Assembly (NCBI GenBank): GCA_016931495.1
Contig: JAFGER010000094.1
Span: forward strand, 1 to 40,635
Source: Chlorobiaceae bacterium
GTDB lineage: Bacteria; Bacteroidota; Chlorobiia; Chlorobiales; Chlorobiaceae
DNA length: 40,635 nucleotides
Direction: 5' to 3'
Positions 1 through 40,635 of the stretch are shown here, piece after piece. The position numbers were made by a program, and so were the translations under genes. A model generated the notes under the pieces. It was not told the DNA's origin, did not search any database, and worked only from the letters and a program-made list of their open reading frames with translations. The stretch's first letter is position 1, and every line of letters starts with the position of its first letter.

Positions 1-192
1 TGCCAGATCGAGCGTTTTAAACGCTTCGGCGTAGTTGAACTCCTCGTCCAGGGGATTGCTCAGCGACGAATGCTGATGGAGCATGTCGAGATTGAGCTGG
101 TTCGGCCACCAGTCGCGGATCGACCGTCCGCCGCCCATGCCGGAATGCCCGGCGGTGTGGCCCGTTACGGGGCATTTGCTCTGTTCACTCAT
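1..192 (-). CDS. katG: Catalase-peroxidase KatG, N-terminal part (runs off the window)
   Basis: Only the first 64 codons are present; the gene continues past base 1. The product begins [12 protein letters not shown] and contains the block [17 protein letters not shown], the typical N-terminus of bifunctional heme catalase-peroxidases, which remove H2O2 in the cytoplasm. The distal heme-pocket residues lie beyond the edge and cannot be checked. The ATG at 192 is preceded by AAGGAGA at good spacing. It follows the PerR-like gene on the same strand but has its own upstream region: a terminator at 331-359 ends perR, and a Fur/PerR-box-like site lies at 301-319. That arrangement suggests peroxide- or metal-responsive control. 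Identification is confident despite the short fragment. Confidence 0.93.
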
Positions 193-300
193 GATTGGTC
201 TCCTTTGCTCTTGAAGTGAAGGTATGGGTACTACTCTTTACAAAACTACATCCTGTCCGTTCTGGTTCATGACGTAATGTGATGGTTGTGGCTCTTTTCT

Positions 301-319
301 GATAATCGGAATCGTTATT
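301..319 (-). promoter_or_regulatory. Fur/PerR-box-like operator upstream of katG
   Basis: The 19 bases GATAATCGGAATCGTTATT match the classical 19-bp Fur box consensus at 14 positions by hand count, with outer ATAA/TTAT symmetry. The site lies about 110 bases upstream of the katG ATG and just beyond the perR terminator, so it should act on katG and not on perR. The regulator is inferred from the neighbouring PerR-like gene; a true iron-responsive Fur could also bind. Confidence 0.5.
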
Positions 320-330
320 AATTACAGTCT

Positions 331-359
331 AAAAAAATATCCTCGCATTTCCAGAGGAT
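331..359 (-). terminator. Rho-independent terminator of the PerR-like gene
   Basis: Read on the minus strand, the stem ATCCTC / GAGGAT closes a 9-base loop and is followed by a run of seven T residues (A run at 331-337 on the plus strand). It begins only a few bases after the regulator's stop codon, so it separates that transcript from katG. Confidence 0.8.
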
Positions 360-360
360 T

Positions 361-768
361 TCAGCGTTTTGTGTGGCAATCGGAGCAGGTTCCGAAAAAG
401 TCGATGCGGTGCGATTCAATGTCGAAGTCGGTCGAACGGGCGATCTCTTCGTTGACTTCGGGAAAAAAGCGCTGCTCGAAATCGATGATCTTGCCGCACT
501 TTTTGCAGATCAGATGGTAATGTGGTGACGTTTTCGCCTCGAACCGGTCGAACGTGCTGCCCGCGTCGATCTTCTTGACCAGCCCTTGTTCGATCAGAAT
601 CGCAAGGTTCCGGTACACCGTTCCGAGACTCAGGCTGGGGAACTCCACTTTCAGCCGGTCGTAGAGCCACGACGCGGTCGGATGGGTGTCCGTCGAGCGA
701 AGCAACGCCAGAAGCCGCTCTCTCTGGCGGCTTGATCGATAAAGTTTTGCAGGGTTTTCGTGCTTCAC
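361..768 (-). CDS. perR: Fur-family peroxide-responsive regulator, PerR-like
   Basis: A 135-residue metal-dependent repressor of the Fur superfamily. Residues 1-80 form the winged helix ([12 protein letters not shown] is the recognition-helix signature). Two CxxC pairs (C88/C91 and C128/C131) form the structural zinc site. The regulatory metal ligands are H29, E77, H83, H85 and D96. D96 in the KIIDF motif corresponds to the Asp that distinguishes peroxide-sensing PerR from Fur, which usually has Glu there; E77 is the more Fur-like choice where PerR normally has Asp. Gene position beside katG and near a peroxiredoxin supports a peroxide role. The start is GTG at 768 with no clear Shine-Dalgarno, so the exact N-terminus is less sure. 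The family is certain; the PerR subtype is inferred. Confidence 0.85.
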
Positions 769-1305
769 GGGAGGTTCACTTTCAAAGAAGTTTTAGCATG
801 AAGTTATTGAAAATTTTGAGAAATGGTGTCGGCGCACCTGCAACAAAAAACGGACACCCCGCGAAGCTGTCCTGGCCGATTGCTGAGAGTACAGCGCGCA
901 ACGGGGCAGTTTCAAAAGTGTCCGGTCAATAAATTGAAGCCGGTTCTGTCTGCCATTCCGAGTCAGACGCAGCTGGTCGGAGAATCCGGAAGGATCTTGT
1001 AAAAGATTGCAGAATAGTCGGTTATTGCAGCAGGTTGAAGACAGGATTTTTCGCTCCGCTCAGAATATTCATCGAATACAGACTGCACTTGTTGTGATCG
1101 AGTGGGTTTTGATGCGGCCTCTTCCGGCTGGTCAGGCCGATCGTTTCCACGGCGCTGACCCGCCTGGCCGTGCCTTTCATCGGGAGCGCATCCATCAGGT
1201 TCCTCGGCAATGGTATCGGCTGTCCGGGGGTGCTGTCAGACAAAAAAAAGGGGCCGCGATTGCGCAGCCCCTTGAGAGAATGGATGTTTCCGGAAGTTCC
1301 GGCGC
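769..1305. other. Intergenic region between the peroxiredoxin and perR
   Basis: No supported gene in 537 bases. It holds the peroxiredoxin terminator (1242-1273). At 845-872, read on the minus strand, a weak hairpin GGACA/TGTCC is followed by six T residues; it could end a short unrecognised transcript, or be chance. The perR promoter must lie near 780-840, but no convincing -35/-10 pair was found. Confidence 0.5.
1242..1273 (-). terminator. Rho-independent terminator of the peroxiredoxin gene
   Basis: On the minus strand the stem AAGGGGC / GCCCCTT encloses a 12-base loop and runs straight into eight T residues. It lies about 30 bases after the peroxiredoxin stop codon. Confidence 0.88.
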
Positions 1306-1977
1306 TTACTTGTCGAGCGATTTGTGGCAGAACCACCAGTCGTAGCACTCGTACTGCTCCTTGCGCTTTTTGGCGTCCGCGATGTTGTTGGCCGGTGGAA
1401 TGATGACCCTGTCCTTGAGCATGGCGTTGTTCGGCCAGTCGGCGGGCATGGCGACCTTTTCCCGGTCGGAAACCTGCAAGGCCTTCACGGCGCGGAGAAT
1501 TTCGTCCATGTTGCGGCCGATCTCCTGCGGGTAGTAGAGCACGAGGCGCACCTTGCCATTCGGGTCGCCCACGAAGACGGCGCGCACGGTGTTGGTGCCC
1601 TTGCCGGGGTGCAGCATGCCGAGCTTGTTGGCGATGCTGTCGTTGGCCGCCACGATCGGGAAGGTGATCTCGATGTCGAGGTTATCCTTGATCCACTCGA
1701 CCCACTTGATGTGCGAGAAGATCTGATCGACGCTCATGCCGATGAGCTTGCAGCCGATCTGTTCAAACTGCTCTGCCCGCTGCTGGAACGCTACGAATTC
1801 GGTGGTGCAGACCGGGGTGTAGTCCGCCGGGTGGCTGAAGAGCACGAACCAGGAGCCTTTCAGGTCGCCGGGGATGCTCATCGGGCCATGCGTGGTCTGT
1901 ACGTTCAGCTCCGGAAAGTCGTCGCCCAGCAGTGGCATGGAAATTTCATAATACGCTTCGTCGTCAAAGTGTGACAT
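1306..1977 (-). CDS. Peroxiredoxin, Prx6/archaeal type
   Basis: A 223-residue thiol peroxidase that reduces H2O2 and organic peroxides in the cytosol. The peroxidatic cysteine is C57 in the motif [11 protein letters not shown]. Two further cysteines near the C-terminus (C211 and C217, in ECYDWWFC) match the arrangement known in archaeal long Prx6-type enzymes, where one C-terminal Cys resolves the disulfide. Length agrees with that class (about 215-250) and is longer than AhpC. The ATG at 1977 has a strong ribosome binding site (AAAGGAGAT). The gene is monocistronic, with its own terminator, next to the perR-katG pair on the same strand. No AhpF-like reductase is nearby, so the electron donor is unknown. 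Family assignment is very secure. Confidence 0.95.
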
Positions 1978-2281
1978 GATGGTTTATCTCCTTTTGGATT
2001 TATTACTGATGTTGTCTGGAAAAAAAGGGTTGTGCTGAAGTGAATCCTCCGGTCGGTTCCCGGAATTCACAGAGCAAGTGACCAAAAGAATCTCCGTCGT
2101 GCGGTATTGGTTCCGGATGATCGGCTTTTTTTTAAAAAAGTCTAAAGAAGCGTTTTCAGAGAGTGAAAAGAACAGCAGGGGGAACCATCGATAGCTACGG
2201 GCGACTCTTGCTCCGCCCCTCGACTGAATTGCGTATATTGCCCGTCAAAATCGTTATCCATCAACCTTATCAGCGGAATCA
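1978..2281. other. Divergent promoter region, peroxiredoxin / SDR gene
   Basis: 304 bases between divergent genes. It contains the peroxiredoxin ribosome binding site and, at 2125-2140, a T8-A6 tract flanked by C and G that could act as an UP-like element or bent DNA. No clear operator or RNA structure was recognised. Confidence 0.45.
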
Positions 2282-3160
2282 ATGAAGAGAGTGCTTGTGG
2301 CCGGGGCGACCGGTTACTTGGGCCGGTATGCGGTGCAGGAGTTCAAGAATCGCGGTTACTGGGTTCGCGCGCTGGTGCGCAATCCCGAGAAGTTCACCAA
2401 GCCGGGGCCGTTTTTCGCGCCAGTGATCGATACGCTTGTTGACGACGTGGTGTTCGGAGACGCCACAAAACCGGAAACCATCGCCGGGCTGTGCGACGGC
2501 ATCGACGTGGTCTTTTCGTCGCTCGGCATGATCAAGCCCGACTTCGAGCACGACAACTTCGACGTTGACTATCAGGGCAACATGAACATCCTCGCCGAGG
2601 CGCTCAAGGCCGGGGTGAAGAAGTTCGTTTACGTTTCGGTGTTCGACGCGCATCGCATGATGAACATCCCGAACGTGCAGGCGCACGAAAAGTTCGTCCG
2701 CGAGTTGCAGGCCTCCAAAATCGAGAGCGCGATCATCCGCCCGAACGGCTTCTTCTCCGAGATCGGCCAGTTCGTTGCCCGCGCCCGCCGCGGCTTCATG
2801 CTGTGGATTGGCGACGGCTACAACCGCCAGAACCCGATCCACGGAGCTGATCTCGCGAAAGTCTGCGCCGATGCGGTTGACAGCAGCGAGCGTGAGATCG
2901 AGGTCGGCGGCCCGGAGGTGTTCACCTACCGCGAAATGGTCGATCTGGCGATTGAAATCGCCGGAACGCAGCCCGCGCAGGTTCCGTTGCCCTTCTGGCT
3001 GGCTGACGGCATCGTCGGTGTGGTCGGCCTCTTCAATCGCGACGTGCACGATGTCGCGCTGTTCGCCACCACGCTCAGCAAGATGGATTTCGTCTCGCCG
3101 AAGTACGGCACCCATCGCCTGCGCGACTTTTTCAATGAGTGCAAATCGCTGCCGCTCTGA
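2282..3160 (+). CDS. Atypical short-chain dehydrogenase / NmrA-like NAD(P)-binding protein
   Basis: A 292-residue protein with an N-terminal Rossmann dinucleotide-binding motif (LVAGATGYLGRY, residues 5-16, GxxGxxG), a basic patch RALVRNPEKF suggesting NADP(H), and the NmrA/atypical-SDR block GVKKFVYVSVFDAH. The usual YxxxK catalytic pair is not obvious, as expected in this subgroup, which includes divinyl-chlorophyllide reductases, NDUFA9-like assembly factors and isoflavone-reductase relatives. No membrane segments or signal peptide. The gene stands alone, with a strong terminator at 3188-3218. In a phototroph a role in tetrapyrrole or quinone metabolism is possible, but the sequence does not settle the substrate. 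Confidence 0.82.
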   Translation: MKRVLVAGATGYLGRYAVQEFKNRGYWVRALVRNPEKFTKPGPFFAPVIDTLVDDVVFGDATKPETIAGLCDGIDVVFSSLGMIKPDFEHDNFDVDYQGNMNILAEALKAGVKKFVYVSVFDAHRMMNIPNVQAHEKFVRELQASKIESAIIRPNGFFSEIGQFVARARRGFMLWIGDGYNRQNPIHGADLAKVCADAVDSSEREIEVGGPEVFTYREMVDLAIEIAGTQPAQVPLPFWLADGIVGVVGLFNRDVHDVALFATTLSKMDFVSPKYGTHRLRDFFNECKSLPL

Positions 3161-3187
3161 TGCGCGGTTGGCCGATATGAAACGAGT

Positions 3188-3218
3188 GAAGCCGGATGTT
3201 CTCCGGCTTCGTTTTTTT
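3188..3218 (+). terminator. Rho-independent terminator of the SDR gene
   Basis: A perfect 9-bp stem GAAGCCGGA / TCCGGCTTC with a 5-base loop is followed, after one G, by seven T residues. It starts 28 bases after the SDR stop codon. Confidence 0.92.
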
Positions 3219-3528
3219 CAGGTTGCCCGTTAGTGACAGCCGTCTTCCGCACTGCACTTTCGAGAGTTTTCATCCGCATATCTTCACCGGCCCGGGAGCG
3301 CTTTTTGGCTTCAAAAGGATCGTCGGCGGTCACCGTTTTTGCCGTGCATCAGTCAAGGACAAGGGTGCGGGGAGGTGATGACGATGAAAAGGCATGACGA
3401 GGTGTCGGGAAGGGTGTGCCGGTGTTTTTTGAAACGAGACGAGCCGTGCACTTTGCCGGGTCAACCGGAGCGTTCTTTCCGGCCGTTTGGAACTTTCGGA
3501 CTGTTTCGTTAGGTTGGATTATTGATCT

Positions 3529-3540
3529 TTCGTGTACGAA
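3529..3540. promoter_or_regulatory. Short palindrome upstream of the marR-ablAB genes
   Basis: TTCGTGTACGAA has 5-bp arms (TTCGT/ACGAA) around GT and lies about 55 bases before the chosen marR start. MarR proteins commonly bind such palindromes in their own promoters, so it is a candidate autoregulatory operator. It is short enough to occur by chance. Confidence 0.3.
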
Positions 3541-3594
3541 ATTATTCTGTGCGAAGGAATATATCCAGCTTTCAATAACCAGTTTGCCGGGAAA

Positions 3595-4134
3595 ATGCAG
3601 CAGCAGGTGTGCGCGGATCGTGATTCCGCCGGTCGCAGTTACGAGGCCCTTCGACGGATTGCAAGGGCGCTCGATGTTCATTCCCGCAAGCTGTACCGGG
3701 AGTGCAGCCTGACGTCGCCGCAGATGCTCTGCCTGCGCTCGCTGAAGTGCGAGGGGGTGCAGATTCTCTCCGCGCTGGCCGCGCGGCTCCATCTCGGCGT
3801 GAGCACCACGAACGGCATCATCGACCGCCTCGAAGCCAAGGGGCTGGTGCGGAGAACCCGCTCGCCGCAAGATCAGCGCAAGGTGTTCATCGCCATCACG
3901 CCTGAAGGCGAGGAGCTGCTCGACAGGGTTCCGGAGCTGATGGGCGACATTTTCGCCCAGGCGTTCGTCCGTTTCGACTCCGAAGAGCAACCGGCGTTCG
4001 CCTCGATGCTCGAACGGCTTGCGGGCTTGCTCGATCCTTCCGGTAACATCCAGCCATATCATGACCTTATCGCTTACGCAGAAACAAGTTATCAAGCGGA
4101 TCGACCCGCAGGCGACCCCATCGCACTGGAGTGA
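3595..4134 (+). CDS. MarR-family transcriptional regulator
   Basis: A 179-residue winged-helix regulator. The core shows the MarR signature: [12 protein letters not shown] (helix 2), [20 protein letters not shown] (recognition helix), [22 protein letters not shown] (the DxR wing). The ATG at 3595 was chosen because it follows a purine-rich GCCGGGAAA and gives a normal family length; a GTG at 3532 would add 21 unmatched residues and run into the palindrome at 3529-3540. The last 25 or so codons overlap the start of ablA in another frame, so the tail is unlikely to be conserved and stop/start overlap may couple translation. Position suggests control of the beta-lysine osmolyte genes. Family certain, target inferred. 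Confidence 0.88.
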
Positions 4135-5377
4135 CTGGCGCTGGCAGATGCGCCACAGCATTCGCGATTTCGACACCTTTGAACGCCTTCTCGACATAAC
4201 CCTCTCCGACGCCCAGCGCAAGGCGTTCAGCGACACGGTGCAGAAATTCCCGATGTCGATTACGCCCTACTACCTCTCGCTCATCAATACCGAAGACATG
4301 GAGAACGATCCTGTCTTTCTCCAGAGCGTCCCCTTGCCGCTCGAACTCAAAATCATGAAAGGCGACATGTCGGATCCCCTGCACGAGGACGAGGACAGCC
4401 CCGCGCCGTGCGTGACGCATCGCTATCCTGACCGCGTGCTGCTTCTGGTGAGCAACACCTGCCCGATGTACTGCCGCCACTGCACCCGCAAGCGCAAGGT
4501 GGGTGACGAGGACACGATTCCCAACCGCTCGGCCATCGCGGCGGGCATCGACTACATTCGCCGGACGCCGCAGGTGCGCGACGTGCTCTTGAGCGGCGGC
4601 GACCCGTTCCTGCTCTCCGACGAGATGCTCGACTGGATTCTCACCGAGCTGCGCACCATCGAGCATGTCGAGATCATCCGCATCGGCACCCGCACGCCGG
4701 TGGTGCTGCCGCAGCGCATCACGCCGGAGCTGGTTTCGATTCTCGGCAAGCACCAGCCGGTGTGGATCAACACGCACTTCAACCATCCGCGCGAAATGAC
4801 CCAGTCGGCCCGCAACGCGCTGGCCCGGCTGGCTGACGGCGGCGTGCCGCTCGGCAACCAGACGGTGCTGCTCTCGGGCATCAACGACTGCCCGCGCATC
4901 ATGAAGGCGCTGGTGCACAAGCTGGTGGCCAACCGCGTCCGCCCGTATTACCTCTACCAGTGCGACCTCTCCGAGGGGCTGTCGCACTTCCGGACGCCGG
5001 TGGGCAAGGGAATCGAGATTCTCGAAAGCCTCATCGGCCACACCAGCGGTTTCTGCGTGCCAACTTACGTCATCGATGCGCCGGGCGGCGGCGGCAAGAT
5101 TCCGGTGATGCCGAACTACCTCATTTCGTGGTCAACCAACAAGGTGGTGCTGCGCAACTACGAGGGGGTCATCACCACCTACAAGGAGCCGGACTCCTAC
5201 GAGCCGACCTTCTGCGACCGCAACTGCGCCGGGTGCGATTTGCAGCTCAACCTCGATGACGCCGACAAGTCGCAGGCCATCGGCGTGGAGCAGCTTCTGG
5301 CCGACCACGACCAGACCATTTCGCTCATCCCGGCCTCGAACGCGCGCCACAAGCGGCGGAAGGGGGAGAGCTCATGA
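4061..5377 (+). CDS. ablA: Lysine 2,3-aminomutase
   Basis: A 438-residue radical SAM/PLP enzyme converting L-lysine to L-beta-lysine. The cluster motif CxxxCxxC is C134, C138, C141 ([14 protein letters not shown]). K346 in APGGGGK is the PLP lysine. D302 (in QCDLSEG) and D339 (in YVIDAPGG) match the two aspartates that hold the lysine side-chain amine; glutamate 2,3-aminomutases lack them, so lysine is the likely substrate. The C-terminal CDRNCAGC matches the zinc-binding tail. The ATG at 4061 precedes the conserved WSDWRWQ block and lies inside the end of marR (74-base overlap), with no clear Shine-Dalgarno. The stop overlaps ablB (ATGA). The pair makes N-epsilon-acetyl-beta-lysine, a salt-stress solute known from methanogens and, as I recall, reported in green sulfur bacteria. 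Confidence 0.95.
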
Positions 5378-6225
5378 TTTCCACACCCGACATCATCGAA
5401 ACCCGCTTCGGCGCGCTCTTGCAGCACGGGCCGTTCAGCAGGCGCATCTATCTCATGAAGATTGGCGAGGCTGATCCGTCGGAATTGCCGCATCAGCTCG
5501 AAGAAATGGCGCGGCGGAAAGGCTATACGAAGATTTTCGCCAAGCTGCCGAAAGGTTCGGAAGGGGAGTTTGTCGCGAATGGTTACCGGATCGAAGCGTC
5601 GGTGCCGGGCTTTTATCGCGGAGACACGGAGGCGCTGTTCCTGGCGCGATACCTCGATCCCGCCCGCGCCGAATCGCCGGACGCCGCCGAAATGGCCCGC
5701 ATCGTGGAGCTGGCATCCGGCAAGCCCGCCGCCGCGCCGCCGCCGCTTCCGGCGGAGTTCACGCTTCGCGCCTGCACCCGCGACGACGTCGAGGCGATGG
5801 CCGCAATCTACCGCGAAGTTTTTCCCACCTATCCTTTCCCGATCCACGACCCGGCCTGGCTGCTCGAAACGATGGAGAGCCACATCGACTACTTCGGCAT
5901 CGAGGATGCGCAACAGGGGGGCCGCCTCGTCGCGCTGGCCTCCTCGGAGATGGACCTCGACGGCCTGAACGTCGAAATGACCGACTTCGCGACGCTGCCC
6001 GGCTTCCGTGGCCGCAACCTCTCGCTGCACCTGCTCGCCGAAATGGAGGCGGCGATGCACCGCAAAGGGATGCGCACGGCCTACACCATCGCCCGGGCGA
6101 TGTCGCCCGGCATGAACATCACCTTCGCCAGGGCCGGCTACCGCTTCAGCGGCACGCTCGTCATGAACACCAACATCTCCGGCGGCATCGAGAGTATGAA
6201 CGTCTGGTACCGGAATTTCAGTTGA
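5374..6225 (+). CDS. ablB: Beta-lysine N6-acetyltransferase, GNAT family
   Basis: A 283-residue protein with an N-terminal extension (residues 1-120) typical of the archaeal/bacterial AblB type and a C-terminal GNAT domain (about 128-270). The acetyl-CoA-binding stretch is seen in [19 protein letters not shown], corresponding to the R/Q-x-x-G-x-G/A loop in relaxed form, followed by the GNAT motif B region ending [18 protein letters not shown]. It would acetylate the epsilon amine of L-beta-lysine. The start ATG overlaps the ablA stop as ATGA with GGGGAGAG in front, so translation is coupled. Assignment depends partly on the ablA neighbour; by itself the sequence would be called a GNAT acetyltransferase. 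Confidence 0.9.
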
Positions 6226-6298
6226 GCGCAGGTGTTCATGCGTTCTCGGAAAGAATGCCCGTCGTGCGTTACGGCTGTGGGGGGGCTGGCAGGCAGGG

Positions 6299-7270
6299 TC
6301 AGCTCCTGCCGAGAAGAAGGGTGCTTGCCGTTCTGTTTCGCCGGGCGACAAGTTCGATCACTATGGGGCCAAGCAGGCCGGCGATGGTGCCTGCTGCGAA
6401 AAGCAGCCAGGTGTTGGTGAGGCCGAGTTTGGTCAGCGTGATTCTCGACGCGGCGGTAAAGAAGACATGGAAAAGATAGATGGCGTAGGAATAGTTGCCG
6501 ATTGCGGCCAGCCATCCTGATTCGGCTTTCGTGAAAAGAAGGGCCGAGCAGGTTAACGTACCGATGACGAGCGCGTTGATGGAGCGGCGTTCACCTCCGT
6601 ATTCGTGACCAAAAAAGACGAGAAAGAGGATCACGGCAGCGACGGCGATGTAGCCTTTTGCCTGGGGATGACTGAGTTGCAGGGGGAAGCGGGTGCTGTA
6701 GAGGCCCGCAAGAAAATAGGGGAACAGATAGAAGGCTCCGGCGATGGAAAACCAGGGCGTGCCGACATTGGCGACGTATGCTATGGCCGCGACGAGGTAA
6801 ACGATGGCAAAGTTTTTCCGGCTCTCAAGCACTTTCCATTGTTCGAGCAGCATGATGACGATAAAGATCAGAAAGAGCGATTCGAGAAACCAGTAGTGCG
6901 CGACGGGCTTGAGATGGAGATACTGCCACTCCTGGATCTGCTGGTTGGTGCCGGGGGTGATGGCCTGAACGATGGCGAAGATGGTGCCTATCACGAGCAT
7001 GGGAACGATCAGGCGGCGTATCTTGCCGTTGACGAAGCCTTTCCAGTTGCCCGAGTAGGGCCTCCAGCCGTAAACCAGTCCCGACAGAAAGGTAAAGAGC
7101 GGCATCCTGATGTAGGCGAGGAGGTTATTGGCATCCTTGAGAAATCCTTCATGCAATTTGAGCCCTGTGTCCGGCGTGATGCCGATCACATGGTACGCCA
7201 CAAGCAGGATGCATGCCAGGCCTCTGAGGGTGTCAACGGGGATGTTGCGTTTTTTTGTTTTTGTTGCCAT
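6299..7270 (-). CDS. Acyltransferase 3 family membrane protein (EPS modification)
   Basis: A 323-residue polytopic protein of the acyltransferase-3/OafA-WecH family, which O-acylates sugars of surface polysaccharides at the inner membrane. It begins with the family signature (NIPVDTLRGLACILLVAYHVIG, with the conserved R and H) and has about ten hydrophobic segments. The ATG at 7270 was chosen because it places this signature at the N-terminus; there is no clear Shine-Dalgarno. It lies 14 bases after the preceding glycosyltransferase gene and is the last gene of the long minus-strand EPS operon, facing ablB across 73 bases with no obvious terminator. The acyl group and target sugar cannot be told. 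Confidence 0.88.
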   Translation of the reverse strand: MATKTKKRNIPVDTLRGLACILLVAYHVIGITPDTGLKLHEGFLKDANNLLAYIRMPLFTFLSGLVYGWRPYSGNWKGFVNGKIRRLIVPMLVIGTIFAIVQAITPGTNQQIQEWQYLHLKPVAHYWFLESLFLIFIVIMLLEQWKVLESRKNFAIVYLVAAIAYVANVGTPWFSIAGAFYLFPYFLAGLYSTRFPLQLSHPQAKGYIAVAAVILFLVFFGHEYGGERRSINALVIGTLTCSALLFTKAESGWLAAIGNYSYAIYLFHVFFTAASRITLTKLGLTNTWLLFAAGTIAGLLGPIVIELVARRNRTASTLLLGRS

Positions 7271-7284
7271 CGGTCGGGTTTGTT

Positions 7285-8481
7285 TCAGATTGATTCCCTG
7301 GTGGTTCGGACCCATGCACTGCTTTTCTTGCGGATCAGCATGGCGGCGTAGAGGGGGATTTTCCAGAGGATGTAGAAGGGGGCGGCGGCAAGGACGAGCC
7401 AGGTGGAGAGCGGGGCTTTGCGCTGGATCTGTCCGGAGAAGACGTAAAGAATCAGGATTGCCCACCATCCGGCGACGGTCGCCAGCCAGGGGCCGTGAAG
7501 CGTGAGCAGCGCCAGAAGCGACACGATGGCGAAGAGCAGGGCGAGCAGGGAGAGCGGAGGAATGGCAAGTTCGGCGAAGGCGACCAGATATTTTGGCTTG
7601 CCGGTGCGCGCAAAGAGCTTCAGCAGCGGCAGGGCCATGCTTCTGACCAGCGCGAATCGTCCGCTTTCCCAGCGGCTGCGCTGGCTCGATGCGTTTTTCG
7701 ACGAGGTGACCATGTCGCTTCGCACGACGGCGTCGGGGTTGTAGTGAACGCTGATGCCATCCTGAAGCAGTCGAACGCTGAACTCCATATCCTCGACAAT
7801 CGAGTGGCACGGCCACCCGTTTTTTTCCAGCAACGCGCGTCTGAAGGCCATGCCGTTGCCCTTGAGCACGCAGGTTCCCGAGAGCCGGAACGGCCCGGCC
7901 ATGCGAAGGTGGTTGAAGACGTTGAAGGCCGCATCGAGCAGCCCCGGACGCCATCCCGCCTCGGGGTTGCTGACGCCGTTGTAGGCCTGCAATGCCTCGA
8001 TGCCCGGCTGGCTGAACGAGAGGCTCACTTCACGCAGGTAGTCCGGATCGGCGGCAACGTCGGCGTCGATGATGGTGATCACCTCGACCTGCCGGTACAG
8101 CTCTTTGCGTTCGCGCAGGAACCAGTCGAGCGCCTGCCCCTTGCCCCGGTTGACCGTGTCGGTGCGTTCGGCGACCGTCGCTCCGGCTTTTCGGGCCATC
8201 TCCGCAGTCCGGTCGGAGCAATTGTCGGCGATAACGAAGATGCTGGTCAGCTCCGCCGGCCAGTTGCCTGCCCTGATGCTTTCGATGGTGCGCACGATGC
8301 CCGTCTCCTCATTGTGCGCCGGAATGAGCACGCCAATCCTGAGCATCCGGTTCGCGGCAACGCGCTCCTTTCTGAACAGGTAGGCCGCGATGGTGACCAC
8401 AAAAAGATAGGCCGCCGGAAGGGAGAGCAGGATGACCAGCAGCCTGACGATGAGTTCCACGAGTTCGGCGACGTGGTTCAT
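7285..8481 (-). CDS. Membrane glycosyltransferase, family 2
   Basis: A 398-residue GT2 enzyme of the processive, membrane-embedded type. One N-terminal membrane helix (about 10-32) is followed by a GT-A domain: IGVLIPAHNEE, IIDADVAADPDYL (the DxD metal site), VEDMEFSVRLL (catalytic-base ED) and QRSRWESGR (a Q-x-x-RW-like motif). Three or more hydrophobic segments close the C-terminus (about 300-385). It probably adds or polymerises a sugar on the lipid-linked EPS unit at the cytoplasmic face. The start codon overlaps the stop of the upstream GT4 gene (ATGA). Donor and acceptor sugars are unknown. Confidence 0.9.
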   Translation of the reverse strand: MNHVAELVELIVRLLVILLSLPAAYLFVVTIAAYLFRKERVAANRMLRIGVLIPAHNEETGIVRTIESIRAGNWPAELTSIFVIADNCSDRTAEMARKAGATVAERTDTVNRGKGQALDWFLRERKELYRQVEVITIIDADVAADPDYLREVSLSFSQPGIEALQAYNGVSNPEAGWRPGLLDAAFNVFNHLRMAGPFRLSGTCVLKGNGMAFRRALLEKNGWPCHSIVEDMEFSVRLLQDGISVHYNPDAVVRSDMVTSSKNASSQRSRWESGRFALVRSMALPLLKLFARTGKPKYLVAFAELAIPPLSLLALLFAIVSLLALLTLHGPWLATVAGWWAILILYVFSGQIQRKAPLSTWLVLAAAPFYILWKIPLYAAMLIRKKSSAWVRTTRESI

Positions 8482-9698
8482 GAGCGCTCCAGTTCGTTCC
8501 GGAAGTGCCGGGCCAGCAGGTCGTTGTTTTTGTGCTGGTTGTACATGTCGCTGACTTTCCGGCGTCCCGCTTTGCCGAACTGCGTGCGAAGCGCGGGGCT
8601 GTCGAGCAGCTTGCGGATCTGGCGGGCGAGGTCTTGCGCGTCGCCCGGCACGGCGAGCAGTCCGTCCTCTTCATGTTCGATCAACTCGGGAATGCCGGTG
8701 ATGCGCGTCGAGATGACCGGAATCTCCTTGGCCATCGCCTCCATGAGCACCACCGGCACCCCCTCGGCGAAGCTCGCCAGCACGAAAATGTTGGCTCGGT
8801 CGTAGTGCTCGCGCACCTTGTCCTGGCCGAGCGCGCCGGTGAAGAGCACCTTGCCCGCGATGCCCACCGACTGCGCGTAGCTTTTCAGCGATTCGCGGTC
8901 GGGGCCGTCGCCCACGAAAGTGAGGTGGAACGGCACGTCCGTTTTGTCGAGCATCGCGCACGCTTCGATCAGGATGTGCTGCCCCTTGGCGGGCGTCAGC
9001 CTGCCGACGCAGAGCAGCTCCGGCACGGCGTTCGAGGGTTCCGGGCGCGGCGCGTACAGCTCGGGATCGATGCCGCAGCGCACGATGTGGAAGCGATTCC
9101 ACCGCTCCACCTCGCTGATGCGCATGATCTGGCTGCGGCAGTAGTGGCTGATGCAGCGCACGAACGAGGCTTCGCGCACCTTGTCGGGCAGGAGCGCCGT
9201 GTCAACCGTGTAGAAGATGTCGGGGCCGTGCACCGAGATGCTGAAGGTGATGCCGCCGTAGCGCTTCATGAGCATCGCCACCAGCGCCGTCGGGTTGCCG
9301 AAGTGCTCGTGGATGTGCGTGATGCCGCGCTGGTGCGCCCAGCGCAGCAAAATGCCCGCTTCGGCGAAGTAGGCCGCCGCTTTGACCGGATTTTTCGGGC
9401 CGCGGAAGAGCAGCCGGAAAGCGTCCGCCGCCATCCGGAAGTATCCTCCCGGATTTTTCGCGAGGCAGTGCAGGTGCGCTCCGGCGATGGCCGTCACGGA
9501 TTGCGAGAGCACCATCAGCGTGTTGGCGGCCTCCTCCTGTTCGGCGGGGGTCATGAGGTCGAGCTTTTCCGGCCTGTGGATCGACGCCGTGTGGACCGTC
9601 ATTCCGGCCTTGCGCAGCGACTCGATCTCGCGGTAGATGAAGGTGTGCGAGATGGCCGGGTACTCGCTGCACAGATAGGCGATGGGGGTTCGGGTCAT
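8478..9698 (-). CDS. Glycosyltransferase, family 4 (WcaL-like)
   Basis: A 406-residue GT-B fold enzyme. The N-terminus (IAYLCSEYPAISHTFIYREIESL) resembles colanic-acid WcaL-type and related transferases. The C-terminal GT4 domain shows LLCVGRLTPAKGQHILIEA, LTFVGDGPDRESL and the E-x7-E motif region SFAEGVPVVLMEAMAKEIPVIST. Soluble, expected to act at the cytoplasmic face of the membrane on the growing EPS repeat unit. It overlaps its upstream neighbour by 4 bases and its downstream neighbour by 4 bases, so it is well fixed in the operon. Sugar specificity is not readable. Confidence 0.9.
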   Translation of the reverse strand: MTRTPIAYLCSEYPAISHTFIYREIESLRKAGMTVHTASIHRPEKLDLMTPAEQEEAANTLMVLSQSVTAIAGAHLHCLAKNPGGYFRMAADAFRLLFRGPKNPVKAAAYFAEAGILLRWAHQRGITHIHEHFGNPTALVAMLMKRYGGITFSISVHGPDIFYTVDTALLPDKVREASFVRCISHYCRSQIMRISEVERWNRFHIVRCGIDPELYAPRPEPSNAVPELLCVGRLTPAKGQHILIEACAMLDKTDVPFHLTFVGDGPDRESLKSYAQSVGIAGKVLFTGALGQDKVREHYDRANIFVLASFAEGVPVVLMEAMAKEIPVISTRITGIPELIEHEEDGLLAVPGDAQDLARQIRKLLDSPALRTQFGKAGRRKVSDMYNQHKNNDLLARHFRNELERS

Positions 9699-10789
9699 GC
9701 TTCAGGGGTTGAGAGTCCGGTTTTCAGGGCGCGCCGCCTGTTGCGCAACGGGCGGTTCAGCAGCGCGCCGGCAAGGTAGCGGATGATGCCCGCAAGCTGC
9801 GGCAGGACGACCAGCGAGCAGTGCCAGGCATACGTTTCGGCCTCCTTGCGGTTGAGGCTGTTTTCCTTCATGAACTTCTCGACCCTGAACAGGCGCGGGG
9901 AGAAAAGCAGCGGAATACCTCCCAGAATGAGAGCTGTTGAGGCAGCTCCCCTGAGTCTGGAGGGTTTGCCGCTGAGCAGCGTCAAGAGCCCGAGGCTCCC
10001 GGCAGCGAGGAAGCCGCCCCCCTTGATGATGATTTTTCTGTAATCGTTTTTCCAGAAATCGCTGCCGGTTTTTGCCTCTCTCGACCGCACCGCCGCGAAG
10101 CCGTAACCGGAGCGGTAGGCGCGTTTGAGATACTGCTGCACGGTACTCATGGCCAGGTCGTGCCGCGTCATGACGGCGTCGATCCGCTCGATCTTCCATC
10201 CGGCGCGGATGATCCGGCGGCTCAGCTCCGGATCCTCGCCGCCGACCAGCTCTTCGTCGTAGCCGCCCGTCGCTTCGAGCGCTTCGCGGCGCATGAGCAC
10301 GTCGCCGCCGAAGCAGTCCGATGCACCGACTGGGCCGTTCCACTCGACATCGCCGATCCAGTTGTAAATCGAGCGCTCCGGATGCAGCTCGCGGCGCATG
10401 CCGATGACCGCCCCCAGCCGCGAGTCGGTACCGATGGTTTCGACCGCCTTGCCGAACCACTCCGGATCGACCATCGTGTCGGAGTCGAGGAACTGCACGA
10501 GCGGCGCGGAGCCGCTTCGCCATCCGGCGTTCCGCCCGAGGCCCGGCGAAGGGTGCTCCGGCGTGAGCGCGATCACCTTCACGCCGGGATAGCTTTCGGC
10601 AACCGCGAGGCTGTTGTCGGTCGAGCCGCCATCGACGTAGCAGATATGCAGCCGCTCCGGGGGGTAGTTGCTGGCGCGGATCGATTCGATGCAGCGGCCA
10701 AGCGTTTTGGCGCTGTTCACGCCGATGAGGACGCAGTCGATGTCTGGCCGCTCCTGGCCGTTCAGGGTTTTGGATTGCTCGTTGTTCAT
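9695..10789 (-). CDS. Glycosyltransferase, family 2
   Basis: A 364-residue GT2 protein: VLIGVNSAKTLGRCIESI at the N-terminus, VDGGSTDNSL in the nucleotide-binding part, FLDSDTMVDPEW carrying the DSD metal motif, and GGEDPELSRRI near the catalytic base. The C-terminal third has hydrophobic segments (about 255-295 and 325-345) that may attach it to the membrane. Its stop overlaps the next gene and its start is 3 bases from the end of the radical SAM gene. It should transfer one sugar during EPS unit assembly; the donor is unknown. Confidence 0.88.
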   Translation of the reverse strand: MNNEQSKTLNGQERPDIDCVLIGVNSAKTLGRCIESIRASNYPPERLHICYVDGGSTDNSLAVAESYPGVKVIALTPEHPSPGLGRNAGWRSGSAPLVQFLDSDTMVDPEWFGKAVETIGTDSRLGAVIGMRRELHPERSIYNWIGDVEWNGPVGASDCFGGDVLMRREALEATGGYDEELVGGEDPELSRRIIRAGWKIERIDAVMTRHDLAMSTVQQYLKRAYRSGYGFAAVRSREAKTGSDFWKNDYRKIIIKGGGFLAAGSLGLLTLLSGKPSRLRGAASTALILGGIPLLFSPRLFRVEKFMKENSLNRKEAETYAWHCSLVVLPQLAGIIRYLAGALLNRPLRNRRRALKTGLSTPEA

Positions 10790-10792
10790 CGG

Positions 10793-11890
10793 TTACGGGG
10801 TTGATGCCTGTTTTTTCTGCCGGGAGAGAATGGTCAGCGCCTGGCTCGCCTTGCTGAGCAGCGACTTCTGCGACAGGCACGTGAGCAGGCAGAGCTTGTC
10901 GCACTTGATCGTCGCTTCGCGGATCTTTCTGGCCTTCGCGCCCGTCCATATCTCCCGCGCCGACTCACTGGTGGTGTTGCCGATGGAGGGGAAGTGGAAG
11001 CAGAGCTTCACCTCGCCGTCGGGGCGGATGTAGAATTCGTGCAGCCCGATGCGGCAGGGCAGGTGCTCCGGCGAGGCTTTCTCTTCGCGGAAGCTGGCCG
11101 GCATGAGGCCCAGAATCTCCTCGCTGTTCATGATCGGCGACCCGGCGCGTTTCATCTCGACGAGCCGGTCGATCACGGCCTCGAATTCGGCCATATCCTT
11201 CTCTTCGATCCAAAGCTCGTCGTACGTTTCGGGCGTCCAGCGGCCGAGCGGCTGGAAGTTCACGGCAGTCGCTCCGATCTTCTCCGCCCACCGGACGATT
11301 TCGGGAAGCTCCCGGAAGTTGAGCGACATGATGGTCGGCTTGATGATGACCGGGAAGGTGACGCCCTGTTTTTTCTGTTCAGCCTGAAGCAGCGCGATGC
11401 CCCGCACGATGCGGTCGAACAGGCCGTTCATGCCGCGCACGTAGTCGTGCACCGCCGCGTCGGTCGAGTCCAGCGAAATGTTGAGGTTGAAGGGTTTGGC
11501 GGCGACGAGCGCGGCGACGTTCCTTTCGTTCAGCAACGCGCCGTTGGTGGTGACTCCGGCAAGAATCTCGTGGTCGCGGCAGAAACGGAGAATATCGATA
11601 AAGCCTTTTTTGATAAAGGGTTCACCACCGCTGAAGTTGATGGAGTAGCGCCCGGTGAACTCCTTGATGCCCAGCAGCGTCTTCTGCCACTCTTCGACCG
11701 TCATCTCCGGCGTGTACTCCGTCTGGCGCCAGTATTCGCAGTGGCGGCACTTGCAGTTGCAGCGCTCGTTGAAGAGTGCGTGGAAGGTGACCGGCCTGGT
11801 GAAATCGATGCCGGTTTTGAGATAGAGCGATTCTGCAACCGCGTTGCGGGTGTGGCTGACACCCATGCGGGCAAGTTCAGTGATGTTCAT
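10793..11890 (-). CDS. Radical SAM protein with SPASM-like cysteine tail
   Basis: A 365-residue radical SAM enzyme. The cluster-binding motif is C44, C48, C51 (NERCNCKCRHCEYW); the following INFSGGEPFI is the SAM-binding GGE motif, and NISLDSTDAAVHDYVRG is the typical strand-4 region. Further cysteines in the second half (LPCRIG, VKLCFHF, IKCDKLCLLTC) suggest a SPASM/twitch-like auxiliary Fe-S site. Similar proteins occur in some EPS/lipid gene clusters, but the reaction is unknown to me. It lies between the VanZ-like gene (12 bases) and a GT2 gene (3 bases). Possible roles are sugar or lipid-carrier modification, or peptide modification; see the 42-codon ORF upstream in the same operon. Confidence 0.85.
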   Translation of the reverse strand: MNITELARMGVSHTRNAVAESLYLKTGIDFTRPVTFHALFNERCNCKCRHCEYWRQTEYTPEMTVEEWQKTLLGIKEFTGRYSINFSGGEPFIKKGFIDILRFCRDHEILAGVTTNGALLNERNVAALVAAKPFNLNISLDSTDAAVHDYVRGMNGLFDRIVRGIALLQAEQKKQGVTFPVIIKPTIMSLNFRELPEIVRWAEKIGATAVNFQPLGRWTPETYDELWIEEKDMAEFEAVIDRLVEMKRAGSPIMNSEEILGLMPASFREEKASPEHLPCRIGLHEFYIRPDGEVKLCFHFPSIGNTTSESAREIWTGAKARKIREATIKCDKLCLLTCLSQKSLLSKASQALTILSRQKKQASTP

Positions 11891-11902
11891 GGCAGCTTGT
11901 TG

Positions 11903-12292
11903 TTATGAACGGCCTTCGCGCCGGTAATAGCTTTTCAGACGCAGGACGAATCCGGCGGCAATTCCGGCAAGCACGCCGAGATTGTTGAAAAGCGCGTTGA
12001 CGGCGTTGAAGCTTTCTGCGCTTACCAGGGCATGGAGCGTTTCGATGAGGTAGCCGAACGGCGCCATCGAAATGGCAAGCAGGAACGTGGTTTTTCTGGA
12101 TCTGAAAAGAATCATCGGCATGAAGCCGAGAACCGTATAGAGGGCAAGATGCAGGGCCGGTTCGATGAGGGCAAGCCCGCGCACGGAGTCCGGAACGGTC
12201 ACGAAAAGTCCGGCGATCACCACGGCGAAGGTCAGCAGCCAGTACTTGAGCAGCCTGCGGTATAAAGGCGTGTCAGGAGTCAGTACACTCAT
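11903..12292 (-). CDS. VanZ-like small membrane protein
   Basis: A 129-residue protein with about four hydrophobic segments, with the VanZ-like pattern of a short first loop, HLALYTVLGFMPMIL, a conserved GYLIETLHA segment and a polar C-terminus (SYYRREGRS). VanZ-like proteins are common in polysaccharide and exosortase-linked clusters, but their biochemical role is unclear. The gene sits 15 bases after the polymerase gene and 12 before the radical SAM gene, hence in the same operon. Confidence 0.8.
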   Translation of the reverse strand: MSVLTPDTPLYRRLLKYWLLTFAVVIAGLFVTVPDSVRGLALIEPALHLALYTVLGFMPMILFRSRKTTFLLAISMAPFGYLIETLHALVSAESFNAVNALFNNLGVLAGIAAGFVLRLKSYYRREGRS

Positions 12293-12307
12293 CGTTCCAT
12301 TTTTGAG

Positions 12308-13747
12308 TCAGCTGATAAATCGTGAAGATTCCTCCGGTGAGATCGAGGGGATGAAACGGGTTTTCGGCAGCTCGAAAGCAAATGCTCCGGATGACGAAAG
12401 GCTCGCTTGAATGGACATTTCCGCTTCCGGCTTGAGCAGCAGACCGACGATGCCGCCGTTGAAGAGCATATAGACCGGGTTGATCATGGCGTTCAGCAGG
12501 CCGTCGATCATGTAGGTTGCCAGGAACACGGCCATGACGGTCGGTGCGCCCCAGCTCTGGAGGTTGTAGCGCTCCGGCCTGATTCGCATCAGGTAGAAAA
12601 AGACCGGAAGCTGAATGGCTGCCAGCAGGGCCATGAGGCCGAAGATGCCGTTCTGGCCGAGTGTGATGATCCAGAGGCCGTCAGTGACGCTGAGGTCTTT
12701 TCCGTCTTCGTCAAAAACGCGTGAACGGCCGTAACCGCCCCATCCGAACACCGTGCCTTCGAGCGCTTTGCGGATGAGGATGGCTTCGTTGTCAAAACGG
12801 AACTGGAGGGATTGGGCCCGGGCCGGGCTCAGTTTTTCGGCTACGAACGATGAGAGGTTCGTTCCGTCCCATATTCCTGTCGTCCGGGTGTAGGCGTACA
12901 GGAGCGGTGTGGCCAGCAGCGCGAGGATGAGGAGCGGTGTTTTGAGCCTGTTTGAAACAAACACGGTGATCAGGCCGAGCACGAGCAGGAAAATCGCTCC
13001 GTAGGACTTCATCATCAGGAAGGTGACGGTAAGGGCTGTCAGCAAAAGCTTTGTGGGGACAGACAGAATCTTCTTCGGCAGATCGTTCGTAGAGAGCAGC
13101 CATGCGCCCAGAAAGATGCCGAGGGCCATCCAGGTTGAGGTCATGAGCCCATGATCCATATAGACCATCGGCCTGAAGCCGCCGCCATCCCTGAGTGTCT
13201 GGAGGAAGTCGTGCTGGTGGAAGCCGTAGGTCAGCCGGTGGATCTGCGGGCTCATGACCAGTTCGAACCAGCAGAAGGGAATGTAGGCCACCGCCCCAAT
13301 GAAGATTGCTGTGCCGAGCAGTTTCAGCCCTTCGGTGTCGCTGAAATAGAGCCGTCCGATGGCGTAGGGCACTCCCCAGGTGATGGTCTGGTACATGGTC
13401 TGGGAAAGGCCGTCATAGACGCCGAGACCGTTGAAGAGCGATGAAAAGAACGGGGCGATGCACCAGAGCAGCATCGGAAGATCAATGGAGCTGAAGCTGA
13501 GCCGGTCGAACCGCATCCGGTCGAACTGGCGCGCCCAGAAGAGGACGACCATGCTGATGGCGGTGATCTTGTTATAGGCCGGTATGCCCTTGACCTTGAG
13601 CCCCGCAACAGGCAGGAACATCCACCCGGCAACAAAGGCGATGGCAACCGCCAGCCGCGGGTCGAAGCGTTTGAACAGCGCCTTGACGAACGGAATAAAG
13701 CCGAACAGGGTGACCGGCACCAGAATATTTCCGACGTTGTCAACCAC
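12308..13747 (-). CDS. O-antigen ligase/polymerase (Wzy-like) membrane protein
   Basis: About 479 residues with 11-13 predicted membrane helices. A large periplasmic loop is followed by FGWGGYGRSRVFDEDGK and DGLWIITLGQNGIFGL, an arrangement typical of Wzy/WaaL-type polymerases, which join lipid-linked repeat units in the periplasm. The start is uncertain: the GTG at 13747 is the only standard start between the end of the preceding acetyltransferase and the first helix, and an internal GTG at 13720 is an alternative. No clear Shine-Dalgarno. Together with the flippase, co-polymerase and Wza gene it completes a Wzx/Wzy-type system. Confidence 0.85.
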   Translation of the reverse strand: MVDNVGNILVPVTLFGFIPFVKALFKRFDPRLAVAIAFVAGWMFLPVAGLKVKGIPAYNKITAISMVVLFWARQFDRMRFDRLSFSSIDLPMLLWCIAPFFSSLFNGLGVYDGLSQTMYQTITWGVPYAIGRLYFSDTEGLKLLGTAIFIGAVAYIPFCWFELVMSPQIHRLTYGFHQHDFLQTLRDGGGFRPMVYMDHGLMTSTWMALGIFLGAWLLSTNDLPKKILSVPTKLLLTALTVTFLMMKSYGAIFLLVLGLITVFVSNRLKTPLLILALLATPLLYAYTRTTGIWDGTNLSSFVAEKLSPARAQSLQFRFDNEAILIRKALEGTVFGWGGYGRSRVFDEDGKDLSVTDGLWIITLGQNGIFGLMALLAAIQLPVFFYLMRIRPERYNLQSWGAPTVMAVFLATYMIDGLLNAMINPVYMLFNGGIVGLLLKPEAEMSIQASLSSSGAFAFELPKTRFIPSISPEESSRFIS

Positions 13748-13785
13748 AGGGCTTTCGGTATCTGTTGGGCAGGCGTGCGGCCATG

Positions 13786-14328
13786 TCAGAGCTGGTTTTC
13801 TCTCTTTTCCGTTTTCGGCGGCACGATTCTGGCCGGAATGCCGACCGCGGTGCACCGCTCCGGCACGTCATCGAGCACCACGGCATTGGCGCCGATCAGC
13901 GCATGCGCTCCGATGGTCACGCCGCCGAGGATCTTCGCTCCGGCGCCGATATCGACGTGCCCGCCGATCTGCGGAGCTCCGGGAAGGCGGCCGCCCATGC
14001 CGATGGTCACCTGCTGGAACAGCAGGCAGTTCGGCCCGATCTGCGCATCCGGATGGATGACGATGCCGTTCGGATGGGGCATGAGCAGTCCGCCTCCGAT
14101 ACGGGAGTTGAGCGGGATGTCCGCGCCGCTCACGGCGCTCCAGAAGCGGTGCTGCACCACGGCGAACGGCTTTATCAGGCGGGCCAGGATCCCTCCCTTT
14201 TGCCGGAGACGCTGATAGCGGCGGATTGCGGCAAGCAGGTGCTTTGCCGGTTCGTAGCGGCCGCGAATTTTCCGTTCGCGGCTCCAGTCCGGTTCGGTAG
14301 CCGAGATGGTTGTGGCCTGTTCGTTCAT
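13786..14328 (-). CDS. Hexapeptide-repeat acetyltransferase, serine-acetyltransferase-like
   Basis: A 180-residue protein with an alpha-helical N-terminus (about 1-70) and a left-handed beta-helix built of hexapeptide repeats (about 75-170: NSRIGGG, IVIHPDAQIGPNC, GAGAKILGGVTIGAHALIGANAVV), ending in the AVGIPARIV turn typical of the CysE/NodB-like acetyltransferase superfamily. In an EPS operon it most likely O-acetylates a sugar, not serine: CysE proteins for cysteine synthesis usually have a longer helical N-domain. Spacing after the small ORF is 9 bases, with GAAAAG as a weak ribosome site. Confidence 0.85.
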   Translation of the reverse strand: MNEQATTISATEPDWSRERKIRGRYEPAKHLLAAIRRYQRLRQKGGILARLIKPFAVVQHRFWSAVSGADIPLNSRIGGGLLMPHPNGIVIHPDAQIGPNCLLFQQVTIGMGGRLPGAPQIGGHVDIGAGAKILGGVTIGAHALIGANAVVLDDVPERCTAVGIPARIVPPKTEKRENQL

Positions 14329-14337
14329 CTTTTCAGT

Positions 14338-14466
14338 TTACTTCCAGAGCTCCGGATAGTGCGCTTCAGGCAGCATCGTGCCGATACAGTCATCCTCGGT
14401 GACGGTTTCTGCATCCATTGCGCAGCCGGCGGTGGCGGGTGATCCGGAATGCCTTTTCGTGTTCAT
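14338..14466 (-). CDS. Small ORF, 42 residues, coupled to the Wzc-like gene
   Basis: Not recognised as a known family. The ATG (14466) overlaps the stop of the co-polymerase gene as ATGA, and the TAA is 9 bases before the next gene's start. The product begins MNTKRHSGSPATAGC and ends LPEAHYPELWK; it is acidic in the middle (DAETVTEDDC), has two cysteines and no membrane segment. It fills the only large gap in this part of the operon exactly, which argues for a real microprotein. A peptide substrate for the radical SAM protein downstream, or a partner of the co-polymerase, are only guesses. Its coding status is unproven. Confidence 0.55.
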   Translation of the reverse strand: MNTKRHSGSPATAGCAMDAETVTEDDCIGTMLPEAHYPELWK

Positions 14467-16715
14467 CTGCGGGATTTGAAGCGTGAGGTCACGTTTCGCG
14501 CAACATCGTGCAGTTGCTTTCTTGACGGGAGCTGTTGCAGCAGCTCTTCCAGCTTGCCGGTACGGATTTTTTCGAGAAAGGCCGGCTGGTTTTCAAGCAG
14601 CCTGTCGATGGCGGAGGCCTTGACGGTGTTTGTCCAGTTCAGGATCGGCATGATTGCCGGTACTTCGAGCCTGACCAGCAGCTCCGCCGCGGAGCGGAGG
14701 TCGCGGTACATGGTGCTGTCGCCGAGAGTGATGAGCGCCACGATGTCCGAGTGAAGCGCGAAATGCTCGGTCAGGCTGCTTTCGAGCACCGGCGGCGCAT
14801 CGATAAGGATCAGGTCGTAGTTTTGGGAGAGCTGGCCGATCAGGGCGGCGATGCCCTGCTGTGGCAGGTCGCGGTACGGTGCGACTCCCCGGTAAAGGAT
14901 GTCGGGCATGGCCGCCGCCGTTGCCTTCACGATAGCCTCTTCCGGAGGTTTTCCGGAGCGCAGCAGCTCCACAAGACCTTCCGGCGCGGTGTCGTGTCCT
15001 GTCAATCCGGACAGGGGGGGAGCGTTGTTTGCGGCTTCGATGAGCAGCACCTTCGGCACCAGCGAGGCAAGAGCGCGGGCGCTGATCAGGCAGAGCGAGC
15101 TGGTTCCGGCCTGACGCTCCACGCCGCTGAAAAGAATCACCTTCGCGTTGCGGCTCTCTTTTTCGTGAACGAGCCTGACGGCGAGGCTTTGAATGATTCT
15201 GGCAGCGGGCGCTTCCGGTTCAAGGTTGACGATGTGGTGGAACGGCGGCTCTTTTTCAGCTTTTGGCACCACCTTGGCCGGCGGATAGCCGAGCGCCTGC
15301 TTGACCTCATCGGGCCGCCGGATGCGATTGTCGAAATACTCGAATCCGATGAACACCACCCCAACCAGGCCGAACGAAACGCCGAAAAAGATGAGCAGAA
15401 GCTTTTTGGTATTCGAACCCGCCGGAGCATCCGGTTCGCGGGCCTGAGACTCGATGGCGATGTGCAGTGGCGCCTTGCCTTCGAGCTCCAGTTCGTGCAT
15501 GCGGGTATCGATCTGGTCGAGCAGGTCGCGCTTGTGTTTCAGCGTCGCCTTGAGCGCTTCGCCAAGATGCAGGCCGAGGGAGATGCGGACCGACTCGTCC
15601 TTGGCTTTGGCAAGCTCTTCGAGCAGCTCCTCTTCGTTTTTTTGCGCTTTTTCAGCCTTGTTGCGCGCTATGGCAAGCTCCCGGCTCTGTTCATAATCGC
15701 GTTTGCCGTACACGATTTTTTTTGCCGTGCTGCGCACTTCGTTCCTGAGCTTTTTTTCGTAATCGCTCATCGCCTTCATGCGCTGTTCCACGTAGATGCG
15801 ATCAGGGTTGCTCGCCGTCAGTCCATCGGTGGTGCTTCTGAGTTCCTGCTGCTGCTGATAGGTCCACGAGCTGGTGAAATCAAGCGACTGGTCGCCCATC
15901 ACCATCTCTTCCACCATCGGCTCCAGGCTGAGCTTGCCGAGTTGCCGGTTGTTCTCTTCGGTTTCCCTGAACTGGTTCTGCGCCGAGACCCGCTCGAAAA
16001 AGGCGTTGATGGTTATCTGCTGAAGCTCGTCGGCTTTCTTGCTGGCCATGTTGTAAGTCTCGGCGAAATCGGCGGTTGCAATATCCTTGGTGAGAATATC
16101 GAGCTTCTCCGTAATGATGGCAATTTCGTTGCTGAGCGCCTCCTTGTTGTTCCTGAGAAAGACCAGCCGCTCGTTATCCTGCATCTGGCTGCTTGTCCTG
16201 AGCTTTTCCAGATAGACCGTCATGATGTTGTTGACCAGCGGCGCAAGTCCCGTTTTCTTCGGGCCGGAAATGGTGATTTCCAGGAGGTGCGTATCCCACA
16301 CGGGGTTGACCTTGACGAGATGCTGGAGAATTTCAGCGCAGGTGTCCGGGGGAAGGTCGGCCGGGAAGATCGAGGCTTTCTGTTCAGGGGTCAGCTTTTC
16401 GACCGCCTTTTTCAGCACGTCAAAGCCCAGCAGCCGCTTGGCCTGGGTGTTGGCGTAATCCGAATAGTAGCTGATGATCGAAGGGTCTTCGGTGGTGGTG
16501 ATGACCGAAGGAATCACCGGGTCGATTCTCATCAGTGCCCGCACCTCGTAATTGGGCTTGCTCAGCAGGAGCACGAAGGGCACCGACAGGGCGAAAAGAA
16601 ACGAACCTGTCACCAGGATGAGCAGCCCGGAGCGCCGTATGAATCCGAACAGGTCGATCGGCTTGTTGGGTTTGCCGAAAGGCAACGCCTCTTTCGGCGT
16701 GTTCTCCTTCAGCAT
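14463..16715 (-). CDS. Wzc-like polysaccharide co-polymerase with degenerate BY-kinase domain
   Basis: A 750-residue inner-membrane protein controlling EPS chain length and export. A Wzz domain starts near residue 20 with a first membrane helix (about 31-50), then a long periplasmic coiled-coil region (about 170-430), a second helix (about 440-460) and a cytoplasmic ATPase-like domain (about 519-750). In that domain the Walker A position reads SGVERQAGTSS, so the essential lysine is replaced; Walker A' reads LLIEAANN without the usual D-x-D; Walker B (LILIDAPPV) is kept. No tyrosine cluster is present at the C-terminus. It should therefore not autophosphorylate as typical bacterial tyrosine kinases do. 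The ATG at 16715 overlaps the flippase stop by 7 bases. Confidence 0.9.
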   Translation of the reverse strand: MLKENTPKEALPFGKPNKPIDLFGFIRRSGLLILVTGSFLFALSVPFVLLLSKPNYEVRALMRIDPVIPSVITTTEDPSIISYYSDYANTQAKRLLGFDVLKKAVEKLTPEQKASIFPADLPPDTCAEILQHLVKVNPVWDTHLLEITISGPKKTGLAPLVNNIMTVYLEKLRTSSQMQDNERLVFLRNNKEALSNEIAIITEKLDILTKDIATADFAETYNMASKKADELQQITINAFFERVSAQNQFRETEENNRQLGKLSLEPMVEEMVMGDQSLDFTSSWTYQQQQELRSTTDGLTASNPDRIYVEQRMKAMSDYEKKLRNEVRSTAKKIVYGKRDYEQSRELAIARNKAEKAQKNEEELLEELAKAKDESVRISLGLHLGEALKATLKHKRDLLDQIDTRMHELELEGKAPLHIAIESQAREPDAPAGSNTKKLLLIFFGVSFGLVGVVFIGFEYFDNRIRRPDEVKQALGYPPAKVVPKAEKEPPFHHIVNLEPEAPAARIIQSLAVRLVHEKESRNAKVILFSGVERQAGTSSLCLISARALASLVPKVLLIEAANNAPPLSGLTGHDTAPEGLVELLRSGKPPEEAIVKATAAAMPDILYRGVAPYRDLPQQGIAALIGQLSQNYDLILIDAPPVLESSLTEHFALHSDIVALITLGDSTMYRDLRSAAELLVRLEVPAIMPILNWTNTVKASAIDRLLENQPAFLEKIRTGKLEELLQQLPSRKQLHDVARNVTSRFKSRR

Positions 16716-18463
16716 GAAGGGCGTTTTTTGATTGGCAGCATTTCCATGACTTTGGTTTTTTCCTGCTCGTTGAGCACGAACTTCCAGAACAGGGCCGCGC
16801 TTGAGAGCACGAACAGCGTGCCGCACAGAAGAATCTGGATCAAGAGGGCAACCCGTCCGGTTTGCGGCCAGAGGTTCGAGATGCCGAAAATCAGAAGCGC
16901 TGGCGGCAGGGCGAGCAGCGCGGGAAGCACGGTGTGCGCGACGAACTCACCCGTGCCGATTCCGAGGGTCCGGTTGCTGCGCCAGAGGATGAAAAGCGTG
17001 CTGGTCACCGAGCTGGCGGCAATGGCTCCCGCCGCCCCGTTCAGTCCCCAGACCATCGTGCCGGCGGGAATCCAGAGCACCATCAGCAGCGTCTGCACCA
17101 GCATGTATTCCAGCTCGCGGCCGTTGCGGTCGATGCCTCTGAAGAGCATGGTGATCGGCCCCGTCGTGAGCTGAACGGCATAGGCAGTGGAAAGCAGGAT
17201 CATGACGTCGGCTGCGCCGGGATATTCGGTGCCCACCCAGACGTCGATGAGCGGGTGGGCCATGGCGATCAGAAACACAAAAAGCACCGAGTTGAGGATG
17301 TTGGTGAAGCGTATGCCGTCCAGGTAGAGGCTTCTGATTTCGGTGCTTTCCAGACGGCTTTCACTGCTGAAGGAGCGGTTGAGGAGGAGCAGCAGCAGCA
17401 CGGCCAGAGCGGCGGCGGCCAGAGCGGTCAGCTGGCTGCCTGCAAAGAGGTATGGCCGGGCCTGCGGGTGAAAAGCGATCGGGATGAGCGCGATTGCTGC
17501 CGTGGTCAGGATGATGTGCAGGTAGGTGACGGCGCGCTCTTTTACCGACTTTGACCGCTCATTGCTCCAGACCCCTTCCAGGTGGGCGGCGGTTGAAAGA
17601 AAGGGGCCAAAGGCCGAAGACGAGATTCCTCCCGCCGTCGAAGGCAGCTTGCGGCCAATTTCAAACATGCCGCCGGCGGCCAGTCCTGAAATGGCCGTGA
17701 TGAACATGCGGTCAACGGCCGTCAGAAAGATGCCGAGCACGCCGAGCACCTGCACCTTGCCGCCGAAGCCGAAGAAGTGGCGCAGATGCTCCCGGCTGAA
17801 CAGGCTGAACGAGACGCGCAGGGACGGCAGCATCGCGCGGGCGATCAGCCAGCAGCCGATGGTTTCCAGAACGAGCCGGATTGCGTAGGCGTACAGCAGC
17901 CCCGTGACGCCCGCGCCGAGCATGAGAAAGCCCACGATCGCGCCGATTTCGATCAGTCCGGCAATCGTGGTGACGGTTTTTTCCCTCGCGTACTCATGCA
18001 TGCCGTTGACGATGTAGCGGAAGCCGCCGAGCACAAGTTCGAGGCTGAAGACCAGCGCCGTGCCGAGCAGAAGCGTCGAGGCTGTCTCGCGCAGGGCCGG
18101 TTCCACCTGGAAGCGCTCCAGCAGGAACGGCATCAGGTAAACAAGTCCGATGACGAACAGCACGCAAAATACCAGCATGTACAGCACGCCGGTGGTGAGC
18201 AGGCGGCTGATTTCCTCCTTGCGCCCTTCGGCAAGATAGCGCGCCGTGAAGCGGATATAGGTGCTGTTGACACCGAAACCGCCCATGCCTGCATAGGAGA
18301 GGATGACGAAGCAGAGCGACCAGAGTCCGAACTCGGTCAGGTTGAGGTAGTTCAGGATCACCGGCGTCAGCATCAGGCGGCTGAACATATAGACAAGCGT
18401 GGCTGCGATGCCTGCAACGGCATTGCCGGTCAGCTTGCTCTGTGCGGAATCCTGTTGGTTCAT
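16709..18463 (-). CDS. Polysaccharide flippase, Wzx/MATE-like
   Basis: A 584-residue polytopic protein of the oligosaccharidyl-lipid flippase family, with about 13-14 hydrophobic segments. The N-terminus (NAVAGIAATLVYMFSRLMLTPVIL) and LTEFGLWSL are characteristic. It would move the undecaprenyl-linked repeat unit across the inner membrane. It is longer than the usual 420-500 residues because of an extra central stretch (roughly residues 300-385) with a hydrophobic helix and a polar linker. It overlaps the co-polymerase gene and follows the GT8 gene's neighbour region by 15 bases, so it is in the operon. Assignment is secure at family level. Confidence 0.9.
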   Translation of the reverse strand: MNQQDSAQSKLTGNAVAGIAATLVYMFSRLMLTPVILNYLNLTEFGLWSLCFVILSYAGMGGFGVNSTYIRFTARYLAEGRKEEISRLLTTGVLYMLVFCVLFVIGLVYLMPFLLERFQVEPALRETASTLLLGTALVFSLELVLGGFRYIVNGMHEYAREKTVTTIAGLIEIGAIVGFLMLGAGVTGLLYAYAIRLVLETIGCWLIARAMLPSLRVSFSLFSREHLRHFFGFGGKVQVLGVLGIFLTAVDRMFITAISGLAAGGMFEIGRKLPSTAGGISSSAFGPFLSTAAHLEGVWSNERSKSVKERAVTYLHIILTTAAIALIPIAFHPQARPYLFAGSQLTALAAAALAVLLLLLLNRSFSSESRLESTEIRSLYLDGIRFTNILNSVLFVFLIAMAHPLIDVWVGTEYPGAADVMILLSTAYAVQLTTGPITMLFRGIDRNGRELEYMLVQTLLMVLWIPAGTMVWGLNGAAGAIAASSVTSTLFILWRSNRTLGIGTGEFVAHTVLPALLALPPALLIFGISNLWPQTGRVALLIQILLCGTLFVLSSAALFWKFVLNEQEKTKVMEMLPIKKRPSC

Positions 18464-18478
18464 GGGCTGGCGAGCGTT

Positions 18479-19390
18479 TCAGTTTCCTTGTTTCAGCGCC
18501 TTTTTGACCGCTGTTTTCAGCTCTTTCGGAACGATTGATTTCAGCAGGTGCAGCGGCTGCAGATCCGAATAGATCGCATGTTTCCACGGGGTCATCTTCA
18601 GGTACTTCCAGTAGAGGCTCTTGTAAGGGTGGGCGTTTCTGAAATGCCAGGGCTTGGAGCCGCCGGTGTAGTGGATGATCACCGGATTTGTTCTTGCTTC
18701 GTCAAGCTCTTCGGGGCTGAAACAGTCGAACTGCTCGTCGAATCCTTCACTGAAGATCGATGATTGCTGGTTGTATTTCAGCGGCACTTTTTTCCACTGC
18801 CCGTTGATGATCGAGTTCAGGCCGCACTGGTCGGGAAACCAGATTGCATCGGGATTGTTTTCGATGAATCCGATGACGCGCTGCTGGAGGCCGGTTTCCT
18901 TCCATTTCGACAGATTGATGAGCATCATGCCCGAGTTGAAATAGCGGGCCGTGGGCTCCATCCGCAATTGCGCATGGCGGTCAAAGCCGGGATCCTCGAT
19001 AGCGCCGACGTAAGCGTCGCCGAGTCCGGTTTCGTAAAGCTCCCGGATCGGGCCGTTGATGATCATGTCGCAGTCGAGGTAGAGCAGCTTCTTTTCGTCG
19101 ATGAGTGAGGGGATGAGCAGGCGGTAGTAGATGCCTTTCGGATACATCGGGTGCTCGCTGGCCAGCGAGACGAAAAGCTCGTCCGACAGGGTGATATGCC
19201 TGACGGAGCAGTCATATCCTTTGATGATTTCGTCGATGTTGCGCCGGTCTCTGGCCGTCATGCCGCTGCTGATGATGGAGATGGTGAACGCCTGCCCCCG
19301 GTTGTTGACAAGCAGCGAAACAAGCGCCGCGCCGAGGTGCTGGATGTAGTTCCTGTCGGTGCAGAAGACGATATTCATCGTGTTGTTCAT
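18479..19390 (-). CDS. Glycosyltransferase, family 8 (LgtC-like)
   Basis: A 303-residue retaining glycosyltransferase. The N-terminus MNIVFCTDRNYIQHLGAALV, the metal motif LYLDCDMI (DxD), the acceptor loop FNSGMMLINL, DQCGLNSII and the C-terminal HYTGGSKPWH (HxxGxxKPW) together define GT8. It probably adds a galactose or glucose to the EPS unit. The ATG at 19390 was chosen because it puts the family signature at the N-terminus; it lies 10 bases after the GT4 gene. Soluble, with a basic helical tail that may touch the membrane. Confidence 0.93.
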   Translation of the reverse strand: MNNTMNIVFCTDRNYIQHLGAALVSLLVNNRGQAFTISIISSGMTARDRRNIDEIIKGYDCSVRHITLSDELFVSLASEHPMYPKGIYYRLLIPSLIDEKKLLYLDCDMIINGPIRELYETGLGDAYVGAIEDPGFDRHAQLRMEPTARYFNSGMMLINLSKWKETGLQQRVIGFIENNPDAIWFPDQCGLNSIINGQWKKVPLKYNQQSSIFSEGFDEQFDCFSPEELDEARTNPVIIHYTGGSKPWHFRNAHPYKSLYWKYLKMTPWKHAIYSDLQPLHLLKSIVPKELKTAVKKALKQGN

Positions 19391-19400
19391 GGCGGACGGC

Positions 19401-20576
19401 TTATGCCCTGATGATGGAGAGCAGGTGCTCGACCCGGTTCCGGAAGGTGGTTTCGACGTCGTGCCGGCTTGCGAACCTGGCTGCGGTGTGCGATTTTTCG
19501 GCGATCTCCGCCCGGTTTGCGTCGAGGCGCCGGATGATGGATGCGACCGCTTCGAGGTCGTCGAGTGGCGCGCCCCATCCCGCATCCTCAAGCTCCAGAA
19601 TTCCTCCGAACGCGCGGTTGAGGTAGCCGACGATCGGCACGCCGCATGACAGGGTTTCAAGATAGGTGCACGACGGGTCGCTCTGGCGGTGCAGACAGAC
19701 GAACAGATCGACCTTTTCCTTCATGTCGGGCAGCAGTTGCCGGTGGAAATCCACCGCGCCGGGCATGATGACTTTGCCTTCCAGCTTGTGCCGGGCTATG
19801 AACTCCTTCATTTCGCCTTCAAGATCGCCCGCGCCATAGATGGTCATCCGGAATGCCATGCCGAGGGTTTTGAGCTTCAGCGCGAGTCGGACGAGGTGGT
19901 CGGCCCCCTTCATCTGCACCAGCCGCCCGGAGAAGGCCAGGCGCAGCGGCCTCTTTTCCCCGAGCGTCGAGAGCCGGTTTTCGAGCGTTTCAAGGTCGAT
20001 CATCTCCTCTTTCGGGACTCTTGTATCGAAATAGAGCAGCCGGTTCGGCGCGTTGCGGTACTCGTGGTAGGCCGGTGTGCCGTTGGATTGCAGACCGTCA
20101 CACTCCCCGAACGCCTGCCGCCGTTCAGCCTCCTTGCGCCAGAGGTAGAAGTTCTGCCGCATCCGCACCAGCCGGTTCGGGGCGTTGAGCGCCGCGATCT
20201 GGTAGCGCGTTTCGGGGATGTACTCGATGACATAGACGCACCTGACGCCGCGATTCCTGCACAGCCGGGCGATGTGCAGCTGGTCGTGCGCGTCGGCTGA
20301 TGCCAGCACGATGCCGCTGTTTTCGATGTGTTCCGCCGCAACCGGTTCGTTCTCTGCAAGCGCGATGCAGGTGAACGGCATGTCGGCTGCATGCTTTTCC
20401 ACCACGCCGAAATCGGGCAGGGCTGACCGGGTTTGCTGCATGACGCAGACGACCGGGCCCGGCCAGAACCGGCAGTAGAGCAGCACGCCGTCGTAGAACT
20501 TGCGGTCGAAGCGCAGCGTGCTTCCTTCTTTCCATACCGGAACGGAGGGGATGATGGTCAGAGTCGGCTTATGCAT
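19401..20576 (-). CDS. Glycosyltransferase, GT4-like
   Basis: A 391-residue GT-B fold protein. The N-terminal half is divergent; the C-terminal half shows RLAFSGRLVQMKGADHLVRLA, MTIYGAGDLEGEMKEFI, VIMPGAVDF and SDPSCTYLETLSCGVPIVGY, the usual order of GT4 motifs including the glutamate pair region. It should act on the cytoplasmic face during repeat-unit assembly. It lies 33 bases downstream of the Wza gene and 10 bases upstream of the GT8 gene. Sugar specificity is unknown. Confidence 0.87.
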   Translation of the reverse strand: MHKPTLTIIPSVPVWKEGSTLRFDRKFYDGVLLYCRFWPGPVVCVMQQTRSALPDFGVVEKHAADMPFTCIALAENEPVAAEHIENSGIVLASADAHDQLHIARLCRNRGVRCVYVIEYIPETRYQIAALNAPNRLVRMRQNFYLWRKEAERRQAFGECDGLQSNGTPAYHEYRNAPNRLLYFDTRVPKEEMIDLETLENRLSTLGEKRPLRLAFSGRLVQMKGADHLVRLALKLKTLGMAFRMTIYGAGDLEGEMKEFIARHKLEGKVIMPGAVDFHRQLLPDMKEKVDLFVCLHRQSDPSCTYLETLSCGVPIVGYLNRAFGGILELEDAGWGAPLDDLEAVASIIRRLDANRAEIAEKSHTAARFASRHDVETTFRNRVEHLLSIIRA

Positions 20577-20609
20577 GGTTGCCTTGGTTCGGAAATGGCC
20601 TGATGCTGT

Positions 20610-21764
20610 TCATTCGCCGCTGGGGTCGGTGACGAATCCCTTCTGGCCCCAGACCTTCTGGCGCAGCTCCTGCATGATGCCCAGCGATTCCAGATTGCTC
20701 AGGTTGAGGTTGAGCATCTGCATGGAGGGCAAGAGCTTTTCGAGCGCATAGTTGAATTTGGCCATGCCGCCGGGGCTGACATAGATGATGTCGTTGGACA
20801 TGAGCGAAAAGTTCTGGGTGAAGTCGCCCTTTTCAAGCAGGTTTTTCAGATCGACCCTGACCACCTCGCCCTTGACGGTCTGCTGCCGGATGACGAAGAT
20901 TTTTTCGGGGTCAGCCTTGGCGTTCATGCCTCCGGCAAGCATGATCGCCCTGATGACGGTCATGCCGCTTTTGATCTCGATGGCTCCGGGGCTCACCACC
21001 TCGCCGAGCACATAGACCATCTCGTCGGCGGCTTCGGGGATGTAGATGACGTCGTTGTTGCGGATCGGGGCGTTCAGGGCCATGTTGCCGTTGCGCAGGA
21101 GATCCTGCAGGTCGATCCAGATGATGGTGTCGTTGCCGCGGATGATGGCGCACTTGGTGAGCGACACGGCCCGGTTCTGGTCGGGGATGCCGCCTGCCAG
21201 CGCCAGCGCTTCGAGCAGCGAGCCCTGGCCGGGGAAGTTGATCACGCCGGGTTTGCTGACCCTGCCGAGCACGAAGGCCTTGTTGTTGTGGAACTCCAGT
21301 ACGCGCACGGTCACTTCGGGCCTGATGTAAAAGGTTTCAAGCTTCGAGGTGATGAGCGCCTGCACCTCGCCGACGCTCTTGCCGAGCACCTGAAGGCTGC
21401 CGATTCTTGGCACGGTGATCATGCCGTCGGGCGAGACCACGATGCCCTCCTGCGTCAGTTCGGGCCGCCGCCATACCTGGATGGTGAGCCGGTCGCCCGG
21501 CCCGAAGCGGTACTCGAACGGCTCTTGCGTGTCGAGTGACTTGACCCGGTCGGGCGTGGCGAACTCCTGCACCTTCGGGGGCATGTCGGTTTTGAATTCG
21601 CTCTGTTCGTTTTTGCCGAGCGTGGTCTGTTGGGGGGAAATCGAGTTGCATGCGGCAAGCACGGTGCACAGCATTGCCGAGAGCAGCAGGGCGGTCAGGG
21701 CGCGCAGGAGCTGGCGGAGCGGCGCAAAACCGCGCAGGTCCGCGGATGATTCGGAGCGTCTCAT
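20610..21764 (-). CDS. Polysaccharide export lipoprotein, Wza-like
   Basis: A 384-residue outer-membrane export protein. Residues 15-38 form a lipoprotein signal with the lipobox LAAC, so C39 would be the lipidated residue. It is followed by the poly-export domain (about 70-150: YRFGPGDRLTIQVWRRPEL, VSPDGMITVPRIG) and two SLBB domains (about 155-235 and 240-320: VLGRVSKPGVINFPGQGSLL and VLGEVVSPGAIEIKSG). The ATG at 21764 overlaps the upstream stop (ATGA). Together with the Wzc-like protein it forms the periplasm-spanning export path. It has an additional helical tail (about 330-384), possibly the amphipathic helix of the pore. Confidence 0.95.
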   Translation of the reverse strand: MRRSESSADLRGFAPLRQLLRALTALLLSAMLCTVLAACNSISPQQTTLGKNEQSEFKTDMPPKVQEFATPDRVKSLDTQEPFEYRFGPGDRLTIQVWRRPELTQEGIVVSPDGMITVPRIGSLQVLGKSVGEVQALITSKLETFYIRPEVTVRVLEFHNNKAFVLGRVSKPGVINFPGQGSLLEALALAGGIPDQNRAVSLTKCAIIRGNDTIIWIDLQDLLRNGNMALNAPIRNNDVIYIPEAADEMVYVLGEVVSPGAIEIKSGMTVIRAIMLAGGMNAKADPEKIFVIRQQTVKGEVVRVDLKNLLEKGDFTQNFSLMSNDIIYVSPGGMAKFNYALEKLLPSMQMLNLNLSNLESLGIMQELRQKVWGQKGFVTDPSGE

Positions 21765-22270
21765 GACTTTTTCGGAATGATTCTGGCCGGTATGCCGACG
21801 GCGATCGAATTGTCGGGAACCGATGCAATCACCACGGCATTGGCGCCAATATCGACGTTGTCGCCGATGGTGATGTTGCCGAGCAGCTTGGCTCCGGTGC
21901 CGATGTTGACCCGGTTGCCGATTTTCGGCGCGGCTTTCTCTTCGATGTTTTTCAGCCCGACGGTCACGCCGTTGCGGATGATGCAGTCGTCGCCGAAGCT
22001 TGCGTAGCCGCTGATGATGATGTCGCCGAAGTGCTCGATGCGGAAATTCCTGCCGACAGGCACCTCGCAGGGCAGTTCGATGCCGGTCATGATCTGCACG
22101 ATTTTGTAGAGCAGTTTGTAGAGCAGCGAAAACGGCTTGCGGAGCAGCGCGTTGCCGATACGGTAACGCCACCGCCCAAAGCGATAGACCACCATCACCC
22201 AGAATCCCTGCTGGCTCCAGTGGCCTTCATAAACCTTCAGGTCGGCCCGCAGGTTGCTGAACAGCGCCAT
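21761..22270 (-). CDS. Hexapeptide-repeat acetyltransferase, serine-acetyltransferase-like
   Basis: A 169-residue CysE-like protein: a helical N-terminus with GFWVMVVYRFGRWRYRIGNALLR and a hexapeptide beta-helix (about 70-160) ending SIAVGIPARII. This N-terminal type is common in EPS loci, where such proteins probably O-acetylate sugars. It overlaps the Wza start by 4 bases (ATGA) and lies 8 bases after a GT2 gene. It is related to, but clearly different from, the other acetyltransferase of the operon at 13786-14328. Confidence 0.87.
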   Translation of the reverse strand: MALFSNLRADLKVYEGHWSQQGFWVMVVYRFGRWRYRIGNALLRKPFSLLYKLLYKIVQIMTGIELPCEVPVGRNFRIEHFGDIIISGYASFGDDCIIRNGVTVGLKNIEEKAAPKIGNRVNIGTGAKLLGNITIGDNVDIGANAVVIASVPDNSIAVGIPARIIPKKS

Positions 22271-22278
22271 CTCCGGGG

Positions 22279-23253
22279 TTACCAGGGGGTTTGGGGTGAC
22301 TGACGGCCAAAACGGGTGTCGGCGAGCGAGCGGATGATCTGGCTCATGGTGGTGCTGGCCATCGCCCGCTTCCGTGGAGCGCTCGCCGAGGGAATCGCCA
22401 GGTTTTTCAGGTAGCGGAGCAGATACCAGCCGAGTTCGACGCCCGCGCTGCCGAGCACGGTGGCAAGGCTATGGTTCTTGCGGTAGTAGAGCCACTCGCT
22501 GCGCATCCTGAACGAGAGAACCTGTGAGCCGGACTCTTCGAAGGTTTTGTCTTTACGGGTCTTGCTGCTTGCTCCTCCGATGTGCATCACCTCGGCGTTC
22601 GGAATGAAAAAGACCTTCCAGCCCGCTTTTTTTGCCCGCAGACAGAGGTCGGTCTCCTCGTAGTAGATGAAGAAGCGTTCGTCGAACGCGCCGATGGCGT
22701 CGAGCATCGCTTTGCGCACGATGGTGAAGGTGCCGGGCACCCAGTCCACCTCCATCGGGCGGTCGTGGGCAAAGCCGCCGAATTCGTGCCGGTTGAAGAG
22801 CGTCGAGTCGGGGAATTTCGCGCCCAGGCCCGAAAGGGTCATCAGCTTGGTGAAGGGCGACGGGAAACGCCGCGCCGACGGTTCGAGCCGTCCTTCGGGC
22901 GAGATGATCCTGCCGCCGCACAGGCCGCACTCCGGATGCCCGTCCATGAAGCGCACGGCGTTCGGTATCGACGACGGGCCGACGTAGGCGTCGGGGTTCA
23001 GCAGCACATAATAGCGCCCCGAGGCCTTGGCGAAGGCCTGGTTGTTGGCGGCCGCAAAGCCGAGGTTCTGCCTGTTGGCGATCAGGCGCACCTGCGGAAA
23101 GCGTTCGAGCACCATCTCCGCCGACCGGTCGCGGGAATCGTTGTCCACCACGAAAACCTCCATCTCCTCTTCCATGCCGTTGCCGAAGAGCGCTTCAAGG
23201 CAGTTGCCCAGAATTTCCTTCGTATTGTAGCTGACGATGACGACGGTAATCAT
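22279..23253 (-). CDS. Glycosyltransferase, family 2 (rhamnosyltransferase-like)
   Basis: A 324-residue GT2 enzyme. Motifs in order: ITVVIVSYNTKEIL at the start, VFVVDNDSRDRS, RLIANRQNLGFAAANNQ, VLLNPDAYV (metal-binding NPD, typical of the WbbL/rhamnosyltransferase branch), and FFIYYEETDLCLRAKKAGW (catalytic-base EETD). The ATG at 23253 is 4 bases from the end of the RsbW-like gene. A rhamnosyl or related deoxysugar transfer is likely from the NPD/EETDLC pattern but not proven. Confidence 0.9.
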   Translation of the reverse strand: MITVVIVSYNTKEILGNCLEALFGNGMEEEMEVFVVDNDSRDRSAEMVLERFPQVRLIANRQNLGFAAANNQAFAKASGRYYVLLNPDAYVGPSSIPNAVRFMDGHPECGLCGGRIISPEGRLEPSARRFPSPFTKLMTLSGLGAKFPDSTLFNRHEFGGFAHDRPMEVDWVPGTFTIVRKAMLDAIGAFDERFFIYYEETDLCLRAKKAGWKVFFIPNAEVMHIGGASSKTRKDKTFEESGSQVLSFRMRSEWLYYRKNHSLATVLGSAGVELGWYLLRYLKNLAIPSASAPRKRAMASTTMSQIIRSLADTRFGRQSPQTPW

Positions 23254-23257
23254 GGCT

Positions 23258-23674
23258 TCAGAGCTTTTTTGACATGGAGATGATGTTCGCATCCCCATCC
23301 CGGCGGTAGGTGACCGTGTCCATGACCTTGCGGATGATCAGCAGTCCGTAGCCCCCTTCCGGATAGCTTTCTATATCGGGTTGCGGCGTCTCGATGCCGA
23401 ATGGCTCGTTGGTGTCGCGCACGGTGACGGTGAGCTGGTGGCGTTCAGCAATGAAGGTCAGCGTTACCGGCGGCAGTTCGTCCTGGCACGCATGGAGCGC
23501 CGAATTGGTGAATGCCTCGCTGACGGCCAGCTCGAAGGCGTTGATGAATTCGCAGTTGTTGTCTTTCGGATGGCACTCGCCGCAGACAAGAGCGGCAACG
23601 GAGGCGGCTGTCTGGGCGGCCAGACGGGTGAAGATCAGCTCGCCCGGCAGGGTGAGGGTGATGACTTTCTTCAT
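23258..23674 (-). CDS. RsbW/SpoIIAB-like serine kinase (anti-sigma-factor type)
   Basis: A 138-residue GHKL ATPase of the HATPase_c_2 type. The N box is ELAVSEAFTNSALHA (E and N for Mg-ATP), the G1 region is VRDTNEPFG and the G2 region PEGGYGLLIIRKVMD. In partner switching such kinases phosphorylate a STAS antagonist on serine and bind either the STAS protein or another target. The ATG at 23674 is fixed by GGAGG seven bases ahead and by the ATGA overlap with the STAS gene; a GTG two codons earlier lacks spacing. No sigma factor gene is in the window, so the target may be an EPS protein. Confidence 0.9.
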   Translation of the reverse strand: MKKVITLTLPGELIFTRLAAQTAASVAALVCGECHPKDNNCEFINAFELAVSEAFTNSALHACQDELPPVTLTFIAERHQLTVTVRDTNEPFGIETPQPDIESYPEGGYGLLIIRKVMDTVTYRRDGDANIISMSKKL

Positions 23675-24021
23675 TTGCACGCCTCCTGCTGCATGGCCGC
23701 AAACTCGACGGCGGCGCCGGTGTCGTCGAAGATGTGAAACAGCTTCTGGGCGTTCGTGATCTCGAAGACCTTGCGCACCTTGTCATTCATGCAGGCCAGG
23801 AAGAGGTCGCACTCCTGCTGGCGCTTTTTTCTTGCCGCGCCAACGATGGAGCCCAGGCCGCTGCTGTCGATGAAATCGACCTTTTCCAGATCGAGCACGA
23901 CGGTCTGGCCGGGGTCGCCAACTGCCGGATTGGCCCGAAATTCCGGACAGGAGAGCGCATCGAGCGTGCCATTGAGCGTGACGACGCTTATGCCGTTTTG
24001 TGTGGTTTCGGTGATGATCAT
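23671..24021 (-). CDS. STAS-domain anti-sigma-factor antagonist
   Basis: A 116-residue RsbV/SpoIIAA-like protein. It shows the STAS fold pattern: ISVVTLNGTLDAL, VVLDLEKVDFIDSSGLGSIVGAAR and a C-terminal FEITNAQKLFHIFDD. The serine in DSSGLG is the normal phosphorylation site of the cognate kinase. It overlaps the kinase gene downstream (ATGA) and the fusion gene upstream (ATGA), so the three are translated together. It is the more likely direct partner of the adjacent kinase. Confidence 0.93.
   Translation of the reverse strand: MIITETTQNGISVVTLNGTLDALSCPEFRANPAVGDPGQTVVLDLEKVDFIDSSGLGSIVGAARKKRQQECDLFLACMNDKVRKVFEITNAQKLFHIFDDTGAAVEFAAMQQEACK
23682..23686 (-). promoter_or_regulatory. Ribosome binding site deciding the RsbW-like start
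   Basis: GGAGG on the minus strand lies 7 bases before the ATG at 23674 but only 1 base before the alternative GTG at 23680, so the ATG is the better start. Confidence 0.75.
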
Positions 24022-25418
24022 GCGGTGATTTTTTCCTGAATCCGGTTGATGTAGGCTTTGAAGAAAAGGGCGATGTCCGTTACCGGGTTGCTGTGCGCGA
24101 GGTGAAAGCGTTCGACGATGGAGGCGTCTTCGCTTTTGCCGCAGCCCGGCCACTCCTCGGCTTCGGCGTAGCTGAACACTCCCGGACGGTAGGCTGTCAT
24201 GGCGGTGGCGTTGCTATCGCCACGCTCTTCTGCGCTGACCGGCGTGCTGCCGATCAGGGCGAGCTGGCCGCCGAGAACTCTGAAGAGCATCAGGAACCGG
24301 TCAAGCGACAGCGCGGCGGCCAGCGTGCCGAGCGCGCCGTGATGGGGGAGGCTGACCGTTTTGAGCCTGATCGTGCCGTTTCCTTTGCCGTCGATGATTT
24401 CCGCCGGACAGGGCTTCCATTTCCCCGACAGGCTGAGCAATGGCCAGAGGAGGAGGAAGGGCGGCAGCAGCAAGCCGATCATCAGCAGGGCCACAAGCGC
24501 GTGGATGAGCAGTCTCGGAAACGCCGCCAGCACCGGGTCCTGCCGGATGCCGCTGAGCAGGTGGGGGTCTTCCATGGCGATCGAAGCGCCGCTCTGCGGT
24601 TCAATCAGCAGGTTGCCCGATGCGATCCGTCCGCTGACTTCGAGATTTTCGCCGAGGTAGGTGTGGTCGAGCACGATGCTGGAGCTTACCGAACTCTCCT
24701 TGTCAATGATGACGTCGCTGCCAATGATTGCCGAAGGGCCGATGATCGTGCCGCCGAGTAGCTGCACGTTGTCGCCGATGCTGACCGGCTTGCGGATCTC
24801 CACCGATTTGCTGATGACCACGTTCCGCCCGATGGCGCAACCCGGCTCGCCGCCGTAGCCCGGCAGCACGTATCGCTCGGCGCCGCTTTCGAGGGTCTCC
24901 ATCGAAGCCTCGTAATAACTTGCCGTCGAGTCGAGCGGGATGAGTGAAATGCCGGCCTCGTCCGGCGCTGCCGTTCCGGTTCCGGGCGCACCGGCAAGGA
25001 TGATCCCACCGTCGCCGCACGAGGCAAACGGGCCGTCGGGCGCGCCATCGATCAGGCGCGCGTACTCCTGGCGTTTGTCGTAACGGATGAAGTTGAAGCC
25101 GCTGACGACCATGATGCGCTCGTCGCCACAGAAGCGGCGGTTTTTGCCGAGCAGCACCGGCACGCTGTCGTCGGGCTGGAGGCTGCCGAACGACAGGTCG
25201 ATGCCCCAGCGCCTGCCATCCTCGCAATACCGTTCAACCTCGGCCAGCGGCCCGTCGCACAGCAGGCGGATCGCGGTGCTGCCGGTCAAAATGGCGAAGT
25301 CGATCAGGAATTCGACGAAGGGTTTGTTGCACAACGGCAGCAGCAGGGGATGGATCGCCGGAAAGGCCTCCTGCGCCCAGCCATACTCCCGCTCCCTGAT
25401 GCAGAGCAGTGTTTTCAT
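24018..25418 (-). CDS. Fusion: degenerate nucleotidyltransferase, beta-helix and decayed PGT module
   Basis: A 466-residue protein of three parts. Residues 1-150 resemble sugar-nucleotide pyrophosphorylases (LPLCNKPFVEFLIDFAIL), but the G-rich loop is lost (IREREYGWAQEAFP) and the catalytic NGD is VSGFN. Residues about 195-290 are hexapeptide repeats (CAIGRNVVISKSVEIRKPVS). Residues about 305-335 form a hydrophobic hairpin, and 340-460 match the bacterial sugar-transferase (PGT) core in decayed form: SLDRFLMLFRVLGGQLALIG stands where active enzymes have a DELPQ...GDMSLVG core, so the catalytic Glu is Arg while the Asp (about 373) remains; RPGVFS corresponds to RPGITG. Catalysis is doubtful; a membrane scaffold or sensor role is inferred. 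It sits between two STAS genes, with ATGA overlaps on both sides. Confidence 0.72.
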   Translation of the reverse strand: MKTLLCIREREYGWAQEAFPAIHPLLLPLCNKPFVEFLIDFAILTGSTAIRLLCDGPLAEVERYCEDGRRWGIDLSFGSLQPDDSVPVLLGKNRRFCGDERIMVVSGFNFIRYDKRQEYARLIDGAPDGPFASCGDGGIILAGAPGTGTAAPDEAGISLIPLDSTASYYEASMETLESGAERYVLPGYGGEPGCAIGRNVVISKSVEIRKPVSIGDNVQLLGGTIIGPSAIIGSDVIIDKESSVSSSIVLDHTYLGENLEVSGRIASGNLLIEPQSGASIAMEDPHLLSGIRQDPVLAAFPRLLIHALVALLMIGLLLPPFLLLWPLLSLSGKWKPCPAEIIDGKGNGTIRLKTVSLPHHGALGTLAAALSLDRFLMLFRVLGGQLALIGSTPVSAEERGDSNATAMTAYRPGVFSYAEAEEWPGCGKSEDASIVERFHLAHSNPVTDIALFFKAYINRIQEKITA

Positions 25419-25780
25419 CGCTCGTTCCGGTTGTCAGGCCAGGCGGAAAACGAGGCTGCCGCCAGGCTGGCGCTGGAGAAGATGGAGAAGAGCTTCGATG
25501 CCTGGGTCAGTTCAAACACCATGGAAACCTTCGGCGTCAGAGCTGCAAGCCGGAGGTCGCCCTCCTTTTCGATGGTCTTGCGCAGGCTTCCGACCATAAA
25601 GCCGAGGCCGCTGCTGTCGATGAACTCCAGGCCGGCGCAGTCGAAGACCAGATATGGAGACTGTTCGAGCCACTCCGGGAAAAGCTTCTGAAGCGGCTTG
25701 ACCGAGCGCGCATCGAGCCGTCCCTGTAGTTCGGATGTTCCTATGAGGCGGCCGTCAATGTTTTCGAGACTGAATTTCAT
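25415..25780 (-). CDS. STAS-domain anti-sigma-factor antagonist (second copy)
   Basis: A 121-residue STAS protein: LIGTSELQGRLDARSV, then YLVFDCAGLEFIDSSGLGFMVGSLRKT with the phosphorylatable serine in DSSGLG, then VFELTQASKLFSIF. It is similar in layout to the STAS protein at 23671-24021 but clearly diverged, so two antagonists could respond to one kinase or serve different targets. It overlaps the fusion gene by 4 bases and lies 12 bases after the initiating PGT gene. Confidence 0.93.
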   Translation of the reverse strand: MKFSLENIDGRLIGTSELQGRLDARSVKPLQKLFPEWLEQSPYLVFDCAGLEFIDSSGLGFMVGSLRKTIEKEGDLRLAALTPKVSMVFELTQASKLFSIFSSASLAAASFSAWPDNRNER

Positions 25781-25792
25781 GATTGGTCCGGT

Positions 25793-26512
25793 TTAGTAAG
25801 CTCCCCGGCCGCTGAGCACGGCGGGGACGGTTCTCAGAAGAAGGCGCAGGTCGTTGAACACGCCGGCGCTCTGGATGTACTGCAAGTCGAGCCTGACCTG
25901 GTCGGTAAACGGAATGTCGCTCCGGCCGCTGACCTGCCAGAGGCCGGTGATGCCCGGAATGGCGTGCAGCCGCTTGCGCTGTTCGAGCGTGTACTGGGCA
26001 ACCTCTTTCGGCACGGGCGGCCTCGGCCCGACCAGGCTCATATCGCCCTTGAGCACGTTGATGAGCTGGGGCAGCTCGTCGATGCTGAACTTGCGGATGA
26101 TCCTGCCGGTACGGGTGATTCTCGGATCGTTCTTCATCTTGAAGATCACGCCGTCTTTCGACTCGTTCTGCGCGGCCAGTTCATCCTTGATCTGGTCGGC
26201 ATTGACGACCATCGACCGGAACTTGTAGAACCTGAAGTGCTTGCCGTTGCGGCCAACCCTGATCTGCACAAAGAAAATCGGGCCGGGATTTTCAATCACG
26301 ATAGACAGGGCGGTGATGATGAAGACCGGCAGGAGCGCCAGAAGGGCCATGGTCGAGACGACCAGGTCGAGCAGGCGCTTCATCAGGTACGAGAACCGGA
26401 TGGTGGCTTCCCATGCGGCGACCTTCACTTTGCCCCGCAGGCGGAGGGATGGTCTGATGGTGCCGCTGATTTTCCTGATCAGTTCCCGTCTGACAGTCGG
26501 GTCGAGTTCCAT
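25793..26512 (-). CDS. Initiating sugar-phosphate transferase (monotopic PGT, WcaJ/WbaP C-terminal type)
   Basis: A 239-residue membrane enzyme that transfers a sugar-1-phosphate from a UDP-sugar to undecaprenyl phosphate and so starts each EPS repeat unit. A re-entrant helix (about 44-72) is followed by NPGPIFFVQIRVGRNGKHFRFYKFRSM and the catalytic D145-E146 pair in SIDELPQLINVLKGDMSLVG, then GPRPP and HAIPGITGLWQVSGRSDI. It is the minimal PGT form without the N-terminal CoA-binding-like domain. It overlaps the upstream WecG-type fusion gene by 34 bases. It is the only PGT here with an intact active site. Confidence 0.95.
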   Translation of the reverse strand: MELDPTVRRELIRKISGTIRPSLRLRGKVKVAAWEATIRFSYLMKRLLDLVVSTMALLALLPVFIITALSIVIENPGPIFFVQIRVGRNGKHFRFYKFRSMVVNADQIKDELAAQNESKDGVIFKMKNDPRITRTGRIIRKFSIDELPQLINVLKGDMSLVGPRPPVPKEVAQYTLEQRKRLHAIPGITGLWQVSGRSDIPFTDQVRLDLQYIQSAGVFNDLRLLLRTVPAVLSGRGAY

Positions 26513-27870
26513 GGCTTCAGGTTGTTGAGGCTCCGGTTAAAAAGCTTCCATTTCAGGACGCGGTACAGAAACAGGGGATTGCCGATAACATACCGTTTCC
26601 ACATTCTTCCAGGCTCCTGCAGAATTCTGTAGAGCCATTCGAGGCCGATTTCGCGCATCCAGCGTGGGGCGCGCCTGATGTTGCCCGAAAAAAAGTCGAA
26701 CAGGCCGCCGACGCCCATCAGGATGCCCGGTTGCAGTTCGCCGCGGTGACTCGCGATCCACTGCTCCTGTATCGGCGCGCCGAACGCCACCAGAAGGATC
26801 GAGGCGCCCGAGCGGTTGATGGTTTCGATGACCTCCCGGCTCTCTTTTTCGCGGTCGAAATAGCCGTGCATGACGCCTGCGATGCTGGCCCCGTAGTTCT
26901 GCCGGATGGTTTCGGCTGCTTGAGCGGCCACGCCCGGTTTGCCGCCGAGCAGGAAGATCGAGCGGTTTTCGGCGGCAGCCATCGAGCACAGAAAGGGGAG
27001 CATGTCGGTGCCGTTGATGTTTTCACGCAGCGGTGTGCCGAGCATTTTTCCGGCGATGACCAGCCCGATGCCGTCGGGAAAGATATGGTCGGCCGAGCCG
27101 AGCGCCGAGCGGTAGGCGCTGTCGGTCACCATTTTGTTCATGCAGTCGGGATTGACGAAGAAGATCGACGACTGCGTCTGCCGCACGAGATGACGCCGCA
27201 TCAGTTCGATTGCCTCGCTCATGGTGATGTTGTCGATCTCCAGATCGAGCAGCTCGAACAGAGGGCCGGGCGCCGCCTCAACGTTTTCGGAAAAAAGCAT
27301 TGCCGGAAGGGCGCGCAACAACAGCAGGAGATCGTAAGCGGGACGCTTGCTGTAAAGGTATTCCCGGTCGGTGGCCTGCTGGCCTTCATGCGCGATTCTG
27401 CTGCCTTTGCGGATCTCCCACAGGGAGACGATGCCCGGCTTGACCATGCTGATGCCGGCCTGTGCCACATCGGGGCTGGCGGGTTGCCACTCGCGGATCG
27501 ACGTGCCCGCAAGGGCGAGCCTGCCGGTAAACAGCTCCAGAAAGAGCGGCAGCCTGGCCAGCCGTCCGCTCATGCCCGAGAAGTGCAGCACGGTGACCGG
27601 GTTGCCCTTGTAGCCCGTGATCCTCTTTTTGTCGAACACCGGTTTTCCGGCCGGAAGCCTGACGGCAAGCCTGCCCAGGAGCAGCGGAAGCAGCAGGAGC
27701 AGCGTGACGCAGAGCGCCACCGTTATTTCAAGCAGCCGAACGAGGCCTTCCGTGAGCGCCGTGCCGATGACGAGGGCGGCTCGCTTCCACAGGCGGCGTC
27801 GCCTTTTGCCGCGTCCGGCAAGGCGTTTTTCCAGCGCCTTGAGCTGTTCCGCTGACGGTTCCGTCGCCAT
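26479..27870 (-). CDS. WecG/TagA-family glycosyltransferase fused to a decayed PGT module
   Basis: A 463-residue protein. The C-terminal part (about 205-430) is a GT26 enzyme (LEIDNITMSEAIEL, PDGIGLVIAGKMLG, LLGGKPGVA, VAFGAPIQEQW, GVGGLFDFFSGNIRRAPRW), which adds the second sugar of a repeat unit. The N-terminal part keeps the outline of a monotopic PGT: a helix LLEITVALCVTLLLLLPLLL, KPVFDKKRITGYKGNPVTV, RLARLPLFLELFTGRLALAG and a RPGIT-like VKPGIVSLW. The catalytic Asp-Glu pair is replaced by Ala-Arg, so that part is catalytically dead and probably serves as membrane anchor or dimer partner. The ATG at 27870 was chosen; one at 27903 overlapping the phosphatase gene is an alternative. Confidence 0.85.
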   Translation of the reverse strand: MATEPSAEQLKALEKRLAGRGKRRRRLWKRAALVIGTALTEGLVRLLEITVALCVTLLLLLPLLLGRLAVRLPAGKPVFDKKRITGYKGNPVTVLHFSGMSGRLARLPLFLELFTGRLALAGTSIREWQPASPDVAQAGISMVKPGIVSLWEIRKGSRIAHEGQQATDREYLYSKRPAYDLLLLLRALPAMLFSENVEAAPGPLFELLDLEIDNITMSEAIELMRRHLVRQTQSSIFFVNPDCMNKMVTDSAYRSALGSADHIFPDGIGLVIAGKMLGTPLRENINGTDMLPFLCSMAAAENRSIFLLGGKPGVAAQAAETIRQNYGASIAGVMHGYFDREKESREVIETINRSGASILLVAFGAPIQEQWIASHRGELQPGILMGVGGLFDFFSGNIRRAPRWMREIGLEWLYRILQEPGRMWKRYVIGNPLFLYRVLKWKLFNRSLNNLKPWNSTRLSDGN

Positions 27871-27886
27871 GAGGTTGCAGCGGTTT

Positions 27887-29545
27887 TCAGCAGCCGGCGC
27901 CATCTCCGGTGCTTTTGCCGAGGAAGCGGATGACGATGCAGGTCACATCGTCATCGAAGTTGTCGCAACGGCAGAATTCCCAGAGCGTCTGCCGGATGGT
28001 TTCGATGATCTGTTCGGTCGGCAGTGACGCATGCGCTTCCAGAAGCGCCATGAAGCGTTCGGCGCCAAAGAGCTCGCCGTCGGGTGAACGGGTTTCGACA
28101 ATGCCGTCCGAGTAGAGCACCAGCAGGTCGCCGGCGTCGAGCGTGAACTCCGATTCATGGTACTCGTCCTTTTCGCTCATGCCCATCGGCAGGTTTTTGC
28201 CCTTGAGTTGCAGGCAGCGCCCGGAGCTTGCGGGCAGATGGATGATGGGGGTGTGGCCGCAGTCAACGAACCGGCAGCGACGCTGTCGCAGGTCGATGCG
28301 CAGAAACAGCATGGTGGCGAAAAGGTTCAGCTCGATCAGTTCGTGAATGCAGCGCTGGCGCATCAGCTCGACGATCCCCTCAAGCGGCGGAAGGGTATCG
28401 GCGTTCGAGCGCTGCTCGGCGACGGCCTTGAGGAACAGTGACTTCATGCCTGCGCCGACCAGCGCGGACTGGATGCCGTGGCCCATGACGTCACCGACAA
28501 GCATGTCGGCCTGCCAGGGGGTGTATTCGATCAGTTCGGTGAAATCTCCATCGAGATGGCCCGAAGAGAGCATAAGCTGGCTGATTTCGAGGTTGCAAAG
28601 CGTGCCGGGCGGCTGGCTTTGCAGCAGCTTTTTCTCGATCTGCGACTCGAACTCCTTCTGCATGTTTTCGTAATGCAGGCGGCTTTTCGCCTCTTCGATC
28701 CGTGTGGTGATGTCGCGGGCGATCAGCACGCTGTGCGGCCCGCTCTCCAGGTGCACGCACCCTTTGGAGACCTCGAGCGGCAGCCGCGAACCATCCGTGC
28801 GGACTCCTTCGAGCTGGCCCACAAAACTGCCGCAGTCGTCTTCCTTGCCATCGGCCGCATGGGCGGTCAGGCTTTCAAGCACAATGCCGCCCTGGGGCAT
28901 CGGAAAGATCTCCGAAATGTGCTGTTCGGGGCAGTTTTTTCTCTCGAAGCCGAAGATGGTTTCGGCAGCCGAGTTGCGGTAGCGGATCACCCCCTTGCCG
29001 TCGAGCATGAAGACCGCGTCCTGGGCCGCGTCGTTCATCGAGCGGAACTGCTCTTCGCTCCGCTTCAGATCGGTGGTCAGTTTTTCAAGCGAGAGGTTGG
29101 CGTCGGTCAGTTGCCGGTTTTTGAGGGAAAGCTCTTCAAAAAGCTCCTGACGCTCGATTTTCATGCAGTAGTAGTCGATGGCGTCGTTCAGGATGCCCTT
29201 GAAGGCTTCGGGATCGACCGGCTTGGGAATGAACCGGAACACCTCGCCCTTGTTGATCGATTCGATGATCTGCTCGATGTCCTGGGAGCCGCTGACGATC
29301 ATGCGCACCGTATCGGGGTAGAGGCGCTTGACCTCCTTGATGAGTTCAAGGCCATTCATGCCCGGCATGCGAAGGTCGGAGACAACCACATCCACCGGGG
29401 TTCTGCCGAGCAGGTCGAGCGCTTCATGGGGACTTTCCATGAAGTGTTTCTGGTAGCGCTCCCTTCTCAGAAAACGCTGGAGCGACTGGAGGATGTCCGA
29501 CTCGTCATCGACAAAAAGGATGGAGATGTCTTCGCGGTTTTTCAT
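27887..29545 (-). CDS. Response-regulator PP2C phosphatase (REC-PAS-SpoIIE)
   Basis: A 552-residue soluble protein. REC domain at 1-125 with DDE at 13-15, phospho-acceptor D57 (VVVSDLRMPGMNG) and a KP near 107; coiled-coil linker about 130-165; PAS domain about 165-285; PP2C/SpoIIE-type phosphatase about 330-545 with the metal motifs MLVGDVMGHG, YSDGIVE and DNFDDDVTCI. In partner switching this class removes phosphate from STAS proteins, and the REC domain would let the upstream kinase control it. It overlaps the kinase gene by 4 bases (ATGA). The two STAS genes and the RsbW-like gene of the operon are the obvious partners. Confidence 0.94.
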   Translation of the reverse strand: MKNREDISILFVDDESDILQSLQRFLRRERYQKHFMESPHEALDLLGRTPVDVVVSDLRMPGMNGLELIKEVKRLYPDTVRMIVSGSQDIEQIIESINKGEVFRFIPKPVDPEAFKGILNDAIDYYCMKIERQELFEELSLKNRQLTDANLSLEKLTTDLKRSEEQFRSMNDAAQDAVFMLDGKGVIRYRNSAAETIFGFERKNCPEQHISEIFPMPQGGIVLESLTAHAADGKEDDCGSFVGQLEGVRTDGSRLPLEVSKGCVHLESGPHSVLIARDITTRIEEAKSRLHYENMQKEFESQIEKKLLQSQPPGTLCNLEISQLMLSSGHLDGDFTELIEYTPWQADMLVGDVMGHGIQSALVGAGMKSLFLKAVAEQRSNADTLPPLEGIVELMRQRCIHELIELNLFATMLFLRIDLRQRRCRFVDCGHTPIIHLPASSGRCLQLKGKNLPMGMSEKDEYHESEFTLDAGDLLVLYSDGIVETRSPDGELFGAERFMALLEAHASLPTEQIIETIRQTLWEFCRCDNFDDDVTCIVIRFLGKSTGDGAGC

Positions 29546-31623
29546 GATGGTTGATTCGATGCTTCGGCAATCTTCAGAGGGAGCCGGATGGTGAAAATCG
29601 AGCCTCCCTCCGGCGGGCAGGAGACCGAAAGGTTTCCGCCATGTTTGTTGCTGATGATGTCGTAGGAAATGCTCAGGCCGAGTCCGGTGCCTTTGCCCGG
29701 CTCCTTGGTGGTAAAAAACGGTTCAAATATGCGGTTCCTGATCTCCGCCGGTATGCCCGGGCCGTCATCGGTGATGGTGCACCAGACCGAATCCTCATCG
29801 GCGCCGGTGGCGATGAGGATTTTTCCTTTCTGCTGGCGGTGCTGCGAGGCGATGGCATGGGCGCAGTTGACGATCAGGTTCAGGAAGACCTGGTTGATCT
29901 GTTCCGGGTTGCAGGGCGCCGCCGGAAGGTCGCCCAGGCGGGTTTGCACCTCGGCGTAGTAGCGGTACTCGTTCTGCGCGATGACCAGCGTGTCGCGGAT
30001 GCCCTGATTGAGGTCGAACGGCACCCGCTGGTCGAGGGCGTGCCGGAACGAGAAGTTCCTCATGCTGCTCAGAATGGTGCTGACCCGTTCAAACCCCCGT
30101 TTTGACTCGTCGAACAGGACCGGCAGTTCATCGAGCAGGCTGTCCACATCGAGCTCCTGCTCCAGCGACCTGAGCTTTTCGATGGCCTCTTCCGGTGGCT
30201 TTTCATTGCCGATATTGCTGAAAAGCTCGCGATACCCGGCGATCAGGCGGCTCAGGTCGCTGACATCCTCCCGGAGCGTGGCGAAGTTGATCCTGACGAA
30301 ATTGATGGGGTTGTTGATTTCGTGGGCAAGTCCGGCGGCAAGCTGGCCGATCGAGGCGAGCTTTTCCTGCAAGATCATCTGCTGGTGGGTCACCTCCAGC
30401 TCGCGGGTTCGTTCCTCGACGCGCTCTTCGAGCGTCTGGTTCAGTTCGAGCAGCTTCTGCTCATTTTTCTTCCGGTCGGTGATGTCGAGCACAAGCCCGC
30501 GGATGCCGATCGGGACGTTGCGCCGGATAATCGGCTCGCTGTAGATGAGGATGGGGAACACGGAGCCATCACTCTTTATGGCCGAATACTCGTGATTGGT
30601 GAAGCTGAGCCCCTGCATTCGGGCGTACATGTTCTCGGCCACTCGCTGCCGCTCTTCAGGGGCAAAGAGCCTGAGGGCGTCGAACCCCTCTTCAATATCC
30701 TGCCTGGTGTAGCCGAACAGTTCAAGTCCGGCCTTGTTGGAAAAGATGATGTTGCCTTTCAGGTCGATCTCGAACACCGGCTGAAAAAGCAGGTCGGCCA
30801 GCTCCTGAAAGCTCTGTTCGCTTTCGGCCAGCGCCTGCTGCTCCTGTTTGCGCCGGGTGATGTCCTGCTTGATGCTGAGGAAATGGGATATTTCCGAGTC
30901 CGGCCCCATGATGGGGCAGATGATGCAGTATTCGGTGTAGAGCTCACCGTTTTTTTTCCGGTTGACGATCTCGCCCTGCCAGATGTTGCCCGCGGTGATG
31001 GTCTCCCAGAGCTTGCGGTAAAACGGCTTTGTTTGCGTTTCCGACTTCAGGATGTTCACGTTATGGCCTTTCGCCTCGGCCTCCGAGTATCCCGACAGGG
31101 CGGTGAAGCCGGGATTGGTGTATTCGATGATGCCCTGATCGCTGGTAATGACGATGCCCAGCGGAAGCTGGGTGATGGCTGCCGAAAAGAGCGTCAGCTT
31201 GCGCCGTAACTCGAACTCGGTCAGGGCATTCCTGATCATGATTCCGAGCCGGTTCCCGTTTATCGGCTTGAGCAGGTAAGCGTAGGCGCCGTAATTCATC
31301 GAGAAGACGGCCTGCTCAATATCGGCCGATCCTGAAATGATGATGACCGGGACGGCAAGATTGTGCTCTTTCAGGTAGGTGAGCACTTTCAGGCCGCTGT
31401 TTCCCGGTTCGGAGATATCGAGCAGCATCAGGTCGATCATGCAGGTGCTGAACAGCTCGATACAGGCCTCATCGCTTTCGGCCGTCAGGGAGATGTAGCC
31501 TAGTTGTTCAACGGTGGTGACCGTGATCTGCTGAGAGACAGGGTCGTTATCGACGACAAGGATTGTCGTGAAACGCTCAGGATGGTACGGCGCGTTTTCC
31601 ATACTTTCCTGGCTGGCAGTCAT
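29542..31623 (-). CDS. Soluble hybrid histidine kinase (REC-PAS-PAS-HisKA-HATPase)
   Basis: About 693 residues without membrane segments. Order: REC (about 19-140, phospho-acceptor D69 in [10 protein letters not shown]), two PAS domains (about 150-270 and 285-400), a coiled coil, the dimerisation helix with the phospho-His in [15 protein letters not shown], and the ATPase with N box [26 protein letters not shown] and GTGLGLSIS. It likely phosphorylates the REC domain of the PP2C protein encoded next, with which it overlaps (ATGA). The ATG at 31623 was chosen; an ATG at 31602 with AGGAAAG nearby is an equally good alternative. First gene of the EPS operon. The PAS ligands (redox, light or oxygen) cannot be read. 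Confidence 0.93.
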
Positions 31624-32474
31624 GACAATCTGGTCTTGGGGGAACACTGGTGAAGGGTGCTTGAGCGTGCCTGATGGCGGTTTGTTAGTGCAAGCCGTGA
31701 TGGCGTAATTATGCAAAAAAGGAAGAGCCTTGGGCAGAGAAGTCTTCGGGTTCGCCTGGCCAGCTTTTCAGGCGGCCGGGCTGATGGATTTCCTGCTAAA
31801 GGGATGCCCTTGTGTTTCAGGGCGCTAAGGCCTGATCGCCTGCTGATGTTACGGGCCAAGCCAACGATGGCGGGGTGAAAGAGGCAGATTGTGCAAAAAA
31901 GCTTCGCTGCCTTCAAACCCAGCGGTTTGAGCTCAGAGGAGTCTTCACCTGCTGTTGAACTCTTCCACGTTTCGTCTCTTCATGGCATTATCAGTGCGCT
32001 GTCCGGTTTGAACGCAAAAGAGCAAAGAAGGTATGCCAGACCGGGCGCAATGCCATTACCATGAGTACCCGGGCTTATTTTGGTATATCGTCAAATATTA
32101 CTTTAAAATATAATCGAATCCAAAAGGAATTTTGTGATGCGGCCTCCTCTTTCTTGTTTTATAAAATGGTTTTATGGCGGTCACAAATGAACAGAATTAT
32201 ATAAAATTCCTATTCAGTTAGTTTGGTGAGAGTGCCTTTGTATATATGCTGGTGACGGGGTGCAGAAGGGTTATGGTGTGACATGGTTGCGCTCTGCTTC
32301 TCTGTTTCTGAAGGCAAGTTTCGAGGCCTTATGGATTTTTTCTAAATTCAGGCCGCATGGTGAAGGTTGCCGGGAGGTTTCAGCCCTTCCGGTTCTTGTG
32401 ATGGTCTCAGAGGCCGTTCACGCCCGCCCTTGCGAACGATGCCGTTTTACTGATCGTGTTAAACCCGTGTGCTC
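31624..32474. other. Divergent 850-base leader region, EPS operon / NhaD gene
   Basis: The longest gene-free stretch in the core. It has an AT-rich patch at about 32080-32220 and a 7-bp-arm palindrome TCAAACC-CAGC-GGTTTGA at 31913-31930. The first 250 bases hold short open frames without support. A leader of this size before a 25-kb operon could carry several regulator sites or an RNA element; nothing specific was recognised. Confidence 0.45.
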
Positions 32475-33938
32475 ATGCTGTCTCTAAAAAACTTGCGCAG
32501 TCCGTTTCTCCTTTTTTTCCTTGCTCTTGCAGCCTCGTTTTTTGCATGCGGCGAGTTGTATGCCGCCGCGCCCTCAGCGGTTGCGCATACGGCGGATGCG
32601 CATGATGAACTCCCTCCGCTCTGGCTTGTTGCGCCTTTCGTGATACTGCTGCTGATGATCGCCACCGGTCCGCTGTTCTACCACCGGTTCTGGGAGCGGC
32701 ACTATCCCAAGGTGGCCATTGCTCTGGCTCTTGCCGTCGCCGTCTGGTACGGGCTGTTCATCGGCCACGGAACCCACGCGCTCAGCCATGCCTTGCAGGA
32801 GTACATCTCCTTCATCGCGCTTGTCGGCTCCCTGTTCGTCGTTTCGGGTGGCATTCTCATCAGCATCGACCGGCCGGGCTCCCCGGTGACCAACCTGATG
32901 ATTCTGACCTTTGGCGAAATCATCTCCAATTTCATCGGCACCACGGGCGCTTCCATGCTGCTGATTCGCCCCTATCTGCGCATCAACGAAGGGCGGCTCA
33001 AGCCGTTTCACATTGTCTTTTTCATCTTCATCGTCAGCAATATCGGCGGCGCGCTCACGCCCATCGGCGATCCGCCGCTGTTTCTCGGTTTTCTGAAAGG
33101 GGTTCCCTTTTTCTGGGTGATTTCCAAGGTGTTCCTGCCCTGGCTGGTTACCATCGCCGGGCTGCTGACGCTCTTTTTCATTCTCGATTCGAGGGTGAAG
33201 GAGAGCGCGACGAAGATCGAGCGCCCGTCGGGCGGCATCAGCGTGACCGGCAGGCGGAACTTCGGTTTCCTGGCGATCATCATCCTTTCAGTCTTTCTCG
33301 ATCCGGCTGTTATCCCCGGCTTTCCGAGTCTTCAGCAGCTCTACGGCGTGCCGTTCGGGATTCGCGAACTGATCATGCTTGGGGTGTCGATCGCGGCATA
33401 CAAGGGCGCAAACCAGAAAGCGCTGGCGGGCAACGAGTTCAACTTCGAGCCGATCAAGGAGGTCGCCTTTCTGTTCATCGGCATCTTCATGACCATGATT
33501 CCCGCGCTCGAGCTGATCGAGAGCTATGCGGCCACCCATGCCGAAGAGCTTTCGCTGACGAGGATTTACTGGATGACCGGCCTTCTGTCGGGCGTGCTCG
33601 ACAATGCGCCGACCTACCTGAACTTTCTGGCCGGTGCGATGGGCAAGTTCGGCCTCGATATCGGCTCGGTGAGCGATGTGAAACTTTTTGCGGCCGGAGC
33701 CGATTCGCCGATAGATGGGGATATGGCCTCCGATCTCTACCTGATGGCGATCTCCGTCGCATCGGTCTTTTTCGGGGCGATGACCTACCTGGGCAATGCC
33801 CCGAACTTCATGATCAAGAATATCGCCGCGCAGACGGAGGCCGAGGTTCCCAATTTCATCGAGTATGTTTACAAATATTCGATTCCGGTTCTGCTGCCGC
33901 TCTTTATCCTTGTGTGGCTGCTTTTCTTCAATCACTGA
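32475..33938 (+). CDS. nhaD: NhaD-type Na+/H+ antiporter
   Basis: A 487-residue ion transporter. An N-terminal signal-like segment ends near FACGELYAAA, followed by about 11-12 membrane helices. NhaD/ion-transporter landmarks are GEIISNFIGTTGAS, GGALTPIGDPPLFLG and the helical-break motif GVLDNAPTYLNFLAG. It should expel Na+ in exchange for H+ at the inner membrane, fitting salt tolerance. The ATG at 32475 follows a possible GTG at 32469; no clear ribosome site decides. The unknown gene 26 bases downstream is likely co-transcribed. The family is clear; the gene symbol is assigned by family only. Confidence 0.88.
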   Translation: MLSLKNLRSPFLLFFLALAASFFACGELYAAAPSAVAHTADAHDELPPLWLVAPFVILLLMIATGPLFYHRFWERHYPKVAIALALAVAVWYGLFIGHGTHALSHALQEYISFIALVGSLFVVSGGILISIDRPGSPVTNLMILTFGEIISNFIGTTGASMLLIRPYLRINEGRLKPFHIVFFIFIVSNIGGALTPIGDPPLFLGFLKGVPFFWVISKVFLPWLVTIAGLLTLFFILDSRVKESATKIERPSGGISVTGRRNFGFLAIIILSVFLDPAVIPGFPSLQQLYGVPFGIRELIMLGVSIAAYKGANQKALAGNEFNFEPIKEVAFLFIGIFMTMIPALELIESYAATHAEELSLTRIYWMTGLLSGVLDNAPTYLNFLAGAMGKFGLDIGSVSDVKLFAAGADSPIDGDMASDLYLMAISVASVFFGAMTYLGNAPNFMIKNIAAQTEAEVPNFIEYVYKYSIPVLLPLFILVWLLFFNH

Positions 33939-33964
33939 GCTGATTTCATTCAATCGAACGAGCC

Positions 33965-34351
33965 ATGAAAAGTTTCAACGCTGCCGCAAGAAATGGAGAA
34001 ACGGGTTTTGCCATCGGTAACTCGGTGTTTGTGCCGTTTCATTGCGACATCATCAGCATCTGGATCGGCAAGGAGATGTCGCTCCTCTCGGCGCCTGACC
34101 TGATTACCGATCTTGCCGACACCGAGACCATCGGCATCAGGGAGGGGGCGTCGTTCACCAATCTGGTGTTCAGGAAGTGGGGGGATCTGTCCAAAGAGCT
34201 GGGCAATCACAAAGGACATATCATCCTGCATGCCGTCGAAAAGGGGGAGGATATTTTCAAAAGTGAAAATCGCCACTACATCAGGATGGGCTTTCACGAT
34301 CACGACAGGGAGCTTTTTATCAAGATCGTCAACGATCCGTTCGATTTGTGA
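33965..34351 (+). CDS. Hypothetical protein, 128 residues
   Basis: Not recognised. A soluble, mixed alpha/beta protein with no signal peptide, membrane segment or cysteine cluster (one Cys, HCDIIS); it contains FRKWGDLSKELGNHKGHIILHAVEKGEDI and a histidine-rich segment RHYIRMGFHDHDRELF. It starts 26 bases after the antiporter and is probably its operon partner, which may point to regulation or assembly. Codon use and GC match the surrounding genes, so it looks like a real gene. Confidence 0.7.
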   Translation: MKSFNAAARNGETGFAIGNSVFVPFHCDIISIWIGKEMSLLSAPDLITDLADTETIGIREGASFTNLVFRKWGDLSKELGNHKGHIILHAVEKGEDIFKSENRHYIRMGFHDHDRELFIKIVNDPFDL

Positions 34352-34444
34352 GGGGCCGCGAACGCTGCTCATTGCCCGTTCTTTCCTGCCTGACCGTCGT
34401 TCCGCCGGAAAGAATTGCCGATTCGGGGCAATCCTGAAAAGTGT

Positions 34445-34497
34445 CGTGCGCGCTCCAGGCTTACGGCGGATGGATGGCGGAACCTGGAGCGTGCACG
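34445..34497 (+). repeat. Long inverted repeat (15-bp arms) before the DUF389 gene
   Basis: Arms CGTGCGCGCTCCAGG and CCTGGAGCGTGCACG pair over 15 positions with one G-T wobble, around a 23-base loop, with no following T run. It lies about 100 bases before the DUF389 start, in the 243-base gap after the hypothetical gene. It could be an RNA switch-like hairpin, a protein-binding palindrome or a remnant of an insertion; the sequence does not decide. Confidence 0.6.
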
Positions 34498-34594
34498 GAG
34501 TTCGCGAGGAGTTGAAGCACCACCAAACCAGGCAATCGAAGCGCGAAACAGGTTTTTCGAGGAGCCCTTCGATTGACTTATCACTGTTCCGGCC

Positions 34595-35938
34595 ATGCTT
34601 GTCAAATCGCTGCTGAGAAATCTCAATTTGTGGCAGGATGCCGAGGCGTTCGATGCTGTGCACAAGGCGGTCGAGTCCGATATCGTCTTTACCGGGGCTC
34701 GGCTGTGGGTGCTGGTTTCGGCCATCATTCTCGCCTCTGTCGGGCTGAACATGAACTCCCCCGCGGTGATTATCGGCGCGATGCTGATCTCCCCGCTTCT
34801 GGGGCCGATCAACGGCATCGGCTACAGCCTGGCGACCTACGATTTTCCGCTGCTGCGCCGCTCGTTCAAAAACTTCAGCTTCGCGGTGGCTTCAAGCCTT
34901 GTGGCTTCGACGCTCTATTTCGCTATCAGCCCGGTCTCCAGCGCCCATTCCGAGCTTTTGGCCCGCACCAGCCCCACCATCTACGACGTGCTGATTGCCC
35001 TTTTCGGCGGACTTGCCGGAGCGATTGCCCTGACGACCAAACTCAAGGGCAACGTGGTGCCGGGCGTGGCGATCGCCACGGCGCTCATGCCTCCGCTCTG
35101 CACGGCGGGCTACGGGCTGGCCACCGGCCACTTCAAATTCTTTTTCGGCGCACTCTACCTGTTCGCCATTAACAGCGTCTTCATCGGGCTGGCCAACGTG
35201 GGCTTTGCGCGGGTGATGCGGATTCCGCTGCGAAGCACCCTTGACGAGGAGAAGAAAGCCGGCATCAACCGCCTCATTACGGCCGTCACGCTTGTCATGC
35301 TCATTCCGAGCGTCTATTTCGGTTACGTGCTTGTGCAGAAGGAGCGTTTCATCGAGGCTTCGAGCCGGTTCGTCCGGAGCGTCAGCCTGTTCCGCGGCGA
35401 CTACCTTTTGCGCTACGACGTCAATGCCGACAAGCGCTCGATTGTGCTGGTCTATGGCGGCCAGCCGCTGAGCGCGGACGACAAGGGTGCGCTGAAACAG
35501 CGGGCGGAGGAGTTTGGACTTGAAAACGTCAGCCTGACCTTCGAGCAGGGGCTGGTTATTGGCAACGGCAACGAGCTTCAGGAAAGGCTGACGCAGATGC
35601 AGGAGGCCGACCGGCTGAAACTGGAAATCGCCCGCCTGAACGCGGCGCTGCAACGGAACACCCGCCAGCAGGACAGCCTTCGCCAGGTGAGCTTTTCAGG
35701 CCTGAAGCTCCTCGGCGAGGTCAAGCCGCTGTTTCCGCAGATCACGGGCTGCCTGTATGCCGAACCCTGGCTCTTCAGCGACAGCACCGGCACGACGCCC
35801 ATGCGGCAGACCTACGTGCTCTTCACGGCGAGCAGCCCGCTCACCGTCCCCGACCGCGCCAAGCTGGAGCAGTGGCTCAAAGCCCGCCTCCAGAACGACA
35901 CGCTCCGCGTCGTATTCGAGGAGAACGAGGGGCGGTGA
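34595..35938 (+). CDS. DUF389 (TIGR00341) membrane protein
   Basis: A 447-residue protein with about six membrane helices in its first 240 residues (WVLVSAIILASVGLNMNSPAVIIGAMLISPLLGPINGIGYSL is the family core) and a soluble C-terminal half with a coiled coil (about 315-350). DUF389 proteins are of unknown function, sometimes called hydrophobic domain proteins and found near transport or stress genes. The ATG at 34595 follows an inverted repeat at 34445-34497. No partner gene follows closely. The role is unknown. Confidence 0.85.
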   Translation: MLVKSLLRNLNLWQDAEAFDAVHKAVESDIVFTGARLWVLVSAIILASVGLNMNSPAVIIGAMLISPLLGPINGIGYSLATYDFPLLRRSFKNFSFAVASSLVASTLYFAISPVSSAHSELLARTSPTIYDVLIALFGGLAGAIALTTKLKGNVVPGVAIATALMPPLCTAGYGLATGHFKFFFGALYLFAINSVFIGLANVGFARVMRIPLRSTLDEEKKAGINRLITAVTLVMLIPSVYFGYVLVQKERFIEASSRFVRSVSLFRGDYLLRYDVNADKRSIVLVYGGQPLSADDKGALKQRAEEFGLENVSLTFEQGLVIGNGNELQERLTQMQEADRLKLEIARLNAALQRNTRQQDSLRQVSFSGLKLLGEVKPLFPQITGCLYAEPWLFSDSTGTTPMRQTYVLFTASSPLTVPDRAKLEQWLKARLQNDTLRVVFEENEGR

Positions 35939-36015
35939 GGGCCGCTTGCTGATGCTTCCGGAAGGGGAAGATTTTGGCCTGAAATGCTGATGTGGGCTAT
36001 GCCGCGTTTTCTTAC

Positions 36016-36093
36016 TCCGGCAACAAAAAATCGCAATCTTCCCTAAAAGACGAGATTGGGCTAAAGCCCTGATCTATTTTCGGTTATCCATAA
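36016..36093 (+). repeat. 78-bp dispersed repeat, copy 1 (hairpin repeat)
   Basis: This stretch and 40558-40635 have the same length and match at about 70 of 78 positions by hand count. Each contains GGGCTAAAGCCC (5-bp arms around AA, at 36058-36069) preceded by a partly self-complementary CAATCT...GAGATTG segment and ends TTATCCATAA. Such short palindromic, dispersed units resemble REP-type elements. Confidence 0.85.
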
Positions 36094-36095
36094 AC

Positions 36096-36115
36096 CCCCG
36101 GACTGAAGTCCGGGG
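36096..36115. repeat. Perfect palindromic hairpin next to repeat copy 1
   Basis: CCCCGGACTGAAGTCCGGGG has 9-bp arms around GA. Its layout (arm ending CT, two purines, arm starting AG) resembles the GGGCTAAAGCCC unit three dozen bases upstream, so the two may be one composite element. Confidence 0.75.
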
Positions 36116-36350
36116 CAATTGTTAAGAGTTTTAATCGCCGGAGCAATAAACGCAGGGCAGCCCCCTGTGGATCAGCCGGCTGCAACCATCCGGGCATAGG
36201 TGATGGCCTTGTGGACGAGATTGTTCCGGGCGGCGGCCTCTTGCTCCGTCTTCGCTCTGACCAAAGTTCGGAACTCATCCGCCGTCGGTTCCCCGATCGG
36301 TTATCCGCTCTTGCCGCACCGGCTGTTTTCAGATAGCCGCCAGCTTCGGG

Positions 36351-37229
36351 CTATGGCTTTTCGGCATAGGAAAGGATATAGTCCAAGCCGGCGTAAACGC
36401 TGTCTGCGGAGCGGTTGAGTGTCAGTTCCGCCATAATCTTTGCAAGCGGATGCATCTTGCCGACAAATTTCCGGTTTTTTGACAGATACTCATGGAGCGG
36501 TGCATAGACGTCGTCGCGTATCGAGGTGATGTCGATATGAACAAATCCGGCTTTCGAGAGCTTGTGACGGTAGGATGGGATTAAGTAATAGTTTTCCTGC
36601 GGAATATTGAATTTTCCTGCCACAAGGTTCCAGGAAAGCCATTGCTCCATTCGCCTGAAGAGGTTGTCGGAGTTTTCTGTCGGCACAATGTCCGCCGTCA
36701 CCAGCCTTCCGCCTGGGCGCAAAACGCGGAGCGCTTCCCTGAAAAAATCCTCTCGGGTTCTGTAGTGGAAGGCGCTTTCCACGGAAACCACCAGATCGAC
36801 GGATTCATTCTCAATGAGCATCTCTGTTGCCGAGCCTTCCCTCAAATCGACTGATTTTTCAAGCCCCGCATCGGCAACGTTCTTCCGGGCGCGTTCAACC
36901 TGTGATTTCGTAATGTTCAGCCCGATGATTTTTCCGGGGTTCATGTTCCTCGCCCAGAGGATGTCCTGATCGCCGAAACCGTATCCGCAATCCAGGACGG
37001 TATCGCCCGGGCCCATGCCGCCTCTTTTGGCCACCAGAAGCGGAAGCGCTTCACTGGCTTCATCAATGGTGTTCGCCTCTCGCCAGTAGCCAAGATTCAG
37101 ATAGAGCGCATGTTCGGTAAGAGAGGATGTGCCGATCAAGTCATAGACTTCTGTTGTCTTCAACCCGTGGAATGGATTGAAAAGCCAATTGAGATATCCG
37201 AAAAAAGAATCTGTCGCGTTGTCTGGCAT
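36351..37229 (-). CDS. SAM-dependent class I methyltransferase
   Basis: A 292-residue methyltransferase with motif I VLDCGYGFGDQD (residues about 79-90), acidic motif post-I (GLNITKSQVERAR), motif II VDLVVSVESAFHY and motif III LRVLRPGGRLVTADIV. It resembles the UbiE/MenG-like and sarcosine/dimethylglycine methyltransferase branch acting on small molecules or lipids. No membrane segments. The gene stands alone at the border of the repeat-rich region, next to a decayed stretch. Substrate unknown. Confidence 0.87.
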   Translation of the reverse strand: MPDNATDSFFGYLNWLFNPFHGLKTTEVYDLIGTSSLTEHALYLNLGYWREANTIDEASEALPLLVAKRGGMGPGDTVLDCGYGFGDQDILWARNMNPGKIIGLNITKSQVERARKNVADAGLEKSVDLREGSATEMLIENESVDLVVSVESAFHYRTREDFFREALRVLRPGGRLVTADIVPTENSDNLFRRMEQWLSWNLVAGKFNIPQENYYLIPSYRHKLSKAGFVHIDITSIRDDVYAPLHEYLSKNRKFVGKMHPLAKIMAELTLNRSADSVYAGLDYILSYAEKP

Positions 37230-37546
37230 GGTGATGACTGGTTTTTCGCTGAACTCGCCCGAAACCTGTTCACCCTCCGTCGATGAGCTTCCCGGCCTCT
37301 GACTGCGCCCGGATGGTCGGGGGCGGCCGGTTGTTTTCGATCAGAGCGAAGGGCGGTTTCCACGAATAATAGTCAATTTCACAAGAAACCGTACCTCAAT
37401 CAATTCTGCTGGAGCTGCAAGACGAAAAGGGGCGAGCGGAAGGCAACGGTCAAGCTTTTCTTGTGAGTCGGCTCAATGAAACAGCCCCACGAGCGTGGAA
37501 AAGTGAACGAAATAGACGCTAAAAAAGAAGAGAAACAGCTCTGCGT
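37230..37546. other. Gene-free stretch before the HsdS remnant
   Basis: 317 bases without a supported gene. Short open frames of about 40 codons exist on the plus strand, none recognisable; they may be decayed pieces of the same restriction locus as the HsdS tail downstream. Confidence 0.4.
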
Positions 37547-37822
37547 GTGCGGGAAAGAGTGCGTCAAGATTGCGCTTTTTCCGATCCGGTCGTGAAACAT
37601 TCTCACTTGAATTCATCGATCCTGGAAGAAATGCCAATCATAGCTCCTCCACTTGACCTGCAAAACCAATTCGCCAATATTGTCGAAAAGGTCGAAAGCA
37701 TCAAATCCCGCTACCAGCAAAGCCTGACAGATCTTGAAACGCTCTACAGCGCGTTGAGCCAGAAAGCCTTCAAAGGCGAACTCGATTTGTCGAGCGTGCT
37801 GGTGCCGCAAGATGACGCCTGA
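37547..37822 (+). pseudogene. hsdS: Type I restriction specificity subunit HsdS, C-terminal remnant
   Basis: A reading frame of 91 codons whose last two thirds (from SSILEEMPIIAPPLDLQNQF onwards, 37604-37822) match the conserved C-terminal helical region of HsdS: FANIVEKVESIKSRYQQSL followed by LYSALSQKAFKGELDL. A normal HsdS has about 400 residues with two DNA-recognition domains; these, and hsdR and hsdM, are absent here. The stretch before the recognised part has no match. A dead remnant of a type I restriction-modification locus. Confidence 0.85.
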
Positions 37823-37852
37823 ATAATCAGGAGCCAAACGCCGAAAGCTGAT

Positions 37853-38011
37853 CTATGGAGCCATGTCATGAAACCCGTCCCCACGTTCCATAATCCGCTT
37901 TAATTCGCCAGCTTTCAATCACCGCTGTACAGCCTGTATCTCGGCATCATTGAGTTTGGCGTAGATGATCAGAGAATCATCGGCTGTCGTGTTTTTTAGC
38001 GAAGTCTTCAT
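37853..38011 (-). pseudogene. Possible broken small gene with an in-frame stop
   Basis: A minus-strand frame starting ATG at 38011 reads MKTSLKNTTADDSLIIYAKL, meets TGA after NDAEIQAVQR, and continues LKAGELKRIMERGDGFHDMAP to a TAG. Composition looks protein-like on both sides of the stop, but the frame is only 53 codons and no family was recognised. It may be a chance frame. Confidence 0.3.
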
Positions 38012-38075
38012 GGATTCGATACGGATGTCGCATTATTTGTCTTATCGCAGCGCAATTGTCGCAAAAGACAGCTTA

Positions 38076-38346
38076 ATCGAATTCCTGAAGAATGGCAAGG
38101 CGCTGGACAACATCTTCGTCGAAAGACTTTGGCGGAACGCCTCAATCAGTCGCCAGGATATAAAAGCCGGGACGAGGTATATGAAAGCGCAACTGGTTGC
38201 GGTGTATGCATCGTCAACAAGTTCTCTCAAAAGCCCCCCTGATGGGTCGTCAGAAGTTACACCGCAGCATCAATCAGCTCCATGAGCAACGGCAGGTTAC
38301 CAGCTTAAACTCGACCCGGTTTTGTCTGATGGCTGGGGTCCACTTC
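38076..38346 (+). mobile_element. IS3-family transposase remnant and right IS end
   Basis: The frame contains GKALDNIFVERLWR (38094-38135), the integrase-core signature of IS3-family OrfB proteins, then jumps at 38138 into a second frame that reads RLNQSPGYKSRDEVYESATG to a stop at 38242, the usual C-terminus of the same protein. About 60 codons in between, and the whole upstream part, are missing. The following bases end in GGGGTCCACTTCA, as in many IS3-type right ends. Clearly inactive. Confidence 0.82.
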
Positions 38347-38348
38347 AC

Positions 38349-39935
38349 TCATTGAGCAAGCAATTGCTGGATAATGCGATTCAAATCTTTTAACGAGAAG
38401 GGTTTTTGTATAAAATGGCATTTCGGAGGCAATTGGACAATCTGCTTGATAATGTTATTACTGTAGCCAGAAATGAACAGGGTTTGAATTGATGGAAAAC
38501 GCGATTGTAATGCTTCGGCAAGCTGTTTTCCATTCATTTCAGGCATAACTACATCTGTAATGAGCAGATCAATATCTCCGGAATGCTGCATTGCCATTTC
38601 AAGAGCTTGAAGAGGACTGCCAGTAAGTAGAACCGTGTATTCTTTTCTGCGAATCAATTGTTGAATAAGAATGCGGATATTTTCGTCATCCTCAACCAGC
38701 AAAATGGTTTTTTGAGCAATACCGTTTGAGCCAGAATCTACCACTTGATTTCGGGAGCCGTCAAACTCGTTATCATGGATTGGTAAGAGGATTATTACTG
38801 ATGTTCCTTTACCGACGTTGCTTGTCAATTTAATCGCGCCATTATGCTGTTTCACGATACCATGTATCGCAGAAAGACCTAACCCGGAGGCCATTCCAAA
38901 ATCTTTGGTAGTGAAAAATGGCTCAAATATTTTTGGGAGAACCGAGGGTTCAATTCCAGTTCCGGTGTCAGTTACAAGAATCTGTGCGTAATTGCCTTCA
39001 AGTACTTCAAATTGATTTGCAAGCTTCTTGTCGAGTTGAACTGTGCAGATAGTCAAAGATAATTCTCCCCCTTCAGGCATTGCATCCTGTGAGTTGAACG
39101 CAAGGTTGATTATGATTTGCCTGAGCTTGTCAAGGTCCATTCTTACCCGAGGACATGAACCGTCATGCCTCAGATTGATGAGAATATTTTCCTTTATGGC
39201 ACTGCGAAGTAATTGTTCGAACCCTACAATAGCCTGACTGAGTTCAACTTCTTTGAGGATCAGGGGGTGTGCGCCGGTGTAATCGAGTAATTGGTCAATC
39301 AGGCCGGTAGCTTTTAACGTGGATTGATAAATCTGTTGGCAGTATCCAACTGCCTCATCGTTATCCTGAAAGATTTCGCCCAAAAGCTCTGACCAACCGG
39401 AAACCGGAGTTAAGGCATTGTTCAACGTATGGGCTACACCGCCGACAATACGGTTGATAGACTCATGTTTCTGGTTTTCATACAGCTTTTTTTCAAGTTC
39501 TTGTCGAAGTTGCTGATCTTCAAGCCTTTTGCTGATGTCACGAGCAATGCCGACAATACCAGTCACCTGGTTATCCTTGTTTGTGACAAACGTCGTCATG
39601 ACTTCGGTCATCACTGTAGAACCGTCCTTTCTGATCTGCTCGAATTCATCAACTCCAAACCTTGCCGTCATGTCGCCAGACTCAAGTGCATTGATACGTT
39701 GACCAACCAACATCTTGGCTTTTTCGGCAGATTGTGGTGTCAGTGCATCATAGAGGCGTTGTTGAATGACTTCATCCTGCGTGTATCCTCTCAGGAGGAG
39801 CACTGATGGTGAAGCATAGGTGTAGTGGTCCGAGAGGAAATCGTAAGCCCAGAGTACGTCACCAGAGTTTTCCACAATGAGCTCATATAATGAAACCCTT
39901 TCGGAGCAATTTTGTCGCCTAGATTGCTGTGTCAT
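38349..39935 (-). CDS. Hybrid histidine kinase (PAS-HisKA-HATPase-REC)
   Basis: A 528-residue soluble kinase: PAS domain (about 15-135), coiled coil, dimerisation helix with GGVAHTLNNALTPVSGW (phospho-His kept, but Thr where most relatives have Asp or Glu after it), ATPase (N box [38 protein letters not shown]), and a C-terminal REC domain (about 410-525, DLLITDVVMPEMNG). The gene is visibly AT-richer than the EPS operon and lies between two decayed elements, so it was probably acquired. No partner regulator gene is adjacent. It lacks a membrane segment. Confidence 0.93.
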   Translation of the reverse strand: MTQQSRRQNCSERVSLYELIVENSGDVLWAYDFLSDHYTYASPSVLLLRGYTQDEVIQQRLYDALTPQSAEKAKMLVGQRINALESGDMTARFGVDEFEQIRKDGSTVMTEVMTTFVTNKDNQVTGIVGIARDISKRLEDQQLRQELEKKLYENQKHESINRIVGGVAHTLNNALTPVSGWSELLGEIFQDNDEAVGYCQQIYQSTLKATGLIDQLLDYTGAHPLILKEVELSQAIVGFEQLLRSAIKENILINLRHDGSCPRVRMDLDKLRQIIINLAFNSQDAMPEGGELSLTICTVQLDKKLANQFEVLEGNYAQILVTDTGTGIEPSVLPKIFEPFFTTKDFGMASGLGLSAIHGIVKQHNGAIKLTSNVGKGTSVIILLPIHDNEFDGSRNQVVDSGSNGIAQKTILLVEDDENIRILIQQLIRRKEYTVLLTGSPLQALEMAMQHSGDIDLLITDVVMPEMNGKQLAEALQSRFPSIQTLFISGYSNNIIKQIVQLPPKCHFIQKPFSLKDLNRIIQQLLAQ

Positions 39936-40140
39936 GAAACGGGCATTTGATTATTTATTGGGGAATACATTTTCACGTCATGCGGAAGTCAGTGGTAGCA
40001 TTGGGGTTGCTTTTAGCCCTTTTGAGTAATAAATATTAATAAATACGAAAATTCTTGAATAAAAGAGTTTATAATTTTGTGAAATATATTTTGATATAGT
40101 TGAGATATATATATCCTGTGGGGGCTCATCGGAGCAGGCT

Positions 40141-40487
40141 ACTGTGTTTCAGCTTGAATTGCTTGCCAAGTCTGGTCAGGTGTTTTCCTGTGCAAGAAAC
40201 GATCATCTCGAATTTACCATACGAATTTACTATACGAATTTTCCATACTCTATGTACTCTTTGGTAATTCTTGTGTTTATGAACCTGACTTTATCGTCAG
40301 GCTGAAAAACTCTCTGAATCTGGTACTTGAGATCAAAGGACGTGAGCCAGACCACACAGAAGCAAAACACTATACATGTCGTCGCTGGATAGAAGCGGTT
40401 AATAATTGGGGTAAACTCGGCAGGTGGGATTTTCTGGAATATCGTGAGCCGCAGCGGTTGGTGCAGTTTATCATGATATGGCTGTAA
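40141..40487 (+). pseudogene. C-terminal remnant of a Res-type restriction helicase, frameshifted
   Basis: In one frame the segment reads VFSCARNDHLEFTI, then a shift of frame leads into YEPDFIVRLKNSLNLVLEIKG, then RRWIEAVNNWGKLGRWDF and a stop at 40485-40487. Both parts match the C-terminal nuclease-like end (PDF...EIKG) of DEAD-box/type III restriction subunits. A 13-bp triplication at 40211-40249 lies exactly at the break. The helicase domains are absent upstream in the window (the previous gene is on the other strand). A dead fragment. Confidence 0.8.
40211..40249 (+). repeat. 13-bp tandem triplication within the Res remnant
   Basis: Three units AATTTACCATACG, AATTTACTATACG and AATTTTCCATACT follow head to tail. 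Two extra units add 26 bases, which is not a multiple of 3, and this coincides with the frame change in the Res remnant. Confidence 0.85.
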
Positions 40488-40557
40488 TAATAAAGTGTTA
40501 TTTGTTGCTTTGATTGAGTTATAGATTTTCAAGAAATCTGAAGTTGTGGTTTATTAA

Positions 40558-40635
40558 TCCGGCAACAAAAAATCGCAATCTTCTCTAAAAGAAGAGATTG
40601 GGCTAAAGCCCTTATTTCTTTTTTCTTATCCATAA
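40558..40635 (+). repeat. 78-bp dispersed repeat, copy 2 (reaches window end)
   Basis: Second copy of the repeat at 36016-36093, in the same orientation, with eight mismatches by hand count. GGGCTAAAGCCC lies at 40600-40611. It may continue past the window, as copy 1 is followed by a further palindrome. Confidence 0.85.

What the first reader, a model, noticed from the sequence alone, without database searches (positions are those of the whole stretch)
23258..31623. Complete partner-switching cassette built into an EPS operon
The sequence shows a soluble histidine kinase, a REC-PAS-PP2C phosphatase, two STAS antagonists with intact DSSGLG sites and an RsbW-like kinase, all on one strand, with ATGA overlaps or short gaps among the genes that start EPS synthesis. 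No sigma factor gene lies nearby. Known partner switches mostly control sigma factors; a few act directly on biofilm or EPS output. Here the placement around the initiating PGT and two pseudo-PGT fusions suggests that the switch output may be the assembly enzymes themselves, which would be a new type of control.
Basis: partly seen in the sequence, partly recalled or inferred. Interest (0 to 1): 0.82.

Follow-up and report, generated by a model that had tools for sequence, protein, structure and literature searches.

The report
Phospho-switch wired to polysaccharide initiation
A green sulfur bacterium keeps a complete on/off protein switch, of the kind usually used to control gene transcription, interleaved with the genes that start making its slime polymer, and related bacteria keep the same pairing, which suggests that the switch may act on the sugar-transfer machinery itself.

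Summary
Confirmed: a REC-PAS-PAS histidine kinase, REC-PAS-PP2C phosphatase, two STAS proteins and an RsbW-type kinase are interleaved on one strand with a catalytic PGT and two pseudo-PGT proteins. In Chlorobiaceae the order PGT-STAS2-LbHPGT-STAS1-RsbW is kept in 37 of 38 loci, window included; 13 other PGT loci examined in the class have no STAS. Sigma-70 region 3, expected in SigB/SigF-type targets, matches exactly once in 94 of 98 class genomes. New here: the pseudo-PGT "LbHPGT" is a degenerate relative of a nucleotidyltransferase-LbH-PGT enzyme. In five other family labels of the phylum genes for that enzyme have a STAS gene close upstream in 19 of 19 fetched loci, and a degenerate form in a sixth in 2 of 2; nucleotidyltransferase paralogues do in 0 of 37. 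Most likely dephosphorylated STAS2 binds LbHPGT and gates polysaccharide initiation; binding is inferred, not shown. Against: an orthologous ECF sigma gene lies divergent to PP2C in three loci, and the PP2C-STAS1-RsbW module occurs without PGT genes nearby in two genomes. Precedents: SypA (target unknown) and STAS-type proteins acting on diguanylate cyclases. New variant of a known kind.

The parts
29542..31623 (-). Histidine kinase, REC-PAS-PAS-HisKA-HATPase_c; likely first gene of the signalling arm (start inferred)
   Evidence: Pfam; same-strand HK just before PP2C in 20 of 37 related loci (several loci are cut by contig or stretch ends)
27887..29545 (-). REC-PAS-PP2C (SpoIIE-type) phosphatase; overlaps HK by 4 bases
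   Evidence: Pfam (SpoIIE 149 bits, Response_reg 78 bits); same-strand PP2C upstream in 31 of 37 related loci
26479..27903 (-). pseudo-PGT fused to WecG/TagA/CpsF glycosyltransferase
   Evidence: Pfam, NCBIfam; no row of the aligned set has Asp-Glu at the site; full-length fusion in 19 of 98 class genomes incl. own
25793..26512 (-). Catalytic monotopic PGT (initiating sugar-phosphate transferase), DE dyad present
   Evidence: Pfam; DE in 39 of 39 aligned rows; the only full PGT found in the genome
25415..25780 (-). STAS2, DSSGLG site; proposed output protein
   Evidence: Pfam; S or T at the site in 36 of 36 rows; immediately before LbHPGT in 37 of 37 related loci and in the window
24018..25418 (-). 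LbHPGT: degenerate NTP-transferase-like domain + left-handed beta-helix + membrane helix + PGT-like domain without the DE dyad
   Evidence: (hhalign to tri-domain family prob 99.7%)
23671..24021 (-). STAS1, DSSGLG site; proposed substrate/antagonist of RsbW
   Evidence: a second STAS1-RsbW pair is present in L028, L029 and L053
23258..23674 (-). RsbW-type serine kinase
   Evidence: Pfam HATPase_c_2; NCBIfam RsbW models match below their cut-offs; best solved-structure match 6m36, named Serine-protein kinase RsbW, 9.5e-6
22279..23253 (-). GT2 glycosyltransferase, next gene of the EPS operon (start inferred)
   Evidence: Pfam; RsbW is directly followed by GT2 in 34 of the gene pairs counted
20610..21824 (-). 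Wza-like polysaccharide export protein (Poly_export/SLBB; start approximate)
   Evidence: Pfam; NCBIfam (below cut-offs)

Best explanation
A two-component-driven partner switch whose output is the enzyme complex that starts EPS synthesis. Steps: (1) the histidine kinase phosphorylates the REC domain of the PP2C (inferred from domains); (2) PP2C dephosphorylates STAS1 and/or STAS2 at the Ser of DSSGLG, while RsbW phosphorylates them (inferred from family knowledge; sites and domains intact); (3) STAS1 is the main partner and titrant of RsbW, and dephosphorylated STAS2 binds LbHPGT (inferred from conserved gene pairing); (4) LbHPGT, which lacks the PGT catalytic dyad and is a relative of an NTP-transferase/LbH/PGT enzyme, acts as the regulatory receptor that gates the neighbouring catalytic PGT and the pseudo-PGT-WecG protein (inferred). 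In other families the STAS protein would act directly on a tri-domain enzyme whose PGT dyad is intact.
For: Order PGT-STAS-LbHPGT-STAS-RsbW in 36 of 37 related loci plus the window, often with 4-base overlaps (LbHPGT/STAS1 in 24 of 36). EPS-type RsbW (177 bits or more) occurs in 39 of 98 class genomes, 38 of which have full-length LbHPGT. 13 other PGT loci examined in the class have no STAS. Outside the class, genes found by a search with the enzyme sequence alone have a STAS gene within 1.5 kb upstream in 18 of 18 and 1 of 1; the degenerate form in 2 of 2. NTP-transferase paralogues of about 850 aa from the same searches have none in 12 of 12 and 28 of 28, 37 distinct places. STAS is the constant partner, while an RsbW-like ORF lies between in 9 of 18 by own profile, which points to STAS as the direct partner. 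The PGT dyad is invariant in the 17 aligned tri-domain proteins, and the two such loci scanned more widely carry REC-SpoIIE and EPS genes. LbHPGT is homologous to them over 370 columns. No group-2/3 sigma found in the class apart from one extra match in G041. Precedent for STAS-type proteins controlling enzymes: HsbA/HsbD, BgrV/BgrR, SiaC/SiaD (passages).
Against: No interaction was tested; conserved neighbourhood can also reflect common descent of one operon and shared transcription, and the loci within each family are not independent. The PP2C-STAS1-RsbW module occurs without PGT or LbHPGT in the fetched stretches L195 and L196, so STAS1/RsbW can have another use. An orthologous ECF sigma gene (64-83% identity) lies divergent to the PP2C gene in L053, L055 and L196. 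STAS1, STAS2 and the tri-domain STAS form three separate groups in a 54-row tree, which does not tie STAS2 to the tri-domain STAS. RsbW-like genes outside Chlorobiaceae are weak: Pfam over cut-off in 2 of 5 scanned, below it in 2, none in 1.
Confidence: 0.55

Rival explanations
1. The switch controls transcription through an ECF sigma factor: RsbW sequesters the ECF factor, STAS1 releases it, and EPS genes are the regulon.
For: Orthologous ECF genes lie divergent to the PP2C gene in L053, L055 and L196. The window's genome has two ECF-size sigma genes elsewhere, on C6 and C28. L190 and L192 have an ECF-like gene about 5.5 and 7.4 kb from the STAS gene.
Against: Only 2 of the 38 Chlorobiaceae cassette loci have a sigma gene in the fetched stretch, by phmmer with the genome's own sigma proteins. 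The window's two ECF genes are on other contigs, and the C6 one is followed by a small gene that may be its own anti-sigma (not tested). RsbW-type anti-sigmas usually bind sigma factors with region 3 (recalled). It does not explain a STAS beside NTP-LbH-PGT in loci without an RsbW-like gene.
Confidence: 0.2
2. RsbW itself is the 'anti-PGT': it binds and inhibits (or phosphorylates) LbHPGT/PGT, and STAS1 is the antagonist that pulls it off, in the classical topology with an enzyme in place of sigma.
For: RsbW is a constant member in Chlorobiaceae (37 of 37 related loci and the window) and an RsbW-like ORF lies directly before the tri-domain gene in 9 of 18 distant loci.
Against: The other 9 distant loci have STAS but no profile-matching RsbW-like ORF between (L137 has an unmatched ORF of that size); L188, L189, L191 and L192 show none in the fetched stretches, about 6 to 10 kb either way, by own profile.
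Confidence: 0.13
3. RsbW sequesters the primary sigma factor RpoD, as proposed for Chlamydia Rsb (title seen in a reference list), so the switch is a global brake that happens to be encoded in the EPS operon.
For: RpoD is the only region-3 sigma in 94 of 98 class genomes.
Against: The EPS-type RsbW is absent (at 177 bits) from 59 of 98 class genomes and tracks LbHPGT; another HATPase_c_2 protein is present nearly everywhere (96 of 98 genomes have a match) and would suit a global role better.
Confidence: 0.04
4. The switch acts on another cellular enzyme (for example a c-di-GMP enzyme or a sugar-nucleotide enzyme) and the link to PGT genes is co-expression only.
For: Known non-sigma outputs are diguanylate cyclases (passages).
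Against: STAS next to the NTP-LbH-PGT gene persists while other neighbouring genes differ between families. c-di-GMP enzymes of the genome were not searched.
Confidence: 0.08

Closest known systems
SypA/SypE of the Vibrio fischeri syp polysaccharide locus
   Same: STAS protein encoded in an EPS locus that also encodes a priming PGT (R); active when unphosphorylated; the SypE-SypA effect is not on syp transcription; mechanism unknown (passages)
   Different: Kinase and phosphatase are one protein (SypE); one STAS protein is named; the PGT gene is at the 3' end of the locus; no NTP-LbH-PGT-like protein is named in the passages read
RsbU/RsbV/RsbW and SpoIIE/SpoIIAA/SpoIIAB partner switches of Bacillus
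   Same: PP2C, STAS with DSSGLG-type site, HATPase_c_2 kinase (comparison partly recalled)
   Different: No sigma gene in the window and no region-3 sigma other than RpoD found in the genome; two STAS; operon shared with PGT genes
Partner switches on diguanylate cyclases (HsbA-HsbD, BgrV-BgrR, SiaC-SiaD)
   Same: STAS-type protein controls an enzyme (passages)
   Different: Here the candidate enzyme is a sugar-phosphate transferase or its pseudoenzyme relative. HsbA is also reported to act on sigma-factor regulation (abstract)
HmpUVW of Nostoc punctiforme
   Same: Partner switch affecting hormogonium motility/polysaccharide; direct target unknown (passage)
   Different: Cyanobacterial; gene linkage to a PGT not examined here
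Bifunctional monotopic PGTs (Bi-PGT)
   Same: Extra functional domain fused to a monotopic PGT core (class described, passages)
   Different: Here NTP-transferase + LbH are fused N-terminally, next to a STAS gene; degenerate in Chlorobiaceae

Membership tests
Partner-switching system (RsbU/V/W type) | PP2C (SpoIIE) phosphatase | tested here: met
   SpoIIE 1.7e-43
Partner-switching system (RsbU/V/W type) | STAS protein with phosphorylatable Ser/Thr in DSSGLG | tested here: met
   which Ser is the phospho-site is recalled from SpoIIAA/RsbV
Partner-switching system (RsbU/V/W type) | RsbW/SpoIIAB-type ATPase kinase with N box and G2 box | tested here: met
   NCBIfam RsbW equivalog cut-offs not reached
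Partner-switching system (RsbU/V/W type) | Cognate sigma factor of the SigB/SigF type | tested here: not met
   one region-3 sigma in own genome (RpoD); of 98 class genomes 94 have exactly one, G041 two, three none; own genome 92.65% complete
Partner-switching system (RsbU/V/W type) | Reversible phosphorylation and exchange of partners | not testable with these tools
   needs biochemistry
Anti-sigma factor RsbW of SigB (equivalog) | score above the NCBIfam equivalog cut-off | tested here: not met
   39.9 bits against 145
Monotopic PGT (window 25793-26512) | Bac_transf domain with Asp-Glu dyad | tested here: met
Monotopic PGT (LbHPGT, window 24018-25418) | Asp-Glu dyad | tested here: not met
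   absent in 36 of 36 rows; domain homologous to PGT
Syp-type STAS control of EPS | STAS acts after transcription on EPS/biofilm output | not testable with these tools
   no expression or phenotype data

The most novel reading that the evidence does not exclude
An old phospho-switch module of this phylum in which a STAS protein directly gates the enzyme that commits sugars to the lipid carrier. The ancestral target is an NTP-transferase/LbH/PGT enzyme; in Chlorobiaceae that enzyme became a receptor without catalytic dyad (LbHPGT) that passes the STAS signal to a separate PGT and to a pseudo-PGT-WecG fusion. It would, as far as my searches show, be the first partner switch whose effector is a polysaccharide-initiating transferase, and it would suggest SypA-PGT contact as an answer to the open SypA question.
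Probability: 0.4. Interest if true: 0.85.

Novelty: new variant of a known kind. Interest (0 to 1): 0.7.

Why it matters
How STAS proteins tied to EPS output (SypA, HmpV) exert their effect is stated as unknown in the passages read. A STAS gene kept next to an NTP-LbH-PGT gene across seven family labels of one phylum names a concrete target. If true, cells could switch polymer output at the first committed step without new transcription, and pseudo-PGTs would gain a function as signal receptors.

Tried and rejected
Considered and set aside: the cassette as a chance cluster (rejected); a sigma gene in the window (none found); a SigB/SigF-type partner in the genome (none found). The genome-contig search with the LbHPGT profile gave only Chlorobi-labelled records (35 loci), so other phyla were not reached except by one plasmid search. 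A STAS tree did not show whether STAS1 or STAS2 is nearer to the tri-domain STAS. The first LbHPGT model was weak (pTM 0.46); adding distant relatives gave pLDDT 86.9 and pTM 0.64, with whole-chain Foldseek hits to NTP-transferase/LbH proteins. I did not try a joint model of STAS2 with PGT or LbHPGT: the tool models single chains and its output gives no inter-chain error. Limits of the controls: of the 13 PGT loci without STAS, three came from the WecG search and ten were picked from the list; they are long PGT types (open frames of 467-515 aa), none of the roughly 200-aa type was examined, and stretches ranged from 6.8 to 20 kb; L115 and L116 do have a PP2C-like match. Paper searches: searches returned 0 papers; one search returned 3, 7, 6, 10; two searches returned 3,140 and 864, of which 25 and 12 were listed. 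These cover only the held open-access library.

Papers: passages only from PMC8256260, PMC7647112, PMC9239167, PMC4517449, PMC10942596, PMC8457831, PMC5801674, PMC3610818; abstract and outline of PMC6482189. Baena et al. 2019 and Thompson et al. 2015 were seen only as citations.
Full report
What is there. The minus strand from 31623 down to 20610 begins an EPS operon: histidine kinase, REC-PAS-PP2C, pseudo-PGT-WecG, PGT, STAS2, LbHPGT, STAS1, RsbW, GT2, Wza-like export protein, continuing into further EPS genes, among them a Wzc-like one. The source is a green sulfur bacterium: genome G020, given as same genus, has a contig of 94,494 bases, and the Chlorobaculum thiosulfatiphilum contig found has the same length. 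The PGT-like end of LbHPGT scores 23.3 bits against a Pfam cut-off of 27 but is borne out by profile comparison and by a match of the family profile to solved PglC-type transferases 8e37 and 8g1n (2.6e-5 and 3.2e-5). The window's genome (2.25 Mb, 106 contigs, 92.65% complete) has its only full PGT here, 2 of its 4 STAS places and one of two HATPase_c_2 places above cut-off.

Catalytic state. The PGT Asp-Glu dyad is kept in 39 of 39 aligned PGT rows, three of which are from another family; it is absent in 36 of 36 LbHPGT rows, and no row of the WecG alignment has it (13 rows are blank there). STAS2 has Ser or Thr at the phospho-site in 36 of 36 rows. The STAS1 set has Ser or Thr in 39 of 42 rows; that set includes the genome's other short STAS protein (L018), and the 3 exceptions are extra tandem copies with Glu or Asp. 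RsbW keeps the N-box Glu and Asn in all 24 rows.

Conservation in Chlorobiaceae. A class search with the WecG fusion (98 genomes), a PGT search and fetched stretches gave 37 loci with this PGT type besides the window. The order PGT-STAS-LbHPGT-STAS-RsbW holds in 36 of 37; the exception, L051, lacks STAS1 there. A 4-base overlap occurs for LbHPGT/STAS1 in 24 of 36 pairs, STAS/RsbW in 20 of 38, STAS2/LbHPGT in 9 of 37. PP2C lies upstream in 31 of 37 and HK directly before PP2C in 20 of 37; several loci end at contig ends. By contrast WecG is fused, separate, moved or not seen. In a 394-genome phylum search LbHPGT reached full length in 38 genomes, all of this family (271 genomes had some match at 1e-3, the rest being weak partial hits). 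The EPS-type RsbW (177 bits or more) is in 39 of 98 class genomes: the 38 plus G050. Thirteen loci with other PGTs in the class (L041, L042, L046, L114-L123) have no STAS and no RsbW by my profiles; their limits are under Tried and rejected.

Beyond the class. The best hits of the LbHPGT profile outside the family were in G140, G286 and G324. In L109 and L110 a STAS gene directly precedes a degenerate NTP-LbH-PGT gene, with PP2C before the STAS and a separate PGT and WecG on the same strand; in L111 a STAS gene overlaps a 600-aa gene with an intact nucleotidyltransferase motif and an intact PGT dyad. Two weaker hits also fetched, L112 and L113, are other NTP-transferase proteins without STAS. 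A search with the 600-aa protein in the class of G324 (391 genomes) gave 18 fetched loci, L124-L141 (L124 is the L111 place; L141 is cut by its contig end; a further place in G658 was not fetched). All 18 have a STAS gene within 1.5 kb upstream; 9 have an RsbW-like ORF between by own profile (9.6-26.8 bits; Pfam HATPase_c_2 over cut-off in 2 of 5 scanned, one of the five being the unmatched ORF of L137); 6 have PP2C just downstream. The PGT dyad is invariant in the 17 aligned proteins; the nucleotidyltransferase motif is kept in most, not all (L137 departs). One more family label appeared in a phylum search: L155, STAS-tri-domain-PP2C with the dyad present. NTP-transferase paralogues of about 850 aa returned by the same searches serve as controls: STAS 0 of 12 and 0 of 28; three places are in both sets, so 37 distinct places; flanks are up to 1.5 kb and some are cut short. 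Wider stretches of ten loci were mapped with my profiles, and Pfam on seven proteins of L186 and three of L188 shows REC-SpoIIE, GT2, dTDP-sugar, UDP-glucose dehydrogenase, outer-membrane channel and Wzz-type proteins, and a histidine kinase.

Homology of LbHPGT to the tri-domain family. hhalign of 26 Chlorobiaceae against 17 tri-domain proteins: probability 99.7%, E 9.6e-27, 370 columns from the nucleotidyltransferase part through the PGT dyad region. Adding 15 distant relatives raised the AlphaFold2 model of the window protein from pTM 0.46 to 0.64; the top PDB folds are NTP-transferase plus beta-helix proteins, first 8x7s.

Sigma factors. Sigma70 region 3: 95 of 98 class genomes have a match; 94 have exactly one, G041 has a second, strong one on contig C65, perhaps contamination (not followed up), and three have none. 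The own genome has RpoD and two ECF-size sigma genes on other contigs. In 60 loci (866,800 bases, window included), scanned by phmmer with the genome's own three sigma proteins, sigma genes near cassettes were seen only in L053 and L055: ECF genes divergent to PP2C. A third orthologue lies beside a PP2C-STAS1-RsbW module without PGT genes in L196, from G066, which also has the cassette elsewhere (L054); L195, from G050, has such a module without a sigma gene. Of the ten wider distant stretches, L190 and L192 have an ECF-like gene about 5.5 and 7.4 kb from the STAS gene.

Interpretation. Since the STAS gene is the constant neighbour of the NTP-LbH-PGT gene, whether that protein keeps its PGT dyad or not and whether or not an RsbW-like gene is near, the simplest reading is that STAS binds this protein. 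In Chlorobiaceae STAS1 would pair with RsbW (the two occur as a second pair in some loci) and STAS2 with LbHPGT. The histidine kinase and PP2C would set the phosphorylation state. Shown: gene content, order, conservation, residue state, lack of a second region-3 sigma in nearly all genomes. Inferred: every protein contact and the direction of control.

Known systems. The Vibrio syp/eps locus also holds a STAS protein (A) and a priming PGT (R), which are among its most conserved proteins (passage); SypA acts when unphosphorylated, SypE's effect through it is not on syp transcription, and its mechanism is unknown (passages). STAS-type proteins that control diguanylate cyclases are known (passages). 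I found no report of a STAS protein acting on a PGT in the searches named under Tried and rejected. The phylum is Bacteroidota in GTDB terms (recalled; the tool says only 'same phylum').

Noticed in passing
L027:13607-14059; L028:2266-2619 and 3108-3488: Extra tandem STAS1 copies in the cassette carry Glu or Asp at the phospho-site (DEEG, DEDG, DDSG), like built-in phospho-mimics.
   Followed up: partly
L053:4430-5035, L055:10398-11060, L196:6926-7693: Orthologous ECF sigma genes lie divergent to the PP2C gene of the switch.
   Followed up: partly
L195:9203-11778, L196:4156-6742: PP2C-STAS1-RsbW modules close to the EPS type, without PGT or LbHPGT in the fetched stretch.
   Followed up: partly
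L197:9570-9833: In G053 an RsbW fragment (88-aa frame) stands before GT2, export and Wzc-like genes, while the five-gene core lies on another contig (L055), as if the core had moved as a unit.
   Followed up: no
L184:5624-6004 and 6001-8505 (NZ_CP107901.1): On a Streptomyces plasmid a STAS gene overlaps by 4 bases a sugar-phosphate nucleotidyltransferase gene, a possible parallel in another phylum.
   Followed up: partly
L125-L132, L137, L141 (between STAS and tri-domain gene): ORFs of 187-217 aa, most weakly HATPase_c_2-like (L137 unmatched), perhaps diverged RsbW proteins with a long insertion.
   Followed up: partly
window 10793-11890: A protein whose sequence looks like a radical SAM protein lies inside the EPS operon (read from the translation, no family search).
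   Followed up: no
G041:C65:624-854: A second sigma70 region-3 match far stronger (110 bits) than the usual RpoD match of the class; perhaps contamination.
   Followed up: no
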